64,000 bases of DNA from NCBI GenBank assembly GCA_017549505.1, contig JAFYUS010000002.1, forward strand, positions 50,529-114,528, in the 5' to 3' direction. Positions 1 through 64,000 of the stretch are shown here, one piece after another. This DNA comes from Bacteroidales bacterium (GTDB taxonomy: Bacteria > Bacteroidota > Bacteroidia > Bacteroidales > UBA932). Position numbers and translations under genes: made by a program. Position 1 is the stretch's first letter. Each line of letters opens with the position of its first letter. The notes beneath the pieces were generated by a model. That model saw only the letters and a list, made by a program, of their open reading frames with translations. It made no database searches and was not told where the DNA came from.

Positions 1-2871
1 TCCTTGTGTCGCAAGGAATGAAATCTTCATCAGTTCTGTCCAGTTGTAGAACTCCATATAATTTGAAAAATGACGGAGCTTGTTTCTATCAATCGGTATT
101 TCGTTTAATATCTTGTCAACATTATCAAAGGTATCAAACACTACAGGCAACTTCTCACGTGTATCAAATTCGTCAAAGACATAGTTTCCTTGAATATCTG
201 AAGGTATATCAATATCGAACTTATTCTTTGTAATCGTAGATTTTACAGTATCCCACATTTCTTTCTCATAATAAGCTGCTCCCATAGTATTGACAAATCT
301 GTTGATCATTTCAGAACAGATATCTGCCAACATATCAGCCATATCGTCAACTGCATTAGAAGAAGACACGAATGGATGTATCTTCTTGGCTATTCGGTCT
401 GATAGCTTAATCTTATCACGATAAAGAGCCATTGTATTATCGAGAAACTTTCTCAACTCAGTTTCCTTGAAACCCCTCTTTACAAATTCCTGATATCTGT
501 CAAGGGAGAGGCGTGTGTTTACCCACATTGTTTCAACCGAATCAGCAATCAGACGACTGAAATTCATCATTTTCGGAGGATTAATAATTTCCTCTACAGT
601 AACTTTATAATCATTCAGAACTGTAACAAGCTGATCCTGAGTCTCGCAATTATATGCCTTCATCAATCTGATAAGATTCTCCTCGAACGACAAGCTATTG
701 TCTATACGAGCTTTAGCTCTGATAGCAAAAAGTACACTCAAGTCTGTATCATCTACTACCTTTGTGTTATTGATGATATCCATGACCACATCGTGCAATT
801 CTTCCTCGTCTACCAACATACTGCTGATGAAGTCAGAGAAGAAGTACTTGTCTTTTCCAAACAGCACATCAAACATCAAAGATATTGTACCTGCAGTGCG
901 TGCCTGCTTCTGCAGTTCAAGATCACTATTGTCATCGTGATAGAACGCATATAGAGCATTGATCAATATTTCAAAGGTCTCGCTGCATACGCTTGAGAAT
1001 TGCGCATTGCGGGAATCATTCATACGTTCGCTAGAGAGAGTCAAATTCTTGATTATCCAATCAGAACCATCCTTTCCAACAGAAGCAACTTCATCCCAAG
1101 ATCGACTTGCATCTGCAAAATGTCTTTTAACAAATCCATCCCTTAAGAACGATTCTTTCAACTTAGGTATGAAAGATGAGTACTCTTCACTTATACTTAC
1201 TTCACCTTGTAGCGTTCCGTCAGCTTTATAAACCAACTTCCATAAACCTTCATCATCTTTCTTCTGATATCCTACATATAAACCGTTTTGACAAGAATAT
1301 TCAAAAGATCGTAACAAATAAATATTATTGAAAGGTTGTCCTGGCGTCCATTGATTCAGCCAATCATTCTTAACGGTTGGAGCTATTAGATTCTCTAACA
1401 TTTCAAAGCGTTTAGACCATCTATAGTCCATATTCTTTTGTCTCGCTTCTACATCACCTTTACTGTCATCCGGATTTTTAGTCAAATCGATATTGAATTT
1501 AGTTCCGATTAAAAATAATGGAGGCACTTCAGCAATTTTCATGAAATCCCTGCGTTTTTCAGGAGAATTGCCGATAGTATTTTCTACCCATCCTTTTAGC
1601 AATGAAGACAATGTTACAACCTCGCTTTTTACATCATGATGACAGAATAGTAGATTGGTGATAAGATACTGTTGAGAATACTTGTTAAATAAGTAAGCAA
1701 CCTTTCCACGAAGAATCATCTCACAGGCATCGGTCTCTGATATAATGTCCGCCTCAATTCTCTTACGACTTCTCGCTCCTGGGAAGTCAAGAATATCGCT
1801 CTTTTTAAGAAATGGTTTTTCGTTCAAAAAGGAAGTATTATCCTTATGAGGGTTCACAATGGTAAAAGCCAATTCCATCGCCAAAGCACAGAATTCACTC
1901 TTCTTTATGCCATCTAATCTACTTCCTTTATCTGTTAAAACAGTCATTAACGGTTCTGCTGCTCTTTCTATAGTACGGCGATTACCTTTATCATCCACTA
2001 CTTCGGATATGCCAAACAGCTCATATAAGCGATCAACATGAAGAATCGTTCCTGGTTTTCTCAAAACAGCATCCATCTTAATATACACAGTATGAGAAAA
2101 ATCCATTTTTCTCAAAGTGTTTATCAATTTTCTGAATACACCTGTGAGAATCTCGTTCTTATTCCACAGAAATTCAAACACATCCGCCCACTGATCATCT
2201 GGTATATGAGTGATGATCAAAGCCAACTCTTCAATATACTTTGTACTAACAAGAGCTTCCCTGAATGCCTCTCCACGAGACATTAAATCTGACCTTAAAT
2301 ACTCCTTTAGTTCATATATTTCATCTTCCGTAATGATATTCTGAACAGCTGGCTTACCCTGATATATTTGTTTAAGTCTTAAAATTTCTTCAGCAATAAC
2401 ATCAGACTTTGGAAAATCATGATTAATCACATCATTGTAATAAGCATCCAACAGGACTATAACGACATCTATCGGTGACAACATAGCTGCCTTTATTGGA
2501 TAGGCAGAATCTCCCCATACTTGCTGCGTAGTAAATCGGGAAATTAGGCTAGTAGCCTCTTTGCCACCACCAAGTGGATTTATAGATTCCAAGAAACCGG
2601 TAGCTTGCCCTTCTCCATTGTAAATATTCAAGACTTCTGTTTCTCCGGTCAAAAGGCAATCGACCATATATGATTTACCTACCTGACTTTCGCCAAAAAT
2701 AGCTGCTGCAGGATTAACCGAATTAGCATAAAGAAGTTGCTTCAGTTTTATGCGGTTTGATATAAGACTTTCACGAAAGTCCACAAGTTCCTGGCCACGC
2801 AGATATACACGGCCCCATTCCAGCGCTTTTGCATTTGCCGATAATTGAGATGATATAATATTGCAATCCAT
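1..2871 (-). CDS. SrfC-like P-loop NTPase, partial (C-terminus outside window)
   Basis: The minus-strand frame is open from an ATG at 2871 to the window edge (957 codons), so the C-terminus is not seen. A Walker A motif, GESQVGKS, lies at residues 60-67 after a short helical N-terminus. The start follows the stop of the upstream SrfB-like gene by 10 bases, so the two are co-transcribed. SrfC proteins are predicted GTPase/ATPase partners encoded next to SrfB in the srfABC loci of Salmonella and other bacteria, often labelled virulence factors; their biochemical role is poorly known. The call rests on the P-loop and the SrfB neighbour. Another large P-loop or dynamin-like protein is the alternative. 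Confidence 0.6.
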   Translation of the reverse strand, partial: MDCNIISSQLSANAKALEWGRVYLRGQELVDFRESLISNRIKLKQLLYANSVNPAAAIFGESQVGKSYMVDCLLTGETEVLNIYNGEGQATGFLESINPLGGGKEATSLISRFTTQQVWGDSAYPIKAAMLSPIDVVIVLLDAYYNDVINHDFPKSDVIAEEILRLKQIYQGKPAVQNIITEDEIYELKEYLRSDLMSRGEAFREALVSTKYIEELALIITHIPDDQWADVFEFLWNKNEILTGVFRKLINTLRKMDFSHTVYIKMDAVLRKPGTILHVDRLYELFGISEVVDDKGNRRTIERAAEPLMTVLTDKGSRLDGIKKSEFCALAMELAFTIVNPHKDNTSFLNEKPFLKKSDILDFPGARSRKRIEADIISETDACEMILRGKVAYLFNKYSQQYLITNLLFCHHDVKSEVVTLSSLLKGWVENTIGNSPEKRRDFMKIAEVPPLFLIGTKFNIDLTKNPDDSKGDVEARQKNMDYRWSKRFEMLENLIAPTVKNDWLNQWTPGQPFNNIYLLRSFEYSCQNGLYVGYQKKDDEGLWKLVYKADGTLQGEVSISEEYSSFIPKLKESFLRDGFVKRHFADASRSWDEVASVGKDGSDWIIKNLTLSSERMNDSRNAQFSSVCSETFEILINALYAFYHDDNSDLELQKQARTAGTISLMFDVLFGKDKYFFSDFISSMLVDEEELHDVVMDIINNTKVVDDTDLSVLFAIRAKARIDNSLSFEENLIRLMKAYNCETQDQLVTVLNDYKVTVEEIINPPKMMNFSRLIADSVETMWVNTRLSLDRYQEFVKRGFKETELRKFLDNTMALYRDKIKLSDRIAKKIHPFVSSSNAVDDMADMLADICSEMINRFVNTMGAAYYEKEMWDTVKSTITKNKFDIDIPSDIQGNYVFDEFDTREKLPVVFDTFDNVDKILNEIPIDRNKLRHFSNYMEFYNWTELMKISFLATQG

Positions 2872-2881
2872 AGGTTCTAAA

Positions 2882-5800
2882 TTAAATGCTTATATGAAGT
2901 TTAAACACGCCTGTATCCAGCCAATTTGTCGAATCTTCTGACCACGTCTGAAGTGCCAGTTCAAAATATTTCACAGGCAGTTCATTTCTTTCACTATCTT
3001 CAATGGAATCGATCTTCACATATTCCTTGTCTTCATGATACTCACGCTCCAACCTTATACGCAAAGGAGAATTCTTTCTCATTCTGAACTTGATTATTTC
3101 CATCTCGTTTGCAATCTTATCTGGAGCAATCAATGACTCCTGAGCATCTTCAGGCAAGCCTGCCTGTTTCCTTACTGTTGCCATTGCACTTTTTCTTATT
3201 TCCTTCTCGTTAAACTTCAACATATAGAGAAGGTTTGCTGGATATCCATCAACATCGAATTGTTTTGCACCTATGGAAATAGGGAATGCAGCAACTTCTT
3301 TATACGCTCCGTTGACTTCAGGTGTAAGAATACTGTCAAGTGTTCCTGTCTGAGCATTAATCACACCAATAAACTCAGTAGTTGGAAGTACTTTCTTTAT
3401 AAGATTCTCTACATTCAGTCTGAATTGACTAAACCTTCCATTCTCCGCCAGATAGGCGATTAATGCCCCTACCGCTACCATTGACTTATTATCCTTGAAA
3501 TGGCCTATATCTGTGGAACTTGGATACCAGCTTCCCACTCGGAAGTTACTCATGGTTACCATCCTGTTTGGTGGTGTTGGGGACAATCGTCTCAACATAC
3601 TCTGTACTTGCTTCAACGAACATGGACGGCCACTGATGAGCACAACATCGCATTGATACTTATAGAAGAGGGCTGCCCACTTTCTCATACTCTTTTCAAA
3701 TACTCTACGAATTATTTCATTCATGAAATCCGGAGAATATCGTATTACAAGATCTTCAAACCTAAATCCCATCTGTTGTTCAAAGAAATCCATCAGAGTA
3801 TCTGACGGCTCGTTTGCCAAGAAAATATCATTATATGTATATGGCTTTTCCGGCTCGTTTTTCTGGAGTTTATCCAACAGGAAGTTTGCAATTGGTTGCA
3901 AAACCTGAATCATAAATTCCTTACGCATCTTCTTCTCTTTATTGCCCATACCATGGGTATCAGAAAAGAAATGATGCATTTTGTCAGATATGTTATTGAC
4001 GCCAAGACTCTTCAGTTTCGCGGTTACAATCCCTGAGGCCTCAGGGTAGTCTTTTTGCGGGGAATCCAAGATAATATCAATAATAATCCTTTTAACAAGA
4101 TCATCACCAGCTATCTTGAAAGTTTCCCAGAACAGAGGAGTCGGATTTATAGTCTCTGCACCACGAGTATAGTTACAAATCATTATGTCAGTAGTACCCG
4201 CTCCTATATCAAGGGTACCAATTGTCAAAGATGGTTCGAGTTCCCCATTACGACGCCTACCATATATACTGAACAACTCTTTTGAATTACCAAGATAACG
4301 TCTAAGTTCACTATACATATAAACCATCTGACAACAGGTTGCCTCATCATAATTCCAACTACGACGCACGTCAAGATTATCAGCCTTTAATGAAAGATCT
4401 CTTACCGATGGGATTATTTCAATTTTCTCCCTATCATTTGCAGCTATATACGGCTGATTATAAGTTTTATTGTAGAATCTTCTTATTACAATACTAGCCT
4501 CATCCATTGCACGTCGTAATGTCCTCTGCTCTTCACGTGCCATAGCTGTAGGACAAGTCAGAATAACCCTTTTGATTATTCTCTTCTTTTCTTCATCTCC
4601 ATTGTTCTTACGGAACTCATAGCTATTAATCTGCTGACGCACCTGAAGAAGAATCTCTATAAAACAAAAGGTCATTAGACTACTGCGTGAATAGGAACTC
4701 TTGTCACCCATATCCTGTGGATTAGGAGCAAATCTTCCATCATTATAGAACTGCTGCATTATACCTTCATAATCAACAGTTTTTGCCGGTCCCACAAAAC
4801 GATCCTTCTCAGAAATATATTTCCATTGAGAAGAATAAGGATCAGTATCCCAAAGAAACCTCTTAGGGCTGCTATAGCTCGTATCAAATTGAGATGAAGT
4901 ATCCATATCCTGATCCCCATTATATATATTCCTCACAGCTTCTTTTCCCAATCTTACAACACTTGGCCACTTAAACATTCCATCCATCGAAGGGATATCA
5001 AAAATCTCTTCCTTGAAACATAGACGCATATCAAACGGTTCAGCATAAATGTCTCCTGTTTCAAGATCGCGCAGCTTGATGATAGAAGACTTGGAAAAGG
5101 AGGTATCAATAGGATCCTCAGCAACAAGGCCGAAAGTCCTTGAATTACCAACATCCAATACTAGATTTGTAAATATCGGAGCACTATCAACATCATTATA
5201 TAATCTGATGTCAGGTAATTTCTCTAGTTTATGGAGATATGTTATCAAGTAGGCATAATAAACTAAATATTTCATCTTACTACCTACTTCAAAAGCGTTA
5301 GGATTCGTACAGTTAAGTATCTCTTGAAGATATCTATTCAGCCAAGGTTGCTTATCAATATTACAATACTCATAGGCTTTTAACGGAATTATTACAGACT
5401 GCATATGTTCGCGGTCTTTTGTATTCATCTGTCCTAAATCTTCTGAAGACACACCACATAAAGAGAAGTTCAAGAATGGCTCTCCTTGAAATACCGGAGC
5501 AACATTTTCCTTTTCAACATTCGCCGTTGTATCAAATGCCATGATTAGCTTATAAACCCTCTTTGACCTGACTGTCTTTTCCGGTTTAGGAATAAGCTTT
5601 ATTCTGCACCAATTTGTCGGCGCAGAACTATTTCCCGATGAATCTCGAACAAAATAAGGCATAGGAAGCCACCTGTTCTCAATTTGTTCTAAAGCGCTTA
5701 GCCTCTTATCACCGATAACGACATCTAGACGGTTAACTGTCAGAAGATTATCCACATCCAGCCAATTCATGGATTCATTAATTTCGTTCTCATCCATCAA

Positions 5801-6028
5801 CACATTAGTAAGTGGATCAAGATAACCCGAACCAATCAAATCCATTCTACGAAGATACTTGTCATGGATTGGGAAATAATAGGTTGGATCCAAATAAACC
5901 TTGTCGCCAAATTTGAACTCATAAAAGCGCAATGCTTTCATTACATTTTCATTCAAATCAATCACAAAATCATCCGGATACTCATAGTACTGTATTCCAG
6001 TGTTGTAAATTAATGATATTGAAGCCAT
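2882..6028 (-). CDS. SrfB-family protein (actin/Hsp70-like ATPase fold)
   Basis: 1048 residues, close to the roughly 1000 usual for SrfB. Two phosphate-loop-like segments typical of the actin/Hsp70 fold are visible: DVGNSRT near residue 290 and LDIGAGTTDI near 600. A further conserved-looking SGRP segment lies near residue 797, where such folds bind adenosine. No signal peptide or membrane segment is seen, so a cytosolic ATPase is expected. It is the first gene of a two-gene unit with the SrfC-like gene. The mRNA would have a leader of about 220 bases carrying the large palindrome at 6073-6217. Function in Bacteroidota is unknown; 'virulence factor' is a historical label. Confidence 0.75.
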   Translation of the reverse strand: MASISLIYNTGIQYYEYPDDFVIDLNENVMKALRFYEFKFGDKVYLDPTYYFPIHDKYLRRMDLIGSGYLDPLTNVLMDENEINESMNWLDVDNLLTVNRLDVVIGDKRLSALEQIENRWLPMPYFVRDSSGNSSAPTNWCRIKLIPKPEKTVRSKRVYKLIMAFDTTANVEKENVAPVFQGEPFLNFSLCGVSSEDLGQMNTKDREHMQSVIIPLKAYEYCNIDKQPWLNRYLQEILNCTNPNAFEVGSKMKYLVYYAYLITYLHKLEKLPDIRLYNDVDSAPIFTNLVLDVGNSRTFGLVAEDPIDTSFSKSSIIKLRDLETGDIYAEPFDMRLCFKEEIFDIPSMDGMFKWPSVVRLGKEAVRNIYNGDQDMDTSSQFDTSYSSPKRFLWDTDPYSSQWKYISEKDRFVGPAKTVDYEGIMQQFYNDGRFAPNPQDMGDKSSYSRSSLMTFCFIEILLQVRQQINSYEFRKNNGDEEKKRIIKRVILTCPTAMAREEQRTLRRAMDEASIVIRRFYNKTYNQPYIAANDREKIEIIPSVRDLSLKADNLDVRRSWNYDEATCCQMVYMYSELRRYLGNSKELFSIYGRRRNGELEPSLTIGTLDIGAGTTDIMICNYTRGAETINPTPLFWETFKIAGDDLVKRIIIDIILDSPQKDYPEASGIVTAKLKSLGVNNISDKMHHFFSDTHGMGNKEKKMRKEFMIQVLQPIANFLLDKLQKNEPEKPYTYNDIFLANEPSDTLMDFFEQQMGFRFEDLVIRYSPDFMNEIIRRVFEKSMRKWAALFYKYQCDVVLISGRPCSLKQVQSMLRRLSPTPPNRMVTMSNFRVGSWYPSSTDIGHFKDNKSMVAVGALIAYLAENGRFSQFRLNVENLIKKVLPTTEFIGVINAQTGTLDSILTPEVNGAYKEVAAFPISIGAKQFDVDGYPANLLYMLKFNEKEIRKSAMATVRKQAGLPEDAQESLIAPDKIANEMEIIKFRMRKNSPLRIRLEREYHEDKEYVKIDSIEDSERNELPVKYFELALQTWSEDSTNWLDTGVFKLHISI

Positions 6029-6072
6029 AAAGACGATATAGTTTTAGTTACACTCAATTACACAACAAAAGG

Positions 6073-6217
6073 CGCGGACTTTGCTTATTGTATTCTGAGG
6101 TATCGGCAAACACCTGCAACTACGATAAGAAAGTCCGCACCCTATAAGAGTGCGGTTTTCCTATCATCCGTAGTTGCTTCAAATTTTGCCGATTTTCAGA
6201 ATACGATGATAGAAAAC
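6073..6217. repeat. large interrupted palindrome made of two complementary hairpin units
   Basis: Arms 6090-6140 and 6150-6204 are inverted copies about 50 bases long, mostly matching, around a 9-base loop (6141-6149). Each half can also fold alone: 6074-6088 pairs with 6124-6138 (GCGGACTTT with AAAGTCCGC at its core), and 6155-6168 pairs with 6205-6217 (core CTATCATC with GATGATAG). So one long hairpin and two short hairpins are mutually exclusive folds. It lies in the gap between the SrfB-like gene and the lipoprotein gene, inside the predicted srfB leader. It could be a BIME-like repeat pair, a small mobile element or a regulatory RNA. The rest of the 6029-6445 gap holds the two sites listed next and nothing else I recognise. 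Confidence 0.85.
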
Positions 6218-6256
6218 AAAACTATGTTTTCACTATTTAAGTTCTATTATTTCACG

Positions 6257-6264
6257 CAAATATA
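6257..6264 (-). promoter_or_regulatory. candidate -7 element for the srfB-srfC unit
   Basis: On the minus strand this reads TATATTTG, a full match to the Bacteroidota TAnnTTTG box. No good -33 TTG is seen at the expected distance, which would fit an activator-dependent promoter. Transcription would start near 6250 and run through the palindrome before the SrfB start codon. Confidence 0.4.
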
Positions 6265-6289
6265 TAAATTTTCAATGACTTTCGTTCAT

Positions 6290-6305
6290 ACTTTTCCGGA
6301 AAAGT
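6290..6305. promoter_or_regulatory. 16-bp perfect palindrome, possible operator
   Basis: ACTTTTCCGGAAAAGT is a perfect palindrome just upstream of the candidate srfB promoter box, and is itself nested in a looser inverted pair (6275-6282 with 6301-6308). Size and place suit a dimeric regulator site. No regulator can be assigned. Confidence 0.4.
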
Positions 6306-6445
6306 CATTAATTTTAACCGTTTCCTTCTTCTGTTAGTGTAAAATGACATAATCTATCATTAGAGCATCCAACAAACAGTCAGGGTTACTTTTCTGACGT
6401 CTCGGTATTAAGAGTAAAAGTCAAACATTTAAATACTTAAAAAAA

Positions 6446-6895
6446 ATGAAAAGAAACCTTATTCTCAGTATGGCCATAGCAATGCTTGCCATCATTTCAT
6501 GCGAGACTTATGAACCAGTTGACATGAATCATTCACACGACACAGAAGAAGAAACAAGAGTAGGAATGCCTTCATTCGAGAAGTACCTGACCACAACAGA
6601 TTATGACGGTTTCTCCATCAGGATGAGATTCGACAACGGCGGGGATATCAGAGATAACATGTCATGTACCGTTCACTGGAAAGCATATTCATCAAAGCCG
6701 TCCTCAACACCGACAATGAGCGACCTGACCAACAATGAGACAATGAGGATTTACGGAAATACACGAAAGACAACGACCTTTGACAAGTCGCATGCAGGAT
6801 ACAGAGGCGGCACCTATATCTACTACTGTGCAACATGCAACAACAGCAGATACTCTGTAACCACCCCCGTAACATTCTGTATTGTAAAACGCTAA
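6446..6895 (+). CDS. small secreted lipoprotein, unknown function
   Basis: 149 residues with a classic lipoprotein signal: basic start, hydrophobic stretch, then a lipobox ending in IISC near residue 19. The mature part is polar, with no domain I recognise; the C-terminal half has three cysteines (YYCATC and TFC) that could form disulfides in the envelope. It stands alone, diverging from srfB, and is followed by a strong hairpin terminator. Stretches such as CTVHWKAYSS suggest a beta-sandwich, but that is a guess. Confidence 0.6.
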   Translation: MKRNLILSMAIAMLAIISCETYEPVDMNHSHDTEEETRVGMPSFEKYLTTTDYDGFSIRMRFDNGGDIRDNMSCTVHWKAYSSKPSSTPTMSDLTNNETMRIYGNTRKTTTFDKSHAGYRGGTYIYYCATCNNSRYSVTTPVTFCIVKR

Positions 6896-6928
6896 TACCG
6901 AAGACCGCGAGCTCTTTTGCTATGATAT

Positions 6929-6971
6929 TGCACTAGGTACCCTTCAAAATCATGGTACCTAGTGCATTTTT
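6929..6971 (+). terminator. intrinsic terminator of the lipoprotein gene
   Basis: Perfect 13-bp stem, 6929-6941 with 6954-6966 (TGCACTAGGTACC and its complement), a 12-base loop, then TTTTT at 6967-6971. Confidence 0.8.
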
Positions 6972-7091
6972 GCTACAAAACGCTCTAGGCCTGGCGGAAA
7001 GCAATGGAAATTTGTTCGATTTTTATAAAAAATCAAACAAATTTTCACATAAAAATCGTCCCTGTAGATATCTTCAATGGCGGTTTTTAAA

Positions 7092-7124
7092 ATTATCCGC
7101 ATACTTTTTCGGTATGCGGATAAT
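7092..7124 (+). promoter_or_regulatory. perfect 13-bp hairpin upstream of the Rpn nuclease gene
   Basis: ATTATCCGCATAC (7092-7104) pairs perfectly with 7112-7124 around a 7-base loop. It ends 36 bases before the chosen start codon and lacks a downstream T-run, so it looks like a leader structure, not a terminator. It could regulate expression of a potentially toxic nuclease or be a boundary of a mobile unit. Confidence 0.5.
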
Positions 7125-7160
7125 GCTCCCGAACTTTGCAGAAGTAACTATTTAAACTAC

Positions 7161-8126
7161 ATGATTATGAGTGCAAAGAAAGAAAAGGAAAAGAAGATCG
7201 GGCCTGTGTATGCAAACTTGTTGTGTGATTTCATGTTCAAGCGCTTGTTTGGAAGCGAGGCGAACAAGGATGTGCTGATTGCATTCCTCAACATGCTGCT
7301 GGAGGATTCAGAGATTGTGGATGTGGATTTCATTCCTACAGAACATCTTGGGTTAACCAAAGAAGACAGGAAGGCTATATTTGATATTTCATGTAAGTGC
7401 AAGAACGGGAGCAGTTTTATCATTGAGATGCAGAAGGGTTATCAGAAGCATTTCCGTGAGAGGGCAATCTATTACACGACTTACCCTATAAACGAGCAGG
7501 GCAGAAATGCCAGGGACTTATTTATAAAGGAGCATCCTGAAGAAGATTCCAAGGCTGAGTTCAAATGGGATTATGATCTTAAGCCTGTCACGGTAGTGGC
7601 TATCCTGAACTTCAAGTTCGGTCACGATGAAAGTTGGCCGAAGGACAGGATGCATTCGTCTTACAGGTTGCGAGAGGACACTACCGGTGAGATAATGACA
7701 GAGGTACTGAGGTTCGTATTTCTCGAATTGGGTCGCTTCAAAAAGCATATCTGGGAACTGGAGACAGTGGCTGACAAATGGATGTACCTGCTTAAGCACA
7801 TGCACGAGATGGATGAAATTCCTGAAAAATTCTCAGACACATTGTTACGTCGCTTGTTTATATTGTCAGAAATAGGTAATTTTACCGCTGAAGAACTTGA
7901 AAAATACGAAGCATCCATGAGAGACATGAGCGACTACTACAATATCATCGACACCGCTGCTGAGGAAGCGGAAAAGAGAGGTATGGCCAAGGGCATGGAG
8001 ATCGGACGGGAAGAAGGACGGGAGAAAATGAGAATAGCTGCAAAACGACTTAAGGACTCTGGGGTTGACCTCCAGACTATAGCTCAAGCAACAGGACTGG
8101 ATGTTGATACAATTGCAAAGCTTTAA
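7161..8126 (+). CDS. Rpn / PD-(D/E)XK nuclease family protein ('transposase-like')
   Basis: 321 residues from ATG 7161. An in-frame ATG at 7077 is less likely because it would place the 7092-7124 hairpin inside the coding region. The N-terminus reads YANLLCDFMFKRLFG, typical of the Rpn / PDDEXK_2 family. Nuclease-core features follow: FDISCKCKNG and FIIEMQKGYQ (the D...E-x-Q part of PD-(D/E)XK). Rpn proteins are DNA endonucleases linked to recombination and phage defence. The C-terminal tail (GREEG stretch, then GVDLQTIAQATGLDVDTIAKL-like helices, residues about 275-321) is the part that in some Rpn genes is also made alone as an antitoxin from an internal start. An in-frame ATG at 7983 is preceded by AGAGAGG. 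Confidence 0.85.
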   Translation: MIMSAKKEKEKKIGPVYANLLCDFMFKRLFGSEANKDVLIAFLNMLLEDSEIVDVDFIPTEHLGLTKEDRKAIFDISCKCKNGSSFIIEMQKGYQKHFRERAIYYTTYPINEQGRNARDLFIKEHPEEDSKAEFKWDYDLKPVTVVAILNFKFGHDESWPKDRMHSSYRLREDTTGEIMTEVLRFVFLELGRFKKHIWELETVADKWMYLLKHMHEMDEIPEKFSDTLLRRLFILSEIGNFTAEELEKYEASMRDMSDYYNIIDTAAEEAEKRGMAKGMEIGREEGREKMRIAAKRLKDSGVDLQTIAQATGLDVDTIAKL

Positions 8127-8195
8127 TTTTCACTTCTAGGAAGCGAGCCACAAAAGCAGACAAAGATTCGGTGGTTCCATAAAACATACCAGAGA

Positions 8196-8230
8196 ACCTG
8201 GAGCACTTTTACCACAAAAATGCTCCAGGT
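8196..8230. terminator. hairpin between convergent genes
   Basis: ACCTGGAGCA (8196-8205) pairs with 8221-8230; the A/T-rich inner bases can extend the stem with one bulge. It sits between the convergent Rpn and clpP genes and could stop both transcripts, but lacks a clear T-run on either side. Confidence 0.45.
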
Positions 8231-8255
8231 CCCACTGCAAAACAACTGTCATCCC

Positions 8256-8861
8256 CTACTCCACAATCATATCGATGAACCCATGTGCGATAGCTTCTTC
8301 CGGCTTCATCCAGTGATCGCGGTCGCAGAGGATTTCTATTTCTTCCTTGGTCTTGCCGCTGTTTTCGGCAAGGACTTCGTAGAGGTCCCACTTCAGGCGT
8401 TCCATCTCCTTGAGGTGGATCTCCTGGTCCCTGAATGTCGAATAGCCGACTCCGGAACTTGGCTGATGAATCATGAATCTCGAATACTTCAATGCCTTTC
8501 TGTGGCCTTTCTCGCCGTTGGAAGCTATGACTGCTCCCATCGATGCGGCACAGCCGAGGATAGTAGTATATACCGGAGATTTTATGAACTTCATCACCGA
8601 TACGAGTTCAAGGCCGGAATAGCATTCACCGCCCGGAGAATTGATGTAAAGATTGATCGGGGCATTTGACTGCGCATCCAGGAAAAGCATCTGCGCTACC
8701 AAAGTATCCATGCTGTCAGGACATACTTCTCCGCTGAGGAAGAGTATACGGTCCATCATCAGACGCGAATATACGTCCAGCTGAGTAATGTTGAGCGGGC
8801 GCTCTTCTATTACGTACGGACTGATTATCCTGTCCGCAGGTGTGTTCTTCTTGTTGTTCAT
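8256..8861 (-). CDS. clpP: ClpP-family serine protease subunit
   Basis: 201 residues, normal ClpP length. The Ser-His-Asp triad can be placed: Ser107 in GCAASMGA, His132 in MIHQP and Asp182 in the DRDHWM segment. The INSPGG motif near residues 73-78 is also present. ClpP forms a barrel that degrades proteins fed by an AAA+ unfoldase, normally ClpX or ClpA. Neither clpX nor tig is adjacent. Instead the gene begins 13 bases after a kinase-AAA+ fusion gene on the same strand. That arrangement suggests a second, specialised ClpP paralogue, but I cannot see the rest of the genome. Symbol given for family membership. Confidence 0.9.
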   Translation of the reverse strand: MNNKKNTPADRIISPYVIEERPLNITQLDVYSRLMMDRILFLSGEVCPDSMDTLVAQMLFLDAQSNAPINLYINSPGGECYSGLELVSVMKFIKSPVYTTILGCAASMGAVIASNGEKGHRKALKYSRFMIHQPSSGVGYSTFRDQEIHLKEMERLKWDLYEVLAENSGKTKEEIEILCDRDHWMKPEEAIAHGFIDMIVE

Positions 8862-8874
8862 ATCGTTGACATTT

Positions 8875-10689
8875 TTATAATCCGCTGACTATCACTCTGG
8901 CATTGTTCGCCCTGTTGCAATCCTCCATCGCTCCGCGTATGCGGTCATATGACTCCATGACTTCTTTCCTCAAAGACGGTCTTGTATTCGCCAGAGATGT
9001 CTCGAGATGGACCATGGATATAGGCTGGCGGGCAAATGCGGCAGTCATCGCCGCATCATTGACGATGTATGCTATGTCGCTGGCGACATAGCCATCGGTC
9101 TGCTCAGCAAGCTTCGCGACATCGATGTCGTCGCTGACCGGCCTCTTCTTGAGATAAAGGGCAAACATCTCCTTTCGTGCCTCAAAGTCAGGCATAGGTA
9201 CATATACAAGCTTATCGACACGACCGGTTCGGAGAACCGCAGGGTCGATCTTGTCAGGACGGTTGCTGGTCGCAACGATGAAGATACCGCGCTTTGAGCA
9301 GTTGTTCATCTGGGAGAGGAATTCATTGACTTCACCGGACTGGTGCTCGCCTCCCCAGCTCGAACGGTCGGGAACCAATGCATCGAACTCATCGAAGCAG
9401 ACAACGACCGGAGCATTCTGCTCCGCGAGCTTGAAGAGCTTGCTGATCTTTGACTGCGATCCGTGCACGAAGCTGCTTCCAAGGTCAGAAGCCTTGATAA
9501 GTATGAAGTTCAGGCCTGTCTCCTCCGCGAACTTTTCTGCAAAGAATGTCTTACCGCATCCAGGAGGGCCATATAGCAGCATACCGTTAGGAGGGGTCAG
9601 ACGATACTGCTCAGCCAGTTCCCTGTCCTTAAGGACAAAGATTACCTGCTTGTACAGCATATCCTTCAAGCCCTGCATACCGGCTATATCCTGGAATCCG
9701 TTACCGCCTCCCCGCTTCACTTCAACATTGATCTGATTAGGGTCATCGCTGCTTCCGCCACCTCTGGAAGAGAACGGATCATCATTTCCCTTCTGTTTCT
9801 GCTGGGCAGAACTTTCCTGACGGGATTCCTCGCTGGAACCATCCAGCATATTTATTATTTCCTGAACTGTCTTTATGCGGTCATAGATCTTAGGACAGAG
9901 TCCGTTCGTCAGGATATAACGTACCTTCTCGCTTACATTCAATGACTTGACATCGAGAGGGTTGGATTTCCTGTAGCTATGAAGCTCATTCATCAGGTCC
10001 TTATAGGTTCCGCCATCCGAGAGTCTGATATCCCATGGGCTTCTTCCCGTCAACATGGCGTAAAGCACAGCACATACGGAGAAGACGTCGCCCTGCTCAT
10101 CAAATATATTGACCCTGCTTTCATCCGCATGGTAGTAAGGGCTGAGATCGGAAGTATCAAAGTCAACGTTTCCGCTGCTTCTTGGCGCGAGGTGTCCAAG
10201 GTCGATGATCACAGGCTCTCCCTTGTCAGTGTCGGAGATTATTATATTGCTGACATCAAGATCGTTATGACATAGAACCGGGTTCAGCTGGTGGAGATAA
10301 TTCACTGCATCCAGGATCTTTCGGAAAATCGTCAGGGCCTGAGCCTCTTCGATCCTTCCTTCTACAGCAATCTTGTCAGTAAGAAGCTGACCATTGAAAT
10401 AGTTTGTGATATAATACTGATATGCCCCGTCCGGTCTCTCGAACCGGCCGTGGGCAATATGGCTGATAATATTGCGATGACGGATCGTCTCGCTATATTC
10501 AATCTCCTTTACAACGCCTGTAGCATGGTTGACCAGCTTGGACGGCATCTTTCCGACTATGAAAAGCTTCAGGAAATAAGGAGTGGAGTTACAATCCTCG
10601 ATACGGTATGTTTCGGTATAGAGATTGGACTTTATAAGGCTTTGCACCTTATAACCGTCGATCTCATCAAATCTGTTCAGAACTGACAT
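8875..10689 (-). CDS. Ser/Thr protein kinase fused to AAA+ ATPase
   Basis: 604 residues with two domains. Residues about 10-285 are a eukaryotic-type kinase: FLKLF supplies the ATP lysine, HNDLDVSN is the catalytic loop, and DLG replaces DFG. The glycine-rich loop is poorly conserved. After a polar Gln/Ser/Gly linker, residues about 330-604 are a Cdc48/FtsH-like AAA+ module: GPPGCGKT (Walker A), VVVCFDEFDAL (Walker B) and an SRH region with RTGRVD. No membrane segment is seen. A phospho-signal controlling an unfoldase is a reasonable inference, and the ClpP gene right after it makes a protease pairing plausible. An intrinsic terminator ends about 12 bases before the start codon. Confidence 0.9.
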   Translation of the reverse strand: MSVLNRFDEIDGYKVQSLIKSNLYTETYRIEDCNSTPYFLKLFIVGKMPSKLVNHATGVVKEIEYSETIRHRNIISHIAHGRFERPDGAYQYYITNYFNGQLLTDKIAVEGRIEEAQALTIFRKILDAVNYLHQLNPVLCHNDLDVSNIIISDTDKGEPVIIDLGHLAPRSSGNVDFDTSDLSPYYHADESRVNIFDEQGDVFSVCAVLYAMLTGRSPWDIRLSDGGTYKDLMNELHSYRKSNPLDVKSLNVSEKVRYILTNGLCPKIYDRIKTVQEIINMLDGSSEESRQESSAQQKQKGNDDPFSSRGGGSSDDPNQINVEVKRGGGNGFQDIAGMQGLKDMLYKQVIFVLKDRELAEQYRLTPPNGMLLYGPPGCGKTFFAEKFAEETGLNFILIKASDLGSSFVHGSQSKISKLFKLAEQNAPVVVCFDEFDALVPDRSSWGGEHQSGEVNEFLSQMNNCSKRGIFIVATSNRPDKIDPAVLRTGRVDKLVYVPMPDFEARKEMFALYLKKRPVSDDIDVAKLAEQTDGYVASDIAYIVNDAAMTAAFARQPISMVHLETSLANTRPSLRKEVMESYDRIRGAMEDCNRANNARVIVSGL

Positions 10690-10701
10690 GGTCGTACAAG
10701 T

Positions 10702-10735
10702 AAAAAAAGGCTGACTTCCGTCATGAAGTCAGCCT
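10702..10735 (-). terminator. intrinsic terminator after the YbjN-like gene, directly before the kinase-AAA+ start
   Basis: On the minus strand an 11-bp perfect stem (10725-10735 with 10708-10718, AGGCTGACTTC type) is followed by seven T. Only about 12 bases separate the T-run from the next start codon at 10689, so expression of the kinase and clpP must come from read-through or a promoter overlapping the hairpin. Confidence 0.85.
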
Positions 10736-10745
10736 CGAAATAACA

Positions 10746-11123
10746 TTAGTCAAAAATTTCGTTTGCCATTTTTTCTCTAGCCATCTTCATCAATCTCATG
10801 CAGCGAGGGAAGAAATCTTCAACCTCAGGAGATGAGTCGATGAACATCTCGATAGACAGCCAGAGCCTGTCCTCAACAAGAAAGGCCTTTACAACCTTGA
10901 GGTCTCTTGCTACAGCATTGATAGCTTCAAGAACCTTTACACGGTTCCCTTCAAGCTGGTAGATACCAGGCATGATGATACGGAAGAAAGACTCGTCGTC
11001 CTTGCTTACAGTAAAATAAAGAGTTACACCCTCATACCTGAACTTGATGTCTCCATCACTGTCAATTTCCCACTTGTAACCTTCTGATGAAAGGAAGTTC
11101 TTTACCAAATCAGCAGTTGCCAT
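10746..11123 (-). CDS. YbjN-domain protein
   Basis: 125 residues, one compact domain resembling YbjN / type III secretion chaperone-like folds: alternating beta strands (DIKFRYEGVTLYF, FFRIIMPGIYQLE) and a conserved-looking WLSIEMF stretch near residues 88-94. Acidic and soluble, with no signal peptide. YbjN-like proteins are linked to stress and motility, probably as chaperones or adaptors. It has its own good promoter and a terminator before the kinase-AAA+ gene, with which it may form a leaky operon. Confidence 0.7.
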   Translation of the reverse strand: MATADLVKNFLSSEGYKWEIDSDGDIKFRYEGVTLYFTVSKDDESFFRIIMPGIYQLEGNRVKVLEAINAVARDLKVVKAFLVEDRLWLSIEMFIDSSPEVEDFFPRCMRLMKMAREKMANEIFD

Positions 11124-11183
11124 GTCAATAAGATTTTAATGTTAATAATTATGTCGGTTAATATACTTCAGTCTAGTCACCAA

Positions 11184-11220
11184 CAAATTTACATAAAAAT
11201 CTTACATATAACACAAAATA
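11184..11220 (-). promoter_or_regulatory. promoter of the YbjN-like gene
   Basis: Minus strand: -7 TAAATTTG (11191-11184) matches TAnnTTTG; a TTTTG -33 box lies at about 11218-11214, with 22 bases between. Start near 11177, giving a leader of about 54 bases. Confidence 0.6.
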
Positions 11221-11227
11221 CCTGAGA

Positions 11228-13972
11228 TTATTTTTTCTTTACCACAGCCATTATCGTCCTGACCGCATCCGCAACAAGAAGTATCGGAGATGTAACCAGC
11301 AGAATCAACAGCCAATCATCGACAGACAGAGGCGAAACATTGAAAAGCGGACCGGCAAAAGTCACGATCAGAATCTGACCGAGAACGATGACAAGGGATA
11401 TCCATATGAAGCCTGCACTGAATGATTCCTTCACCGCCTTCGGGTTCCTGAACAGGTCGATGATATCGAGAGTCAGACTGCGGTCGGTACGGAAATATTT
11501 TGCATTGAACAGGTTCCAGAACTGAAGCATCACGAACACCGAGAAGAAGATGCCCATCTCCGTTCCGCTGAGATGCGCCTTGGTATGGGACATGTCGAGG
11601 AAGCCTGTAAAGTAAAGCTTCAACGAATCAGGAGTAAGGAGGTCACGCACGCACTCCGCATCAGTATGCCACAGAAGCTGCCACAAACCCACCAATATGA
11701 CAAAAAACAGCGTTCCTGTTCCTATAATACGCTTCAGCATATGTCTGTTGACGATATGGCTGTCCCACTTTCTAGGCTTGTCATTCAGAACTTTCCTGTC
11801 GGCCGGAAGCGACGACAGGGCCATTGCCGCAAAGGTATCCATTATAAGGTTGACCCAAAGCATCTGCGTCACGGTCAGAGGAGAATCCAGACCGATGAAC
11901 GATCCAAGGAGCACTATCAGGCATGCACAGAGATTGATCGTCATCTGGAAGATTATGAAACGCCTGATGTTAAGATACAGAGAGCGTCCCCACATGATCG
12001 CCTTGTTTATGCTCGAGAACGAGTTATCGATGATCGTTATATCGCTTGCCTCCTTCGCTCTTGACGTACCGTCACCCATCGACAGACCGACATGAGCCTT
12101 GCTCAAGGCCGGTGCATCATTGGTTCCGTCTCCAGTCACTGCCACCACCTCGTTATTGGCCTGAAGAAGCCTTACGAGCCGTGCCTTGTCCTCCGGACGG
12201 GCACGGGAGATTATCTTGAACGACGGATCGGCGACAAGATACTTTGCTGCCTCCTCGCTCAATGCGGCAAACTCAGGACCGGTTATTGTCTGATCAGGTT
12301 CATCATCTCCTATGAGTCCTATCTGACGTCCTATCTCATTTGCTGTTCCAGGAGTATCTCCTGTAACGATGATCACTCTGACTCCGGCCTTGTCCTTGCA
12401 TGTTTCGATCGCTTCCTTCACATCGTCCCTGATAGGGTCGGCTATGCCGACAACTCCCATGAATACGAGCTTGCCATCCTCCTTACGGCATGCGAAGCCC
12501 AATGTCCTCATCGCTTTTGACTGATATCCGGCGAGTGTCTCATTCACATGCTCCCTTGTCTGACCGCCCGCAATCTCATCGCACATTTCGAGCACAATCT
12601 CCGGAGCGCCCTTTACAAACCGCACTGTCCTGCCATCCGACAGTCTGGCAACAGTCTGCATGTTCTTGGTTTCGGTGGAGAACGGGATCTGTTCGATGAC
12701 ATCGGAGGCATCCCTGTATGCCGGATAATCAGGACCGGACTTATACATCCACTTAAGGAGCGCCACCTCGGTAGGATTTCCTATTGTAACCAGCCTGCCG
12801 TCCGGTTCCTTGAATACTTCTGCAGTAGAATTAAGGGCCATATTATGACGGATCAGCTCCATATCCTCTTCCCCGCCATAGAAATCAGTCTCCATGACAG
12901 TCATCTGATTCTTGGTGAGGGTTCCTGTCTTATCCGTACATATGACGGTAGCTGCTCCCATCGTCTCGCATGCATGAAGCTTGCGCACAAGATTGTTCTC
13001 CTGCAGCATCTTCCTCATGCTCAGAGCAAGACTGACAGTAACGCTCATCGGAAGTCCTTCGGGCACGGCGACCACTATCAGAGTAACCGCAATCATCACG
13101 GAAGCAAGAATGAATTCCGCAATCTCAACGAAACTTGCCCCATCTGAGAATCCACCGCTAACAGCATAGAACACAAGTCTTCCCACAACGATAAGGGTAG
13201 CTATGATGAAACTTGCCACCGATATCATCCTTCCCAGTTGGGCAAGCTGACGGTTCAGCGGAGTCTCTTCCTCAAGGCCCTCATTGGTTATTGCAACGCC
13301 TTTGCCCTCTTCCGTATCCATACCGATGGCAGAAACACGGTAGACGGCATTTCCGTCAATGACCGTAGTACCTCTTAAAAGGAAGTCGGAAGGATATGTC
13401 GCATCTTTGTCAAACCTGGACTCATCCGATGTCTTGGTCGCATAAGGTTCACCCGTAAAGTTCGATTCATCCACCATCAACGAAGTGGACTCGATGATAT
13501 ATCCGTCGGCAGGTATCTCGTCTCCGCTTTCAATCTTGATGATATCGCCTTTCACCACATCCTGCTTGGGGATCTCTACAAGACGGGCCTTGCCGGATTC
13601 ATCCCTCTTCCTGAACACCTTTATAGGTCGGGAATCCTTGACCTTGTTAAGGATCTCGAACTCCTTATCAGCTTTCAGCTCGAATACGAAACCGACTCCT
13701 GTAGCAAGCAGCAGAGCTGCCAGGATTCCTACCGGCTCAATAAATACAGAAAGCCCCTTGTGCATGTAAAGACTCTCATATACGGCAACCAGTATAGAGA
13801 AGAAAAACACGACAAGGAGAACTATGATGATCGGGTCCTTGAATTTCTCAAGATAAAGTTTCCACCACGGATCCTTCTCGGGTGGAGGTATGATATTTTT
13901 GCCTACACCATTCCTGACAGCGTCAGAACCACTTGACAGACAATCCTTCAGATACAGTTTTCTCTTGGACAT
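11228..13972 (-). CDS. calcium-translocating P-type ATPase (PMCA type)
   Basis: 914 residues, full length for a P2-type cation pump. Visible: FTGEP (the TGE actuator motif), VVAVPEGLP in the fourth membrane segment, DKTGTLTKNQ with the phosphorylated Asp near residue 346, and GDGTNDAPAL in the hinge. About ten hydrophobic segments are placed as in the family (two N-terminal pairs, six C-terminal). PEGLP together with VWNLFN-type C-terminal segments favours plasma-membrane Ca2+-ATPases over K+ or Mg2+ pumps. It probably exports Ca2+ across the inner membrane. It lies between the YbjN-like promoter and the TerB gene, all on one strand, with 80 bases separating it from the latter. Confidence 0.92.
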   Translation of the reverse strand: MSKRKLYLKDCLSSGSDAVRNGVGKNIIPPPEKDPWWKLYLEKFKDPIIIVLLVVFFFSILVAVYESLYMHKGLSVFIEPVGILAALLLATGVGFVFELKADKEFEILNKVKDSRPIKVFRKRDESGKARLVEIPKQDVVKGDIIKIESGDEIPADGYIIESTSLMVDESNFTGEPYATKTSDESRFDKDATYPSDFLLRGTTVIDGNAVYRVSAIGMDTEEGKGVAITNEGLEEETPLNRQLAQLGRMISVASFIIATLIVVGRLVFYAVSGGFSDGASFVEIAEFILASVMIAVTLIVVAVPEGLPMSVTVSLALSMRKMLQENNLVRKLHACETMGAATVICTDKTGTLTKNQMTVMETDFYGGEEDMELIRHNMALNSTAEVFKEPDGRLVTIGNPTEVALLKWMYKSGPDYPAYRDASDVIEQIPFSTETKNMQTVARLSDGRTVRFVKGAPEIVLEMCDEIAGGQTREHVNETLAGYQSKAMRTLGFACRKEDGKLVFMGVVGIADPIRDDVKEAIETCKDKAGVRVIIVTGDTPGTANEIGRQIGLIGDDEPDQTITGPEFAALSEEAAKYLVADPSFKIISRARPEDKARLVRLLQANNEVVAVTGDGTNDAPALSKAHVGLSMGDGTSRAKEASDITIIDNSFSSINKAIMWGRSLYLNIRRFIIFQMTINLCACLIVLLGSFIGLDSPLTVTQMLWVNLIMDTFAAMALSSLPADRKVLNDKPRKWDSHIVNRHMLKRIIGTGTLFFVILVGLWQLLWHTDAECVRDLLTPDSLKLYFTGFLDMSHTKAHLSGTEMGIFFSVFVMLQFWNLFNAKYFRTDRSLTLDIIDLFRNPKAVKESFSAGFIWISLVIVLGQILIVTFAGPLFNVSPLSVDDWLLILLVTSPILLVADAVRTIMAVVKKK

Positions 13973-14052
13973 GATTCACGGTTTTTTCAATTTTCCGCGA
14001 ATGTATCCAATAATCGTGACAAAGGTATCGAAAATCCAAACGTTTTGATTTC

Positions 14053-15531
14053 TCAGACTTTAAGGCTACGCCATAGACGGCTCGAAACGACAGATACCGG
14101 GGCACCATCCCCTTCGTCTATGATAAACAGAGAAACATCTGCTGAAACCGAATACGACCTGGAATCCTGGTTGAACCTTACGCAATAGCTTTCCTTATCC
14201 GAAAGACGTGACGCCGAACGGAATCCGTTGTTAAGGTAATTCTTTAGAGTGCTGCGATGCTTTAATATGGTCATGATGTAATTCAGGAATCCCTCGTTGG
14301 ACGGTTCCTTGGTAGACATGCCTGCATATATCATGATGACATTACTTATCAGACGGCAAGGTCCGCTGTCCTCATCATCCAGCCTGCGCATGAACTCATC
14401 ATAATCCCACTGATGATCGGAATAATACTCCTTTGCCTTATCCAGATATGTCAAGGCTGCATCGAAACACTGCTGCGATACGCCCCTCACTCCGTAACGG
14501 AGCAGAAGCAGATAGAATGTCCGGGCCTGAGGGCCGGACTCGAAGCTCAGCTTCTGATTGCCGGCATCGGCAAGATAGAATTCCCCTTTGGAATCTATCA
14601 TGACTGAACTGACGACAGACGATGCTGAAACAAGGTGGTCATACAGCAGACGGTAGTAACCTTCATAAGACAGCTTACGCACCGGAGCATCAAGCAAAGT
14701 GACGAAACAAGAGACCCTGTCCTTGATGTCACGGCTGACATCGATGCAGATGAAATCAATACTTCGAGTCATCCGTCCCTCATCGTCAAGCATGTCTCCT
14801 TCCTGAAGCTTCAGGACAAGGAATGCATCATAAGCGATCTTTCCCGGAGAGAGCTTGAAAGTCGAACAGAAAGCATTGAAGAGCGAAGCAGGAGTAATGT
14901 TGGCCAAGGACTCGACCATGTTTCCTGAAACTGTACGGTTACCAGAAGGAAGGATATACTCCATCGAACGGCACAGAAGCTCAACATCAAGAGTCTGCCG
15001 TACCCTAGGAAGATAGAAAAGCTGCAGTCCGACATCATTCAGAGCCTTATTGAGAAGAAGATTATTGAACTCGTCGTCCAGCACTTCCCTGCTGGCATCG
15101 CATCTGCGTTTCTCCAGGTAAATGATCTGGGAAGATGAACATTCAGCCTCTGCACCTGTCACGGAAAAAACAGACGTCCAGGATCCTGACCCATCAGATA
15201 GAGCCATCTTTATCGATGAAAGCAATATCCTCTCGCGTGCATCCACATCTACATCCACCTGTATCACCCTTTCAAACAAAGAAAGCATCGCCTCCTTTTC
15301 AGGCTGAGGCAGTCCGGCCAGGATTGAGATACAATCCTGAAGCGACAGATAATGGATCATCTCCAGCTCATCATCCGTCAACCCGAGTTCCCGCTGGCAA
15401 TCATTAAGCAGAGCAACTTCGCTGCCATGTATCTGCCTGTCCGCCTTCGCCAGATCGACGGCGATCTTCATCGCCGCCCGTTTCTGGAGGGGCGTCAGAT
15501 TTCCTATAGTATCGTATCTTAAGCTCTTCAT
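14053..15531 (-). CDS. TerB-like domain protein, large unknown C-terminus
   Basis: 492 residues. Residues about 8-120 look like an all-helical TerB (tellurite-resistance) domain: LTPLQKRAAMKIAVDLAKAD with an acidic HGSEVALLND helix. Residues 120-492 match nothing I recognise; they include mixed alpha/beta segments and FYLLLLRYG-like helices. TerB proteins are thought to bind metal ions near the membrane and recur in predicted phage-defence and stress islands. It begins 11 bases after the TIR-like gene and is surely co-transcribed with it. The Ca2+ pump downstream may belong to the same unit. Confidence 0.6.
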   Translation of the reverse strand: MKSLRYDTIGNLTPLQKRAAMKIAVDLAKADRQIHGSEVALLNDCQRELGLTDDELEMIHYLSLQDCISILAGLPQPEKEAMLSLFERVIQVDVDVDARERILLSSIKMALSDGSGSWTSVFSVTGAEAECSSSQIIYLEKRRCDASREVLDDEFNNLLLNKALNDVGLQLFYLPRVRQTLDVELLCRSMEYILPSGNRTVSGNMVESLANITPASLFNAFCSTFKLSPGKIAYDAFLVLKLQEGDMLDDEGRMTRSIDFICIDVSRDIKDRVSCFVTLLDAPVRKLSYEGYYRLLYDHLVSASSVVSSVMIDSKGEFYLADAGNQKLSFESGPQARTFYLLLLRYGVRGVSQQCFDAALTYLDKAKEYYSDHQWDYDEFMRRLDDEDSGPCRLISNVIMIYAGMSTKEPSNEGFLNYIMTILKHRSTLKNYLNNGFRSASRLSDKESYCVRFNQDSRSYSVSADVSLFIIDEGDGAPVSVVSSRLWRSLKV

Positions 15532-15542
15532 TTATCAATCTG

Positions 15543-17171
15543 TTAAAGTATCGCCTTGATCTTATATAACGGAATTTCCTGAACTGTTCTATTGTATGGG
15601 CCACTGCGCTTTACCTTGCCGGGTGACAAAGGATTCAACAAAGGCTGCCAGAAGAAATACATCATGCCGTATCTTTCAACCAAAAGTTCTTTTGAAATCA
15701 CCACATCACCATCAGTCCTCTTCATGATCACCGGCTGACCATTCTGTACACATGATTCCAACTCTTCGGTAGAGACGGTATATATACCTTCATATTGAGG
15801 GGTATCTTCGTATTTCGAACATAGGTTCAGGAAGTGCTTGCAATATCCTTCACGAAGTACATCGGCTCTGCATCGTCCAACCTCCATGCTTTCTGCATCC
15901 ATATAGATTCTTTGTGTCAAGAACTCATCGTCATACACATGACAATTGACATCTTCTACATATAGGTCAAATGGAATAGAGATATCCACCCCGTTCATTT
16001 TAGATATACGATTCCACTGCATACATAGACTCTTATATCTGAGTTTCTTCATCAGCCACGAAGAATTTCTGAAATTACGTTTATCCTCTCTCAAATGAAG
16101 GTTACTCCTTTCTATATTACCTTCATTCTTCAAACGCATCAACTCTCTTTCCTCAAAAGACGTCAGTTTCGGAAATTGTTCAAGAGGGATAACCTCATAC
16201 TTGTCAGGCAGGCAAGGGTTAAAGACAATCAACTTGAAATCCTTATTGAGCGTTCCTCTAGTATTCATATTGAGAACTTCCATAACTTCAGCCACGCACC
16301 ACCATGAATCCCAGTAGCTGAAATGAACAATATTACCATCCGCATCCTTCTCCTGCAAGGTCTCAAAGATCCAGAACTCATCGCACTCCTGAATCTTTGA
16401 GGATATTATGCTCTGAACTGTCCACACTCTCTGTTCGGGCATCAGTTCGTTTGTCAAAGAGCCACTGTCATATGTAAACGGTTCATTCCACTCATCGGAA
16501 TCGTCTTTATGAAAGACCTCTTTAATCCATCTCTTTACAGAAGCGACATTATATCCGTAGTACTCATTCTCCTGATACCGTCCTCTGAAACTTACAAAAA
16601 TACTCTTCCTATCCTTCTGCTCATATCTTGACATGAGAGTCCTCACATCACTTTGCACATTCATCAACATTTCACTGACATTTTCAGGCCGGCTGAGTTC
16701 CTCATGATTATCTATGAATCTGACTATTTCATCCTTTACCCATCTGAGAATATCCTTGTCAGATATCAACGCACCGGAAGATGAATCCAGCCTGTTGCTG
16801 TCTATCTGATACATATTGTTCCTCAGAGCATCAAACTTACAGATATTGGAATGTAGCGGCACAACGTTCATCGGAAGCGTATTTCGGGTAACCACCCAGA
16901 AATTGTCACGGAACAGAATAAATCTATCCAGAATATCATAAATGGAGTCGCGTAATTCCGAATCCGCCTCTATGGTACCATCAAATATCACGATATCATA
17001 CTGAGTAAGATATCCGATGACATAATGTTGACCGATTGCCGATGCTTCTACAGTATCGACATCAAAAGAGCATGCAGAAATCTCCTGCAGGCCATTAACC
17101 AGAACAGAACCCAGGACTTGACTCCCATGCGTTCCTGTATTAATATACAACAATTTAATGGAACTGACCAT
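15543..17171 (-). CDS. TIR-like domain protein, unknown family
   Basis: 542 residues, cytosolic. Residues 1-135 look Rossmann-like (KLLYINTGTHGSQ, then YDIVIFDG and WVVTR strands). Residues about 190-330 resemble a TIR fold: SIFVSFRGRY corresponds to TIR box 1, and WWCVAEVMEV resembles the plant-TIR WCL-EL segment. The remaining 210 residues are unassigned. TIR domains hydrolyse NAD+ or act as scaffolds in immunity. I cannot point to the catalytic Glu with certainty. First gene of a unit with the TerB gene; diverges from the DUF4062-STAND gene across only 85 bases, so the two may be co-regulated. Confidence 0.5.
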   Translation of the reverse strand: MVSSIKLLYINTGTHGSQVLGSVLVNGLQEISACSFDVDTVEASAIGQHYVIGYLTQYDIVIFDGTIEADSELRDSIYDILDRFILFRDNFWVVTRNTLPMNVVPLHSNICKFDALRNNMYQIDSNRLDSSSGALISDKDILRWVKDEIVRFIDNHEELSRPENVSEMLMNVQSDVRTLMSRYEQKDRKSIFVSFRGRYQENEYYGYNVASVKRWIKEVFHKDDSDEWNEPFTYDSGSLTNELMPEQRVWTVQSIISSKIQECDEFWIFETLQEKDADGNIVHFSYWDSWWCVAEVMEVLNMNTRGTLNKDFKLIVFNPCLPDKYEVIPLEQFPKLTSFEERELMRLKNEGNIERSNLHLREDKRNFRNSSWLMKKLRYKSLCMQWNRISKMNGVDISIPFDLYVEDVNCHVYDDEFLTQRIYMDAESMEVGRCRADVLREGYCKHFLNLCSKYEDTPQYEGIYTVSTEELESCVQNGQPVIMKRTDGDVVISKELLVERYGMMYFFWQPLLNPLSPGKVKRSGPYNRTVQEIPLYKIKAIL

Positions 17172-17199
17172 ATCATGTCACCTCTATAGATCTTCTTGC

Positions 17200-17232
17200 C
17201 AAATATATGAATTTTTAATATATTTACACCAA
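17200..17232 (-). promoter_or_regulatory. promoter of the TIR-like/TerB unit
   Basis: Minus strand: -7 TATATTTG (17207-17200), -33 TTG at 17232-17230 with a 22-base spacer. Start near 17193, about 22 bases before the ATG at 17171. Confidence 0.6.
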
Positions 17233-17256
17233 CTTATCACCCCTGAATCTCACATT

Positions 17257-20200
17257 ATGAAGCCTAGCTCAAGCAACTTATACCAACGCCACATCCGCGT
17301 GTTCATATCTTCAACCTTTATCGGAATGGAGGATGAAAGAGAATACCTGATCAGTAAAGTCTTTCCAGAAATCATCAACAAGGCCAGACAGCACAATGTG
17401 ATTGTTACCCCTGTAGATTTAAGGTGGGGTATCACCCAGCAGGCCTCAGAGAACGGCGAAACCGTTAAGATCTGTTTAAGGGAAATTGGAAATTCACAGC
17501 CATATTTCATCGGGATTCTAGGAAACAGATATGGCTGGCAACCTGATTACTATGACATAATTGCAGACCCACAGACAATAGAAGACTTTCCTTGGCTGAA
17601 AAAAGATGTTGAAGACAAGCTCAGTATGACTGAAATAGAGATTCAATATGCAGCATTGAGGAATAAGAGCCTGATTGATGCCTATTTCTATATTTCATCT
17701 AAAGGTTCTGAAGATATCAGGCAAAAAAGATTAATTAAGGAAGTTCAAGAAAATGGCAGATACCCTGTATGCTACTATGATAATCCACAGAGTCTAGGAG
17801 AAAAGATAAAAACAGACTTTTACAGACTTCTGGAAGAACGTTTCCCCATTTCAAAAGAAAATTCCAGACATAGTATGGTAAAAGCCGCCCAGGACTCTAT
17901 TCTCCACAAATTGCTCATCGATTATGTTCACCGCACAGAAATAGAAAGTGAAATACAACACTTTATCAGCAGACATCGGAAAGTTGTCATTAAAGGCGTC
18001 TCAGGCAGCGGCAAAAGCTCATTGATGGCAAACCACATAGCATCCAATCCTCAGGACAACATAATATCTTTCTTTTCATCCAATGGAATAGACTCCGGTT
18101 GCATCACGCTAAAGAGATATCTGATAAATGAGACTGAGAGACTGCTTGGATTATCGAGCTCTGATTCTTATCAGGACTCTGAACTTGATAAAAGACTTAA
18201 GGAATTATGGAATATAATATCCAGAAGCAATAAAGAAGTCATATATCTGATCGACGGATTTACCGATGATTTATCATGGTTGCCAATCTCTCAGAACAAT
18301 ATAAAACTGATAGTTTCTTCAGATAACAACAACACCGCTGAAACCTTAACATTCCAAGGATATCACAATTATAACATACCTGTCACTTCCATTGAAGAAC
18401 GTACGCTGATTATAAACAAGTATTTGTCACGTTTTAGAAAGGACATGCCTGAACAACAGGTCTCAGACATCGCAAGGGATGTCAAGAGCCAGGACCTGAA
18501 TATCCTCAAGATAATGCTGAACGAGCTTATTTTCAATTGTGAATTCAAGAATTACAGCAAACATATAAAGGATTACACAGTTTCAGACACTCCATATGCT
18601 TACTATTATCTTGTAGTAAGCCGTATGATGGAGCAGTTCAGGTTCGCGAAAGATTTGTTTGCTTATATCATATACTCTAAAGGAGGATTATATGAGAATC
18701 ATCTTTTAACATTGTTAAAGCTATCGCAACAGGAATGGTCACAATTCTTTTGTTGCTATAGCTACATGTTCAGTATAAATAACGGACTTTTAACCTGTGC
18801 AAACAGCAAGATCAAAGCAATAATAGAAACTGAGTTCATAGCTGACCGTAGTTCCATCACATATATAGACAATATCATCAAACTTGTCGAAGATGAGCTT
18901 GATAGAATATCCAAGGGGCAACACATTCCTTCACGACAAGATATGGAAGCCATAATGCGGGTTTCCCTTAACATGTCTCCAAGCGACGAAGATATGGATA
19001 TCTTCATTGATAAAATGTGTTTATCCAATCATTTATTGAATGGTCGTGATTGGTTTTATTCTGAACTCGCACACCAATATTACATCTGCGGCTATAATGA
19101 CAGACTATACAGTTTACTATTGAATCCTATTTTTACAATATGCTTTGAACGTAATTATCGAAAAAAACTTATTACTTACTGGCAATATCTTAGAAGATCA
19201 TCGGCAAACAAGTATCCATTCAAAGCGACACTTAATCTTGATGATGATGAATATACCGATGCATTCATCAGCGACTATTATTACAGCCTGGCCTTATTGT
19301 CAAACGAATTGGATATCTCAACTGATTTTACCTTAAAATGTATTGACATGAGCTTGGAATATCTCGACAAGACCCATGAAGCCTATAAAAGGCTGGCAAT
19401 CATACCAAGGCAAAGTTTTAAAGCTACCATTACAGGGGATTACTCTGATCTGCTTTACGAGCATCGACAAGATAACGAGTATTTCAGCCAGACACAGCCA
19501 GCAAATCAGCTCAATTGGGCTCAGCAACTGCTTGCTGAAGGCAACTTCCATGAAGCCATATCAGTAATTACCGCATTATTGCAAAAACTAGAGTCATCAA
19601 GTATTGACAATGAGACGAAGATAGAATACCGTGCATTAGGTCTCCGCATCCTTGGCGATGCAAACTCGGCAATCTATGAACAGAACGGCGAGGAAGAAAA
19701 TTTCTGGTCAGCGGACAAGGCATATCTATCATCATTGGAGATATATGAATCGTTGCATCAGGTTACTCCTGATAAATACGCTAAAGATCTACGCAACGTA
19801 TTAAACAACTACGCTATCTTATATCATATAGTCAGAAATTATGATAGAGCAATCGACATTTACAAACTCGCACTTATGCTATATGATAAAAGCACGGAAC
19901 AGAAAGAATACGCCGGATTTTTAACTAACTATGGAGGCTTACTGACTGACGCAGCCCGCATAAAAAACAAGCAGTCGTTATATCAGGAAGCGTACGACAT
20001 TTTAGATGAAGCATGTGACATTTATTGCCGATTGAGTAAACGTATCGACAGCAATACATGCAACGAAGAATTTGCGGATGCGCTTTATAATAAAGCAAGA
20101 ATTATCAAACTCATTAACACTAACGGATACAGGACATATGAAATAGATATTATTTATAACAGAGCGGAAGATCTATACAGAAAAAACGGATCTCACTACA

Positions 20201-20391
20201 AACTAGCCCATTGTTATGCTGTACATGCATCTTTTTCAGAAGAAATCGGAGAAAAGAACCAAGCTATCGGATTGTACCAGGCTGCAATAGACATCTACAG
20301 AACTCTATACTCCGAAACCGGCAATATACAATATTACAACAAATACATAGAAATCGGAAAAAGACTTGACAATATACAGTTATCAAAATGA
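17257..20391 (+). CDS. DUF4062-STAND NTPase with C-terminal helical repeats (nephrocystin-3-like architecture)
   Basis: 1044 residues from ATG 17257; the open frame starts upstream at 17158 but would overlap the divergent gene, and the conserved domain starts only after residue 12. Residues 13-130 are DUF4062: RVFISSTFIGMEDERE, VDLRWGI and GILGNRYGW. Residues about 240-560 form a STAND ATPase: GVSGSGKSS (about 247-255) and VIYLIDGF (about 328). Residues about 750-1044 are TPR-like helices. Such three-part proteins are predicted sensors of conflict systems: repeats detect a signal, the ATPase oligomerises, the N-terminal domain acts. It faces away from the TIR-like/TerB unit. Confidence 0.85.
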   Translation: MKPSSSNLYQRHIRVFISSTFIGMEDEREYLISKVFPEIINKARQHNVIVTPVDLRWGITQQASENGETVKICLREIGNSQPYFIGILGNRYGWQPDYYDIIADPQTIEDFPWLKKDVEDKLSMTEIEIQYAALRNKSLIDAYFYISSKGSEDIRQKRLIKEVQENGRYPVCYYDNPQSLGEKIKTDFYRLLEERFPISKENSRHSMVKAAQDSILHKLLIDYVHRTEIESEIQHFISRHRKVVIKGVSGSGKSSLMANHIASNPQDNIISFFSSNGIDSGCITLKRYLINETERLLGLSSSDSYQDSELDKRLKELWNIISRSNKEVIYLIDGFTDDLSWLPISQNNIKLIVSSDNNNTAETLTFQGYHNYNIPVTSIEERTLIINKYLSRFRKDMPEQQVSDIARDVKSQDLNILKIMLNELIFNCEFKNYSKHIKDYTVSDTPYAYYYLVVSRMMEQFRFAKDLFAYIIYSKGGLYENHLLTLLKLSQQEWSQFFCCYSYMFSINNGLLTCANSKIKAIIETEFIADRSSITYIDNIIKLVEDELDRISKGQHIPSRQDMEAIMRVSLNMSPSDEDMDIFIDKMCLSNHLLNGRDWFYSELAHQYYICGYNDRLYSLLLNPIFTICFERNYRKKLITYWQYLRRSSANKYPFKATLNLDDDEYTDAFISDYYYSLALLSNELDISTDFTLKCIDMSLEYLDKTHEAYKRLAIIPRQSFKATITGDYSDLLYEHRQDNEYFSQTQPANQLNWAQQLLAEGNFHEAISVITALLQKLESSSIDNETKIEYRALGLRILGDANSAIYEQNGEEENFWSADKAYLSSLEIYESLHQVTPDKYAKDLRNVLNNYAILYHIVRNYDRAIDIYKLALMLYDKSTEQKEYAGFLTNYGGLLTDAARIKNKQSLYQEAYDILDEACDIYCRLSKRIDSNTCNEEFADALYNKARIIKLINTNGYRTYEIDIIYNRAEDLYRKNGSHYKLAHCYAVHASFSEEIGEKNQAIGLYQAAIDIYRTLYSETGNIQYYNKYIEIGKRLDNIQLSK

Positions 20392-20479
20392 GAAGTGCTC
20401 TGGCTTTCGGATCCTTCAGATACAGAACCATTTATTCCTAAATTACCTTTTAACTAAAACCACTTAAATTTATATTGCT

Positions 20480-20845
20480 ATGATAATCTCAGGAGACAAG
20501 CCCAAAGGCAGCGGCGACATCGAAGATATCGTCAGACTAAGTAAAAACCGCTATCCCGGCAATCTGGAAATGCAAGCCAAATACATTCAGGTTGCCATTG
20601 ACTTAATTAAAAGAGATGGTGGAGATGAGGTAAAATCAGGGCAGATCAGTTGGAAATCCTTTAACGTAGATCTGACAATGTTTGCTTCAGGAGGAATGGT
20701 ATATACATTCTGGAAACTTGTTAAATACGGCGACACATATGCAGCTGGTTTAGAAAAAATGAACCCGAATACTGATGTAGTAACCATGTTATTCTATTCA
20801 AACCCAGAATATTCTGAACCTATGCTTCATTTATGGATGAGATAA
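20480..20845 (+). CDS. small conserved-looking orphan, unknown function
   Basis: 121 residues. No signal peptide and no recognised domain. It begins MIISGDKPKGSGDIEDIV and has one hydrophobic stretch (VDLTMFASGGMVYTFWKL) in the middle. It lies 88 bases downstream of the DUF4062-STAND gene on the same strand and ends before a strong hairpin, so it is probably the last gene of that unit and could be a partner of the STAND protein. Real-gene call rests on position, length and codon pattern. Confidence 0.5.
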   Translation: MIISGDKPKGSGDIEDIVRLSKNRYPGNLEMQAKYIQVAIDLIKRDGGDEVKSGQISWKSFNVDLTMFASGGMVYTFWKLVKYGDTYAAGLEKMNPNTDVVTMLFYSNPEYSEPMLHLWMR

Positions 20846-20872
20846 AATGATGTGATTTCATCCATTAAACCC

Positions 20873-20925
20873 ATACAGGCATTGTACTATCAAACGCTTA
20901 AACCCGTTGAGTACAATGCCTGTAT
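20873..20925 (+). terminator. 16-bp hairpin closing the DUF4062-STAND unit
   Basis: ATACAGGCATTGTACT (20873-20888) pairs perfectly with 20910-20925 around a 21-base loop. There is no T-run on the plus side, so it may stop transcription weakly, protect the mRNA end, or act toward both strands. Confidence 0.55.
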
Positions 20926-20956
20926 CAGTTATCTTGCAGTATATTATCAAATATGT

Positions 20957-21208
20957 TTACAACTTAAGCTCAAGTTCTCTTTCGATTCTTGTCTGAACCT
21001 TATGATGGTCTCTTTCTGGTATAAGGAGAAGTTTCAGAATCGCTACAATCCTGCACCAGATACAGACGACTTCTGTGTAAGAGCCCTTAGCAAAATAAGT
21101 TTTGTGGCCACATACGGCACATTTACCCACGGGACGGTCGAGATCAATGCCGTCAATGAGAGCCCTGACCCGACGCAAAATCGTATTCATCAATAATATC
21201 CACAACAT
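20957..21208 (-). CDS. small zinc-ribbon protein or remnant
   Basis: 83 residues (an ATG at 21190 would give 77). Two CxxC pairs, GKCAVCGH and VCIWC, are spaced as in a zinc ribbon. The layout recalls the N-terminal zinc ribbon of some bacterial methyltransferases, without the catalytic part, so this may be a degraded remnant. It follows the nSTAND gene on the same strand. An antisense ORF covers the same bases; the cysteine pattern favours the minus strand. Confidence 0.35.
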   Translation of the reverse strand: MLWILLMNTILRRVRALIDGIDLDRPVGKCAVCGHKTYFAKGSYTEVVCIWCRIVAILKLLLIPERDHHKVQTRIERELELKL

Positions 21209-21250
21209 ATTTCTCAGTATTTCATTAACAATATAACCTCACATTTTAAG

Positions 21251-24200
21251 TTAATTTAATCGTACGGGTTTTTTACCGAGCAGCAATGAATTCTGGTAAT
21301 GTTCCTGATAAATCTGATATTCTTCTTCCGTAATATCGCAATTGTAAATTGACCAAAACTCCTTATCTGTATCCAGAGACATGGCACAGACCCGCATAGT
21401 GGTAAGATTCAGGAAAAGCACCTCATCATCTTGGTTAAAATTATTAAAATCATAATCCTCATCACCATAACTTACTCCCGAACTTGATTCAAGAAGAACT
21501 CCATGGAACATCCTGCCATCCGCAATTACCTGGATAAACACAGCAGTCTTATTTCTATCTCCGCTATAAACTTCCGGCAGAACATAAGACTGATCATCAA
21601 TCAGTTCTCCACTCTCATCGCAAACACATTTCTCATAGCCATCTTCTCCCAACATGTAATATGAGAAGTCAGAGCATGGGAAACCATATCGCGTAAGGGA
21701 GCCTAGTGCTTCGCCATTTCGTTCATGACTTTTGGCGTTTATCATGTAGTATGCCCGACGATTATTGCCCGGTCCATCTTCACATACGTTGCCATAAGCA
21801 TCCAATCTTCTAGTCAGGTACTCCACCATAGTTGAGTCTGGGCCATATTCCTCATAAGTTTCAGAATTACGTCCCGGGTATTTTACGCTAACCTGTATTT
21901 TCGAGAGTCCTCCTACATTATAATATGCGGTAGTGTCAATCTCTTCTCTCCAGATTGATGAACTTTCATATCCATTGTCCTCATAAACATGTGTTACCCT
22001 ATGCCATCTATAATCATCCTCGTATGGCGTCACACCATCCAAATCATAATGTACGTCATCCAGCATCCTACCTTTATCGTCATATGTCCTGACATTGACA
22101 TAATTAGCATAGATTTCGCCTTCAAATCGAGTCATCTCCTGATTTGCATCCTTATGATATATATATATTCCTACGGTATCCTGTCCTTCAGTGGTGACCG
22201 CATAGTTATATATATTAGTTCCATCATTCGCATATTCATATATGTCAGTTATATGTTGGCCATTTCTATCTGACTCCTGGATCAATGGCTGTCCTTTTCT
22301 ATTTCGTTTAACATACTCTCGGGACAATAGACTGTCTTTAGCATCATATATAAGCCATGTCGTTGAATCTTCTCCATAAACAGTCTCGCGTCTATAAAAA
22401 AACTGATCAGAAGCCAAAGGCTCTCCATTACACAACAATTTAATCTCTACTTCCCGTCCATGGTCATCATAATTATACAGAACCTGAGAATATCCGTTTT
22501 CAACAGGTTTTTCTCTTCCGAATTCATCCACGCTCAGCGTTTCTACAATTCTATAACCATCATATGTATTGACCATACCACAGTTGCCAGCCTTATCTAT
22601 CATTCGTTTTCCATACTTATTGAGAGACGATATTGACAGTGGAAGTCCATCCTCATTATACTCATAGTATGTCTGATAAGCGCCATCTGCATTTACTGCC
22701 GGATTGCCATCCCAATCAAAATATTCAACAAGAGTATCATGCCCAGCATCATCGTAAGTTATGCGGATAAATCTGTATCCATCATTCAGAATCTCAAGGG
22801 GCAGACCTTGATCATCCACATAACTTCCAATTACAACATTGTCGACTTCTACACGTTCACCTTTAACTTTTGAATCTGAATTCTTACTTTGACCTGAATC
22901 TTCATGGCTATCTACAGGGATAGTGACAGTATTATAATTGAAAGCATATATCAAGTCATACTTGTCGTCATATGCTCTTTCCTGGATTACCTTCTCTCCA
23001 TCAATATCTGTAACAAATTCCCACTGACACACTGTAGCTAACGTAGTTCCTACACTTTCGTTAAGGTCCGCATCTGATAGTGACCCAGATATCAGGTATG
23101 GAGTCATTGAATGATTCGTACATAAAGTATCATATGCATTACGACACTCCATAGAAGAATAGATTTTAGTGGCCAGACCTTTCTTCTTGAAGACAAAGTG
23201 ATAAGGTCTGTATGATGCCTCCCGTCGTGTCAATCTCTCTACACCCTTGAACCGTCCGTAGACTTTCTCTGTCGATGCATATCTCCGAGTGACAGGCACT
23301 AAAGAGCAAAGATAGTATATAGCAATAACCAAAACCAGCAATACAATGCTGAAAATCGTTATCCTGTTCTTGCGTCTCATGGACTTGATTTCCTGCTCCT
23401 TCTTCTCCATCTTGATACGTTCAAGTCTCTCATCCCTATTCTTCGCAATAGTCTTGCAAAGAATGTCATGCATATACTCGACGCGCAACTCCTTGTTCCA
23501 AGGAAACACATGGATAAAGCGTTCCTCTTTCAGATACTTGAGTATTTCTGATGTAATAACATCCTTTGCCTTGGAAAATGGTATATTATCTCGGCGTCCG
23601 TCATCGGTCAGAAGATTGTCTTCCAGGAAATGAACCACCTTTTCAGGAATATTGGAAGTGACTCTTGTATAGAAACCGGAAATAATATTTTCTCCATGAG
23701 ACTTCACTACGTCCTCAGTCAGACGCGTCTGCCCCAGGGGTTTCTTCTCGTAAAGTTCAGTAAGGAACAATGACAACATAGCAGAATCCACTTCTATCTG
23801 TGGTCTGTCATCACCGACAACAAAATCACCCGGCTTCGCGCCTGTAACCTTACAGATTATCGCTTTGGCAACATCAACATCAATAAGCCCAGGAACCGGC
23901 TTCATGATGATATCTGCAGCCTGATCATCAGACAAAGGACGAAGACAATATCTGTTATGTTTCAAGGATGGGATATGCATGATATTACGCTCAAGATATG
24001 ACAAATAGTCTTCCCTTAGCGAAATAACCATACGCATATTGGTTTCATCGATATAATCTAGTCTTGTTGCCTTTCTGACCAAACCTTTTTTGATCAGCGA
24101 ACCCTTAGGAGTCGTACCCTCCTGGCGATCACTGACCTCAACTGTATCCTGAAGCAAATACTCCGGACATATATTATTCAGAAGCGATGCCAGTTCATCG

Positions 24201-24745
24201 AAGAATTCTACAACCTTTTGAGAATCCTTCTGTAGTGTAAATATCTCTTCGAACTGGTCAAATACTAACACAGGAGCAATATGCCGGACATCCTCGTCTT
24301 CATTCAACTTATAGCCGAACTCATGGCGGTGAAAGAATTCCCACAAACCTTCAGGAATCTTATCATCATATCGCACTACAACCTCATAAGCAAAGCCTTC
24401 AACTTCCTTATATATGAATCCTTCCGGTGCGCTAAGATCCTCAACACGAAGTTTTTTCAAGGAGTTCATGACCGCAGCCATGATTTGAGAGCAATAGCTT
24501 ACCTTGCCATCATGTACCAGACGCACATATACCGGGAAATAGTTATTCCTTCGCAGAATAGGGAATACTCCTGCATTAAGAATCGACGACTTACCGATAC
24601 CAGACTTACCGTAAATCACGGTCTGAGTATTATACAATATCTTCTGTGACAGTTCGATTATCTCCTTATCTCGTCCATAAATCTTCTGCCCTTCATTATA
24701 TGACTTCAATCCAAGCCATGGATTTTTAACTTCTGATGTCATCAT
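21251..24745 (-). CDS. membrane-anchored nSTAND1 ATPase with periplasmic YD-like repeats
   Basis: 1164 residues in three parts. Residues 1-450 are a STAND ATPase of the nSTAND1 type: NPWLGLKSYNEGQKIYGRD, then Walker A GKSGIGKSS near residues 47-55, and VLVFDQFEEIF as Walker B. Residues about 457-481 are one membrane segment (TIFSIVLLVLVIAIYYLCSL). Residues about 482-1164 lie outside the cytosol and hold many degenerate YD/RHS-like units (for example YYEYNEDGLPLS, YNYDDHGRE, RTYDDKGRM). Such a protein could sense an envelope event with the repeats and signal to the ATPase. It begins 8 bases after the SIR2-TIR gene, so the three activities form one operon. Confidence 0.8.
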   Translation of the reverse strand: MMTSEVKNPWLGLKSYNEGQKIYGRDKEIIELSQKILYNTQTVIYGKSGIGKSSILNAGVFPILRRNNYFPVYVRLVHDGKVSYCSQIMAAVMNSLKKLRVEDLSAPEGFIYKEVEGFAYEVVVRYDDKIPEGLWEFFHRHEFGYKLNEDEDVRHIAPVLVFDQFEEIFTLQKDSQKVVEFFDELASLLNNICPEYLLQDTVEVSDRQEGTTPKGSLIKKGLVRKATRLDYIDETNMRMVISLREDYLSYLERNIMHIPSLKHNRYCLRPLSDDQAADIIMKPVPGLIDVDVAKAIICKVTGAKPGDFVVGDDRPQIEVDSAMLSLFLTELYEKKPLGQTRLTEDVVKSHGENIISGFYTRVTSNIPEKVVHFLEDNLLTDDGRRDNIPFSKAKDVITSEILKYLKEERFIHVFPWNKELRVEYMHDILCKTIAKNRDERLERIKMEKKEQEIKSMRRKNRITIFSIVLLVLVIAIYYLCSLVPVTRRYASTEKVYGRFKGVERLTRREASYRPYHFVFKKKGLATKIYSSMECRNAYDTLCTNHSMTPYLISGSLSDADLNESVGTTLATVCQWEFVTDIDGEKVIQERAYDDKYDLIYAFNYNTVTIPVDSHEDSGQSKNSDSKVKGERVEVDNVVIGSYVDDQGLPLEILNDGYRFIRITYDDAGHDTLVEYFDWDGNPAVNADGAYQTYYEYNEDGLPLSISSLNKYGKRMIDKAGNCGMVNTYDGYRIVETLSVDEFGREKPVENGYSQVLYNYDDHGREVEIKLLCNGEPLASDQFFYRRETVYGEDSTTWLIYDAKDSLLSREYVKRNRKGQPLIQESDRNGQHITDIYEYANDGTNIYNYAVTTEGQDTVGIYIYHKDANQEMTRFEGEIYANYVNVRTYDDKGRMLDDVHYDLDGVTPYEDDYRWHRVTHVYEDNGYESSSIWREEIDTTAYYNVGGLSKIQVSVKYPGRNSETYEEYGPDSTMVEYLTRRLDAYGNVCEDGPGNNRRAYYMINAKSHERNGEALGSLTRYGFPCSDFSYYMLGEDGYEKCVCDESGELIDDQSYVLPEVYSGDRNKTAVFIQVIADGRMFHGVLLESSSGVSYGDEDYDFNNFNQDDEVLFLNLTTMRVCAMSLDTDKEFWSIYNCDITEEEYQIYQEHYQNSLLLGKKPVRLN

Positions 24746-24753
24746 AACTATAA

Positions 24754-25422
24754 TTATAACAAGGTCGCCAATTTAGAAGCCAAGGAAGCAACGTCAGAAT
24801 GGTCGCTCCACATTTCTCCACTTATATGCTTAATTCCCTCGGGGATATTCGGACCGGAGTTTTCATAACTCACATTTCCAATTATAATCGGTATTACAAA
24901 ACTGAGATCATTCATCCTCTGGGCGAGGGCTACATCCCATTCCGAATGATAGACATGGTGATCCTTGGATTCAAGAATCACGTTATCAGAAATCAGGGCA
25001 ATGAACTTCCTTGCGGTACGAATTCCTAGCAATATAGCCGGAGCCCAATCATGACCGACCAGAATATCCTTCTTATCATACCAGACATTGAAACCTTGAG
25101 CACTGAGCGCATCATACAACTGCTCCGCATAAGACGCATCTCTTCTAGAGTATGAAATGAAGAAATCTACCTGTTGAGGAACAGAATCAAATCGCTTAGC
25201 TTCATACTCCCTCTTCTTTTCAGCAAGCCGCCTTGTAATTTCCCTTACAACTTTTGTCGGGGTATTCTGAGTCCTGATGCTGACTCTTCGGAAAAATTCA
25301 GCCAATGACCCTTCCAACTCCCTATTATCCACCAACATGCCAGATTCTCTTAAATTACTTCTCATGGAATACCACATGAAGCGGATGAGCCAGTCGGGAT
25401 AATTCACACCGAAGAACAACAT
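24754..25422 (-). CDS. TIR domain half of a frameshifted SIR2-TIR gene
   Basis: 222 residues as an open frame. Residues 1-20 (MLFFGVNYPDWLIRF) are not a natural N-terminus: they continue the SIR2-like fold encoded upstream in another frame. Residues 86-222 are a bacterial TIR domain: DFFISYSRRD, then FIALISDNV and a Glu at 161 in SEWDVAL, the usual place of the NADase glutamate. TIR domains of this type cleave NAD+ or make signal nucleotides during phage defence. If the gene is intact in the living cell, this half is translated only as part of the fused protein, or alone from the ATG at 25422. Confidence 0.8.
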   Translation of the reverse strand: MLFFGVNYPDWLIRFMWYSMRSNLRESGMLVDNRELEGSLAEFFRRVSIRTQNTPTKVVREITRRLAEKKREYEAKRFDSVPQQVDFFISYSRRDASYAEQLYDALSAQGFNVWYDKKDILVGHDWAPAILLGIRTARKFIALISDNVILESKDHHVYHSEWDVALAQRMNDLSFVIPIIIGNVSYENSGPNIPEGIKHISGEMWSDHSDVASLASKLATLL

Positions 25423-26054
25423 ATACTTGCTACCGATGACGTTTGAAAGAAGTAAAGGATGCTTTTCCGACAGCCATGATGGCAGAATGACAGCATATCT
25501 TCCTCTGTCAACACGAAACTGTGTTCTCTGTTCTTATTCGCCTTACCGAACATATAATAAACGGTAGGATCCTTGATATCAGCAACCTTCTGAATATCAT
25601 TATTTTCATTTGGATTATTACTAAACACCAAGGTTCGGACATTTCTCCGCCTCTTACCCCATATCCTCTTCATTGTCTCCTCCACCGTATAATCGACAGA
25701 AGTGGTTATCACAAACGGAAACTGTTCTATCGAAAGGAATTCCTCCAAGATTCCAGTCGGCTGAAAACCTTCCTGATTTGCCTTAATCAGCGACGAAACC
25801 TCTTCATACAAGGTCGGTTGATGTTTGACAAAATCTTCATTGTAATACAATTCAGAGAAAGTCTTCGGCGTTTTCTTGATTCCTTTATCAGCTGCCAGGT
25901 ACTCCAGCAGTTCACGGACAATGGTAGTACCCTCTACAACAAGATTATCTCCAATTACAGGAATAACGTTGCCTGCCCATATCTGGTCGACAAGTTCATC
26001 CCATGATTTCTCTTCTTCTGTGCGGATATTACCTTGGTTTACTATTAGTGCCAT
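25404..26054 (-). CDS. SIR2-like domain half of a frameshifted SIR2-TIR gene
   Basis: 216 residues as an open frame, of which about 190 are native. SIR2_2-type features: WAGNVIPVIGDNLV near residues 26-39, ITTSVDYTVEETM, and VYYMFGKANKNREHSFVLTEEDM. After CHH the frame gives nonsense up to a stop, while the neighbouring frame continues WLSEKHPLLLSNVIGSKYML into the TIR half. SIR2-like domains in defence proteins are NADases. First gene of a unit with the nSTAND ATPase. Confidence 0.8.
   Translation of the reverse strand: MALIVNQGNIRTEEEKSWDELVDQIWAGNVIPVIGDNLVVEGTTIVRELLEYLAADKGIKKTPKTFSELYYNEDFVKHQPTLYEEVSSLIKANQEGFQPTGILEEFLSIEQFPFVITTSVDYTVEETMKRIWGKRRRNVRTLVFSNNPNENNDIQKVADIKDPTVYYMFGKANKNREHSFVLTEEDMLSFCHHGCRKSILYFFQTSSVASICCSSV
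25474..25481 (-). other. probable frameshift site in the SIR2-TIR gene
   Basis: Minus strand CATCATGG. Adding one base here (or slipping back one) joins SIR2 and TIR into one frame of about 433 residues spanning 26054-24754. No X-XXY-YYZ slippery heptamer is present, so a mutation or sequencing error is likelier than programmed frameshifting. Confidence 0.75.
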
Positions 26055-26153
26055 AGGAAAGTCTTATTACGTGGTTATTAATCCAAGAGTTTCCAAAGTT
26101 AGAAAATTTTATCGAACCGACAAGGCATAAGTTGCTCATCATCAAAACAAATC

Positions 26154-26190
26154 AGCCGTCGATACGACGGACTGCATCGTATTGACGGCT
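26154..26190 (-). terminator. terminator after the pgi-sigma unit
   Basis: AGCCGTCGATACGA (26154-26167) pairs with 26177-26190 with one G-T or mismatch, 9-base loop. On the minus strand it is followed by a T-rich stretch (GATTTGTTTTG). It separates the sigma/anti-sigma genes from the SIR2-TIR gene. Confidence 0.6.
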
Positions 26191-26215
26191 AAATCATTTA
26201 CCTATTCGACTGGAA

Positions 26216-26431
26216 TCAATTTTTTGTACGGGTACGGGATTTATGGAAGGCTCCGCGGCCTTTAGAGGTATCGTTGAATTCCGAAACATCGGCGGCTATG
26301 GAGAGGAATTCCCTAAGCGAACTGTCTTCTTCAGCCGCTTTCAATATAGCCTTGGCCTCCTTTCCGCTCACATTTCCGTCAAGGAATGCGGCGAGGAGTT
26401 CGTCAGTGATCGTCAACTTTTCTTCTGACAT
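26216..26431 (-). CDS. small anti-sigma-like protein
   Basis: 71 residues. The first 50 (ITDELLAAFLDGNVSGKEAKAI, then EEDSSLREFL) resemble the N-terminal helical domain of Bacteroidota anti-sigma factors. The usual membrane segment and periplasmic part are missing. It overlaps the sigma-factor gene by 29 bases, a layout expected for translational coupling. It could hold the sigma factor in the cytosol, or be the remnant of a longer anti-sigma factor. The basic C-terminus (HKSRTRTK) is unlike the family. Confidence 0.6.
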   Translation of the reverse strand: MSEEKLTITDELLAAFLDGNVSGKEAKAILKAAEEDSSLREFLSIAADVSEFNDTSKGRGAFHKSRTRTKN

Positions 26432-26966
26432 AATCGTCCTGTTTTGCTATATCGAGAAACGCCGCCATAGCGCGTTTCTTGATATTGTAAAGGTTAGCGA
26501 CGGTTACATGCATCTGCTTTGCAACCACCTCCGGAGCCATGTCCTCCAGCAGAAGTTTCTGAAGAACGAGTCGGTATCGAGGATTGCCGATCCGTGATAT
26601 CATGCTCTTCAGATCCATGGATATCGCCTGACTTACATGGGGTTCAAAAGTTCCTCCCTCAATATAGAGAGGTTCTTTCGACTGATTCTCTATTATCAGG
26701 TCGCGTTTATGTTGGAAATATCTGATGGCGACAGTCTTGATCCACTGGTATACGGAGCTGTTATAGGAGAATGTACGGAGACGCGCCGCATCGTTTTCCA
26801 TTATGTGGACATAGAGTTCGTTTATCAGCTCATCGTAATCCACATCAAACGCGAAGACCCGCCCGATGATGCTGTACATCAGCGGGCGGCACTTCACGAA
26901 GAAAAACTTCCTGGTGATCTTTTCGTCACGGGCGATAAGCCCTTCTATGATCTCCTTGTCTGTCAC
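26403..26966 (-). CDS. ECF-like sigma-70 family RNA polymerase sigma factor
   Basis: 187 residues with a GTG start at 26966, chosen because the open frame further upstream (to 27068) runs inside pgi and encodes an Arg/Ser-rich stretch unlike any sigma factor. Region 2: DYDELINELYVHIMEN and VYQWIKTVAIRYFQHKRD. Region 4: VLQKLLLEDMAPEVVAKQMHVTVANLYNIKKRA, a helix-turn-helix. It starts 14 bases after the pgi stop and is followed by the overlapping anti-sigma-like gene. Coupling to pgi is presumably only transcriptional. Confidence 0.8.
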   Translation of the reverse strand: MTDKEIIEGLIARDEKITRKFFFVKCRPLMYSIIGRVFAFDVDYDELINELYVHIMENDAARLRTFSYNSSVYQWIKTVAIRYFQHKRDLIIENQSKEPLYIEGGTFEPHVSQAISMDLKSMISRIGNPRYRLVLQKLLLEDMAPEVVAKQMHVTVANLYNIKKRAMAAFLDIAKQDDYVRRKVDDH

Positions 26967-26979
26967 CTGTCTATAATGA

Positions 26980-28320
26980 TTAGAGTCTTGCCTTGAGAGC
27001 GTCGGCCATTTCCTCGTAGCCCGGCTTGCCAAGAAGAGCGAACATGTTCTTCTTGTATGCCTCAACACCCGGCTGGTCGAAAGGATTCACGCCAAGCACG
27101 TAACCGCTGATACCGCAGGCCTTCTCGAAGAAATAGAAGAGGGCTCCGAGGTTGTACTCGTTCACGCACTCGATAGAGAGAGAAATCTGAGGAACGCCAC
27201 CGTCGATATGTGCGAGTCTTGTTCCGAGCTCCGCCATAGCGTTGCACTCCTCTACATGCTTGCCTGAGAGGAAGTTAAGACCGTCAAGGTTCTGAGGATC
27301 GTTCTCGATGAGCATAGAGCGGTTGCTCTTCTCTACTGAAACGACTGTCTCCATGAGGGTACGTTCACCATCCTGGATGTACTGGCCCATAGAGTGGAGG
27401 TCAGTTGTGAAGTTTACTGATGCAGGGAATATACCGAGACCGTTCTTACCCTCTGACTCACCGTAAAGCTGCTTCCACCACTCTCCGAGGAATGTGAGCT
27501 TAGGGTTGTAAGCTACGAGGATTTCGATCTTCTTGCCCTGGGCATAGAGAGCGTTACGCATTGCAGCATACTGGACCGCAGGGTTGCACTCGCACTTCTT
27601 TGCACAAGCCTCTTCCATTGCGAGAGCACCTTCAAGCATAGCCTTCATATCGAAGCCTGCAAGAACGATAGGAAGAATACCTACAGGAGTAAGGACTGAG
27701 AAACGTCCGCCTACGTTGTCCTCGATCACGAAAGTCTTGTAACCTTCCTGAGTCGAGAGTGACTTGAGGGCTCCGCGAGCCTTGTCTGTAACTGCTACGA
27801 TACGCTCTGCAGCCTCTGCCTTTCCATATGTATCCTCAAGATACTTCTTTACAAGACGGAAAGCTACAGCAGGCTCAGTCGTAGTACCTGACTTTGAGAT
27901 CACCACGCAAGCTGCATTTCTTTCCTGAACGAGGTCCATGAGCTCGCACATGTACTCTTCTGAAAGGTTCTGTCCTGCAAATACGATCTCTGGAGCATTG
28001 CCCTTGTTCTTGAGCTGTTTTGCAAACTGATGTGAAAGAGCCTCGATGGCGCACTTTGCGCCGAGGTATGAACCACCGATTCCGATGACGATGACAAGGT
28101 CGACATTCTTTGCCGCCCATGCATCCCTTACCGCCTCACACTCTGCAACGAGTCCGCTTGCAAGAGTTTCAGAAGGAAGATGCTTCCAACCAAGGAAATC
28201 ATTACCCGCACCTGTTTCATTTTCAAGCACTTCAAGAGCAGCGAGAGACTTCTCTACATATGCCTTATAATCTGCATCGTTTACAAAGGAGCTGCAGCCT
28301 CCAAGATTTACTTTTACCAT
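26980..28320 (-). CDS. pgi: glucose-6-phosphate isomerase
   Basis: 446 residues, the length of the short bacterial type. It interconverts glucose-6-phosphate and fructose-6-phosphate in glycolysis and gluconeogenesis. Recognised by VIGIGGSYLGAKCAIE, VISKSGTTTEPAVAFR (sugar-phosphate loop), EDNVGGRFSVLTPVG and the C-terminal NPFDQPGVEAYKKNMF. First gene of a unit with the sigma factor. Its promoter overlaps head-to-head with that of the phosphodiesterase gene. Confidence 0.97.
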   Translation of the reverse strand: MVKVNLGGCSSFVNDADYKAYVEKSLAALEVLENETGAGNDFLGWKHLPSETLASGLVAECEAVRDAWAAKNVDLVIVIGIGGSYLGAKCAIEALSHQFAKQLKNKGNAPEIVFAGQNLSEEYMCELMDLVQERNAACVVISKSGTTTEPAVAFRLVKKYLEDTYGKAEAAERIVAVTDKARGALKSLSTQEGYKTFVIEDNVGGRFSVLTPVGILPIVLAGFDMKAMLEGALAMEEACAKKCECNPAVQYAAMRNALYAQGKKIEILVAYNPKLTFLGEWWKQLYGESEGKNGLGIFPASVNFTTDLHSMGQYIQDGERTLMETVVSVEKSNRSMLIENDPQNLDGLNFLSGKHVEECNAMAELGTRLAHIDGGVPQISLSIECVNEYNLGALFYFFEKACGISGYVLGVNPFDQPGVEAYKKNMFALLGKPGYEEMADALKARL

Positions 28321-28388
28321 ATTCTAAATATTTAATCATTACTCATTTATATATGTTTCCGCGGCATGACCGGAAAGCATATCAAGGC

Positions 28389-28422
28389 AAAGTTAACACT
28401 TTTTGAAAAAAGACATACAAAA
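28389..28422 (-). promoter_or_regulatory. promoter of pgi
   Basis: Minus strand: -33 TTTTG (28422-28418), 21-base spacer, -7 TAACTTTG (28396-28389). Start near 28382. It overlaps the opposite promoter almost completely. Confidence 0.65.
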
Positions 28423-28434
28423 TACTTATATTTG
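28402..28434 (+). promoter_or_regulatory. promoter of the phosphodiesterase gene
   Basis: -33 TTTG (28402-28405), 21-base spacer, -7 TATATTTG (28427-28434). Start near 28441, 20 bases before the ATG at 28461. Confidence 0.7.
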
Positions 28435-28460
28435 TATCCGTAAATACATCTATCTTCCTT

Positions 28461-29249
28461 ATGAAAAAGTTAACGCTGATACTTACTCTTCTCATCATGG
28501 TAATCCCATCTACACTTGAGGCCCGCAGAAAAGAAACCGGAAAAACTGACATCGTAGCCCATAGAGGATTCTGGAACTGCGAGGAAGCAGGATATGCAAA
28601 AAACTCGATTGCAGCTTTAAGATGCGCCCAGGAGGCAGGATTCTGGGGAAGTGAATTCGACGTCAACATCACGGCCGACAGCGTCCTTATCGTCTATCAT
28701 GACGGTGAGATCAACGGAAAGAAGATTGAAGAGCACCCATATTCCGAGTTCAAGGACTTCAAGATCGCCAACGGCGAAACCATCCCGACAATCGACGAGT
28801 TCCTTGCCCAGGGTAAGAAATATCCTGCCACAAAACTTGTATATGAACTCAAGCCACAGTCCAATCCTCAGACCGAAGACACATTCGTCAACCTGGCCAT
28901 AGCAAATCTTGCAGAGAACGGACTTCTGGATCCGAACAGGGTCATGTTCATATCTTTCAGCAGAAACATCTGCGAACGACTTGCCCGTATGCTCCCGGGA
29001 TACACCGTCCAGTACCTGAATTCAGACATGGACCCTGACCAGCTTGAGGAATCTAACATCAACGGAGTGGATTATAATCACGAGGTATTCGTGAAGAATC
29101 CGAAATGGTACAGGATGGCCAGGAAGAACAGAATGAGCGTAAACGCCTGGACCGTCAACAAGGAAGAGGACATGGTCAGGATGATAAAGCTGGGCGTTGA
29201 CCAGATCACTACCGATTACCCGTTGGAACTCAGGGCTTTGCTTAAATGA
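28461..29249 (+). CDS. secreted glycerophosphodiester phosphodiesterase family protein
   Basis: 262 residues. A signal peptide covers about residues 1-21. The GDPD core follows: AHRGFW (catalytic His-Arg), GSEFDVNITAD (metal Glu/Asp) and VYHDGEING (second His), then KLVYELKP, AWTVNKEEDM and ITTDYPLELR near the end. It is expected to split glycerophosphodiesters such as glycerophosphocholine or -inositol in the periplasm. Its stop overlaps the start of the next gene (ATGA), so the two are co-translated. Confidence 0.9.
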   Translation: MKKLTLILTLLIMVIPSTLEARRKETGKTDIVAHRGFWNCEEAGYAKNSIAALRCAQEAGFWGSEFDVNITADSVLIVYHDGEINGKKIEEHPYSEFKDFKIANGETIPTIDEFLAQGKKYPATKLVYELKPQSNPQTEDTFVNLAIANLAENGLLDPNRVMFISFSRNICERLARMLPGYTVQYLNSDMDPDQLEESNINGVDYNHEVFVKNPKWYRMARKNRMSVNAWTVNKEEDMVRMIKLGVDQITTDYPLELRALLK

Positions 29250-30154
29250 CAAGGCTCATTGATGAAATAACTCTTTTTCTTGAAAGCAAAGGGTTCGAAT
29301 GTTCCCGTCAGATGCGTGACGGGGCGGAAGTCATATGTACCCGTACCCTTGACGGACGACATTCCAGGATCATATTGCCGCTGGAGATTTCAGCGGCCTC
29401 AGCCACGCAGGCGGCTGAGGTCAGCGACAGGGCATATGAATGCGTAGAGTTCATCCGAACCCTTGAAGACGCCCCTCTGATCATCACCGAAGACCGGTGG
29501 CGGGCACAGGAATCAATGATGCGGGCAAGACTCCTTGCCCACCTTGAAATCTTCAGCCAGGCATTCGCCCGTAACTGCGAGGTACGCAGGATAGAAAAGG
29601 CCGAGGCCAGGGATTTCCTGACACATAACCATTCATACGGTTATGCTGCCTGCAGATACCATTACGGTCTTTTTCTAAAACGGCAGACCGGACATCTTGC
29701 AGCATCGCTCGAAGATAAGGAATCATCATTGGCGCCGGGGACACTGATAGCTGTCGCCACATTTTCAAATGCACGCAAATGGTCCAAGGGAGACAGGGTC
29801 ATAAAGTCATACGAATGGACACGTTATGCATCGCTTCCTGACCTGAGGGTCAGCGGAGGCATGGGCAAGATGCTCAAGACATTCATAAATGACGTCCGTC
29901 CGGACGACATAATGAGTTACGCGGACCTTGAATGGTCGCGTGGTGATGTGTACAGCAGGCTCGGATTTGTCCTGGAAGGACAGAAGGAGCCTGTACTGTT
30001 CTCTGTGGATCCACGTTCATGGGAGAGAACCCCGGTCAAGCCGGGGACGACCGCCGCCTCCGGCGGTCCCGTCATTCCCGGCTCGGCCGGGAATCTGTTC
30101 TTCCGGAATTTCGGAAGCAACAAATACCGTATGAAACTGACAGACTACGAATAA
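29246..30154 (+). CDS. GNAT-like / phage Mom-like family protein with an in-frame hairpin insertion
   Basis: 302 residues, cytosolic. Residues 1-100 are unassigned. Residues about 125-255 have the pattern of an acyltransferase-like family also seen in phages: HNHSYGYAACRYHYG, IAVATFSNAR, SYEWTRYASLP, then GGMGKML and SYADLEWSRGDVYSRLGF. The ending after SVDPRSWER is odd: residues 262-283, Gly/Pro-rich, are encoded by three hairpins in a row (30030-30094) and look inserted, after which a normal-looking tail (FFRNFGSNKYRM) resumes. Overlaps the phosphodiesterase gene by 4 bases. Substrate unknown. Confidence 0.6.
   Translation: MTRLIDEITLFLESKGFECSRQMRDGAEVICTRTLDGRHSRIILPLEISAASATQAAEVSDRAYECVEFIRTLEDAPLIITEDRWRAQESMMRARLLAHLEIFSQAFARNCEVRRIEKAEARDFLTHNHSYGYAACRYHYGLFLKRQTGHLAASLEDKESSLAPGTLIAVATFSNARKWSKGDRVIKSYEWTRYASLPDLRVSGGMGKMLKTFINDVRPDDIMSYADLEWSRGDVYSRLGFVLEGQKEPVLFSVDPRSWERTPVKPGTTAASGGPVIPGSAGNLFFRNFGSNKYRMKLTDYE
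30030..30094. repeat. cluster of three GC-rich hairpins inside a coding region
   Basis: Stems CCCCGG/CCGGGG (30030-30046), GACCGCCG/CGGCGGTC (30049-30068) and ATTCCCGG/CCGGGAAT (30074-30094). The frame stays open through them. Confidence 0.8.
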
Positions 30155-30161
30155 AAATGAC

Positions 30162-30169
30162 TATCTTCG
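30162..30169 (+). promoter_or_regulatory. weak candidate -7 element for purC
   Basis: TATCTTCG, one mismatch to TAnnTTTG, 38 bases before the purC start; it is followed by GCGGCCG as in many Bacteroidales promoters. No clear -33. Confidence 0.35.
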
Positions 30170-30207
30170 CGGCCGTAAAGAAGAATAATCTAAATACACT
30201 ATAAAAA

Positions 30208-31152
30208 ATGGAAGCAATCGTAAAGACCAATTTCAATTTCCCAGGTCAGACAAGCCACTATGTAGGAAAGGTTCGTGACGTGTACAGCATCAATGACGAA
30301 TATCTTGTAATGGTGGTTTCAGACCGTATCTCTGCATTTGACGTAGTACTCCCTAAGGGTATTCCTTTCAAAGGACAGGTACTCAACCAGATCGCCGCAA
30401 AGTTCCTTGATGCGACAACAGACATCCTTCCTAACTGGAAGATCGCAGTTCCGGACCCGATGGTGACCGTAGGACACAAGTGCGAGCCTTTCAAGGTCGA
30501 GATGGTAATCCGCGGATACCTCTCAGGACACGCATGGAGAGAATACAAGGCAGGAAAGCGCACGATCTGCGGCGTAGAGATGCCTGAGGGAATGGTAGAG
30601 AACCAGAAGTTCCCGCAGCCTATCATCACTCCTACAACCAAGGCTGCAGAAGGTCACGACGAGGACATCTCAAAGGAAGAGATCATCGCTCAGGGCATCG
30701 TAAGCCGCGAGGATTACGAGCAGCTTGAGGCTTATACACGCGCAATCTTCCAGAGAGGAACAGAGATTGCCGCAAAGATGGGACTCATCCTTGTAGATAC
30801 AAAGTACGAATTCGGAAAGAAGGACGGAAAGATCTATCTCATGGACGAGATCCACACTCCTGACTCATCACGTTACTTCTACGCAGAAGGCTACGAGGAG
30901 CGTCTTGCAGCAGGCGAGAAGCAGAAGCAGCTCTCGAAGGAGTTCGTACGCGAGTGGCTCATGGCTAACGGCTTCCAGGGTCAGGACGGCCAGCAGGTAC
31001 CTGAGATGACTGAGGAGATCGTGAACGGCATTACAGACCGCTATGTTGAACTTTACGAGAACATCGTAGGCGAGAAGTTCGAGAAGGCTGAGGGTACAGA
31101 CATCCTGGCACGCATCGAGAAGAACGTTACAGACTGTCTTGCAACTCTGTAA
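30208..31152 (+). CDS. purC: phosphoribosylaminoimidazole-succinocarboxamide synthase
   Basis: 314 residues, the longer SAICAR synthase form common in Bacteroidota and yeast. It joins aspartate to CAIR in purine synthesis with ATP. Motifs: [11 protein letters not shown] near the start, [26 protein letters not shown], and [28 protein letters not shown] (seen at about residues 192-219). Codon use is strongly biased, as in highly expressed genes. Single gene followed by a good terminator. Confidence 0.97.
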
Positions 31153-31188
31153 TCCACAATTCACTGACACATAGCTATTTACAAAAAC

Positions 31189-31220
31189 TGCGTGCTCCCT
31201 TTTGGCAGCACGCATTTTTT
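31189..31220 (+). terminator. intrinsic terminator of purC
   Basis: TGCGTGCT (31189-31196) pairs with AGCACGCA (31207-31214), followed by TTTTTT (31215-31220). Confidence 0.85.
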
Positions 31221-31256
31221 ATAAATAATTATATATCAGACGATTAGAATTCACAT

Positions 31257-33245
31257 TTATAGCGTCATTAATCTATCCAGAACCTTCTCGCCAAGGGCGG
31301 ATTTGATCCTGATGTGTTCCTTGACAGAAGTCACGAAAGGATCGGATTCGAAGAATGAGCCGCGGACCTGCATGAAGTCTTCCTTACGCTGGGCCTCGTC
31401 TCCGTCGGCGCCGAAACTTGTCATCATGCTGAGCGAGAATTCCTTTCGGGCATCGTCATAGATAAGGTTATCCAATCCAACAACCGAGTCCTTCCATTTC
31501 ATGACAAGTTCCATCAGCTTTTCTGCAGTAATCGTTTCAAAGTCCACCCCGTAGTATTCCTGGATCACCCTGTATGCCCATTTCCATTCATACTGGTAGT
31601 ACATCCTGTGCATCTGGGCGAAACGGTCGTTGACAGAAGCTACGTCCGAAACAATACCTGACTCGATATCATCAAGAAGAGCGGTAACCGCATCCTTCGG
31701 AGCGATGAGTCCTGACATGTCCACCCAATCTCCCTCTCCATAGACAGACTTAGGAACAAAAGCCGCGCGGAGTTCTTCAATCGAGACAAATTCCGAACTC
31801 ATAATTCTGGTAATCAGAGAGTTGCCCAAGAACTTATCTATCGCCATACCATAATACTTAAGACCATTCTTAAGCGAAGACCTCTTGATCTTTCCGCTCT
31901 GGTATGTGTAGGCATCTGAATTCACACCGGATATCCTCTGAAGATCCTTCAATATTGCAACTCCGTTGAGCATCTTCTGGATGGTATACGGACTGAGGAG
32001 GTTGAAGTTGATCTGGTCCAGGAGAACCGGGTCCTTTCTCTTGTCACGGACAGGCCACTTCTTCGCGTCTCGTATGGTACCTACACTCTTGAGGTTGGCT
32101 CCAGGCATGATGAAAGATGTATTCTGCTGCTCGATCAGATATGAGAAAGGCAGGTCGGAGGTATCCTGATGGCTGACGTGACGTCCCATTACAAGAGAGA
32201 ATGCTCCTACCTTGGCCGGCCACAGGATATATGAATCAGAGGCTGTCTTCGCTCCCCTTTCCATGATGCCCTGATGGATAGGTCCCAGCTTGTACATATG
32301 GTTGCTCTGGTTCGATCCGGAACCGGCATTCATGAACGAGAACATTCCGGCGATGAGCAGAGTAGACTTATGATGGGTCACGGTAAACGGACCGGCAAAA
32401 ATGGCGCATGCCTCGCCGTTCTCCCCCTGACAATTGCTGAAGAAAAGCGAATCCGATGCGGAATAATTATGGCCGAGGGTACATGCCTGACCGATGAAGC
32501 ACCTCGAGAATGTCACTCCGTCCTCAACACTCGAACCGCTGGAGATGATGAAGTCGTCACCGATGACTCCCACACCGACATGGACAGGAGCCTCTTCCTT
32601 GCTGTTGATGCTTCCGTTCTTCAGGCGCGAAGCTCCTTCGATCTTGCAGAAATCTCCGATCTTCACATTCTTGATATATCCGGAATCGACGATCACCGAA
32701 TTGGACCCGATGGTACCGACAGATGATGAAATCCCTTCAACATAAGCCCCTATCATACCACGGAGTCTGGAAACCATTTCCGGACGGTGGCGGTAAAGAG
32801 CCATGACATATGCAGTCTGCGCCGTCAGATTGTCGAAGATCATCACTTCGCGACCTCCGGTCTCGCTCAGTACCGAGACTTCGACACCGTTACCGAAGCT
32901 GCTGACGCAGTCGGTAAGGATGATGTCGACGTTTTCGATGAACGTGTCGTGTCCTATATCATAATTCGCAATATAGTTCTTTACATTCTCGATGCAGCAG
33001 TCGTCGCCTACCGTAACATTATGCAAGGTGGCAAAGCCGATTCCCGACGGTTTACGGATACCGCCCGGGAGGCAGAATTCTTTCCTGAACACACCAAGCC
33101 TTACATGGCCTGAAAACCTTGTATGATGGACGGTTTCCGGAAGGAAACCCTCAGCAACCTCTATCTGGTCCCAATCAGAAGCACTGCATACCTGTTGCTT
33201 GAGCACTTCGATTTCGGCTGAAGTAAGCTTTCTATAGTTTGTCAT
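31257..33245 (-). CDS. DUF4954-family left-handed beta-helix protein
   Basis: 662 residues, cytosolic. Residues about 65-340 hold hexapeptide-type turns of a left-handed beta-helix (VTVGDDCCIENVKNYIANYDIG, GTIGSNSVIVDSGYIKN-like, IGDDFIISSGSSVEDG); such folds occur in sugar-nucleotide and acyl transferases. The C-terminal 250 residues are helical. The overall layout matches the DUF4954 proteins of Bacteroidota, often annotated next to nucleotide-sugar enzymes; substrate unknown. Begins 10 bases after recX and ends the rlmN-patatin-recX unit. Confidence 0.75.
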   Translation of the reverse strand: MTNYRKLTSAEIEVLKQQVCSASDWDQIEVAEGFLPETVHHTRFSGHVRLGVFRKEFCLPGGIRKPSGIGFATLHNVTVGDDCCIENVKNYIANYDIGHDTFIENVDIILTDCVSSFGNGVEVSVLSETGGREVMIFDNLTAQTAYVMALYRHRPEMVSRLRGMIGAYVEGISSSVGTIGSNSVIVDSGYIKNVKIGDFCKIEGASRLKNGSINSKEEAPVHVGVGVIGDDFIISSGSSVEDGVTFSRCFIGQACTLGHNYSASDSLFFSNCQGENGEACAIFAGPFTVTHHKSTLLIAGMFSFMNAGSGSNQSNHMYKLGPIHQGIMERGAKTASDSYILWPAKVGAFSLVMGRHVSHQDTSDLPFSYLIEQQNTSFIMPGANLKSVGTIRDAKKWPVRDKRKDPVLLDQINFNLLSPYTIQKMLNGVAILKDLQRISGVNSDAYTYQSGKIKRSSLKNGLKYYGMAIDKFLGNSLITRIMSSEFVSIEELRAAFVPKSVYGEGDWVDMSGLIAPKDAVTALLDDIESGIVSDVASVNDRFAQMHRMYYQYEWKWAYRVIQEYYGVDFETITAEKLMELVMKWKDSVVGLDNLIYDDARKEFSLSMMTSFGADGDEAQRKEDFMQVRGSFFESDPFVTSVKEHIRIKSALGEKVLDRLMTL

Positions 33246-33255
33246 ATTACTTAAG

Positions 33256-33705
33256 TTATTTCTTCATCAAAAATTCCAATACTTCAGACACTTCGTCGTA
33301 TCCGTATCCTCTGCCAAGGCCGAAACGCAACATCTTCAGACGGCACTGAGGATCGTCCTTGAGACTACGGTACTTGTTCTCCATCAGTTTCTCCAGTCTG
33401 GTCATTGCCTTGGACTCATCTATTTCTTCCAAGGCCTTGTCGATGATCTCACGAGGAACTCCCTTGGAGGACAGCATGTATCTTATCTTGGTCTCGCCCC
33501 ATCCGGATATCGCGGACTTGTCACGCGCAAAAGCTGATGCATAGCGAAGTTCATCTATATATTTCTCGGCCACAAGGATTTCGATGACCTTTTCCGCCTT
33601 CTCCCTGTCGCCGTCCAGAGCAGACATCGCCTTCTTCATGATGTCAGCCCTGCAGTACTCTCTGCGTGAGCAGAGGTTTCTCATTCTGTCAAGTACCTTC
33701 TCCAT
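33256..33705 (-). CDS. recX: RecX-family regulator of RecA
   Basis: 149 residues, all helical, with three RecX repeats: REYCRADIMKKAMSAL, AEKYIDELRYASAFARDKSAISGWGETKIRYMLSSKGV-type (residues about 48-83) and the YGYDEVSEVLEFL end. RecX binds RecA filaments and limits recombination. It lies 3.6 kb from recA on the other strand, in one unit with rlmN and the patatin gene. Confidence 0.88.
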   Translation of the reverse strand: MEKVLDRMRNLCSRREYCRADIMKKAMSALDGDREKAEKVIEILVAEKYIDELRYASAFARDKSAISGWGETKIRYMLSSKGVPREIIDKALEEIDESKAMTRLEKLMENKYRSLKDDPQCRLKMLRFGLGRGYGYDEVSEVLEFLMKK

Positions 33706-33709
33706 AAGA

Positions 33710-36097
33710 TCAGAAGTTAAAGCCTGCGCTCAGGTACATACCCACCTTTCCAGTGAAATCCGACCAATGTATATTGGCGGAAAAAGGTCCGAAGATGGTA
33801 TCGAACGAATATTCCACTCCGGCTCCGAAATTACCCATTCCCTTTCCGTATTCCATGAATGTATCTGAAGACCTGACATAGTTTATGATTCCTGTCAGAT
33901 AATGGTTGCGGGCCAGGGTGAATCTGAAATCAGTCCTGAACATCGTCATGATGTTCTCCATCGCAACGAGGTTAGTCACTCCTATGAAAGGCAGCTGCTG
34001 GTCCACGAATCTGCCCGGCAGAGAACCACCTATTGCATTGAAGTACGCAAGAGGGATGTCCCTTCCCATCAGGAAACGGCAGTTGAACGACGGGATGAAG
34101 GCGAAACCGTCACTTCCGGGAACGACAACCTTGGCATCCGCCTGAAGCGTGTGGAAGTTATGGATCATGTCAGGGATACCTGCGAACGTCCATGCATATG
34201 ACACACCGGCATTCACACCCTTGGTAGGAAAGTATCCGTCATCGAAGGTATCCGTACGTCCATCCACGAAGAGAGAAACGAAATCGTTGGAAAGGTTGCT
34301 GGTGTCGTAATCATCGATGATCTGGGACGACTTGATGTTCCTGATATTGAAGATATCGTTCCTTAGTCCTCCCCTGACATCCAGGAACTTCCATTTCATA
34401 TTGGAGAGATACACTTCCTGTCTTGCATTGAAGAAGTTGAGGCTCAGATTGTTGGTTCCGAAATTCAGCATGCCCATGTTTGTCCATCTGAAAGACGCAG
34501 ACGCATTCACTGTAGGAATCTGGGGAACATCATATGACCACTTGGCCTGGACATACGGATTGGCGCTTACCTTTCCCGTAAGGTCGAAAGAGTGTCCATG
34601 AAGGCGGTGTACATTTATTCCCAGATTCACCAATACCGACACTATCTCCTCCGTATCTGCCCTGACTCCTATGCCAAGCTGATGGACCGGTCCTTTCTTG
34701 CAGTTTATGACAAGCTTGAACGGTTCTTCCGAGCCCAGAAGTTCATAGGTCACATAGTCATAGCAATGAGTTCCATATATCCTGGCCACCATATCGTCCA
34801 AACCTTCACGGCTTATCTTCTGACCGGGGACCAGATTCATTCTGTCCATCAGAAGAAGCTTCTCCTTTGCAAGCACACCCTTGATCTCGATTTCATCGAT
34901 CATAAGGGAATCAGCATGGAAGTCAAAGGCCTTGGGCTTATGTTCGGCCTTGTATGTGCCGGCAGTCTTCACTGCCACCATTCTCAGAAGCGAGTCCTGG
35001 GCCTCGGCAGCCTGTCTTCCGCGGACTATGATGGTATCGATGGCCTGCTTGCTGAAACTCATCATATTGTATTCCGGAAGGTACGGCTTTATCTTGACAT
35101 CCGGTATCTGCACATTCTTTTCGAAGGCATCCATACCGAGCATATCGATTCCCTGGCCGATAATGTCACCGATGTTGTTCACCTGCATGTATGAACGCTT
35201 ATCCTGAGAAAGGTCAACACCGATGATTATGTCAGCACCCATTTCACGCGCGAGGGCTGTAGGATAATTGTCCCTCATTCCTCCGTCGACCAGGACCATT
35301 CCTTCTGTACGTACAGGGGCGAATATGCCGGGGATGGACATGGTCGAGCGCATGGCGGTATTCATCTTGCCGCTGTGCCATATCTTGGCCTTTCCGGAAA
35401 CCATATCCGTAGCCACACAGGCAAACGGGATCGGAAAAGACTGAAAATCGGTGGAGTCCTGATAGCCGATGGTCAGGGAGCTTATGAGATTGCTGACATT
35501 CTGTCCATAGATATATCCTGAAGGAAGACTACCAAGGAGATTGTTCTTGAGCATGTCAGCTCCTCCTTCGTTATCAGCTCCGATATGAAGGACCTCATGC
35601 CTGCGTATGTCGTCGAAACGATGCTCGTCGGCGAGCTTCATCTTGTAGTAGTCACGCTCATAATAGAAAGGGATGGCAAGGAGATACTTCTCCTTGTATT
35701 TGCTATCCGAATATGAGACATACTCCCTTGACAGCTTGTCGCTGAGGGCCCAGTTCCAATCCATGTTCCTCACAAGGGAATCCATCTCAGGAACAGTATA
35801 TCCCAAGGCATAAAGACCTCCGACAAGACCTCCCATGCTTGTACCGAGCACCATATCCACCGGTATGCCCAGTTCCTCGATATACTCTATGACCCCGACA
35901 TGTGCCGCGCCCTTTGCTCCACCACCGCTGAGCACAAGAGCTACAGTAGGACGGTGCTTCCTGATTTCGGACATCTTCTTCCGCATTCTGGCCACGGCCT
36001 CTGCATCAGCCTGCGGATCGACTCCGCGGGCTGATGCTGCCTGTCCGCCGGACGACAGGCAGATTGCCATCAATATGAATGCTATTATCCTTTTCAT
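33710..36097 (-). CDS. patatin-like phospholipase fused to an Omp85-type beta-barrel
   Basis: 795 residues. Signal peptide about 1-23. Residues about 50-330 are a patatin lipase: LSGGGAKGAAHVG (oxyanion loop), GTSMGG (nucleophile Ser) and DGGMRDNYP (catalytic Asp). Residues about 390-480 look like one or more POTRA-type domains (IDEIEIKGVLAKEKLLL). The rest is a 16-strand BamA/Omp85-like outer-membrane barrel ending in aromatic FNF. This is the class called PlpD or type Vd-like. Probable job: lipid hydrolysis at the cell surface or periplasm. ATGA overlap with rlmN; 4 bases from recX. Confidence 0.9.
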   Translation of the reverse strand: MKRIIAFILMAICLSSGGQAASARGVDPQADAEAVARMRKKMSEIRKHRPTVALVLSGGGAKGAAHVGVIEYIEELGIPVDMVLGTSMGGLVGGLYALGYTVPEMDSLVRNMDWNWALSDKLSREYVSYSDSKYKEKYLLAIPFYYERDYYKMKLADEHRFDDIRRHEVLHIGADNEGGADMLKNNLLGSLPSGYIYGQNVSNLISSLTIGYQDSTDFQSFPIPFACVATDMVSGKAKIWHSGKMNTAMRSTMSIPGIFAPVRTEGMVLVDGGMRDNYPTALAREMGADIIIGVDLSQDKRSYMQVNNIGDIIGQGIDMLGMDAFEKNVQIPDVKIKPYLPEYNMMSFSKQAIDTIIVRGRQAAEAQDSLLRMVAVKTAGTYKAEHKPKAFDFHADSLMIDEIEIKGVLAKEKLLLMDRMNLVPGQKISREGLDDMVARIYGTHCYDYVTYELLGSEEPFKLVINCKKGPVHQLGIGVRADTEEIVSVLVNLGINVHRLHGHSFDLTGKVSANPYVQAKWSYDVPQIPTVNASASFRWTNMGMLNFGTNNLSLNFFNARQEVYLSNMKWKFLDVRGGLRNDIFNIRNIKSSQIIDDYDTSNLSNDFVSLFVDGRTDTFDDGYFPTKGVNAGVSYAWTFAGIPDMIHNFHTLQADAKVVVPGSDGFAFIPSFNCRFLMGRDIPLAYFNAIGGSLPGRFVDQQLPFIGVTNLVAMENIMTMFRTDFRFTLARNHYLTGIINYVRSSDTFMEYGKGMGNFGAGVEYSFDTIFGPFSANIHWSDFTGKVGMYLSAGFNF

Positions 36098-37164
36098 TCC
36101 TTTTTCTTATGTTGACCTGCGAGCATGCCGCACGCGGCAAGGATGTCTTCGCCTCGCGAAGCTCTGACTGTAGTCATCAGTCCGCAGTTGTTCAATCTCT
36201 GCTTGAAGTTCTCTATTATGACGGGAGCTGAAGTCTCGTATGGGAAATCCGGAATCTTATGGAATCTGATAAGGTTCATCCTGCACTCCAGGCCCTTCAT
36301 CATCCTGATCAGAGCATCTGCATGGGCCTTTGTATCGTTGAAGCCTGCAAACATCGTATACTCGAAACTCACTCTTCTCTGTCCGGTAAAGTCATACTGC
36401 TTGATAAAATCCACGACTTCCTGTATCGGCCATGCCTTCTGCACAGGCATGATTGTCAGTCGCTCGGGACCGAAAGGGTCATGAAGACTCACCGCAAGAT
36501 GGCACTTGCACTCGTCCAGATATCTCTTCAGATTCGGAAGCACTCCGATAGTCGACACCGTGATTCTCTTAGGGCTCCATGCGAATCCCCAGTCTGCAGT
36601 AAGGATCTCGATGGCCCGCATGACATTTTCGTAATTGTCCAGAGGCTCTCCCATACCCATGAAGACCGCATTGGTAAGGCGGTCGGACTCGTCGACCGCA
36701 ATGAACTGCGAGATGATGTCGCCCGCTGACATATGGCCATGGAATCCCTGCCTTCCCGTCATGCAGAACCTGCATCCCATCCTGCAGCCTGACTGAGAAG
36801 AGACACATAATGTAGCACGGTCATCATCAGGAATCATCACGGCCTCAATGGCACCGGATTCGAGTTCAGACTCGTCAGCGACCACATTCAAGCCCTTCTT
36901 ATGGGAACACTTTACAGGGAAAAGATACTTCTTGGTTCCGTCAGTGGAGATCTGCAGACCTGCATAAGGGGTGACACCTACCTCGTATCTTTCAGACAGC
37001 TTTGCTCTTGCGGCCTTCGACAGGTTTGTCATATCCTCGATAGAACGCACCTTCTTCACATACAGCCACTGGGCTATCTGCTTGGCTGTAAAGCCAGGCA
37101 GGCCTTCTTCTGCAACCAAAGCCTTGAGTTCCTCCAGATTCTTTCCTAATAATTTTATCTTCAT
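36094..37164 (-). CDS. rlmN: dual-specificity 23S rRNA / tRNA adenine-C2 methyltransferase
   Basis: 356 residues from ATG 37164. An in-frame ATG at 37191 is rejected because a -7 promoter box lies at 37191-37198, which puts the mRNA start near 37184. Radical-SAM motif CRMGCRFC after CVSSQSG, then GMGEPLDNY, RITVSTIGV and the C-terminal RASRGEDILAACGML with the methyl-carrying Cys. It methylates A2503 of 23S rRNA and A37 of some tRNAs. First gene of the rlmN-patatin-recX-DUF4954 unit, diverging from recA. Confidence 0.95.
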   Translation of the reverse strand: MKIKLLGKNLEELKALVAEEGLPGFTAKQIAQWLYVKKVRSIEDMTNLSKAARAKLSERYEVGVTPYAGLQISTDGTKKYLFPVKCSHKKGLNVVADESELESGAIEAVMIPDDDRATLCVSSQSGCRMGCRFCMTGRQGFHGHMSAGDIISQFIAVDESDRLTNAVFMGMGEPLDNYENVMRAIEILTADWGFAWSPKRITVSTIGVLPNLKRYLDECKCHLAVSLHDPFGPERLTIMPVQKAWPIQEVVDFIKQYDFTGQRRVSFEYTMFAGFNDTKAHADALIRMMKGLECRMNLIRFHKIPDFPYETSAPVIIENFKQRLNNCGLMTTVRASRGEDILAACGMLAGQHKKKE

Positions 37165-37190
37165 ACCGATATCTACACAAATAACATACA

Positions 37191-37198
37191 AAAATAAC
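37191..37198 (-). promoter_or_regulatory. -7 element of the rlmN unit
   Basis: Minus strand TATTTTTG matches TAnnTTTG; no clear -33 TTG. Start near 37184, giving a 20-base leader to the ATG at 37164. Confidence 0.5.
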
Positions 37199-37253
37199 TA
37201 TTTTTTGCGAGTTATGACGTAGTGTACCACAGTTTGGCACAAGAGTGCAATAA

Positions 37254-37286
37254 TTTTGTCGCAGTAAAAGATTTTGACTACATTTG
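37254..37286 (+). promoter_or_regulatory. promoter of recA
   Basis: -33 TTTTG (37254-37258), 20-base spacer, -7 TACATTTG (37279-37286). The leader holds a perfect 7-bp hairpin (37295-37311, TGCGGAA/TTCCGCA). No obvious LexA-type inverted repeat was found. Confidence 0.7.
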
Positions 37287-37341
37287 CTAGGTCGTGCGGA
37301 AAGGTTCCGCAGACGTTTAACATTAATAAAATTTAACATTT

Positions 37342-38370
37342 ATGGCTAAAGAAGAAGTACAGGAAGGTACCGGTATCAATGCTGCGAAACTCAAGGCATT
37401 GCAGGCGACGATTGACAAGATTGAGAAAGATTACGGTAAAGGTACGATCATGAAGTTGGGAGATCAGCCAAAATGGGAAGTTTCGGTGATTCCGAGCGGT
37501 TCCATTGCCCTTGACGCCGCACTCGGCATAGGCGGATACCCACGTGGAAGAGTCATCGAGATCTACGGACCTGAATCCAGCGGTAAGACAACCCTCGCGA
37601 TCCATGCGATCGCACAGGCGCAGAAGCAGGGCGGCATAGCCGCAATCATCGACGCAGAACATGCGTTCGACAGGACCTACGCCAAGAATCTCGGCGTAGA
37701 CCTGGACACACTGCTTATCTCGCAGCCGGACAACGGAGAACAGGCCCTCGAGATTGCAGACAACCTGATCAGGTCGGGAGCTATCGACATCATCGTAATC
37801 GACTCTGTTGCAGCGCTTACTCCTAAGGCTGAAATCGAAGGCGAGATGGGAGACTCCAAGATGGGACTTCAGGCAAGGCTCATGAGCCAGGCGCTCAGAA
37901 AGCTGACAGCAAACATCAGCAAGACAAACACATGCTGCATCTTCATCAACCAGCTGCGTGACAAGATCGGCGTGATGTTCGGAAACCCTGAGACGACTAC
38001 CGGAGGTAACGCGCTCAAGTTCTATGCATCAGTACGTGTGGACGTCCGCAGGACGACCCAGATCAAGGACGGTGACGAGGCTCTCGGAAACCGCACCAAG
38101 GTAAAGATCGTAAAGAACAAGATGGCTCCGCCGTTCAAGAAGGCTGAATTCGACATCGTATACGGAGAGGGTATCTCAAGAGTAGGAGAGGTAATCGACC
38201 TCGCAGTCGAATATGACATCATCAAGAAGAGCGGCTCTTGGTTCAGCTACGGTGACAGCAAGCTCGCGCAGGGACGCGAGGCTGTCAAGAACCTCCTCAC
38301 AGACAACATCGAGCTCTGTGACGAGATCGAGGCAAAGATCCGCGAGGCTCTCAAGAACGTACAGGACTAA
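37342..38370 (+). CDS. recA: recombinase RecA
   Basis: 342 residues, normal length. Walker [10 protein letters not shown] near residue 76, [17 protein letters not shown] (Walker B), [20 protein letters not shown] (L2 and following segment, residues about 193-212), and the acidic C-terminal helix. It pairs homologous DNA and triggers the SOS response. Monocistronic, with its own promoter and a long hairpin element after the stop. Confidence 0.98.
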
Positions 38371-38386
38371 TCTGACTTATAACGCA

Positions 38387-38453
38387 AGACACCCGATGTG
38401 GCTCGCTGCACAGAAGCAAAAGTAGATGCTTCGCCCAGCCACATCGGGTGTCT
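38387..38453. repeat. nested palindrome downstream of recA
   Basis: Perfect 17-bp outer stem (38387-38403 with 38437-38453) enclosing a second hairpin GAAGCA/TGCTTC (38413-38432). The inner arm starts with GCTCGCTGCA, a 10-base string shared with the elements in the arginine operon. Probably also ends transcription between the convergent recA and DUF4160 genes. Confidence 0.8.
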
Positions 38454-38471
38454 GGTGTTTATTTCAGATAG

Positions 38472-38915
38472 TTAATCCAAATGTCCATTGTACAGATCCT
38501 CTACCGGGAATATCATATCCCAGTCTTTTCCCCAGACAACATTTCCACTCTCTATCGAAAAGGTCTGGAAACAGTCTGGATCAAGATATCTGTCGTGCTG
38601 CGGATGAGGATATTTATTTATGAATCTTTCAAAATCGACGACACGGACAATTCCGTCACTGAATGTAAGTGACAAGGACAGTCCTCCCATATAAACAGCA
38701 TCAACGATAGTCATAATCTTGTCTTGATTTGCGTGCTGTGACAAAGGTAAATAACCTTTTGCATTTCTCCTAACAAGTGCTTTAAAATTCCCGTCCTCAA
38801 GAATTATTTCATACACAAGCTGACGGTCACCATGAATGACATGTACATGAATCGGTTCATGTTCATTGGAATAGAAAAAGAATACAAATCCGAAATACTC
38901 AAAAATTTTTGGCAT
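38472..38915 (-). CDS. DUF4160-DUF2442 fusion protein
   Basis: 147 residues. Residues 1-70 match DUF4160 (MPKIFEYFGFVFFFYSNEH followed by HVHV), residues about 75-147 match DUF2442 (LTFSDGIVRVVDFERFI and GNVVWGKDWDMIFPVEDLY). The two families are usually separate neighbouring genes with a toxin-antitoxin-like pattern; here they are one protein. Function unproven. Convergent with recA; no partner gene adjacent. Confidence 0.75.
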   Translation of the reverse strand: MPKIFEYFGFVFFFYSNEHEPIHVHVIHGDRQLVYEIILEDGNFKALVRRNAKGYLPLSQHANQDKIMTIVDAVYMGGLSLSLTFSDGIVRVVDFERFINKYPHPQHDRYLDPDCFQTFSIESGNVVWGKDWDMIFPVEDLYNGHLD

Positions 38916-38937
38916 GATATATACTGATTAATGTGAC

Positions 38938-39897
38938 TTATGGCAATGCTATACAGCAACCAGACAAGGAATTCCATTGATCTTCAGTCAATATTCCTGC
39001 GGCGAGGAGGGCATCGACGGTCCATTGATCGGGCGGGGTGTTTTCGCGGAAGAAGACTATGGATTTTGCAGTCTCGTAGTTCCTTATGTAGGGGTGTCTG
39101 CGAAGAGAATCTGCAGGAAGTGTCCAAAGAGGATATGGGGTAATGTGTTCAGGAGAAACGGTGATAAGATCTTTAAGCGCATCGTATTTTTCCTGATCGA
39201 AACGATATATGTCCAGAAGCTGCTCCTTATAGGAATAGCCTCCAAGGGCCTCGCGATGTTCGACCATCTTCGTGGCAAACCAGCCGCCGATGCCCGGAAG
39301 GGCATCAAAGGCGGCAGAATCTGCAACGTTCAGGTCTGTCAGAGGTATGTCAATATAAGTTTCCAGACGACGGTACACACTGTCAGCAACGACATATGAC
39401 TTTGCGAAATCTTCCTTCCTTCTGAATCGCCCGCCTTTCTGACGGTAATTATCAATCGCACCCGCCTGCTTCCTCGTGAATCCCAGGCGGCACAGATCTT
39501 CAATCGAAACGGTATTGGGATTGAATACGAAGGATTCAATATTCCGAGGAGGCGCATTCTCCCTTACCGCTTCGGCACGCGGAGAATGGACAGCCATACG
39601 CTTTTCCACTAAGAGAGCTTCGCTCTTCTCCCGACCGGGGCCCTTCGGCCCGTCGGGAGTTTCCGGCCCGTCTGGACCTTTTTGCCCATAGGGCAGGTCC
39701 GGGACAGCCGCATACTTTGGTACATAGACATAAACCGTATCCGGTTCGTCACGGTTGGCGGCAATCTTCATCACTGACGCCTGATGGATAAAAAGGGCTG
39801 TCTGGTATCCCACAACGAGGAAGACTATGGCGATGACCCCGATAATGAAGGACTCAGACAGCCCCGACTTCTTCTCCTTTGAATCTGAACTTTCCAT
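38938..39897 (-). CDS. membrane-anchored helix-hairpin-helix (ComEA-like) protein
   Basis: 319 residues. One membrane segment near 15-38, then a periplasmic part with helix-hairpin-helix repeats: FNPNTVSIEDLCRLGF, LTDLNVADSAAFDALPGIGGWFA and a third degenerate unit. Such proteins bind DNA during uptake (ComEA) but in Bacteroidota are widespread and uncharacterised. Residues about 66-95 (GQKGPDGPETPDGPKGPGRE and on) are encoded by back-to-back palindromes at 39614-39700 and look like an in-frame insertion in the linker between membrane and HhH domains, where it would do little harm. Confidence 0.7.
   Translation of the reverse strand: MESSDSKEKKSGLSESFIIGVIAIVFLVVGYQTALFIHQASVMKIAANRDEPDTVYVYVPKYAAVPDLPYGQKGPDGPETPDGPKGPGREKSEALLVEKRMAVHSPRAEAVRENAPPRNIESFVFNPNTVSIEDLCRLGFTRKQAGAIDNYRQKGGRFRRKEDFAKSYVVADSVYRRLETYIDIPLTDLNVADSAAFDALPGIGGWFATKMVEHREALGGYSYKEQLLDIYRFDQEKYDALKDLITVSPEHITPYPLWTLPADSLRRHPYIRNYETAKSIVFFRENTPPDQWTVDALLAAGILTEDQWNSLSGCCIALP
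39614..39700. repeat. in-frame palindromic insertion in the HhH protein gene
   Basis: Three palindromes in a row: AGAGC/GCTCT (39614-39626), CTCCCGAC/GTCGGGAG (39628-39659) and GGACCT/AGGTCC with inner GCCC/GGGC (39674-39700). The coding frame stays open. Confidence 0.75.
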
Positions 39898-39905
39898 AAT
39901 GAATC

Positions 39906-39942
39906 AAAAAAAACAGATACCTGTCATAAACAAAGTATCTGT
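39906..39942 (-). terminator. intrinsic terminator after rsmI, inside the leader of the HhH gene
   Basis: Minus strand: ACAGATAC (39942-39935) pairs with 39920-39913, followed by eight T (39913-39906). The next start codon is at 39897, so the hairpin also lies in the leader of that gene. Confidence 0.85.
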
Positions 39943-39962
39943 CGTATGATTCATCCCTTCTG

Positions 39963-39992
39963 CAAAGGTAGACGTCAAGACTGAAAATGCAA
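39963..39992 (-). promoter_or_regulatory. promoter of the HhH protein gene
   Basis: Minus strand: -33 TTG (39992-39990), 19-base spacer, -7 TACCTTTG (39970-39963). Start near 39956, just upstream of the terminator-like hairpin. Confidence 0.55.
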
Positions 39993-39994
39993 GA

Positions 39995-40729
39995 TTATTC
40001 GTCGTCCTCAGTGCAGTTTTTTCCGTTTTTATATGCTTTTTTCTTTTTTTTAGTCTCCGGAGCCCCTGAAACGATGATCACAATCTCTCCTTTAGGCTCA
40101 TGTTCCTTGTACCATGCAGCAACTTCGGCAAGAGTTCCGCGTTTGTGCTCCTCGAATTTCTTCGAAATTTCTCGGGCAACCGAACATTCCCTTTCCTCTC
40201 CGAAGAACTCTGCAAACTGCTCAAGAGTCTTTAACAGACGGTAAGGAGATTCATAGAAAATCATTGTTCTCGTCTCCTCCGAGAGTTCGGTCAGACGTGT
40301 CTGTCTTCCTTTCTTCTGCGGAAGGAATCCTTCGAAACAGAAACGGTCGCATGGGTATCCGGACGAAACAAGAGCCGGAACAAAGGCAGTCGCACCAGGT
40401 AGGGTCTGCACCTCGATTCCTTCCTGGACGCATGTCCTTACGAGCAGGAAACCAGGGTCGGAGATTCCCGGAGTGCCGGCATCGCTGATCAGAGCGACAT
40501 TGAGTCCAGACAGAATGCGCTCCTTTATCATGGACGCCGTCTTGTGTTCGTTGAACTTATGATGCGACTCGAGACGTCCCTTTATTTCATAATGCTTGAG
40601 AAGTACGGAACTTGTCCTGGTATCCTCCGCCAATATGAGGTCTGCCTCCTTAAGCACCCTTATAGCTCTGAAGGTCATATCCTCCAGATTGCCCACAGGG
40701 GTCGGAACTATATATAAAATGCCTGCCAT
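39995..40729 (-). CDS. rsmI: 16S rRNA 2'-O-ribose C1402 methyltransferase
   Basis: 244 residues. Tetrapyrrole-methylase fold: LYIVPTPVGNLEDMTFRAI at the start, AEDTRTSSVLLKHY, LISDAGTPGISDPG and GATAFVPALVSSG. RsmI methylates C1402 of 16S rRNA in the decoding centre. The C-terminal Lys-rich tail (ETKKKKKAYK) is encoded by an A-rich run. One base separates it from the acidic-protein gene upstream. Confidence 0.95.
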   Translation of the reverse strand: MAGILYIVPTPVGNLEDMTFRAIRVLKEADLILAEDTRTSSVLLKHYEIKGRLESHHKFNEHKTASMIKERILSGLNVALISDAGTPGISDPGFLLVRTCVQEGIEVQTLPGATAFVPALVSSGYPCDRFCFEGFLPQKKGRQTRLTELSEETRTMIFYESPYRLLKTLEQFAEFFGEERECSVAREISKKFEEHKRGTLAEVAAWYKEHEPKGEIVIIVSGAPETKKKKKAYKNGKNCTEDDE

Positions 40730-40730
40730 C

Positions 40731-41600
40731 CTATCTGATCTTTCTGCGTACTGCCATCATGAAACGGTATACGGTCTCTGATTCGAGGTCCCATTCCGGA
40801 CGCCCGGTCACAACGAAATCCACGACTTCATCAAGAGAAGCCATCTGGTTTATCTTGGTAAGTGCATCCTGGAAAGCCATCGGATCCTGTCCGAAAAGCA
40901 TGTTTATGAACAGGATTCTGTCATTGAGGGATATTGCGCTCCTTATATCCTTCACAGGAGTTCCCGGCATATCGGTTCTCCATGCCTGTCGGTCAGTCAT
41001 TGAATCTATCACAGCCTGGCGTGGCTTACTGTCTATCGGAGCTGCCTGCGGTACAGGCTCTGGTTCGGGTTCTGCAAAGATCGGAAGATCGTCGTCTTCA
41101 TCAGCGACCGGCTCTACCGGTTCTTCAATGAACATGACAGGTTCTTCGGCAGATTCTTCCATCAGAACTTCTACCGGTTCCTCAACCTGTTCTTCAACAT
41201 TTTCCTGGAAGGTCTCTTCTACCGGTTCCTCGAACTGTTCTTCTGCCGGCTCGGCAGGAACATCATCGAACGGCAGATCGTCATCGACGGTATCTTCAAC
41301 TACCGGAACTTCGATCTCCGGCTCGACTACGTCTTCAACCTCCTGAACATCTGTCACTGAGATTTCTGTCTCAGGAACTTCAGCCTCCGGCTCGACAACG
41401 TCTTCTGTCTCCGGGATTTCATCAACCGGTTCCACCATCATGTCATCCAGATCGAGGTCGATCGGAGTCATATCTTCATCTTCCTGTCCTGCAACATGTT
41501 GCAGCTGGGCAAACTTGATTTCCAACAGTTCCATCTGCGACCTGAGTGAAGTCATCAGGTCTTTGATTTCCGACAAAATCTGCAGTTCTTTATTTTCCAT
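40731..41600 (-). CDS. acidic low-complexity protein with conserved C-terminal domain
   Basis: 289 residues. Residues 1-40 form a short coiled coil (ILSEIKDLMTSLRSQMELLE). Residues about 42-195 are almost all Glu, Val, Pro, Asp (repeats such as VEPEAEVPETE), a disordered spacer. Residues about 205-289 form a folded domain (AISLNDRILFINMLFGQ, MTKINQMASLDEV-like, YRFMMAVRRKI) that recurs in Bacteroidota proteins of unknown function. Overlaps closely with rsmI (1-base gap), diverges from tdk. Confidence 0.65.
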   Translation of the reverse strand: MENKELQILSEIKDLMTSLRSQMELLEIKFAQLQHVAGQEDEDMTPIDLDLDDMMVEPVDEIPETEDVVEPEAEVPETEISVTDVQEVEDVVEPEIEVPVVEDTVDDDLPFDDVPAEPAEEQFEEPVEETFQENVEEQVEEPVEVLMEESAEEPVMFIEEPVEPVADEDDDLPIFAEPEPEPVPQAAPIDSKPRQAVIDSMTDRQAWRTDMPGTPVKDIRSAISLNDRILFINMLFGQDPMAFQDALTKINQMASLDEVVDFVVTGRPEWDLESETVYRFMMAVRRKIR

Positions 41601-41615
41601 GAAGTCAATAATTAC

Positions 41616-41623
41616 TATATTTG
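41616..41623 (+). promoter_or_regulatory. -7 element of tdk
   Basis: TATATTTG, 46 bases before the tdk start; no good -33 TTG at the expected distance. Confidence 0.5.
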
Positions 41624-41669
41624 CGTTCCAGAGTCAAGGACACATTATTAATCCTACAAAAATAAGGAA

Positions 41670-42245
41670 ATGTTTTTAGAAAGTGCAAAAAAAGCAGGTT
41701 CGATCGAAGTAATCTGCGGTTCAATGTTTTCAGGCAAGACTGAGGAGCTGATCAGAAGAATGAAAAGAGCCCAGTTCGCAAAGCAGAAAGTGGAGATATA
41801 CAAACCCTGCATAGATGTAAGATATTCAGAGGATCAGGTCGTTTCTCACGACTCCCACAGCATACCGTCAACCCCTATTGATTCACCGGCCAGCATGCTT
41901 CTCCTGTCAAGCGATGTTGAAGTCGTAGGCGTTGATGAGGCACAGTTCTTTGACGAGACTCTCGTTGATGTCGTACAGACCCTCGCCAACAGAGGCATCA
42001 GAGTCATCGTTGCCGGTCTCGACACAGACTTCTTGGGCAAGCCTTTCGGTCCTATGCCGGCTCTCATGGCAGTCGCCGAGGACATCCAGAAGGTCCATGC
42101 GATATGCGTGAAGTGCGGAAGCCCGGCAAACCATTCCCACAGACTTGTTGCCAGCGACGCTCTGGTGGTCCTTGGCGAGAAAGACGAATATGAACCTCTC
42201 TGCAGGCACTGCTACAACGCTGCCGTCGCAGCAGAAAGACAATAG
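41670..42245 (+). CDS. tdk: thymidine kinase
   Basis: 191 residues, type II enzyme. P-loop [26 protein letters not shown] (Walker B and catalytic Glu), [15 protein letters not shown] (lasso), and a zinc site from CVKCG and CRHC. Salvages thymidine with ATP. Followed by a series of palindromes. Confidence 0.97.
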
Positions 42246-42261
42246 ACCATTACAGATACAT

Positions 42262-42338
42262 CCAATCCCTCCCGAATGTGGCCCGCTCCGCAGGAGCATA
42301 GGAAAATGCTCCGCTCGTCCACATTCGGGAGGGATTGG
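42262..42338. repeat. nested palindrome downstream of tdk
   Basis: Perfect 20-bp outer stem (42262-42281 with 42319-42338, CCAATCCCTCCCGAATGTGG) around an inner GGAGCA/TGCTCC hairpin (42293-42312). Same architecture as the element after recA. Confidence 0.85.
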
Positions 42339-42349
42339 CTTATAGCAAA

Positions 42350-42411
42350 GCCGTTGAGCGGGACATACCATAATGGAAGCTACTGTATGACTATGTCAAT
42401 CGCTCAACGGC
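42350..42411. repeat. 11-bp inverted repeat GCCGTTGAGCG
   Basis: Perfect arms 42350-42360 and 42401-42411 with a 40-base loop. The same core, CCGTTGAGCG, forms the stem of the neighbouring hairpin. Confidence 0.7.
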
Positions 42412-42414
42412 AGC

Positions 42415-42471
42415 AAAAAATGACCGTTGAGCGGAAATCCCCAGTTCAAATGCAGATTTTCCGCTCAACGG
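42415..42471 (-). terminator. terminator of the TSCPD gene
   Basis: Perfect 14-bp stem CCGTTGAGCGGAAA (42424-42437 with 42458-42471). On the minus strand it is followed by TCATTTTTT, fit for intrinsic termination. Confidence 0.75.
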
Positions 42472-42518
42472 CTTTGATTCAAATCTTTCTTAGGTCCTAT
42501 GTCAGGTCAATGATTATG

Positions 42519-42905
42519 TTACTCTAATGCTTTCAGAACCTTGGCCAGCTGATCGGGGCATGAGGTACCGCGTTTGCCGCAGGTGATTCCGTCCAGACGC
42601 CTGATAGCCTCCTCGACTGTCATGTCCTTGATAAGGGCGCCGATTCCCTTGGCATTTCCTTCGCAGCCTCTGGTATATACGACAGACTGGATGATGCCAT
42701 CCTTGATCTGGATATCGATCTGCTTTGAACATACCTTTGCACTTGGAGCCGCCACAATGTATCTTACTCCGTCTTCTACCTTGTCACTGATGATCTTATA
42801 ATCATCTACAACTACCTGTTCCATAGTCTGGTTCTGAGTCTTTTCCTGTGCCGATGCTGTCAGAGCAACCATCACAGATACAATTGCCAAAATTAACTTC
42901 TTCAT
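42519..42905 (-). CDS. secreted TSCPD-domain protein
   Basis: 128 residues from ATG 42905, chosen because it begins a signal peptide (MKKLILAIVSVMVALTASA). The mature part is a TSCPD domain: CEGNAKGIGALIK, then RLDGITCGKRGTSCPDQLA. TSCPD domains bind metal through cysteines and occur at the C-terminus of NrdJ and as short free proteins, normally cytosolic; an exported form is uncommon in my knowledge. No partner gene is adjacent. Confidence 0.8.
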   Translation of the reverse strand: MKKLILAIVSVMVALTASAQEKTQNQTMEQVVVDDYKIISDKVEDGVRYIVAAPSAKVCSKQIDIQIKDGIIQSVVYTRGCEGNAKGIGALIKDMTVEEAIRRLDGITCGKRGTSCPDQLAKVLKALE

Positions 42906-42924
42906 AGTTTCTACCTTATATTTC

Positions 42925-42957
42925 AAAAGAACAAAATACCCGTCATTTTGTTCTTTT
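42925..42957 (-). repeat. perfect 13-bp hairpin (AAAAGAACAAAAT type)
   Basis: Arms 42925-42937 and 42945-42957, 7-base loop; ends in a T-run on both strands. Lies just before the TSCPD gene start. Confidence 0.7.
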
Positions 42958-42976
42958 AGCGTTAATATTTACTGTT

Positions 42977-43009
42977 AAAAGCACAAAATCAGGGGGTTTT
43001 TGTGCTTTT
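42977..43009 (-). terminator. perfect 12-bp hairpin (AAAAGCACAAAA type)
   Basis: Arms 42977-42988 and 42998-43009. Near copy of the hairpin 20 bases away. It probably ends transcription of the 78-residue gene. Confidence 0.65.
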
Positions 43010-43023
43010 GAATTTACATGAAA

Positions 43024-43260
43024 TTAAAAAAGCGTAGGGTGATTATCGTCCAACTGAGATAGGACTTTCTCCATGATCGCCTCTCTGTAGAGTACTGCCT
43101 TTGTACCCACCCGGAACTGCTCACAATAGCGGTTTATGGCAGCCATCTCACTATCATTCAAATAGATAACCTGCCTATGTCTGCGCACAAGGGCTTCCTT
43201 CTGCTTCTTCAGATATTCGGGATCTACACCCTGAGATGTCTTTTTCTTCTTCTTTGCCAC
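43024..43260 (-). CDS. small basic protein, ribbon-helix-helix-like, unknown function
   Basis: 78 residues. Lys-rich N-terminus, then one strand-helix unit (RHRQVIYLNDSEMAAINRYC) followed by helices (KAVLYREAIMEKVL) and the ending PTLF. The pattern suits a DNA- or RNA-binding regulator of ribbon-helix-helix type. It diverges from the arginine operon across 262 bases, so it could act there, but that is only position. Confidence 0.6.
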   Translation of the reverse strand: MAKKKKKTSQGVDPEYLKKQKEALVRRHRQVIYLNDSEMAAINRYCEQFRVGTKAVLYREAIMEKVLSQLDDNHPTLF

Positions 43261-43303
43261 GATTCTATTAATGTTCCGGCCGTTCCAAGGCCAAAATTTC
43301 GTG

Positions 43304-43311
43304 CAAAGTTA
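43304..43311 (-). promoter_or_regulatory. -7 element of the 78-residue gene
   Basis: Minus strand TAACTTTG matches TAnnTTTG; start near 43297. No clear -33. Confidence 0.4.
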
Positions 43312-43334
43312 GCATATTTATGGAATATATTGGT

Positions 43335-43342
43335 TATCTTTG
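43335..43342 (+). promoter_or_regulatory. -7 element of the arginine operon
   Basis: TATCTTTG matches TAnnTTTG. Start near 43349, giving a leader of about 174 bases before the first gene. No clear -33. Confidence 0.5.
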
Positions 43343-43348
43343 TACCCA

Positions 43349-43522
43349 ATATGAACTTTTCAAGATACATATTAGTCCGAATCTAGGAGGGGCTCTCGAA
43401 GCAATTCCCTCCCAATTGCAATTGACAATCTCGGTTTGTCTTGCCGTTAGGACATCTATCGACTTCCCTCCAGGAGGGCAATCCGCCAATATTAAAGTAA
43501 ATAACAATATAAGCCAACATTT
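43349..43522 (+). promoter_or_regulatory. long structured leader of the arginine operon
   Basis: About 174 untranslated bases with several short complementary purine/pyrimidine tracts: AGGAGGGG near 43387, CCCTCCC near 43408, CCCTCCAGGAGGG near 43462. These allow alternative pairings as in an attenuator. No known riboswitch was recognised and no leader peptide is evident. Confidence 0.35.
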
Positions 43523-44128
43523 ATGCAAATAAATGTCCTTGTGGCTGATGCAAGCCACGTGAAATATGCAGATGAAATCTGCGAAGAAGTATTCATTTCC
43601 GCACGAGAAAGAGGTACCGGTATCGCAAGAAGAACTCCGGAGTATGTAGCGGAAAAGATGCTGGCCGGTAAAGCGGTCATCGCAATCGCCGAAGACGGCA
43701 GATTTGCAGGATTTTCATATATCGAGACATGGGGTGGAAAGGAATATGTAGCCAACTCCGGTCTTATCGTTTCACACGCATTCCGCGGTCTGGGTCTCGC
43801 GATGCGCATCAAGACACGCATCTTCGAATTGTCAAGAGAAAAATATCCGAACGCAAAGATTTTCAGCATCACCACCGGTGCCGCCGTCATGAAGATGAAC
43901 TACGAATTAGGGTTCAGACCTGTGACATTCGCCGCCCTTACTGACGACCCGGAATTCTGGAAGGGATGCCAGGGCTGCAGGAACTATCAGATTCTGGAAA
44001 GCAACAATTACAGGATGTGCCTCTGCACAGGACTTCTCTATGATCCCGCAGAACATCTTACCGTCTTGAACCCGGCTGACCCTAAGCTCGCCAATCTCAA
44101 GGACGGAGAACAGAAATCAGGAAAATAA
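43523..44128 (+). CDS. GNAT acetyltransferase of the arginine operon
   Basis: 201 residues. GNAT fold: GRFAGFSYIETW (beta4), LIVSHAFRGLGLAMRIK (acetyl-CoA loop) and MNYELGFRPVTF. The C-terminal part holds cysteines (GCQGCRNY, RMCLCTG). First gene of the operon, 14 bases before argG. Its place suggests the first step, acylation of glutamate, i.e. an N-acetyl- or N-succinylglutamate synthase unlike classical ArgA. No direct proof. Confidence 0.75.
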   Translation: MQINVLVADASHVKYADEICEEVFISARERGTGIARRTPEYVAEKMLAGKAVIAIAEDGRFAGFSYIETWGGKEYVANSGLIVSHAFRGLGLAMRIKTRIFELSREKYPNAKIFSITTGAAVMKMNYELGFRPVTFAALTDDPEFWKGCQGCRNYQILESNNYRMCLCTGLLYDPAEHLTVLNPADPKLANLKDGEQKSGK

Positions 44129-44142
44129 TAAGCATTAAACAT

Positions 44143-45336
44143 ATGAACAACAAGGTAGTACTCGCCTTCAGCGGCGGACTGGACACATCATTCTGTGTCC
44201 CTTATCTCAAGGAAAAAGGTTATGAGGTCCATACGGTAATGGTAAATACCGGAGGATTCTCGGCAGAAGAGGAAAAAGCCATCGAGGAGCGTGCGCTCAA
44301 GCTCGGCGCTGCTTCACATAAGAACGTAAATGCAGTAGAGACTTATTACAGCAAGGGTATCAAGTACCTTATCTACGGCAACATCCTCAAGAACGCGACA
44401 TACCCGCTCTCAGTAAGTTCAGAGAGAGTATTCCAGGCTCTTGAAGTGCTCAAGCATGTCCAGAACATCGGAGCAGGCGCAGTAGCCCACGGAAGTACAG
44501 GAGCCGGCAACGACCAGGTACGTTTCGATATCGTCTTCGAAATCCTTGCACCTGAAGTAGAGATCATCGCTCCCGTACGCGACGAGGGATTCACACGTCA
44601 GTTCGAAATCGACTTCCTGCAGAAACATGGCTTCGACTTCTCATGGGAAAAGGCGAAGTATTCTATCAACCAGGGTCTCTGGGGTACCAGCATCGGAGGC
44701 GTGGAGACACTTTCTTCAGACGGATATCTTCCTGAAGAGGCCTATCCGACTAAGGTTACGAAGTCGGAGCCCGAACACATCAAGATAGGCTTCCGCAAGG
44801 GTGAGCCTGTGTCATTCAATGGCGTTGAAATGAGCCCTGTGGATGTCATCAAGGCAGTTCGCGACGCAGCTGGTCCGTTCGGAATCGGACGCGACATCCA
44901 TATCGGTGATACCATCATCGGAATCAAGGGCCGCGTAGGTTTCGAGGCAGCTGCACCGCTCATCATAGTAAAGGCACATCACCTTCTCGAGAAGCACACC
45001 CTCACAAAGGGACAGCTCTACTGGAAGGACCAGATTTCAGGATGGTATGGCCAGCAGATGCATGAGGCCATGTATCTTGATCCTGTCTGCAGAGATATGG
45101 AGGCTATGATGGACAGCATCGAGCAGCATGTGACCGGAGAGGTGGAGGTTGCACTCATGCCTTACCATTTCTCAGTTCTCGGATGTACAAGCGAGCACGA
45201 CCTTATGAGTTCGAAGTTCGGAGCATATGGCGAGGTCAACAAGTCATACACCGGACGTGATGTCGTAGGCTTCACAAAAGTGATCGCCAATCCTCTAAAG
45301 ATTTATTATTCTGTCAATGGATCTATCGATGAATAA
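44143..45336 (+). CDS. argG: argininosuccinate synthase
   Basis: 397 residues. N-type ATP pyrophosphatase loop AFSGGLDTSFC at the start; AHGSTGAGNDQVRF and YSINQGLWGTSIGG follow. It joins citrulline and aspartate using ATP. Second gene of the operon; its stop overlaps the argC start (ATGAATAA). Confidence 0.97.
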   Translation: MNNKVVLAFSGGLDTSFCVPYLKEKGYEVHTVMVNTGGFSAEEEKAIEERALKLGAASHKNVNAVETYYSKGIKYLIYGNILKNATYPLSVSSERVFQALEVLKHVQNIGAGAVAHGSTGAGNDQVRFDIVFEILAPEVEIIAPVRDEGFTRQFEIDFLQKHGFDFSWEKAKYSINQGLWGTSIGGVETLSSDGYLPEEAYPTKVTKSEPEHIKIGFRKGEPVSFNGVEMSPVDVIKAVRDAAGPFGIGRDIHIGDTIIGIKGRVGFEAAAPLIIVKAHHLLEKHTLTKGQLYWKDQISGWYGQQMHEAMYLDPVCRDMEAMMDSIEQHVTGEVEVALMPYHFSVLGCTSEHDLMSSKFGAYGEVNKSYTGRDVVGFTKVIANPLKIYYSVNGSIDE

Positions 45337-46414
45337 AATACGTGTGGCGATTGCGGGTGGTACGGGATACACCGGCGGAGAGCTCTTCAGGATATTGCTG
45401 AACCATCCGAATGTGGAGATTGTCGCAGCGACGACGACTTCGTCCGAAGGTACGCCGGTGGCATCTGTCCACCGCGACCTTATTGGGGAGACAGACCTTT
45501 GCTTCGGAAAGGAACTGAACGATCCGGATGTGATATTCCTTTGTCTTGGACACGGCATTTCCCGTCAGTTCGTGGACACACACGACATCAAGCCGGAGTG
45601 CAGGATCATCGACCTCGGCAATGATTTCCGTCTTGACGGAGACTATGCCGGTAGGCATTTTGTCTACGGCCTTTGCGAGAGCGCACGCGAAGCCGTGCGC
45701 TCGGCTCACGATGTCGCTAATCCGGGATGTTTTGCAACTGCCATCCAGCTGGCAACGCTGCCTTTGGCTGCAGCCGGACTGATCAATGATGAGATTCATG
45801 TGACTGCAATCACCGGCTCTACCGGTGCCGGCAAGAAGCCGGGAGAGACCACGCATTTCAGCTACCGTAGCGACAACATTTCAATCTACAAGTTGTTTAC
45901 GCATCAGCATCTTGCTGAAATCAAACAAAATCTGTCAAAAGTGATTCAGTTGCCCGTTGACTCCACTGGCCCCCTCCCACTCCGTGGGTCCCTCCCCCTA
46001 GCCGGGGGTGGCAATGCCAGTTCCGTCAATCAGGCAACTGAATCATGCCAGAACAACGCAGATGTGAAAATCAATTTTGTGCCGCTCAGGGGGGATTTTG
46101 CCAGGGGTATATTTGCAAGCGTTTATACTAGGGCTGTTGAAGGGATGAGTCAGGAGGATTATCAGAAGTTGTTTGAGGAGTATTATGCAGCTTCGCCGTT
46201 TGTATTCCATTCTAAGGAGGGCATTTCGATGAAGGAGGTTGTGAACACCAACAAGGGTCTGGTTCATGTGGAGCTGCATGACGGATATGTTCATATCGCT
46301 TCATGCATCGACAATCTTGTGAAAGGAGCTGCGGGACAGGCTGTTCAGAACATGAACCTTATGTTCGGACTACCGGAAGACACCGGTCTTCGTCTCAAAC
46401 CATCTGCATTTTAG
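45329..46414 (+). CDS. argC: N-acyl-gamma-glutamyl-phosphate reductase with in-frame palindromic insertion
   Basis: 361 residues from ATG 45329, which overlaps the argG stop; an in-frame ATG at 45317 lies inside argG. NADP loop AGGTGYTGGEL, catalytic Cys in VANPGCFATAIQ, THFSYRSDN, then FVPLRGDFARGIFA. Residues about 205-239 (Pro/Leu/Gly-rich LPLRGSLPLAGGGNA and flanks) interrupt the domain and are absent from ordinary ArgC; they are encoded by the palindromic element 45943-46044. The frame and all motifs survive, so the enzyme is probably active with a surface loop. It reduces N-acyl-glutamyl phosphate. Confidence 0.93.
   Translation: MNKIRVAIAGGTGYTGGELFRILLNHPNVEIVAATTTSSEGTPVASVHRDLIGETDLCFGKELNDPDVIFLCLGHGISRQFVDTHDIKPECRIIDLGNDFRLDGDYAGRHFVYGLCESAREAVRSAHDVANPGCFATAIQLATLPLAAAGLINDEIHVTAITGSTGAGKKPGETTHFSYRSDNISIYKLFTHQHLAEIKQNLSKVIQLPVDSTGPLPLRGSLPLAGGGNASSVNQATESCQNNADVKINFVPLRGDFARGIFASVYTRAVEGMSQEDYQKLFEEYYAASPFVFHSKEGISMKEVVNTNKGLVHVELHDGYVHIASCIDNLVKGAAGQAVQNMNLMFGLPEDTGLRLKPSAF
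45943..46044. repeat. palindromic element inside argC
   Basis: Inverted arms 45943-45970 and 46016-46044 (28-29 bases, a few mismatches) enclose a 45-base GC-rich core. The core ends with CCCCCTAGCCGGGGGTGGCA (45994-46013), shared exactly with the argC-argD gap element and with one extra G with the argE-argH one. Confidence 0.85.
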
Positions 46415-46563
46415 TTAAATTTCAGCTAACAAAATGTTCCAGTGACCCCCTCCTGCCTCCGGCGCTGCTCGCTGCAAAGGTCCACAGGACCATTTGCCTA
46501 GTCGCTCACGACCCCCTAGCCGGGGGTGGCATGTCACTTACACATTTTGTCACCTGAAATTAA
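46415..46563. repeat. palindromic element between argC and argD
   Basis: Begins directly after the argC stop. Outer arms 46415-46437 and about 46541-46563 are near-perfect inverted copies (core ACAAAATGT); inner GTGAC/GTCAC pair next. The core of about 85 bases holds GCAAAGGTCC-ACA-GGACC-ATTTGC and the shared GCTCGCTGCA. Nothing else lies in this 205-base gap apart from about 55 bases of A/T-rich sequence before argD. Confidence 0.85.
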
Positions 46564-46619
46564 TATTAACAGAGACTTGATACAAAGACCTTAAAAACGC
46601 GAGTTTAAGTTATAGAAGT

Positions 46620-47744
46620 ATGAATTTATTTGAAGTATATAAGTTGTGGGATATTGAGCCTGTAAGGGGGTTGGATACAACACTTTGGGATAAGAACGGG
46701 GAGGTCTATACTGACCTTTATGGCGGACATGCAGTTATTTCTGTGGGACATTCTCATCCGCATTATGTAAAGATGCTGCAGGAGCAGCTGGGCAACCTAG
46801 GATTCTATTCCAATGCAGTTCAGAATTCGCTGCAGAGAGAACTTGCAGCACGTCTTGGACGGGTATGCGGTTATGATGATTACGCGCTCTTTCTTTGCAA
46901 CAGTGGTGCTGAGGCAAATGAGAACGCTCTGAAGGTTGCATCGTTCCACACAGGAAAAGCAAAGGTGCTGGCTTTCCGCAAAGCCTTCCACGGAAGGACT
47001 TCAGGAGCAGTGGCTGCGACTGACAATCCTAAGATACAGGCACCGTTCAATGCTACGGAAAACATCGTGTTCGTACCGCTCAATGACCTTGATGCTGTCG
47101 AAGCGGAACTCTCCAAAGGAGATTTCGCCGCCGTAATCATCGAAGGTATCCAGGGTGTGGCAGGAATATATGAACCTGCCGATGAGTTCCTCCATGGACT
47201 CAGGTCGCTTTGCGACAGACACGGATGTGTCCTCATACTTGATGAAATCCAGTCAGGATACGGCCGCACCGGCAAGTTCTTCGCCCACCAGCATAGCGGC
47301 GTACGAGCTGACATCATAACAACCGCTAAAGGCATGGGTAACGGATTCCCTATAGGAGGAGTGCTCATCAGCCCTTCGATCAAGGCCTCGTACGGAATGT
47401 TGGGAACTACTTTCGGAGGTAACCACCTTGCATGTACAGCCGCTCTGGCTGTCATTGATATCATTGAGAATGAGCATCTTGTAGAGAATGCTGCCAGAAT
47501 GGGAGAGTATTTCCGTTCAGCATTCGAAAACGACAAGGCAATCAAGGAATACAGGGGCAAGGGTCTTATGATCGGCATGGAACTGAAGGACGAATATGTC
47601 GGACTTCGCGACCGTCTTCTGTTTGAAAGGCATTTCTTCACAGGAGCCGCAGGAGCACAGGTCATCCGCCTGCTCCCGTCCCTGACCGTATCGCAGGAAA
47701 CTGCAGAATCATTCGTTAACGCTTGGAAAGAACTGACCATATGA
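46620..47744 (+). CDS. argD: N-acylornithine aminotransferase
   Basis: 374 residues, class III PLP aminotransferase. FLCNSGAEANENALK (cofactor phosphate), AFHGRTSGAVAATDN, ILDEIQSGYGRTGKF, and ITTAKGMGNG with the PLP lysine. Converts the N-acyl semialdehyde to N-acyl-ornithine. Its stop overlaps the argF' start (ATGA). Confidence 0.96.
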   Translation: MNLFEVYKLWDIEPVRGLDTTLWDKNGEVYTDLYGGHAVISVGHSHPHYVKMLQEQLGNLGFYSNAVQNSLQRELAARLGRVCGYDDYALFLCNSGAEANENALKVASFHTGKAKVLAFRKAFHGRTSGAVAATDNPKIQAPFNATENIVFVPLNDLDAVEAELSKGDFAAVIIEGIQGVAGIYEPADEFLHGLRSLCDRHGCVLILDEIQSGYGRTGKFFAHQHSGVRADIITTAKGMGNGFPIGGVLISPSIKASYGMLGTTFGGNHLACTAALAVIDIIENEHLVENAARMGEYFRSAFENDKAIKEYRGKGLMIGMELKDEYVGLRDRLLFERHFFTGAAGAQVIRLLPSLTVSQETAESFVNAWKELTI

Positions 47745-48694
47745 GACATTTCACATCCATAACCCAGCTCGGCGACCTCAAGAACGCACTTGAGGCAGCA
47801 AAATATGTAAAGGAGAATCCTTTTGCAGATCAGGAACTCGGACGCAACAAGACGCTGCTCATGATCTTCTTCAACTCCAGCCTGCGCACAAGACTCAGCA
47901 CGCAGAAGGCTGCCATGAACCTCGGCATGAACGTGATCGTTCTCGACGTGAACCAAGGTGCATGGAAGCTGGAGACTGAACGCGGCGTCATCATGGACAG
48001 TGACAAGCCGGAGCATCTTCTTGAGGCTATACCTGTCATGGGTTCATACTGCGACGTGATCGGAGTCCGCGCTTTTGCAAAGTTCGAAAGCAAGGAAGAT
48101 GACTACAACGAAGTGATAATCAATCAGTTCATCCAGCATTCCGGCAAGCCGGTATTCAGTATGGAAGCAGCCACAAGGCACCCGCTCCAGACATTTGCCG
48201 ACCTTATCACGATAGAAGAATACAAGAAGGTGGAGAAGCCGAAGATCGTGATGACATGGGCCCCACATCCGAAAGCACTGCCGCAGGCTGTGCCGAATTC
48301 ATTCGCCGAAGGCATCAACATGACTGATTACGAATTCGTGATCACCCACCCGCATGGATATGAACTCGATCCTGCATTCACCGGTCGCGCCCGCATCGAG
48401 TACGACCAGCGCAAGGCCTTCGAAGGCGCAGACTTCATCTATGCGAAGAACTGGTCGGCGTATAGCGGCGACAACTACGGAAAGATCCTCTGCACCGACC
48501 GCGACTGGACGGTAGACGCCGAGAAGATGGCTCTTACCAACAACGCATACTTCATGCACTGCCTCCCTGTCCGAAGGAACATGATCGTGACTGACGATGT
48601 CATCGAAAGTCCGCAGTCCATAGTGATTCCAGAAGCGGCAAACCGTGTAGTATCAGCTCAGACCGTGCTGAAAGAAATCTTGAAGAGTCTATGA
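47741..48694 (+). CDS. argF': N-succinyl-/N-acetyl-ornithine carbamoyltransferase
   Basis: 317 residues from ATG 47741. FFNSSLRTRLSTQ binds carbamoyl phosphate; ATRHPLQTFAD, FMHCLPVRRN follow. Strikingly close to the Bacteroides fragilis N-succinylornithine enzyme as I remember it. The residue that sets specificity, Pro90 in that enzyme and Glu92 in the Xanthomonas N-acetyl enzyme, is Pro here (GVIMDSDKPEHLLEA, Pro90). So N-succinylornithine is the likely substrate. Overlaps argD by 4 bases and argB by 4 bases. Confidence 0.92.
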   Translation: MRHFTSITQLGDLKNALEAAKYVKENPFADQELGRNKTLLMIFFNSSLRTRLSTQKAAMNLGMNVIVLDVNQGAWKLETERGVIMDSDKPEHLLEAIPVMGSYCDVIGVRAFAKFESKEDDYNEVIINQFIQHSGKPVFSMEAATRHPLQTFADLITIEEYKKVEKPKIVMTWAPHPKALPQAVPNSFAEGINMTDYEFVITHPHGYELDPAFTGRARIEYDQRKAFEGADFIYAKNWSAYSGDNYGKILCTDRDWTVDAEKMALTNNAYFMHCLPVRRNMIVTDDVIESPQSIVIPEAANRVVSAQTVLKEILKSL

Positions 48695-49554
48695 TCAAAG
48701 TAGTAAAGATTGGCGGAAATGTGGTGGACAATCCGTCGCTTCTGAGGGAGTTTGTCAAGGATTTCGCGGCTATGCCGGGAATGAAGGTGCTCATTCATGG
48801 AGGCGGGGTCATGGCGAGCCAGATGCAGAAGGAGATGGGCATGGTGCCGAAGATGGTCGAAGGTCGCAGGGTGACGGACGATGAGGCATTGAAGGTCGTG
48901 ACCATGGTATATGCGGGATGGTGCAACAAGAACATCGTCGCTCTTCTGCAGGCAGAAGGATGCAACGCCATCGGTCTCACAGGTGCGGACGGCAATGCCA
49001 TAAAGGCGCGTAAGAGGCCTCCGGTTCATGTGGAAAGCCTCGGAGAGGAAGTTGACTACGGTTACGTCGGGGATGTGACGGCAGAGAGCGTAAATGCAAA
49101 GTTCATATATTCCCTCCTTGAGAAAGGAATCGTTCCGGTATTCAACGCGATAAACCATGACGGGAACGGCAACCTGCTGAACACTAATGCAGACACCATC
49201 GCTTCGTCAGTGGCAATCGCCATGGCGAACTACAGATACAGAACACCGCGCGAGGTATGCAGCAGATGCGAAGAATGCACATTCTGCAGCGACGACGGCC
49301 GTCTGACACATGTAACCGATCTGGTCTACTGCTTCGAGAAGGACGGCGTCCTGTATGATAAGGATGACGATTCGAGCGTGATACCGGAAATCGACAGGGA
49401 GAAGTTTGCGCAGCTGAAGGCGGAAGGAAGAGTCGCAGACGGAATGATCCCGAAACTTACTAATTCATTCAAAGCCATCGACAGCGGTGTCGCGAAGGTG
49501 ATCATCAAGCACGCACGCAATCTGCTGGGCACCACCGGAACAACTCTGATATAA
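48691..49554 (+). CDS. argB: N-acylglutamate kinase with a four-cysteine insertion
   Basis: 287 residues. VKIGGNVV, LIHGGGVMASQ, GRRVTDDEALKVVTMVYAG, GLTGADGNAI and NTNADTIASSVA mark the amino-acid-kinase fold. Between the ADTI helix and the nucleotide-binding VTDLVYCFEKDGVLYD strand lies an insertion of about 20-25 residues with CSRCEECTFC (C-x2-C-x2-C-x2-C, near residues 190-199). This is absent from ArgB proteins I know and could bind zinc or an iron-sulfur cluster. Phosphorylates N-acyl-glutamate. Stop overlaps the argE start (TAATG). Confidence 0.93.
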   Translation: MIKVVKIGGNVVDNPSLLREFVKDFAAMPGMKVLIHGGGVMASQMQKEMGMVPKMVEGRRVTDDEALKVVTMVYAGWCNKNIVALLQAEGCNAIGLTGADGNAIKARKRPPVHVESLGEEVDYGYVGDVTAESVNAKFIYSLLEKGIVPVFNAINHDGNGNLLNTNADTIASSVAIAMANYRYRTPREVCSRCEECTFCSDDGRLTHVTDLVYCFEKDGVLYDKDDDSSVIPEIDREKFAQLKAEGRVADGMIPKLTNSFKAIDSGVAKVIIKHARNLLGTTGTTLI

Positions 49555-50807
49555 TGGATAACAACGGGTACATACGGACGCTGACAGCTGAAGCTGTCGA
49601 GCTGCTGAAGGAGATGGTGGCGATACCGTCGCCTTCGTTCAGCGAGGATGCTGTCTGCGAGCATATAAGCGGATGGATGAATGAGAGAGATCTGGAGCAT
49701 GAACGCATCGGCAACAACATCATCGCCGAGCACATCACCGACCCTTCGAAACCTGTCCTCATGCTCTGTGCCCATATGGACACAGTCAGCCCGTCTGAAG
49801 GATATGAATTCGATCCATATAGACCGGATTACAACATTGCAGCAGAGACGATCGGCAGAATAACAGGACGGGAGGTCAAGTCGGGAGAAATCGTTGCCGG
49901 CCTCGGAAGTAATGACGACGGAGCTTCGGTAGTTGCCATGCTTGCGGCATTCAGGTACTATAGCAGCAGGGGATGCGGTACACGAAACCGTGCTACCCCC
50001 CTGGCCGCAGGGGGAGGGACCCGCTCCGAAGGAGTGGGAGGGGTTGTTTCGTGTACCGCATCCCCTGCTGCAGCGAACCTCGTACTGGTGCTGACATGTG
50101 AGGAAGAGAGGTCCGGAAAGAACGGAATGACGGGGTTATGGAGCACTAGGGTCTGCAGCAGAAAAAACGCAACAGAAGGATGCATGCCTATTGACCTGGC
50201 AATCGTCGGAGAGCCGACAGGGATGAAGGCGGCGACTGCGGAAAGAGCTCTGCTTGTGATTGATGCAGCTGCACATGGTGTCAGCGGACATGCAGCAAGA
50301 AATGAAGGCGAGAATGCGCTGTACATTGCATTGGAGGATATAGAGAAACTGAGGAATCACGAATTCAGCAGAATTTCTCCTAGGATGGGAAAGGTCAATC
50401 TGAACGTGACTCAGATCAAGGCAGGAACTGCCCACAATGTCATTCCTGACCGGTGTGACTTCGTGATCGACATACGTCCTACAGAGCAATATACCAATGA
50501 GGAGATTCTCAAGGAACTAGAGTCGATATGCCGAAGCGAGCTCAAGCCTCGCAATCTTACAAACCGTTCGAGCGCGACCTTCACAGACTCCCCTCTCCAG
50601 AAAACAGCAGAGGCACTCGGCATAGAGACATTCTCATCCCCGACAACGTCGGATTGGATGAGGATAAGCTGCGATGCCATCAAGATGGGACCAGGAGAAT
50701 CATCCCGCTCCCACCGTCCGAATGAATTCGTCTTCACCGACGAAATACAACACGCAATAAACACTTACATCGCTTTTATCGAATATTTATATAACTACCA
50801 GATGTAG
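49554..50807 (+). CDS. argE: M20-family N-acyl-ornithine/citrulline deacylase with in-frame palindromic insertion
   Basis: 417 residues, M20 metallopeptidase. Metal site: LCAHMDTVSP (His, Asp), GSNDDGAS (bridging Asp), TCEEERSGKNG (base Glu) and IVGEPTG. Residues about 137-173 (ending in the Gly/Ala/Ser-rich TASPAAA) separate AAFRYYSSRG from LVLVLTCEEE, which normally lie close together; this is the product of the palindromic element 49963-50071. It should remove the succinyl or acetyl group to yield citrulline or ornithine. With a carbamoyltransferase acting on acyl-ornithine, acyl-citrulline is the expected substrate. Confidence 0.88.
   Translation: MDNNGYIRTLTAEAVELLKEMVAIPSPSFSEDAVCEHISGWMNERDLEHERIGNNIIAEHITDPSKPVLMLCAHMDTVSPSEGYEFDPYRPDYNIAAETIGRITGREVKSGEIVAGLGSNDDGASVVAMLAAFRYYSSRGCGTRNRATPLAAGGGTRSEGVGGVVSCTASPAAANLVLVLTCEEERSGKNGMTGLWSTRVCSRKNATEGCMPIDLAIVGEPTGMKAATAERALLVIDAAAHGVSGHAARNEGENALYIALEDIEKLRNHEFSRISPRMGKVNLNVTQIKAGTAHNVIPDRCDFVIDIRPTEQYTNEEILKELESICRSELKPRNLTNRSSATFTDSPLQKTAEALGIETFSSPTTSDWMRISCDAIKMGPGESSRSHRPNEFVFTDEIQHAINTYIAFIEYLYNYQM
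49963..50071. repeat. palindromic element inside argE
   Basis: Perfect 26-base inverted arms 49963-49988 and 50046-50071 around a 57-base core. The reverse complement of the core reads like the argC core (CCCCTCCCACTCC then GGGTCCCTCCCCCT), so it is the same family in the other orientation. Confidence 0.9.
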
Positions 50808-50946
50808 GTCACTATGATATTCAGTGACCTCCTCCTGCCTCCGGAGCTGCTCGCTGCAAAGGTCCACAGGACCATTTGCCTAGTCGCTCACGACCCCCTA
50901 GCCGGGGGGTGGCATGTCACTTCCATATCATAGTGACCTACATCTG
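50799..50946. repeat. palindromic element between argE and argH
   Basis: Perfect 22-base arms 50799-50820 and 50925-50946; the left arm includes the last codons and stop of argE. The 104-base core is nearly identical to that between argC and argD for more than 50 bases and carries CCCCCTAGCC followed by GGGGGGTGGCA. Confidence 0.92.
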
Positions 50947-50960
50947 AAGAACAGATAATT

Positions 50961-52286
50961 ATGAGTACACTTTGGAGTAAAGGAACACAGGCAACAGACC
51001 TGGTAGAGGATTTTACAGTAGGAAACGACCGTATACTGGATATGCGTCTGGCAAAGTATGATGTGACAGGATCAAAAGCACACATCAAGATGCTGGAATC
51101 GATAGGGCTTCTGGAATCTGACGAACTCGAAATACTTACAGCTGCGTTGGACCAGATTCTCAAGGAGATCGAGAAGGGAGAATTCGTTCTGGAAGATGAC
51201 GTCGAGGATATCCATTCGCAGGTAGAGCTTCTGCTGACACGTCGTCTCGGAGACCTTGGCAAGAAGATCCACTCCGGACGCTCGCGTAACGACCAGGTTC
51301 TTGTCGATGTGAAACTCTTCCTGAAGGACGAGGTTCTCAAGCTGCGCGAAGAAGTCCTTACCTTATTCAGCACACTCCAGAGCCTCAGTGAGAAACATAA
51401 GGAGATACTCCTTCCGGGCTACACTCATGGCCAGGTAGCGATGCCTTCGTCATTCGGCCTCTGGTTCGGAGCATATGCCGAGGCTCTTGCAGACGACATG
51501 TACATGCTTCGTGGAGCATACAATGTGACCGACCAGAACCCTCTCGGTTCAGCTGCAGGATACGGAAGCTCATTTCCTCTCGACCGTCAGATGACAACAG
51601 ACCTTCTCGGCTTTGCAAGCCTCGATTACAACGTAGTTGCATCACAGCTCAGCCGCGGCAAGGCCGAAAAGGCCGTCGCGGCTGCTATGGGAGCGGTCGC
51701 TCTGACCCTCAACAAATTTGCAGCCGACTGCTGCATGTACATGAGTCCGAACTACGGATTCATCAAGTTCCCGGATGAACTTACAACCGGCTCGAGCATC
51801 ATGCCGCACAAGAAGAACCCTGACGTTTGGGAGATCATGCGCGGAAACTGCAACCGCATCATGGCCGTCGAAAATGAGATCAACATGCTCTGCAGCAACA
51901 TGCCGCACGGTTACCACCGCGAATTCCAGCTCCTGAAGGACATCCTCTTCCCTGCCCTGGAGAACATGCACAGATGTCTCCAGATGGCTGACTACATGCT
52001 CCAGCACATCATCGTGAAAGAGAATATTCTTGATGCGCCTATCTATGACTACCTCTTCACAGTAGAGGAAGTCAACAGACGTACCCTCGAAGGCATGCCA
52101 TTCCGCGATGCTTATAAGTCTGTCGGTATAGAAGTCAACGAAGGAAAGTTCAGATATCAGGGAGCGGAGGGAAAGACAAACGGCCAGCTTACGCCGGCCG
52201 ATCTTAAGCACACATCCATCGGCAGTCTCGGAAACCTCTGTACAGAGCGCATCAAGGCGAAGATGGACGCTGCAGCAAAATTCTAG
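50961..52286 (+). CDS. argH: argininosuccinate lyase
   Basis: 441 residues. VEDIHSQVELLLTRR, GRSRNDQVLVDVKLF, the signature GSSIMPHKKNPD with the catalytic Ser loop, and GMPFRDAYKSVG near the end. It splits argininosuccinate to arginine and fumarate. Last gene of the operon, followed by a two-sided terminator. Confidence 0.97.
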   Translation: MSTLWSKGTQATDLVEDFTVGNDRILDMRLAKYDVTGSKAHIKMLESIGLLESDELEILTAALDQILKEIEKGEFVLEDDVEDIHSQVELLLTRRLGDLGKKIHSGRSRNDQVLVDVKLFLKDEVLKLREEVLTLFSTLQSLSEKHKEILLPGYTHGQVAMPSSFGLWFGAYAEALADDMYMLRGAYNVTDQNPLGSAAGYGSSFPLDRQMTTDLLGFASLDYNVVASQLSRGKAEKAVAAAMGAVALTLNKFAADCCMYMSPNYGFIKFPDELTTGSSIMPHKKNPDVWEIMRGNCNRIMAVENEINMLCSNMPHGYHREFQLLKDILFPALENMHRCLQMADYMLQHIIVKENILDAPIYDYLFTVEEVNRRTLEGMPFRDAYKSVGIEVNEGKFRYQGAEGKTNGQLTPADLKHTSIGSLGNLCTERIKAKMDAAAKF

Positions 52287-52297
52287 AATGAAACATC

Positions 52298-52324
52298 ATC
52301 CCCGATCTTATCGGGGATTTATTT
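52298..52324. terminator. bidirectional terminator between argH and the HTCS gene
   Basis: ATCCCCGA (52298-52305) pairs with TCGGGGAT (52311-52318), 5-base loop, followed by TTATTT on the plus strand. It touches the stop codon of the HTCS gene (52319-52321). Confidence 0.75.
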
Positions 52325-55300
52325 TACATATTCGCTCGGTGATACTCCGAACTGCTTCTTGAAGCTTGTCGAGAAGTGCGACAGCGTGCTGAAGCCTGTC
52401 ATGTCAGCGATCTCGGAGATATTGTGTTTCCTCTCCCTGAGAAGCTGTGCAGCACGATTGAGCTTGTATCTCTTGAAGAACGCACTAGGATTCTCTCCGG
52501 TAAGTCCCTTCACCTTATAATAGAACTTAGTACGGGAGATATGGAGCATCTCGGTCATACGTGTTATATCCAGCTCTGAATTCGACAGTTCGTTCTCCAT
52601 CAGCTGGTACAGTTCGTTCATGAAGGCATTGTCCTGAGGCGACAAGGTATTCTCTTCAAGTTCAGTCACGTCTGTCGAATCTACAAGCATGGTTCTGATC
52701 TTTTCCCTGTTTCTGAGCTGGGAGTCTATCAATGCCAGAAGATACTCAGGTTCGAAAGGCTTGGTCACATAAGCATCTGCACCACATCCAAGTCCCTCGA
52801 CCTGATCAGCAACCGTAGACTTGGCTGTCAGGAGTATCACAGGGATATGTGAAAGCTGTATATTTTCCTTTATCTGACGACAAAGTTCATACCCGGTCTT
52901 TCCAGGCATCACTACGTCAGAAATGACCACATCAGGAGCTTCTTCCTTCATAAGCACATATGCAGAATCAACATCGAAACGGCTCATCACGTCAAAACGC
53001 GGAGAAAGAAGTTCCTTCATATAACGGATGACATCCGCATCATCGTCAACTATCAGAACCTTCTTCCTTTCCTGATCGTCAGAAGAAATCGGAAGTTCGG
53101 TATACTTCACGCTGCGGATCTTGAACGGAGTCGTCAGACCTGCGTCTTCTGCCATGCATTTCTCAGCTTCGCCATACGACATATCTGACAATGGAAGAAT
53201 CAGTGTAAACACAGCACCTGGTCCGGTCGTACGGTTACCGGCTTTCAGATAGCCGTGGTGCATGGTTGCCAAGGTTCTTGCAAAATACAGTCCGATTCCT
53301 GTACCCCAGTTATACGATCCTCGCATCTGGTTCTCCAGCTGGTAATAACGCTCGAATATCTTGTCAAGCTGGTCCGCAGGAATACCAGGACCGCTGTCCT
53401 TCACGACTATCTTCACCCAACGTGAATCCACATCCTTAGAAGAAAGCTGGAATATATGCAAGGCTTCCTCACGGGAAATCACATCAATACTGAACTCGAC
53501 CTTGCCGCCCGTCTGGGTGAACTTCATGGCATTGGACAGAAGGTTGAAGCATATCTTGTCAAGCTTGTCGTCGTCAGCCCACATGGTCAGAGAATCCTCG
53601 AGGCCGTATGTACGGAAGATCACATTCTTCTCATCCGCAGTAACTCTGAAGATATCGGTCAGATTTCTCAACTGCTCGATGACATCGATTGCCTTGACCT
53701 TGAGCTTAAGGGTGTCGTTCTCCAGCTTGTTGAAGTCAAGAAGCTGGTTAACAAGACGAAGCATACGGCGGATGTTTCTCTGTACGATATTCAGCAGCCT
53801 CTTGTTTTCAACAGTCATCTCCTCAGACTGCTGGAGCTGGGTCACAGGGCCGGAAATCATGGTCAAAGGTGTACGGAATTCATGCGAGATATTTGCAAAG
53901 AAATCCATGTTCATCCTGTTGATCTTCCTTTCGTATTCCTTTTCCTGCTGTTCCCTCAGCTTTTCCTTATTCACGGAATCAAGCTGACGGTGTACCTTAA
54001 GTATCAGACTTGCTGCAACTGAGAAAATCAGAGCATACAGCATGAAAGCCCACCAGCTGAACCACAGCGAAGGGCGCACCGTAACGCTGATTGAATTCTC
54101 AGCAATGACTATACTCTCATCACTGTTCATGATGCGCACCTTAAATTCGTATTTTCCTGCCGGAATATTCGAATAATATGCTTCACGGTTGTTATGCGCA
54201 TCAATCCAGTGGCTATCAAAACCGTCAAGCATGTACATGTATTCCACACGTTCATACTCACCGTATTCCAACGCGGCAAAAGAAATACTGAAGCTGTTCT
54301 GGTCATGCGCAAGCACAATGTCAGGCCCATAAGTAAGAGCCTTGTCAAGACATTCGTCCATGCCCGGACGCATGAGCCTGTTATGAACCTTAAGATCTTC
54401 AAAATACACTTCAATATCGTGGTGGGCAGTCACATCCATCGGATCGAATACAGTAAGGCCATGTGTACCTCCGAAGACAAGAGTTCCGTCGGAAAGACGA
54501 CATGAAGCCCTGTCATAGAACTGATTGCCTCCGATGCCGTCGCTTGCATACCAGTTTATGAACTTATCTGCCGAACGATCATATTTTCCCAGACCATACT
54601 GGGTGCTTATCCATAAGTTGCCATGCCTGTCTTCCTCGATGGAAGCGATATCCAGACAAGGAGCTCCGGAAACACGCATAAGCTGCTGGGTTGAAGGATC
54701 AAATCTCATCAATCCGTTAGCCATCGTTCCGATCCATACGATTCCTGTTTCATCCTGATACATACATGACGGGACAAAGACAGAACGTCTGATGCAGTCC
54801 TCCCACATGGATTCGGCAATCGTTATCTGTCTGACATGACTTTCCTGTGCATCGATTTCATTGAGACCGTGCTGAAAAGAAGCAGCCAGCAGCTTTCCAT
54901 CAGACAACGGAAGCACATACGGTGTAAATGTGAACTGTGACGATAAGATCTTCTGAGCATGCATTCCCCCATCCTCAGGATCTATATAATAGACATTCTC
55001 GCCCATGGAACCCACCCATACACGTCCTTCATTATCTTGAGACATGGCCAAAGGCATGAATATGGGCCAGAAGCCATTCATCTTGAGCTTCTCTCCGTCG
55101 AAACTGCATCTTACAGTACCGATGCCTCCTGTAAGCCAGACATAGTCGTCCTTATCGACGAAGACTGAAGATATATCCCATTTCTCTGCATCCTGAGACG
55201 CAAACAGTTCTGCGAGGTCTATCCTTCTGAATATCTGCTTTCTGGAATTATAGAGATACATTCCATCCTTCAATGTGGATATCCACAGGTTGTCATTGCT

Positions 55301-56359
55301 GTCGCAGTCTACGGACACTACGGATTTCTGTCCGAGACTCAGCTTGAGCCATCCGTCATTATTGAATCGTTCCTCGTAACTGTAAACCACATGATAGCCT
55401 TGGTCATATGTTCCTATCCAGAGATTGCTCTTTGAATCAGTGAACATACAGTTGATCTTGACGTCGGGAACATTGAAGGGGAATCCGCTTTCCGACTGAT
55501 GACGCAATGTTCCGTCTACCTTGTTATATACGAACAGTCCGTCCTTCTCTGTATTGAATATAAGCATGGAATGACCGTGCTGATGGACATTGGTAACCAT
55601 CGCCCTGGTAAAGATCTTATGAGTCTTGAAAACAGCAGGCAGTTCGACATATGAAGAAAGACCGGTATCATAGACGGCCAGACCGGAATATGAACTCATC
55701 CAGATTCTTCCGTCAGGCGTCATGCTTGTATAATTGGAGTAGCTCTGAAGGTTAACGGTTTCCTTAAGCTTCATGTTGCTGTCGTAACGCAATATATGCA
55801 TCGGACCGACAAGAAGGATGTCATCATCAGATGCGATGTAACATGAACTTACCGGAGGAAGGTCGGTACCTACAAGGCGCTGTATCTCGACAAAGCGTTC
55901 GTCCTGCTCATCGTATCGACAAAGGGATATGGAAGTATTGATATAAATGCGGCCGGATTTGTCTTCAAGTATCTGCACTGAATTACGGCTCATGGACTCC
56001 ATAGGAATGCGCTTGAAGTCATCCCTGTCGGTATAGAGAGCCATACCATTCACTGAAGATACCCATAACCTGTTCTTCGAATCCTTGAAAAGGTACTGGA
56101 TCTGGTTATCAGGCAGGGAGTTTTCCTCATCTGTACAGAAATGCTGGTGGTATTCATGGACGTTGAATCTGTTAAGACCTCTGAAGGTTCCTATCCAGAT
56201 ATGCCCATGTTCATCCTCAGCAAAGGACGAAACCCTTTGATTGGACAGGTCGTTAGCGATCTGTGGAGTTTCAGGATTAGAATAAAGGCTATCAGTTCCT
56301 GAAGCTGAACATGCCATCAGGAAAGCCATACAGAAAAGCAAAATACCTATCTTCTTCAT
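52319..56359 (-). CDS. hybrid two-component system sensor/regulator (HTCS) of the polysaccharide locus
   Basis: 1346 residues. N-terminal signal with a lipobox-like LMAC (Cys17), two seven-bladed propellers made of repeats such as HIWIGTFRGLNRF and RLWVSSVNGMALY (about 40-680), a Y_Y_Y domain (about 690-755), one membrane segment (about 763-785), HisKA with NISHEFRTPLT near residue 825, HATPase (GTGIGLYFAR), a receiver (LIVDDDADV, phospho-Asp in ISDVVMPGKTG near 1146) and an AraC helix-turn-helix at the end. It senses a glycan fragment in the periplasm and activates the adjacent genes. A candidate operator lies between it and the esterase gene. Confidence 0.96.
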   Translation of the reverse strand: MKKIGILLFCMAFLMACSASGTDSLYSNPETPQIANDLSNQRVSSFAEDEHGHIWIGTFRGLNRFNVHEYHQHFCTDEENSLPDNQIQYLFKDSKNRLWVSSVNGMALYTDRDDFKRIPMESMSRNSVQILEDKSGRIYINTSISLCRYDEQDERFVEIQRLVGTDLPPVSSCYIASDDDILLVGPMHILRYDSNMKLKETVNLQSYSNYTSMTPDGRIWMSSYSGLAVYDTGLSSYVELPAVFKTHKIFTRAMVTNVHQHGHSMLIFNTEKDGLFVYNKVDGTLRHQSESGFPFNVPDVKINCMFTDSKSNLWIGTYDQGYHVVYSYEERFNNDGWLKLSLGQKSVVSVDCDSNDNLWISTLKDGMYLYNSRKQIFRRIDLAELFASQDAEKWDISSVFVDKDDYVWLTGGIGTVRCSFDGEKLKMNGFWPIFMPLAMSQDNEGRVWVGSMGENVYYIDPEDGGMHAQKILSSQFTFTPYVLPLSDGKLLAASFQHGLNEIDAQESHVRQITIAESMWEDCIRRSVFVPSCMYQDETGIVWIGTMANGLMRFDPSTQQLMRVSGAPCLDIASIEEDRHGNLWISTQYGLGKYDRSADKFINWYASDGIGGNQFYDRASCRLSDGTLVFGGTHGLTVFDPMDVTAHHDIEVYFEDLKVHNRLMRPGMDECLDKALTYGPDIVLAHDQNSFSISFAALEYGEYERVEYMYMLDGFDSHWIDAHNNREAYYSNIPAGKYEFKVRIMNSDESIVIAENSISVTVRPSLWFSWWAFMLYALIFSVAASLILKVHRQLDSVNKEKLREQQEKEYERKINRMNMDFFANISHEFRTPLTMISGPVTQLQQSEEMTVENKRLLNIVQRNIRRMLRLVNQLLDFNKLENDTLKLKVKAIDVIEQLRNLTDIFRVTADEKNVIFRTYGLEDSLTMWADDDKLDKICFNLLSNAMKFTQTGGKVEFSIDVISREEALHIFQLSSKDVDSRWVKIVVKDSGPGIPADQLDKIFERYYQLENQMRGSYNWGTGIGLYFARTLATMHHGYLKAGNRTTGPGAVFTLILPLSDMSYGEAEKCMAEDAGLTTPFKIRSVKYTELPISSDDQERKKVLIVDDDADVIRYMKELLSPRFDVMSRFDVDSAYVLMKEEAPDVVISDVVMPGKTGYELCRQIKENIQLSHIPVILLTAKSTVADQVEGLGCGADAYVTKPFEPEYLLALIDSQLRNREKIRTMLVDSTDVTELEENTLSPQDNAFMNELYQLMENELSNSELDITRMTEMLHISRTKFYYKVKGLTGENPSAFFKRYKLNRAAQLLRERKHNISEIADMTGFSTLSHFSTSFKKQFGVSPSEYVK

Positions 56360-56384
56360 ATCAGTACCTTAATACCATAAACTT

Positions 56385-56416
56385 CAAATATAACCAAAAA
56401 AAACGCGCTCTCACAA
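56385..56416 (-). promoter_or_regulatory. promoter of the HTCS gene
   Basis: Minus strand: -33 TTG (56416-56414), 21-base spacer, -7 TATATTTG (56392-56385). Start near 56378, 19 bases before the ATG. Confidence 0.65.
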
Positions 56417-56429
56417 CACTACAAAGGCA

Positions 56430-56463
56430 TTTGAACAAATAGACAAACTTTTGAACAGATAGA
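56430..56463. promoter_or_regulatory. direct repeat, probable HTCS operator
   Basis: TTTGAACAAATAGA (56430-56443) and TTTGAACAGATAGA (56450-56463) differ at one base and repeat with a 20-bp period, about two helical turns. This is the layout bound by AraC-type domains. It lies upstream of both the HTCS promoter and the esterase-SusC promoter region. Confidence 0.7.
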
Positions 56464-56566
56464 AAAGCCCCATTAAACAAAGGAGAAAAGAAAAAAGACG
56501 CACCCGAAAGCCAAAAAGATACAATTTGAGGAAATTTGCAATTAATTAATAACACTACGCGTAAAT

Positions 56567-58222
56567 ATGAAAGCTCGAACCCTACTTTTCCTTGCAATCT
56601 TTTCGTCCGCAACGATCAGTTGTTGCGGAACCGGAAGTTCTCCAAAGCATTCCGGCAAAGCAGGAGAATCAGAACTTCTGACATCCTCTCAGGCGACCGT
56701 CGTACAGACAGTCAGCGGCAGGGTAGCAGGCTATATAGACGACGGAATATTCACTTACAAGGGCATTCCATATGCAAAGGCAGAACGCTTCATGCCACCG
56801 GTACCGGCTGATCCGTGGGAAGGTGTCAGAAGCAGCCGCGCCTACGGTCCGACCTGCCCGCAGGGCAAGAGGACAGGATGGTACAGCGACGAGCTGGCAT
56901 TCTCATTCAGCTGGGATGACGGCTTCCCTGACGAAGACTGTCTCAGAGTGAATATCTGGACTCCGGGAATCAACGATGGAAAGAAACGTCCTGTGATGGT
57001 ATGGCTTCATGGAGGCGGATACTCCAGCGGATCAGGACAGGAACTTCCTTCATATGACGGCCGCAATCTTGCAGCGAAAGGCGACGTTGTTGTAGTGACC
57101 CTCAACCACAGGCTCAACGTACTAGGTTTCCTTGATCTTTCTGCCTACGGCGAGAAATACTCAAGATCCGGCAATGCAGGACTTCTTGACCTTGTTGCCG
57201 CACTCGACTGGATACAGAAAAACATCACGAAATTTGGGGGAGATGCTTCAAATGTCACGATCTTCGGTCAGTCAGGTGGTGGAGGCAAGGTGTCCACACT
57301 GCTTGCAACCCCTGACGCAAAAGGCATGTTCCACAAAGCAATAGTACAGAGCGGAGCGATGCTCCGCACAATGGAAAGCAGATGGTCACGCAGAATCGGA
57401 GCAGCAGTGGTTGAAGAACTAGGCATATCCCCTTGCAAAATCGATGAGATAAAGAATGTTCCATATGATAAGCTCCTTGCAGCCGGAGAAAAAGCGATCG
57501 CCAGAATCAAGCCTGAAGCTGAGAAGGAAGGATATGCCGCATTCATCTTCGGTTGGGCTCCTACAGTCGATGGTGCCGTTCTTCCGCGCCAGCCTTTCGA
57601 TCCTCAGGCTCCGGAGCAGTCCAGGGATATCCCGGTAATGATCGGAACCACGATCCACGAATTTTCAGCCAGCACATACGTTCCTGAAATGCGGACCATA
57701 AGCCATGAAGAAGCTGAAGGATACCTGAAAAGGACATATGGTAACAGGACAGCGGAATTCGTCGAACTTTTCAAAGACACATACCCCGGCTACGAACCTA
57801 AAGACTTAATTGACACAGACTTCATTTTCCGTCCTAACGCTGTGGAACTTGCAAACATAAAGTTCCGCCAGGGCGGTGCTCCTGTCTATACCTATCTGTT
57901 TGCATGGGAGTCTCCTGTGATGGACGGCATCCTCAGAAGCACACACTGCATGGAGATTCCGTTCGTTTTCAACAACGCCGATCTTCATGCATCGATGACC
58001 GGAGGATCGGAGGAAGCTGTCGCACTTGCAGACATAATGAGTCAGGCATGGATCAATTTTGCGCGTACAGGCGACCCGAACACAGAAGAACTGCCTCAGT
58101 GGCCAGCCTACAGCTGCTGCGATGGCGCCACAATGTTCTTCAACAATACATGCGAAGTAAAATACAACCATGACAAAGAACTGATCGGATTCATCCGCCA
58201 GTTCCCTACACGCGGATTTTAA
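56567..58222 (+). CDS. secreted type-B carboxylesterase (lipoprotein)
   Basis: 551 residues. Lipoprotein signal ending ISC near residue 19. Alpha/beta-hydrolase of the carboxylesterase-B family: GRVAGYIDDGIFTYKGIPYA, EDCLRVNIWTPG, LHGGGYSSGSG (oxyanion hole), FGQSGGGGK with the nucleophile Ser (usually GESAGG), and HCMEIPFVF with the catalytic His. First gene of the locus, 39 bases before SusC, so it probably removes acetyl, feruloyl or similar esters from the glycan that the locus imports. The substrate cannot be read from sequence. Confidence 0.88.
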   Translation: MKARTLLFLAIFSSATISCCGTGSSPKHSGKAGESELLTSSQATVVQTVSGRVAGYIDDGIFTYKGIPYAKAERFMPPVPADPWEGVRSSRAYGPTCPQGKRTGWYSDELAFSFSWDDGFPDEDCLRVNIWTPGINDGKKRPVMVWLHGGGYSSGSGQELPSYDGRNLAAKGDVVVVTLNHRLNVLGFLDLSAYGEKYSRSGNAGLLDLVAALDWIQKNITKFGGDASNVTIFGQSGGGGKVSTLLATPDAKGMFHKAIVQSGAMLRTMESRWSRRIGAAVVEELGISPCKIDEIKNVPYDKLLAAGEKAIARIKPEAEKEGYAAFIFGWAPTVDGAVLPRQPFDPQAPEQSRDIPVMIGTTIHEFSASTYVPEMRTISHEEAEGYLKRTYGNRTAEFVELFKDTYPGYEPKDLIDTDFIFRPNAVELANIKFRQGGAPVYTYLFAWESPVMDGILRSTHCMEIPFVFNNADLHASMTGGSEEAVALADIMSQAWINFARTGDPNTEELPQWPAYSCCDGATMFFNNTCEVKYNHDKELIGFIRQFPTRGF

Positions 58223-58260
58223 ATACCAACAACTAATACTAACCATTAACCATCAAAACA

Positions 58261-61200
58261 ATGAGAACCAATTTAACCTTCTCAAGGATGATAGGCACTG
58301 CATTGGCAATGTTTCTCATTCTGGCCGGCTCTCTCACAGCATCAGCACAGACGCTGAGAGTGACCGGTAAAGTCATTGATGAACTGAACGCCCCTATGGT
58401 AGGCGTCAGCGTCATCGAAAAAGGAACTCAGAACGGCGTCATGACAGACGTTGACGGAAAGTACGAAATTTTCGCCAATCCTGGAGCTGTCCTCGAATTC
58501 TCTTACATCGGCTATGTAACAGTCGACAAGAACGCCATCAACGGCACACTCAACATCAATATGGAGCCGGACAACGAGATGCTCGAAGAGACAGTCGTTG
58601 TCGGTTACGGTGTCCAGAAGAAGAGCTCGCTCACAGGTTCTGTGAGCCAGGTGAAGTCTCAGGATATTCAGGCCCGTACAATCACAACAGCATCACAGGC
58701 TCTCCAGGGTAAGACATCCGGTGTACAGGTGCTCACATCATCAGCTAAGCCAGGCGCTTCTCCATCGATCCGTATCCGCGGTATCGGCTCAAACGGTTCC
58801 AGCGATCCTCTCGTAGTTGTTGACGGACGTATCGGCAGCCTTGCAGGTATCGACCCTAACGACATCGAGTCAATGGAGGTCCTCAAGGACGGTGCATCTG
58901 CTGCGATCTACGGTGCAGAGGCTGGTAACGGTGTAATCCTTGTGACAACAAAGAAAGGTCAGGGTAACGGTAAGATCACTTATGACTACCAGTACACTTC
59001 ACAGAGCCTTGCAAGAGTTCCTCAGATGATGAACGCAGAACAGTATATCGACTACTATACAGAAGCTGGTCTGATCTCTCTCGAGAACTTCTACAACAAC
59101 TGGGATTTCGAGACCAACACAGACTGGACAAAGGTAGGATTCGAGAATTCAGTAATGCAGCGCCACAATGTCACATTCTCAGCAGGTGACATGGGCAAGT
59201 CAATCTATGTATCAGGCTCATACCTCAACAATAATGGTATCGTTGCAGGTGACAAGGACTTCTACGAGCGTCTTACAGGTATGATCAACGCAAGCTGGAA
59301 GATCAAGCCTTGGCTCGAGATCGGAACAAACAACCAGGTAGAGTACTACAAGTCATCTTCAGTGTCTGAAGGTTCAGAGTACGGCAGCTACCTTCTTGCG
59401 GTCCTCAACCTCGACCCTCTTACCAAGCCTCTCTACTCGATTGACAACCTTCCTAAGCATATGGCTGACATCTATTATGGTAATCACGCTCCTATGCTCG
59501 GTGACGGAAAGGGTAATGTATACGGTGTATCAAACTTCAACACATCTGAGAACCAGAACCCTATGATCATGCGCGACTCAAGCGACAATGACAGCAGAGG
59601 TTACAACATCAATGGTACGACTTACATCAACTTCATGCCTATCAAGGGTCTGACTGTGACTTCACGTCTGGGATACCGTCTCTCAAGCTCAGAATCTTAT
59701 TCTGTAGGACACGACTACTATGCAAACGCAATGCACCATCAGAACTATCTTTCTGTAAGCGCAAGCACATTTGCAAGCACATACTGGCAGTGGGAGAACT
59801 TCCTTAACTATAACAAGAGCATCAAGGGCCACGACTTCGGCATCATGCTCGGTACAAGCTTCACTGAAAGCCGCAGCTTCGGAGTAAGCGGAAGCAAGCA
59901 TGGTAGTGACGATGACCTTGGATTCAAGAAGGACGACCCTCTCTTCTGGTATTTTGCATATGCAACACCTAACGCAGAAGATGACGTAAACGGCGGTGAG
60001 GCTTCTTACTCAAGAAAGAACTCATACTTCGGACGTTTCAACTATGAGTACAAGGGCACATACCTCCTCCAGGCTTCTCTCCGCGCTGACGCAGCTGACA
60101 GCAGCGTCCTCCCTGTAGAGACAAGATGGGGTTACTTCCCAGCAGTTTCAGGAGGTTGGATAATCTCTAACGAGCAGTTCATGCAGGATACCAAGTCATG
60201 GCTCTCACACTTGAAGTTCCGTGCATCATGGGGTCAGAACGGTTCGCTTTCAAGCCTCGGCGGATACAGATATGCAACTGTAATCGGAGGTTCAGGTTCT
60301 TATCCTACAGGTAACGGTACAGAGTACATCGACGGATACGCACCTTCAGCAACAGGTAACAAGGAGCTCAAATGGGAAACCTCAGAGCAGACCAACATCG
60401 GTGTTGACACAAGATTCTTCAACAACCGTCTCTCATTCAGTGCTGACTGGTTCAAGAAGGATACAAAGGACCTCATCGTCTCAGGTATCACTCCTTCGAC
60501 AGTTGTAGGTAACACTGCTTCTCCAGTAAACGCAGGTAACATCAGCAACACCGGTCTCGAGTTCGAACTCGGATGGCAGGACAACATCGGCGACTTCAGC
60601 TACGGAGTACGTGGTAACCTTTCTACACTCAAGAACAAGGTAACTTACATCCACGAGACACTCGACGCCATCGACGGCCAGACATTCCACACTTACGGAG
60701 CGATCACACGCTTCGAGGTAGGCAAGCCGGCATGGTACTTCTATGGTTATGAATTTGACGGTCTCAATCCTGAGACAGGTAACCCTACATTCAAGGACCT
60801 TGATGGAGACAATGCAATCACTGACGCTGACAAGACTATGATCGGTAAGGGTATGGCAGACGTGACATACGGTATCACCCTTACAGCAGCATGGAAGGGC
60901 TTCGATGTCATCGTATTCGGTACAGGTGCATACGGCGGACAGATCTACAGCTGCCTCAACCGCTCCGACTACACACTCAACAAGCTCACATACTTCACAC
61001 AGGACAGATGGAACAAGGCAACCAATCCAAACGGAAAGATGCCTAGAGCTGGTGCATCAGATATGGATAAATACTACCTCTCTACTGCATCCATCTTCGA
61101 CGGTTCATACTTCAAGATCAAGCAGATACAGCTTGGTTATACATTCCCGCAGAAGTGGATGAAGACAGTGAAGGTTCAGAACTTCCGCGTTTATGCATCT

Positions 61201-61326
61201 CTCGACGACTTCTTTACATTCTCTGACTACCCAGGATTCGACCCTGAAGTTACAAGCATGGGAGTTGACAAGGGTAGCTTCCCTACTTCAAAGAAGGTTG
61301 TTGCCGGTGTAAGCATTACATTCTAA
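58261..61326 (+). CDS. SusC-like TonB-dependent outer-membrane transporter
   Basis: 1021 residues. Signal peptide about 1-29, CarboxypepD_reg-like domain (VTGKVIDELNAPMVGVSV to IGYVTV), TonB box region EETVVVGYGVQKKSSLTGSV, plug with IRIRGIGSNGSSDPLVVVDG, and a barrel ending in VVAGVSITF. Imports oligosaccharides with the SusD partner 20 bases downstream. Strong codon bias suggests high expression when induced. Confidence 0.97.
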   Translation: MRTNLTFSRMIGTALAMFLILAGSLTASAQTLRVTGKVIDELNAPMVGVSVIEKGTQNGVMTDVDGKYEIFANPGAVLEFSYIGYVTVDKNAINGTLNINMEPDNEMLEETVVVGYGVQKKSSLTGSVSQVKSQDIQARTITTASQALQGKTSGVQVLTSSAKPGASPSIRIRGIGSNGSSDPLVVVDGRIGSLAGIDPNDIESMEVLKDGASAAIYGAEAGNGVILVTTKKGQGNGKITYDYQYTSQSLARVPQMMNAEQYIDYYTEAGLISLENFYNNWDFETNTDWTKVGFENSVMQRHNVTFSAGDMGKSIYVSGSYLNNNGIVAGDKDFYERLTGMINASWKIKPWLEIGTNNQVEYYKSSSVSEGSEYGSYLLAVLNLDPLTKPLYSIDNLPKHMADIYYGNHAPMLGDGKGNVYGVSNFNTSENQNPMIMRDSSDNDSRGYNINGTTYINFMPIKGLTVTSRLGYRLSSSESYSVGHDYYANAMHHQNYLSVSASTFASTYWQWENFLNYNKSIKGHDFGIMLGTSFTESRSFGVSGSKHGSDDDLGFKKDDPLFWYFAYATPNAEDDVNGGEASYSRKNSYFGRFNYEYKGTYLLQASLRADAADSSVLPVETRWGYFPAVSGGWIISNEQFMQDTKSWLSHLKFRASWGQNGSLSSLGGYRYATVIGGSGSYPTGNGTEYIDGYAPSATGNKELKWETSEQTNIGVDTRFFNNRLSFSADWFKKDTKDLIVSGITPSTVVGNTASPVNAGNISNTGLEFELGWQDNIGDFSYGVRGNLSTLKNKVTYIHETLDAIDGQTFHTYGAITRFEVGKPAWYFYGYEFDGLNPETGNPTFKDLDGDNAITDADKTMIGKGMADVTYGITLTAAWKGFDVIVFGTGAYGGQIYSCLNRSDYTLNKLTYFTQDRWNKATNPNGKMPRAGASDMDKYYLSTASIFDGSYFKIKQIQLGYTFPQKWMKTVKVQNFRVYASLDDFFTFSDYPGFDPEVTSMGVDKGSFPTSKKVVAGVSITF

Positions 61327-61346
61327 CCATATATAATAACGAGAAA

Positions 61347-62900
61347 ATGAAAACAAGATATATAATTTTGGCCTTGGCTGCAGCAGTTGCTGCACTGAGT
61401 TCGTGCAACAGCCTGCTGGACATTCCTCAGCACGGTGTGCAGAACTATGAGACCTACTACCAGACAGATGAAGAGGCAGAGGCTGCCATCATCTCCTGCT
61501 ATATCCAGGTTAAGAATAACGAGATGAACTATGTTCTCGGAAAGAACATGCTTACTGACGACTTCTGGGCTGGCGGTGGCGGACGTAACGACAACGCAGA
61601 CCTTGAAGGACTTAACGAGTTCACATTCGGAACAGACCAGGGATACCTCGAAGGTATGTTCACCAGCTACTACGGAATCATCTACAAGGCTAACGTAGTT
61701 CTCGGACACGTTCCTGACGAGACTGAGATCCAGAAGCGTGCAAGAGCAGAGGCTAAGGTTTTCCGCGCATGGTCATACTTCGAGCTCATCTCAATGTGGG
61801 GTAACCCACCACTCGTGGATCACGAACTCGAACCATCTGAATATCAGAAGCCTAACGGTACAACTGAAGAGCTTTGGGCTCTCGTTGAGCAGGATCTCGA
61901 AGAAGCTATCAATTCAGGACTCCTCACAGAAAAGAAGAATGCTGACGACAAGACATGGAGAGTTACAAAGCAGTTCGCTCAGGCTCTTCTCGGAAAGGCA
62001 TATCTGTGGCAGGGCAAGAATGGAGACGCTGCCGACATATTCGATGAAATCATTGAAAGCGATCTCTACAGACTTTATGACAACTATGAGAACGTAATCG
62101 CATTCACTGCAAAACAGAACTGCGAGAGCATCTTCGAGAGCATCAAGATCAGCGACCCTAACAACGTATGGAACAACTTTACAATGCTCCACCTCATGAT
62201 CCACTACCGTACTGACTGTCTCGTTGACAACTGCTGTACAAACGCTGGTCTTGCAGGTCTCGGATGGGGCTTCCTCAATCCACAGCAGAACCTCTACGAC
62301 GACTTCGTAACTGTTGAAGGTGAGAACGGATACCGCCTTAACGCCACAATGAAGACTTTCGATCAGATGAAGGCTATGGGCGTACAGATCAAAGAGGGTA
62401 AGACACTCATCAACGAAGGATATTTCATGTGGAAGTGGAGAGTGACTACAGAGCAGGTTCCTGCTGCCGGTTCAAACTTCGTAGACGACAGCAACAGACA
62501 GTGGATGCGTTTTGCTGAAGTCCTCCTCCTTGCTGCTGAAGCACATGCTGAAAACGGCAACGGCACAAAGGCTGCTGAATATATGAACATGATCCGTACA
62601 AGAGCACAGGCTCCTACAAAGAGCAGCTATACAATCGACGAGATCCGCAGAGAGAAGAGAATCGAGCTTTGTGGCGAAGGAACACGTTTCCAGGACCTCC
62701 TCCGTTGGGGTATTGCTGAGGAAAGAATGAAGAATCAGGGAAGCTACTGCCCTATCCTCAACCATAACGGACAGATTGAGAAGAAGGTTTACAACAATGA
62801 CCCTTCAAGATACGGATTCAAGTCAAAGCATAATCTTCTCCCATATCCAGGTACTGAGATCCGCCTCAATCCTAACATCAAGCAGAATCCAGGTTGGTAA
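61347..62900 (+). CDS. SusD-like glycan-binding surface lipoprotein
   Basis: 517 residues. Lipobox LSSC near residue 20, followed by NSLLDIPQHG. RagB/SusD features: RAEAKVFRAWSYFELISMWG, FAQALLGKAYLWQG, and the C-terminal RREKRIELCGEGTRFQDLLRWG. Forms the lid of the SusC channel and binds the glycan at the surface. Confidence 0.96.
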   Translation: MKTRYIILALAAAVAALSSCNSLLDIPQHGVQNYETYYQTDEEAEAAIISCYIQVKNNEMNYVLGKNMLTDDFWAGGGGRNDNADLEGLNEFTFGTDQGYLEGMFTSYYGIIYKANVVLGHVPDETEIQKRARAEAKVFRAWSYFELISMWGNPPLVDHELEPSEYQKPNGTTEELWALVEQDLEEAINSGLLTEKKNADDKTWRVTKQFAQALLGKAYLWQGKNGDAADIFDEIIESDLYRLYDNYENVIAFTAKQNCESIFESIKISDPNNVWNNFTMLHLMIHYRTDCLVDNCCTNAGLAGLGWGFLNPQQNLYDDFVTVEGENGYRLNATMKTFDQMKAMGVQIKEGKTLINEGYFMWKWRVTTEQVPAAGSNFVDDSNRQWMRFAEVLLLAAEAHAENGNGTKAAEYMNMIRTRAQAPTKSSYTIDEIRREKRIELCGEGTRFQDLLRWGIAEERMKNQGSYCPILNHNGQIEKKVYNNDPSRYGFKSKHNLLPYPGTEIRLNPNIKQNPGW

Positions 62901-62917
62901 TTAACTCTGAAAAAATC

Positions 62918-64000
62918 ATGAAACTATTATATAAGATATTGACTGTAGCGGCTGGTATTCTGGCCCTCAGTTCCTGCGTAGAGGATGCAATCAAGCCTCT
63001 GACAGGTAAATATGAAACACCTGTGACTTATGAGATGAATACTCTCGTGTCACAGTCAGTTGAGAAGGGTGACAAAACACGCACATTTACCGTAGAAGTG
63101 AGCGGTTCGAACGCCAATCTCGTCATGAAGCTCGTCGGTGACAAGTATTTCATTGAAGACGGAAGCTATACTCCATCTCCTGCAGATAAGGCGAAGAAGA
63201 ATATGTATATCGTTGGTAACGGCGGTACAACATTCAATAATATTCCTGTTGAAAGCGGCTCAATCAAGATCGTTCAGGGAGAGGGTACATATTCATTCAG
63301 CGGTATCCTTTGGCTAGCTGACGAGTCTATAATCGAGGTCAAGAGTACTGTCAACCTCGTTTACGAGGCTGATCCGGAGCCAGTTGTAATGAAAAAGGCT
63401 GTATCTACAAGAAACAACGTAAAAGATGGCGGCAAGACTGTTACTATTAACCTTGCTACTGCTGATGTAAAGAAATTCGAATTTGATTGGACGACATGGT
63501 CAGGATTCATCGGAGAAGGTACTGGTCAGGTATTCAGCCTCGATCTTTACAGCACAGATGGTTATATGCATGAAGGTACATATACAGCCGGTGACAGTAA
63601 TAATTTGGCAGAAGGTCAGTTTGGTACAACATACTCACTCTTTGGTATGGTGCCAAATCACGGAACATGCCTTTGGGAAGTAGACAACGGCGTTTTAACT
63701 CCTACTGCGATCACTGCCGGAACAGTTACTGTTACTAGAAAGGGCAACAAGTGGGTCATCGAGTACATCTACGGCGAAGGCAAGGACATGGTATGGGTTA
63801 AGTTCGAGGGCGCTATCGACGCACTTACTGACCCTGCACTCCTTGGAGGCGGTCCTGTTGATGACACTGAGTATGAAGAACTCACAATTCTTGCTTCTGC
63901 TCAGAGCAATGTTGCAAATGGTGTAAAATCATTGACAGTAACAATGGCATCTGATGGTTGGTCAGTTTCATACGAACCTCCTACATATCAGCCGGTTTAC
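62918..64000 (+). CDS. SusE/F-position surface lipoprotein, partial
   Basis: 361 codons seen, open to the window edge. Signal peptide with lipobox LALSSC near residue 20. The mature part is beta-rich, with repeated units of about 100 residues (RTFTVEVSGSNANLVMKLVG, KTVTINLATADVKKFEFDW and NGVKSLTVTMASDGWSVSY start three of them). This and its place right after SusD suggest a surface glycan-binding protein. It has no recognised family signature. Confidence 0.75.
   Translation, partial: MKLLYKILTVAAGILALSSCVEDAIKPLTGKYETPVTYEMNTLVSQSVEKGDKTRTFTVEVSGSNANLVMKLVGDKYFIEDGSYTPSPADKAKKNMYIVGNGGTTFNNIPVESGSIKIVQGEGTYSFSGILWLADESIIEVKSTVNLVYEADPEPVVMKKAVSTRNNVKDGGKTVTINLATADVKKFEFDWTTWSGFIGEGTGQVFSLDLYSTDGYMHEGTYTAGDSNNLAEGQFGTTYSLFGMVPNHGTCLWEVDNGVLTPTAITAGTVTVTRKGNKWVIEYIYGEGKDMVWVKFEGAIDALTDPALLGGGPVDDTEYEELTILASAQSNVANGVKSLTVTMASDGWSVSYEPPTYQPVY

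Follow-up and report, generated by a model that had tools for sequence, protein, structure and literature searches.

Does a dispersed DNA element carry its inverted arms from site to site, or does it gain a new matching pair of arms at every site that it occupies? The question is raised by a 64-kb stretch of a Bacteroidales genome (the whole stretch that was analysed, hereafter the window), for which the first-pass annotation had proposed a dispersed family of elements, four copies lying in one operon and relatives after recA and tdk, all sharing core strings and each having its own inverted flanking arms. An inverted-repeat scan of the window confirmed the inverted pair at all six places, each pair around a structured tip. 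The gene names used here and below (recA, tdk, argC, argD, argE, argH and truB) are those of the first-pass annotation or those that we take to apply from the sequence. The six copies are as follows.

38387..38453 (+), copy after recA: arms 38387-38403 and 38437-38453, 17 bp exact; tip 38404-38436, a short core of type C, containing GCTCGCTGCA
42262..42338 (+), copy after tdk: arms 42262-42281 and 42319-42338, 20 bp exact; tip 42282-42318, a short core of type C
45942..46045 (+), in-frame copy in argC: arms 45942-45954 and 46033-46045, 13 bp exact; core of type B, with CCCCCTAGCCGGGGG at 45994-46008
46418..46561 (+), copy between argC and argD: arms 46418-46437 and 46542-46561, 2 mismatches in 20; core of type A, with an enlarged first hairpin
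49963..50071 (-), in-frame copy in argE: arms 49963-49988 and 50046-50071, 26 bp exact; core of type B in reverse orientation
50799..50946 (+), copy between argE and argH: arms 50799-50820 and 50925-50946, 22 bp exact; core of type A, with an enlarged first hairpin

Exact stems of at least 13 bp with loops up to 130 nt number 11 in the whole window, 5 of which are copies of this family, and the mirror-repeat control for the same search gave 0. The string CCCCCTAGCCGGGGG is exact in three of the copies (argC, argC-argD and argE-argH), and with up to 3 mismatches it has four matches in the window, a number reached in 0 of 100 shuffles; the fourth match is the argE copy, the core of which is a variant on the other strand. 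The string GCTCGCTGCA is present in the argC-argD, argE-argH and recA copies, and the tdk copy carries neither string. All six inverted pairs proposed are therefore real, but the core strings are not common to all six copies, because the tdk copy has neither and the argE copy only a variant; the recA and tdk copies are like the others in plan, not in core. Since 4 of the 10 exact matches of GCTCGCTGCA in the whole genome lie in other sequence, the remaining 6 being within copies, this string alone is a poor marker.

That the family is dispersed was borne out by the search for CCCCCTAGCCGGGGG with at most 1 mismatch, which gave 22 matches in the genome of the window (2.13 Mb, 69 contigs) and 0 in the reversed control. 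A core 20-mer (at most 1 mismatch) was found in 10 of 61 genomes of the same genus, including that of the window, and in none of 117 genomes of 117 other genera in our sample of the order nor in one further genome of the same genus; in the genomes sampled, which are a sample and not a full survey, the core is thus confined to this Bacteroidales genus. Among the matches listed in a scan of GTDB contigs, all titles name Bacteroidales, Bacteroidaceae or Bacteroidia, and the only animals named in them are ruminants. A phage or virus as the carrier was rejected, as a 20-mer had 0 exact matches in viral_contigs. Copy totals in the following vary with the filters and deduplication of each script (137, 169, 235, 172 and 168), and in no count are the copies or pairs independent of one another.

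The 169 distinct copies of type A follow a single plan. Read from 5′ to 3′, a variable arm is followed by one half of an internal loop (TCC-type), a closing helix of 3-4 bp, ACCCCC and the hairpin P3, and then by CCCCC-TAGCC-GGGGG (P4), TGGCAYGT, the closing helix, the other half of the loop (TNC-type) and the matching arm, or in short, a variable stem of some 20 bp below an internal loop that is fixed and a tip of two small hairpins. The commonest set of strings is exact in 118 of the 169, and 35 more deviate only by ATGT/ACGT. Position 2 of the closing helix is paired in 99% of the copies versus 38% with shuffled partners, and pairing at positions 1-3 is inflated because the type A filter demanded at least 2 of 3 closing pairs. 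Positions 5-7 pair at the shuffled level, that is, they are unpaired, and arm positions 8-26 are paired in 51-82% (position 8 in 55%) versus 25-34% with shuffled partners, falling to background by position 30. One copy (L313) folded as DNA gives a stem with two side hairpins, with z of about -9 on either strand. Other tips are built on the same plan, including type B (argC and argE), the short type (recA and tdk) and type D (in G392), and CGTC occurs inside some right boundaries (GGCACGTC). Rfam 15 covariance models, run on window positions 36000-52000 with E up to 5, gave six matches, all far below the gathering scores.

The claim that each copy has its own inverted arms was upheld by comparison of arms among 137 copies, using fixed flanks and ungapped scoring. 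The median score of a copy's own pair was 13, versus 7 for mismatched pairs and 12 for the highest of 300 controls; 45 of the 137 copies scored 10 or less, so that about one third are at control level in this ungapped test. In the same genome, nine pairs of copies have P3 at least 95% identical, and the arms are unrelated in eight of them (arm identity 0.35-0.47), the ninth being at 0.75; in the window, the argC-argD copy matches the argE-argH copy at 98% identity over 87 nt, and the arms of the two are unrelated. Constant arms, which the first-pass annotation had named as the observation that would count against its proposal, were found in part: in a fixed-register comparison of nine genomes, arms were near-constant only in RUG14513 and RUG345 (between-copy identity 0.69 and 0.68, versus 0.28-0.38 in the seven others), with pairing of own left and right arms of 0.33-0.36 in these two and 0.39-0.81 in the seven. 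With a constant tip and a site-specific stem, the copies in the genome of the window have neither the constant TIR of a MITE nor the constant stem-loop of a REP.

Comparison of orthologous copies between species indicates how tip and arms change. An orthologous copy is often stable in place: when one orthologous pair was taken for each of 40 loci, left-arm identity was at least 0.80 at 19 loci, at most 0.57 at 16 and between these values at 5, and at 10 of the 40 the left arms were 100% identical while the flanks were 84-95% identical. Mean P3 identity was 0.91 at the 19 loci where the arms were kept and 0.67 at the 16 where they were replaced, versus 0.59 for unrelated copies (p=0.036 for 0.67 against 0.59). 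Since P3 is mostly replaced together with the arms, turnover of the whole element fits better than rewriting of the arms in place, and a continuous rewriting is weakened as an explanation, L158/L238 being an exception (P3 identical, arms differing at 0.55). Among the 36 loci having at least two distinct copies, the orientation of the core against its flanks is reversed at 11, the arms being unchanged in L284/L300 and nearly unchanged in L291/L311. Some changes are mirrored in the two arms. In the closest alignable pairs of 14 loci, changes of this kind were found at 7 loci, and the double changes that preserve pairing comprised 8 transitions (2 loci) and 10 transversions (6 loci); in L053/L069, for example, 20 arm positions differ by one mirrored C:G to G:C change, and L287/L297 show a nearly mirrored indel, with 3 nt added on the left and 2 nt and a change on the right. 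In the same pairs 27 single unpaired changes (18 transversions, 4 to A.C and 5 to G.T) were counted, other changes being 9; the singles outnumber the 18 doubles, and many of them are at the ends of arms or come from two pairs that seem to be out of register.

The reading that we prefer, tentatively and at somewhat less than even probability, takes the family as small non-autonomous mobile elements with a folded tip, whose stem fold-back template switching both makes and repairs. The conserved part would be the folded tip itself, with two adjacent hairpins, the closing helix of 3-4 bp, the TCC/TNC internal loop and one preferred strand, and most copies in the genome of the window and in its nearer relatives would stand on a stem of their own of about 20 bp. 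A polymerase arriving at this strong tip would switch to the other arm or to the nascent strand and copy the flank backwards, and such backward copying would give locus-specific arms, keep them complementary, mirror new changes and occasionally invert the tip. Movement would take place as a single strand, by some enzyme, and copies would settle where a hairpin harms least or helps, mostly just past stop codons at terminator sites and sometimes in-frame in tolerant loops of proteins. The branch with near-constant arms (RUG14513 and RUG345) is unexplained by fold-back switching alone.

A close rival to this reading, possible if somewhat unlikely, is that the element inserts into the tips of resident hairpins, mainly intrinsic terminators past stop codons; the arms would then be the old terminator stem and would differ from site to site for that reason. 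The positions of the copies argue for it. Genes being assigned by a plain ORF rule, 138 of the 169 type A copies could be classified (28 had too little flank and 3 were at an edge), and 113 were intergenic, with 58 between convergent genes, 54 between tandem genes (40 along the gene direction and 14 against) and 1 between divergent genes. All but one of the 113 (112) adjoin at least one gene end, the distance from the upstream stop codon to the core is 10-47 nt in 89 of 98, and an arm overlaps the upstream stop codon by at least 3 nt in 20 of 120; the left arm of the argE-argH copy (50799-50820) likewise overlaps the stop codon of argE. The outer arm positions, rich in A in the left arm and in T in the right arm, also agree with resident terminators. 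Against it stand the remaining 25 of the 138 copies, which lie within ORFs (19 and 6 by strand), a place where one would not expect such a hairpin, and the scarcity in the window of long exact stems that lack a core (6, of which three measure 13 bp). The in-frame copies, likened in the first-pass annotation to Rickettsia palindromic elements, are well founded: the argC and argE reading frames remain open across the insertions, which are absent in many relatives, and truB of G236 bears two insertions.

Sites without the core bear on both readings. The family varies in presence between species, and unmatched copies were compared across two pairs of genomes: for G298/G392, 21 flanks were queried and 15 had a partner (a 22nd, L293, had no flank remaining), and for G000/G236, 25 were queried, 21 had a partner and 20 were fetched. 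Among these 35 partners, 12 turned out to be occupied after all, by the same type, a flipped tip or another tip, and 23 were core-less. Three of the 23 keep the outer arms or part of them, L330 and L344 as a hairpin and L331 as a shorter one, as does L201 in a further pair. The contrary evidence also named beforehand, empty sites showing that the arms are older than the core, is thus at hand only in part, as the arm hairpin at these sites may predate the core or may be left after loss of the core; in L344 the loop is TAC, the same as the right internal loop of the element, so that this hairpin may be a remnant and core loss is as likely as absence. Three further core-less partners (L345, L350 and L351) bear different long perfect hairpins, as expected of resident hairpins, but the relatives of argC and argE that lack the insertion show no hairpin there, the argE copy having a 26-bp exact stem. 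Insertion into resident terminators thus accounts for the position of the copies and for the core-less hairpins, not for the coding copies.

The arms themselves were traced in the core-less partners. Of the 23 core-less pairs, 18 were submitted, the type B copies L015, L262, L267, L273 and L275 being excluded, and L016 was dropped because it had no anchor. An arm was traced above every control in 4 of the 17 partners, truB among them, and neither arm rose above control in 13. As to truB, the loop is short (EGKT or EGRT) in three near relatives, L362-L364, G000 has extra residues there that include the left boundary of the element, and loop length varies in other relatives; the extra stretch in G000 is thus most likely, though not certainly, a scar that a copy left on its loss, and truB was rejected as proof of an ancestral left arm. 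At L316, the gene end TGCAGTAGAGTATTTTAGAG is followed in G392 by its perfect 20-nt inverted copy with no core, while the sister genome carries the core; the same coding end in G298, with one base different, is without the inverted copy. Fold-back template switching accounts for L316, for coding copies with long stems, for mirrored transversions and for flips. The fold-back or template-switch origin proposed in the first-pass annotation is accordingly favoured by the flips, by some of the mirrored changes and by L316, whereas copying of the flank at the time of insertion is a conjecture, an arm having been traced in 4 of the 17 partners, one of which (truB) is most likely an element scar.

A further proposal goes beyond this, and we consider it unlikely: an element consisting of the tip alone would make its own stem at each site by backward copying of the host, leaving a locus-specific inverted duplication, and its tip would flip by hairpin opening and recopying, in a parvovirus-like manner, as one preferred single strand. 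The terminal repeats of AAV have a stem with two small side hairpins, and their tip occurs in both orientations (flip and flop). The likeness is one of plan only; no virus, Rep protein or genome end was seen with the family here.

Mismatches in the arms are not symmetrical between strands. Among 2443 arm positions in 116 copies there were 71 A.C, 26 G.T and 77 other mismatches (p=5e-6 for 71:26, a value that treats copies as independent, which they are not). The A.C:G.T counts were 41:17 in the convergent class, 11:3 in tandem copies along the gene, 5:2 in tandem copies against it and 13:4 within ORFs. An excess of A.C is an excess of G.T or G.U wobble when read on the complementary strand, and it points to selection on one folded strand; the folding of one strand of the core, as RNA or single-stranded DNA, seems to matter regardless of gene direction. 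A function of the gene's own transcript strand is not favoured, since the same bias is found in the convergent, tandem and in-ORF classes, some of which are small. This asymmetry suggests that the whole hairpin, arms included, may be one structured RNA or single-stranded DNA, the arms of which travel with it and drift under selection for pairing, and so do the near-constant arms in RUG14513 and RUG345, the related inner arms at different loci (L016 and L265), the type D arms of L318 and L321, the strong conservation of copies in place, and the closing pairs that vary yet stay paired, a result that the filter favours. We regard such carried arms as quite unlikely, because matching tips in the same genome mostly have unrelated arms, including the 87-nt pair in the window, and because the mirrored transversions do not go via G-U pairs. 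Returning to fold-back template switching, the strong conservation in place and the mismatch bias indicate that selection on the folded strand is needed besides it.

How the copies move was approached through the target site and through the transposase. Transposons usually leave a direct duplication at the site of insertion. For 168 type A copies the mean score for a direct target duplication was 7.72, versus 7.18 for 400 mismatched flanks (p=0.06); scores of at least 12 were reached in 6 of the 168 and 0 of the 400, and 4 of the 6 were from RUG14513 (L090, L150, L163 and L173). A target-site duplication, suggestive by eye in L010, L262 and L285, is thus not general over the 168 copies, in keeping with the first-pass annotation, which had set the family apart from ordinary transposons on this point. 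The same annotation had suggested a search for a RAYT or another enzyme. A profile search for Y1_Tnp (PF01797) in 23 genomes, as draft contigs, found none beside a core, and adjacency of a RAYT is therefore without support; the shortest distance between such a match and a listed core is 3.8 kb, and all other matches are at least 13 kb off or on different contigs. It is highly improbable that the copies are REP-like elements and owe their movement to a tyrosine transposase of the RAYT or IS200/IS605 group, for although placement at the 3′ ends of genes is REP-like (PMC3733652) and Y1_Tnp matches occur in 11 of 11 core-bearing genomes tested versus 7 of 12 core-less genomes, the association is weak, one core-less genome holds 7 such matches, and site-specific arms are no feature of REPs in the available text of that report.

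The known systems nearest to this family share parts of its plan. Rickettsia palindromic elements also lie in-frame in protein genes, but their families have a family-wide palindrome sequence, whereas here most arms vary by copy and the hosts belong to a Bacteroidales genus. As far as the available text goes, an in-frame palindromic insertion is described in R. conorii, and REPs are small dispersed palindromes at gene ends, between convergent or same-direction genes, sorted into families, including CGTC- and GTAG-tagged ones, by terminal tetranucleotide and palindrome (PMC3733652). The elements described here are likewise small palindromes near gene ends, but unlike those of REP and BIME they have a constant tip on a site-specific stem and no Y1 transposase beside the core. 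Template switching is established as a process that homogenises arms and inverts spacers (PMC8604942) and that creates and maintains hairpins (PMC8794818). Hairpins formed in this way, and the correction of quasipalindromes, resemble the present copies in their perfect stems, homogenised arms and inverted spacers, but in the available text they concern a mutation process at single loci, whereas here the stems surround a dispersed conserved core in tens of copies. In our literature search, with subscription papers and preprints outside its scope, the combination of a constant tip with stems specific to each site was without a match, as far as the available text goes.

A fresh inverted duplication at each site, if true, would be a new outcome of insertion, or else insertion would be aimed at the tips of hairpins, and either reading would show how long perfect hairpins, terminators included, arise and spread. 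As the genus has hundreds of sequenced species and many orthologous copies, the origin of arms, the inversion of tips and the concerted evolution of stems are directly measurable, and how a new copy acquires its matching stem is testable in the genomes of these gut bacteria.

One and the same argC region carries a type A tip, made of two side-by-side hairpins, in genome G298 versus a type B tip in G392, G055 and the genome of the window, and the arms of the argC-region tips (among them copies L286 and L317, and the in-frame copy at 45942-46045 of the window) differ from copy to copy. In another of the compared genomes, G007, the ArgC match stops at residue 198, where contig C58 ends, near the position of the element; long hairpins may therefore break assemblies, with the result that copies may be under-counted.

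At the argE-argH junction, several genomes of the genus that are without the core at this place were found to carry a different small hairpin at the end of argE:

argE-argH junction, loci L202, L204, L207, L208, L210, L212, L213 and L220: small hairpin near TCTCGACTTCGCTCGAGATGACA

Directly 3′ of the tdk copy (window positions 42346-42476), several CCGTTGAGCGG-like strings are present in both orientations, and these make two additional inverted pairs of 16 and 14 bp. At locus L316 of G392, the gene's own coding end is followed, after a loop of 2 nt, by its perfect inverted copy of 20 nt, which adjoins further GC-rich palindromes; in the sister genome, a type A core occupies the matching site.

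The truB gene of G236 (L258) is a single gene with two in-frame insertions, the core types of which are different. An additional tip type, herein designated type D, was found at two loci of G392, L318 and L321, and the arms of these two copies are almost identical, ATCCAAGGCTGTA(A)CAG.
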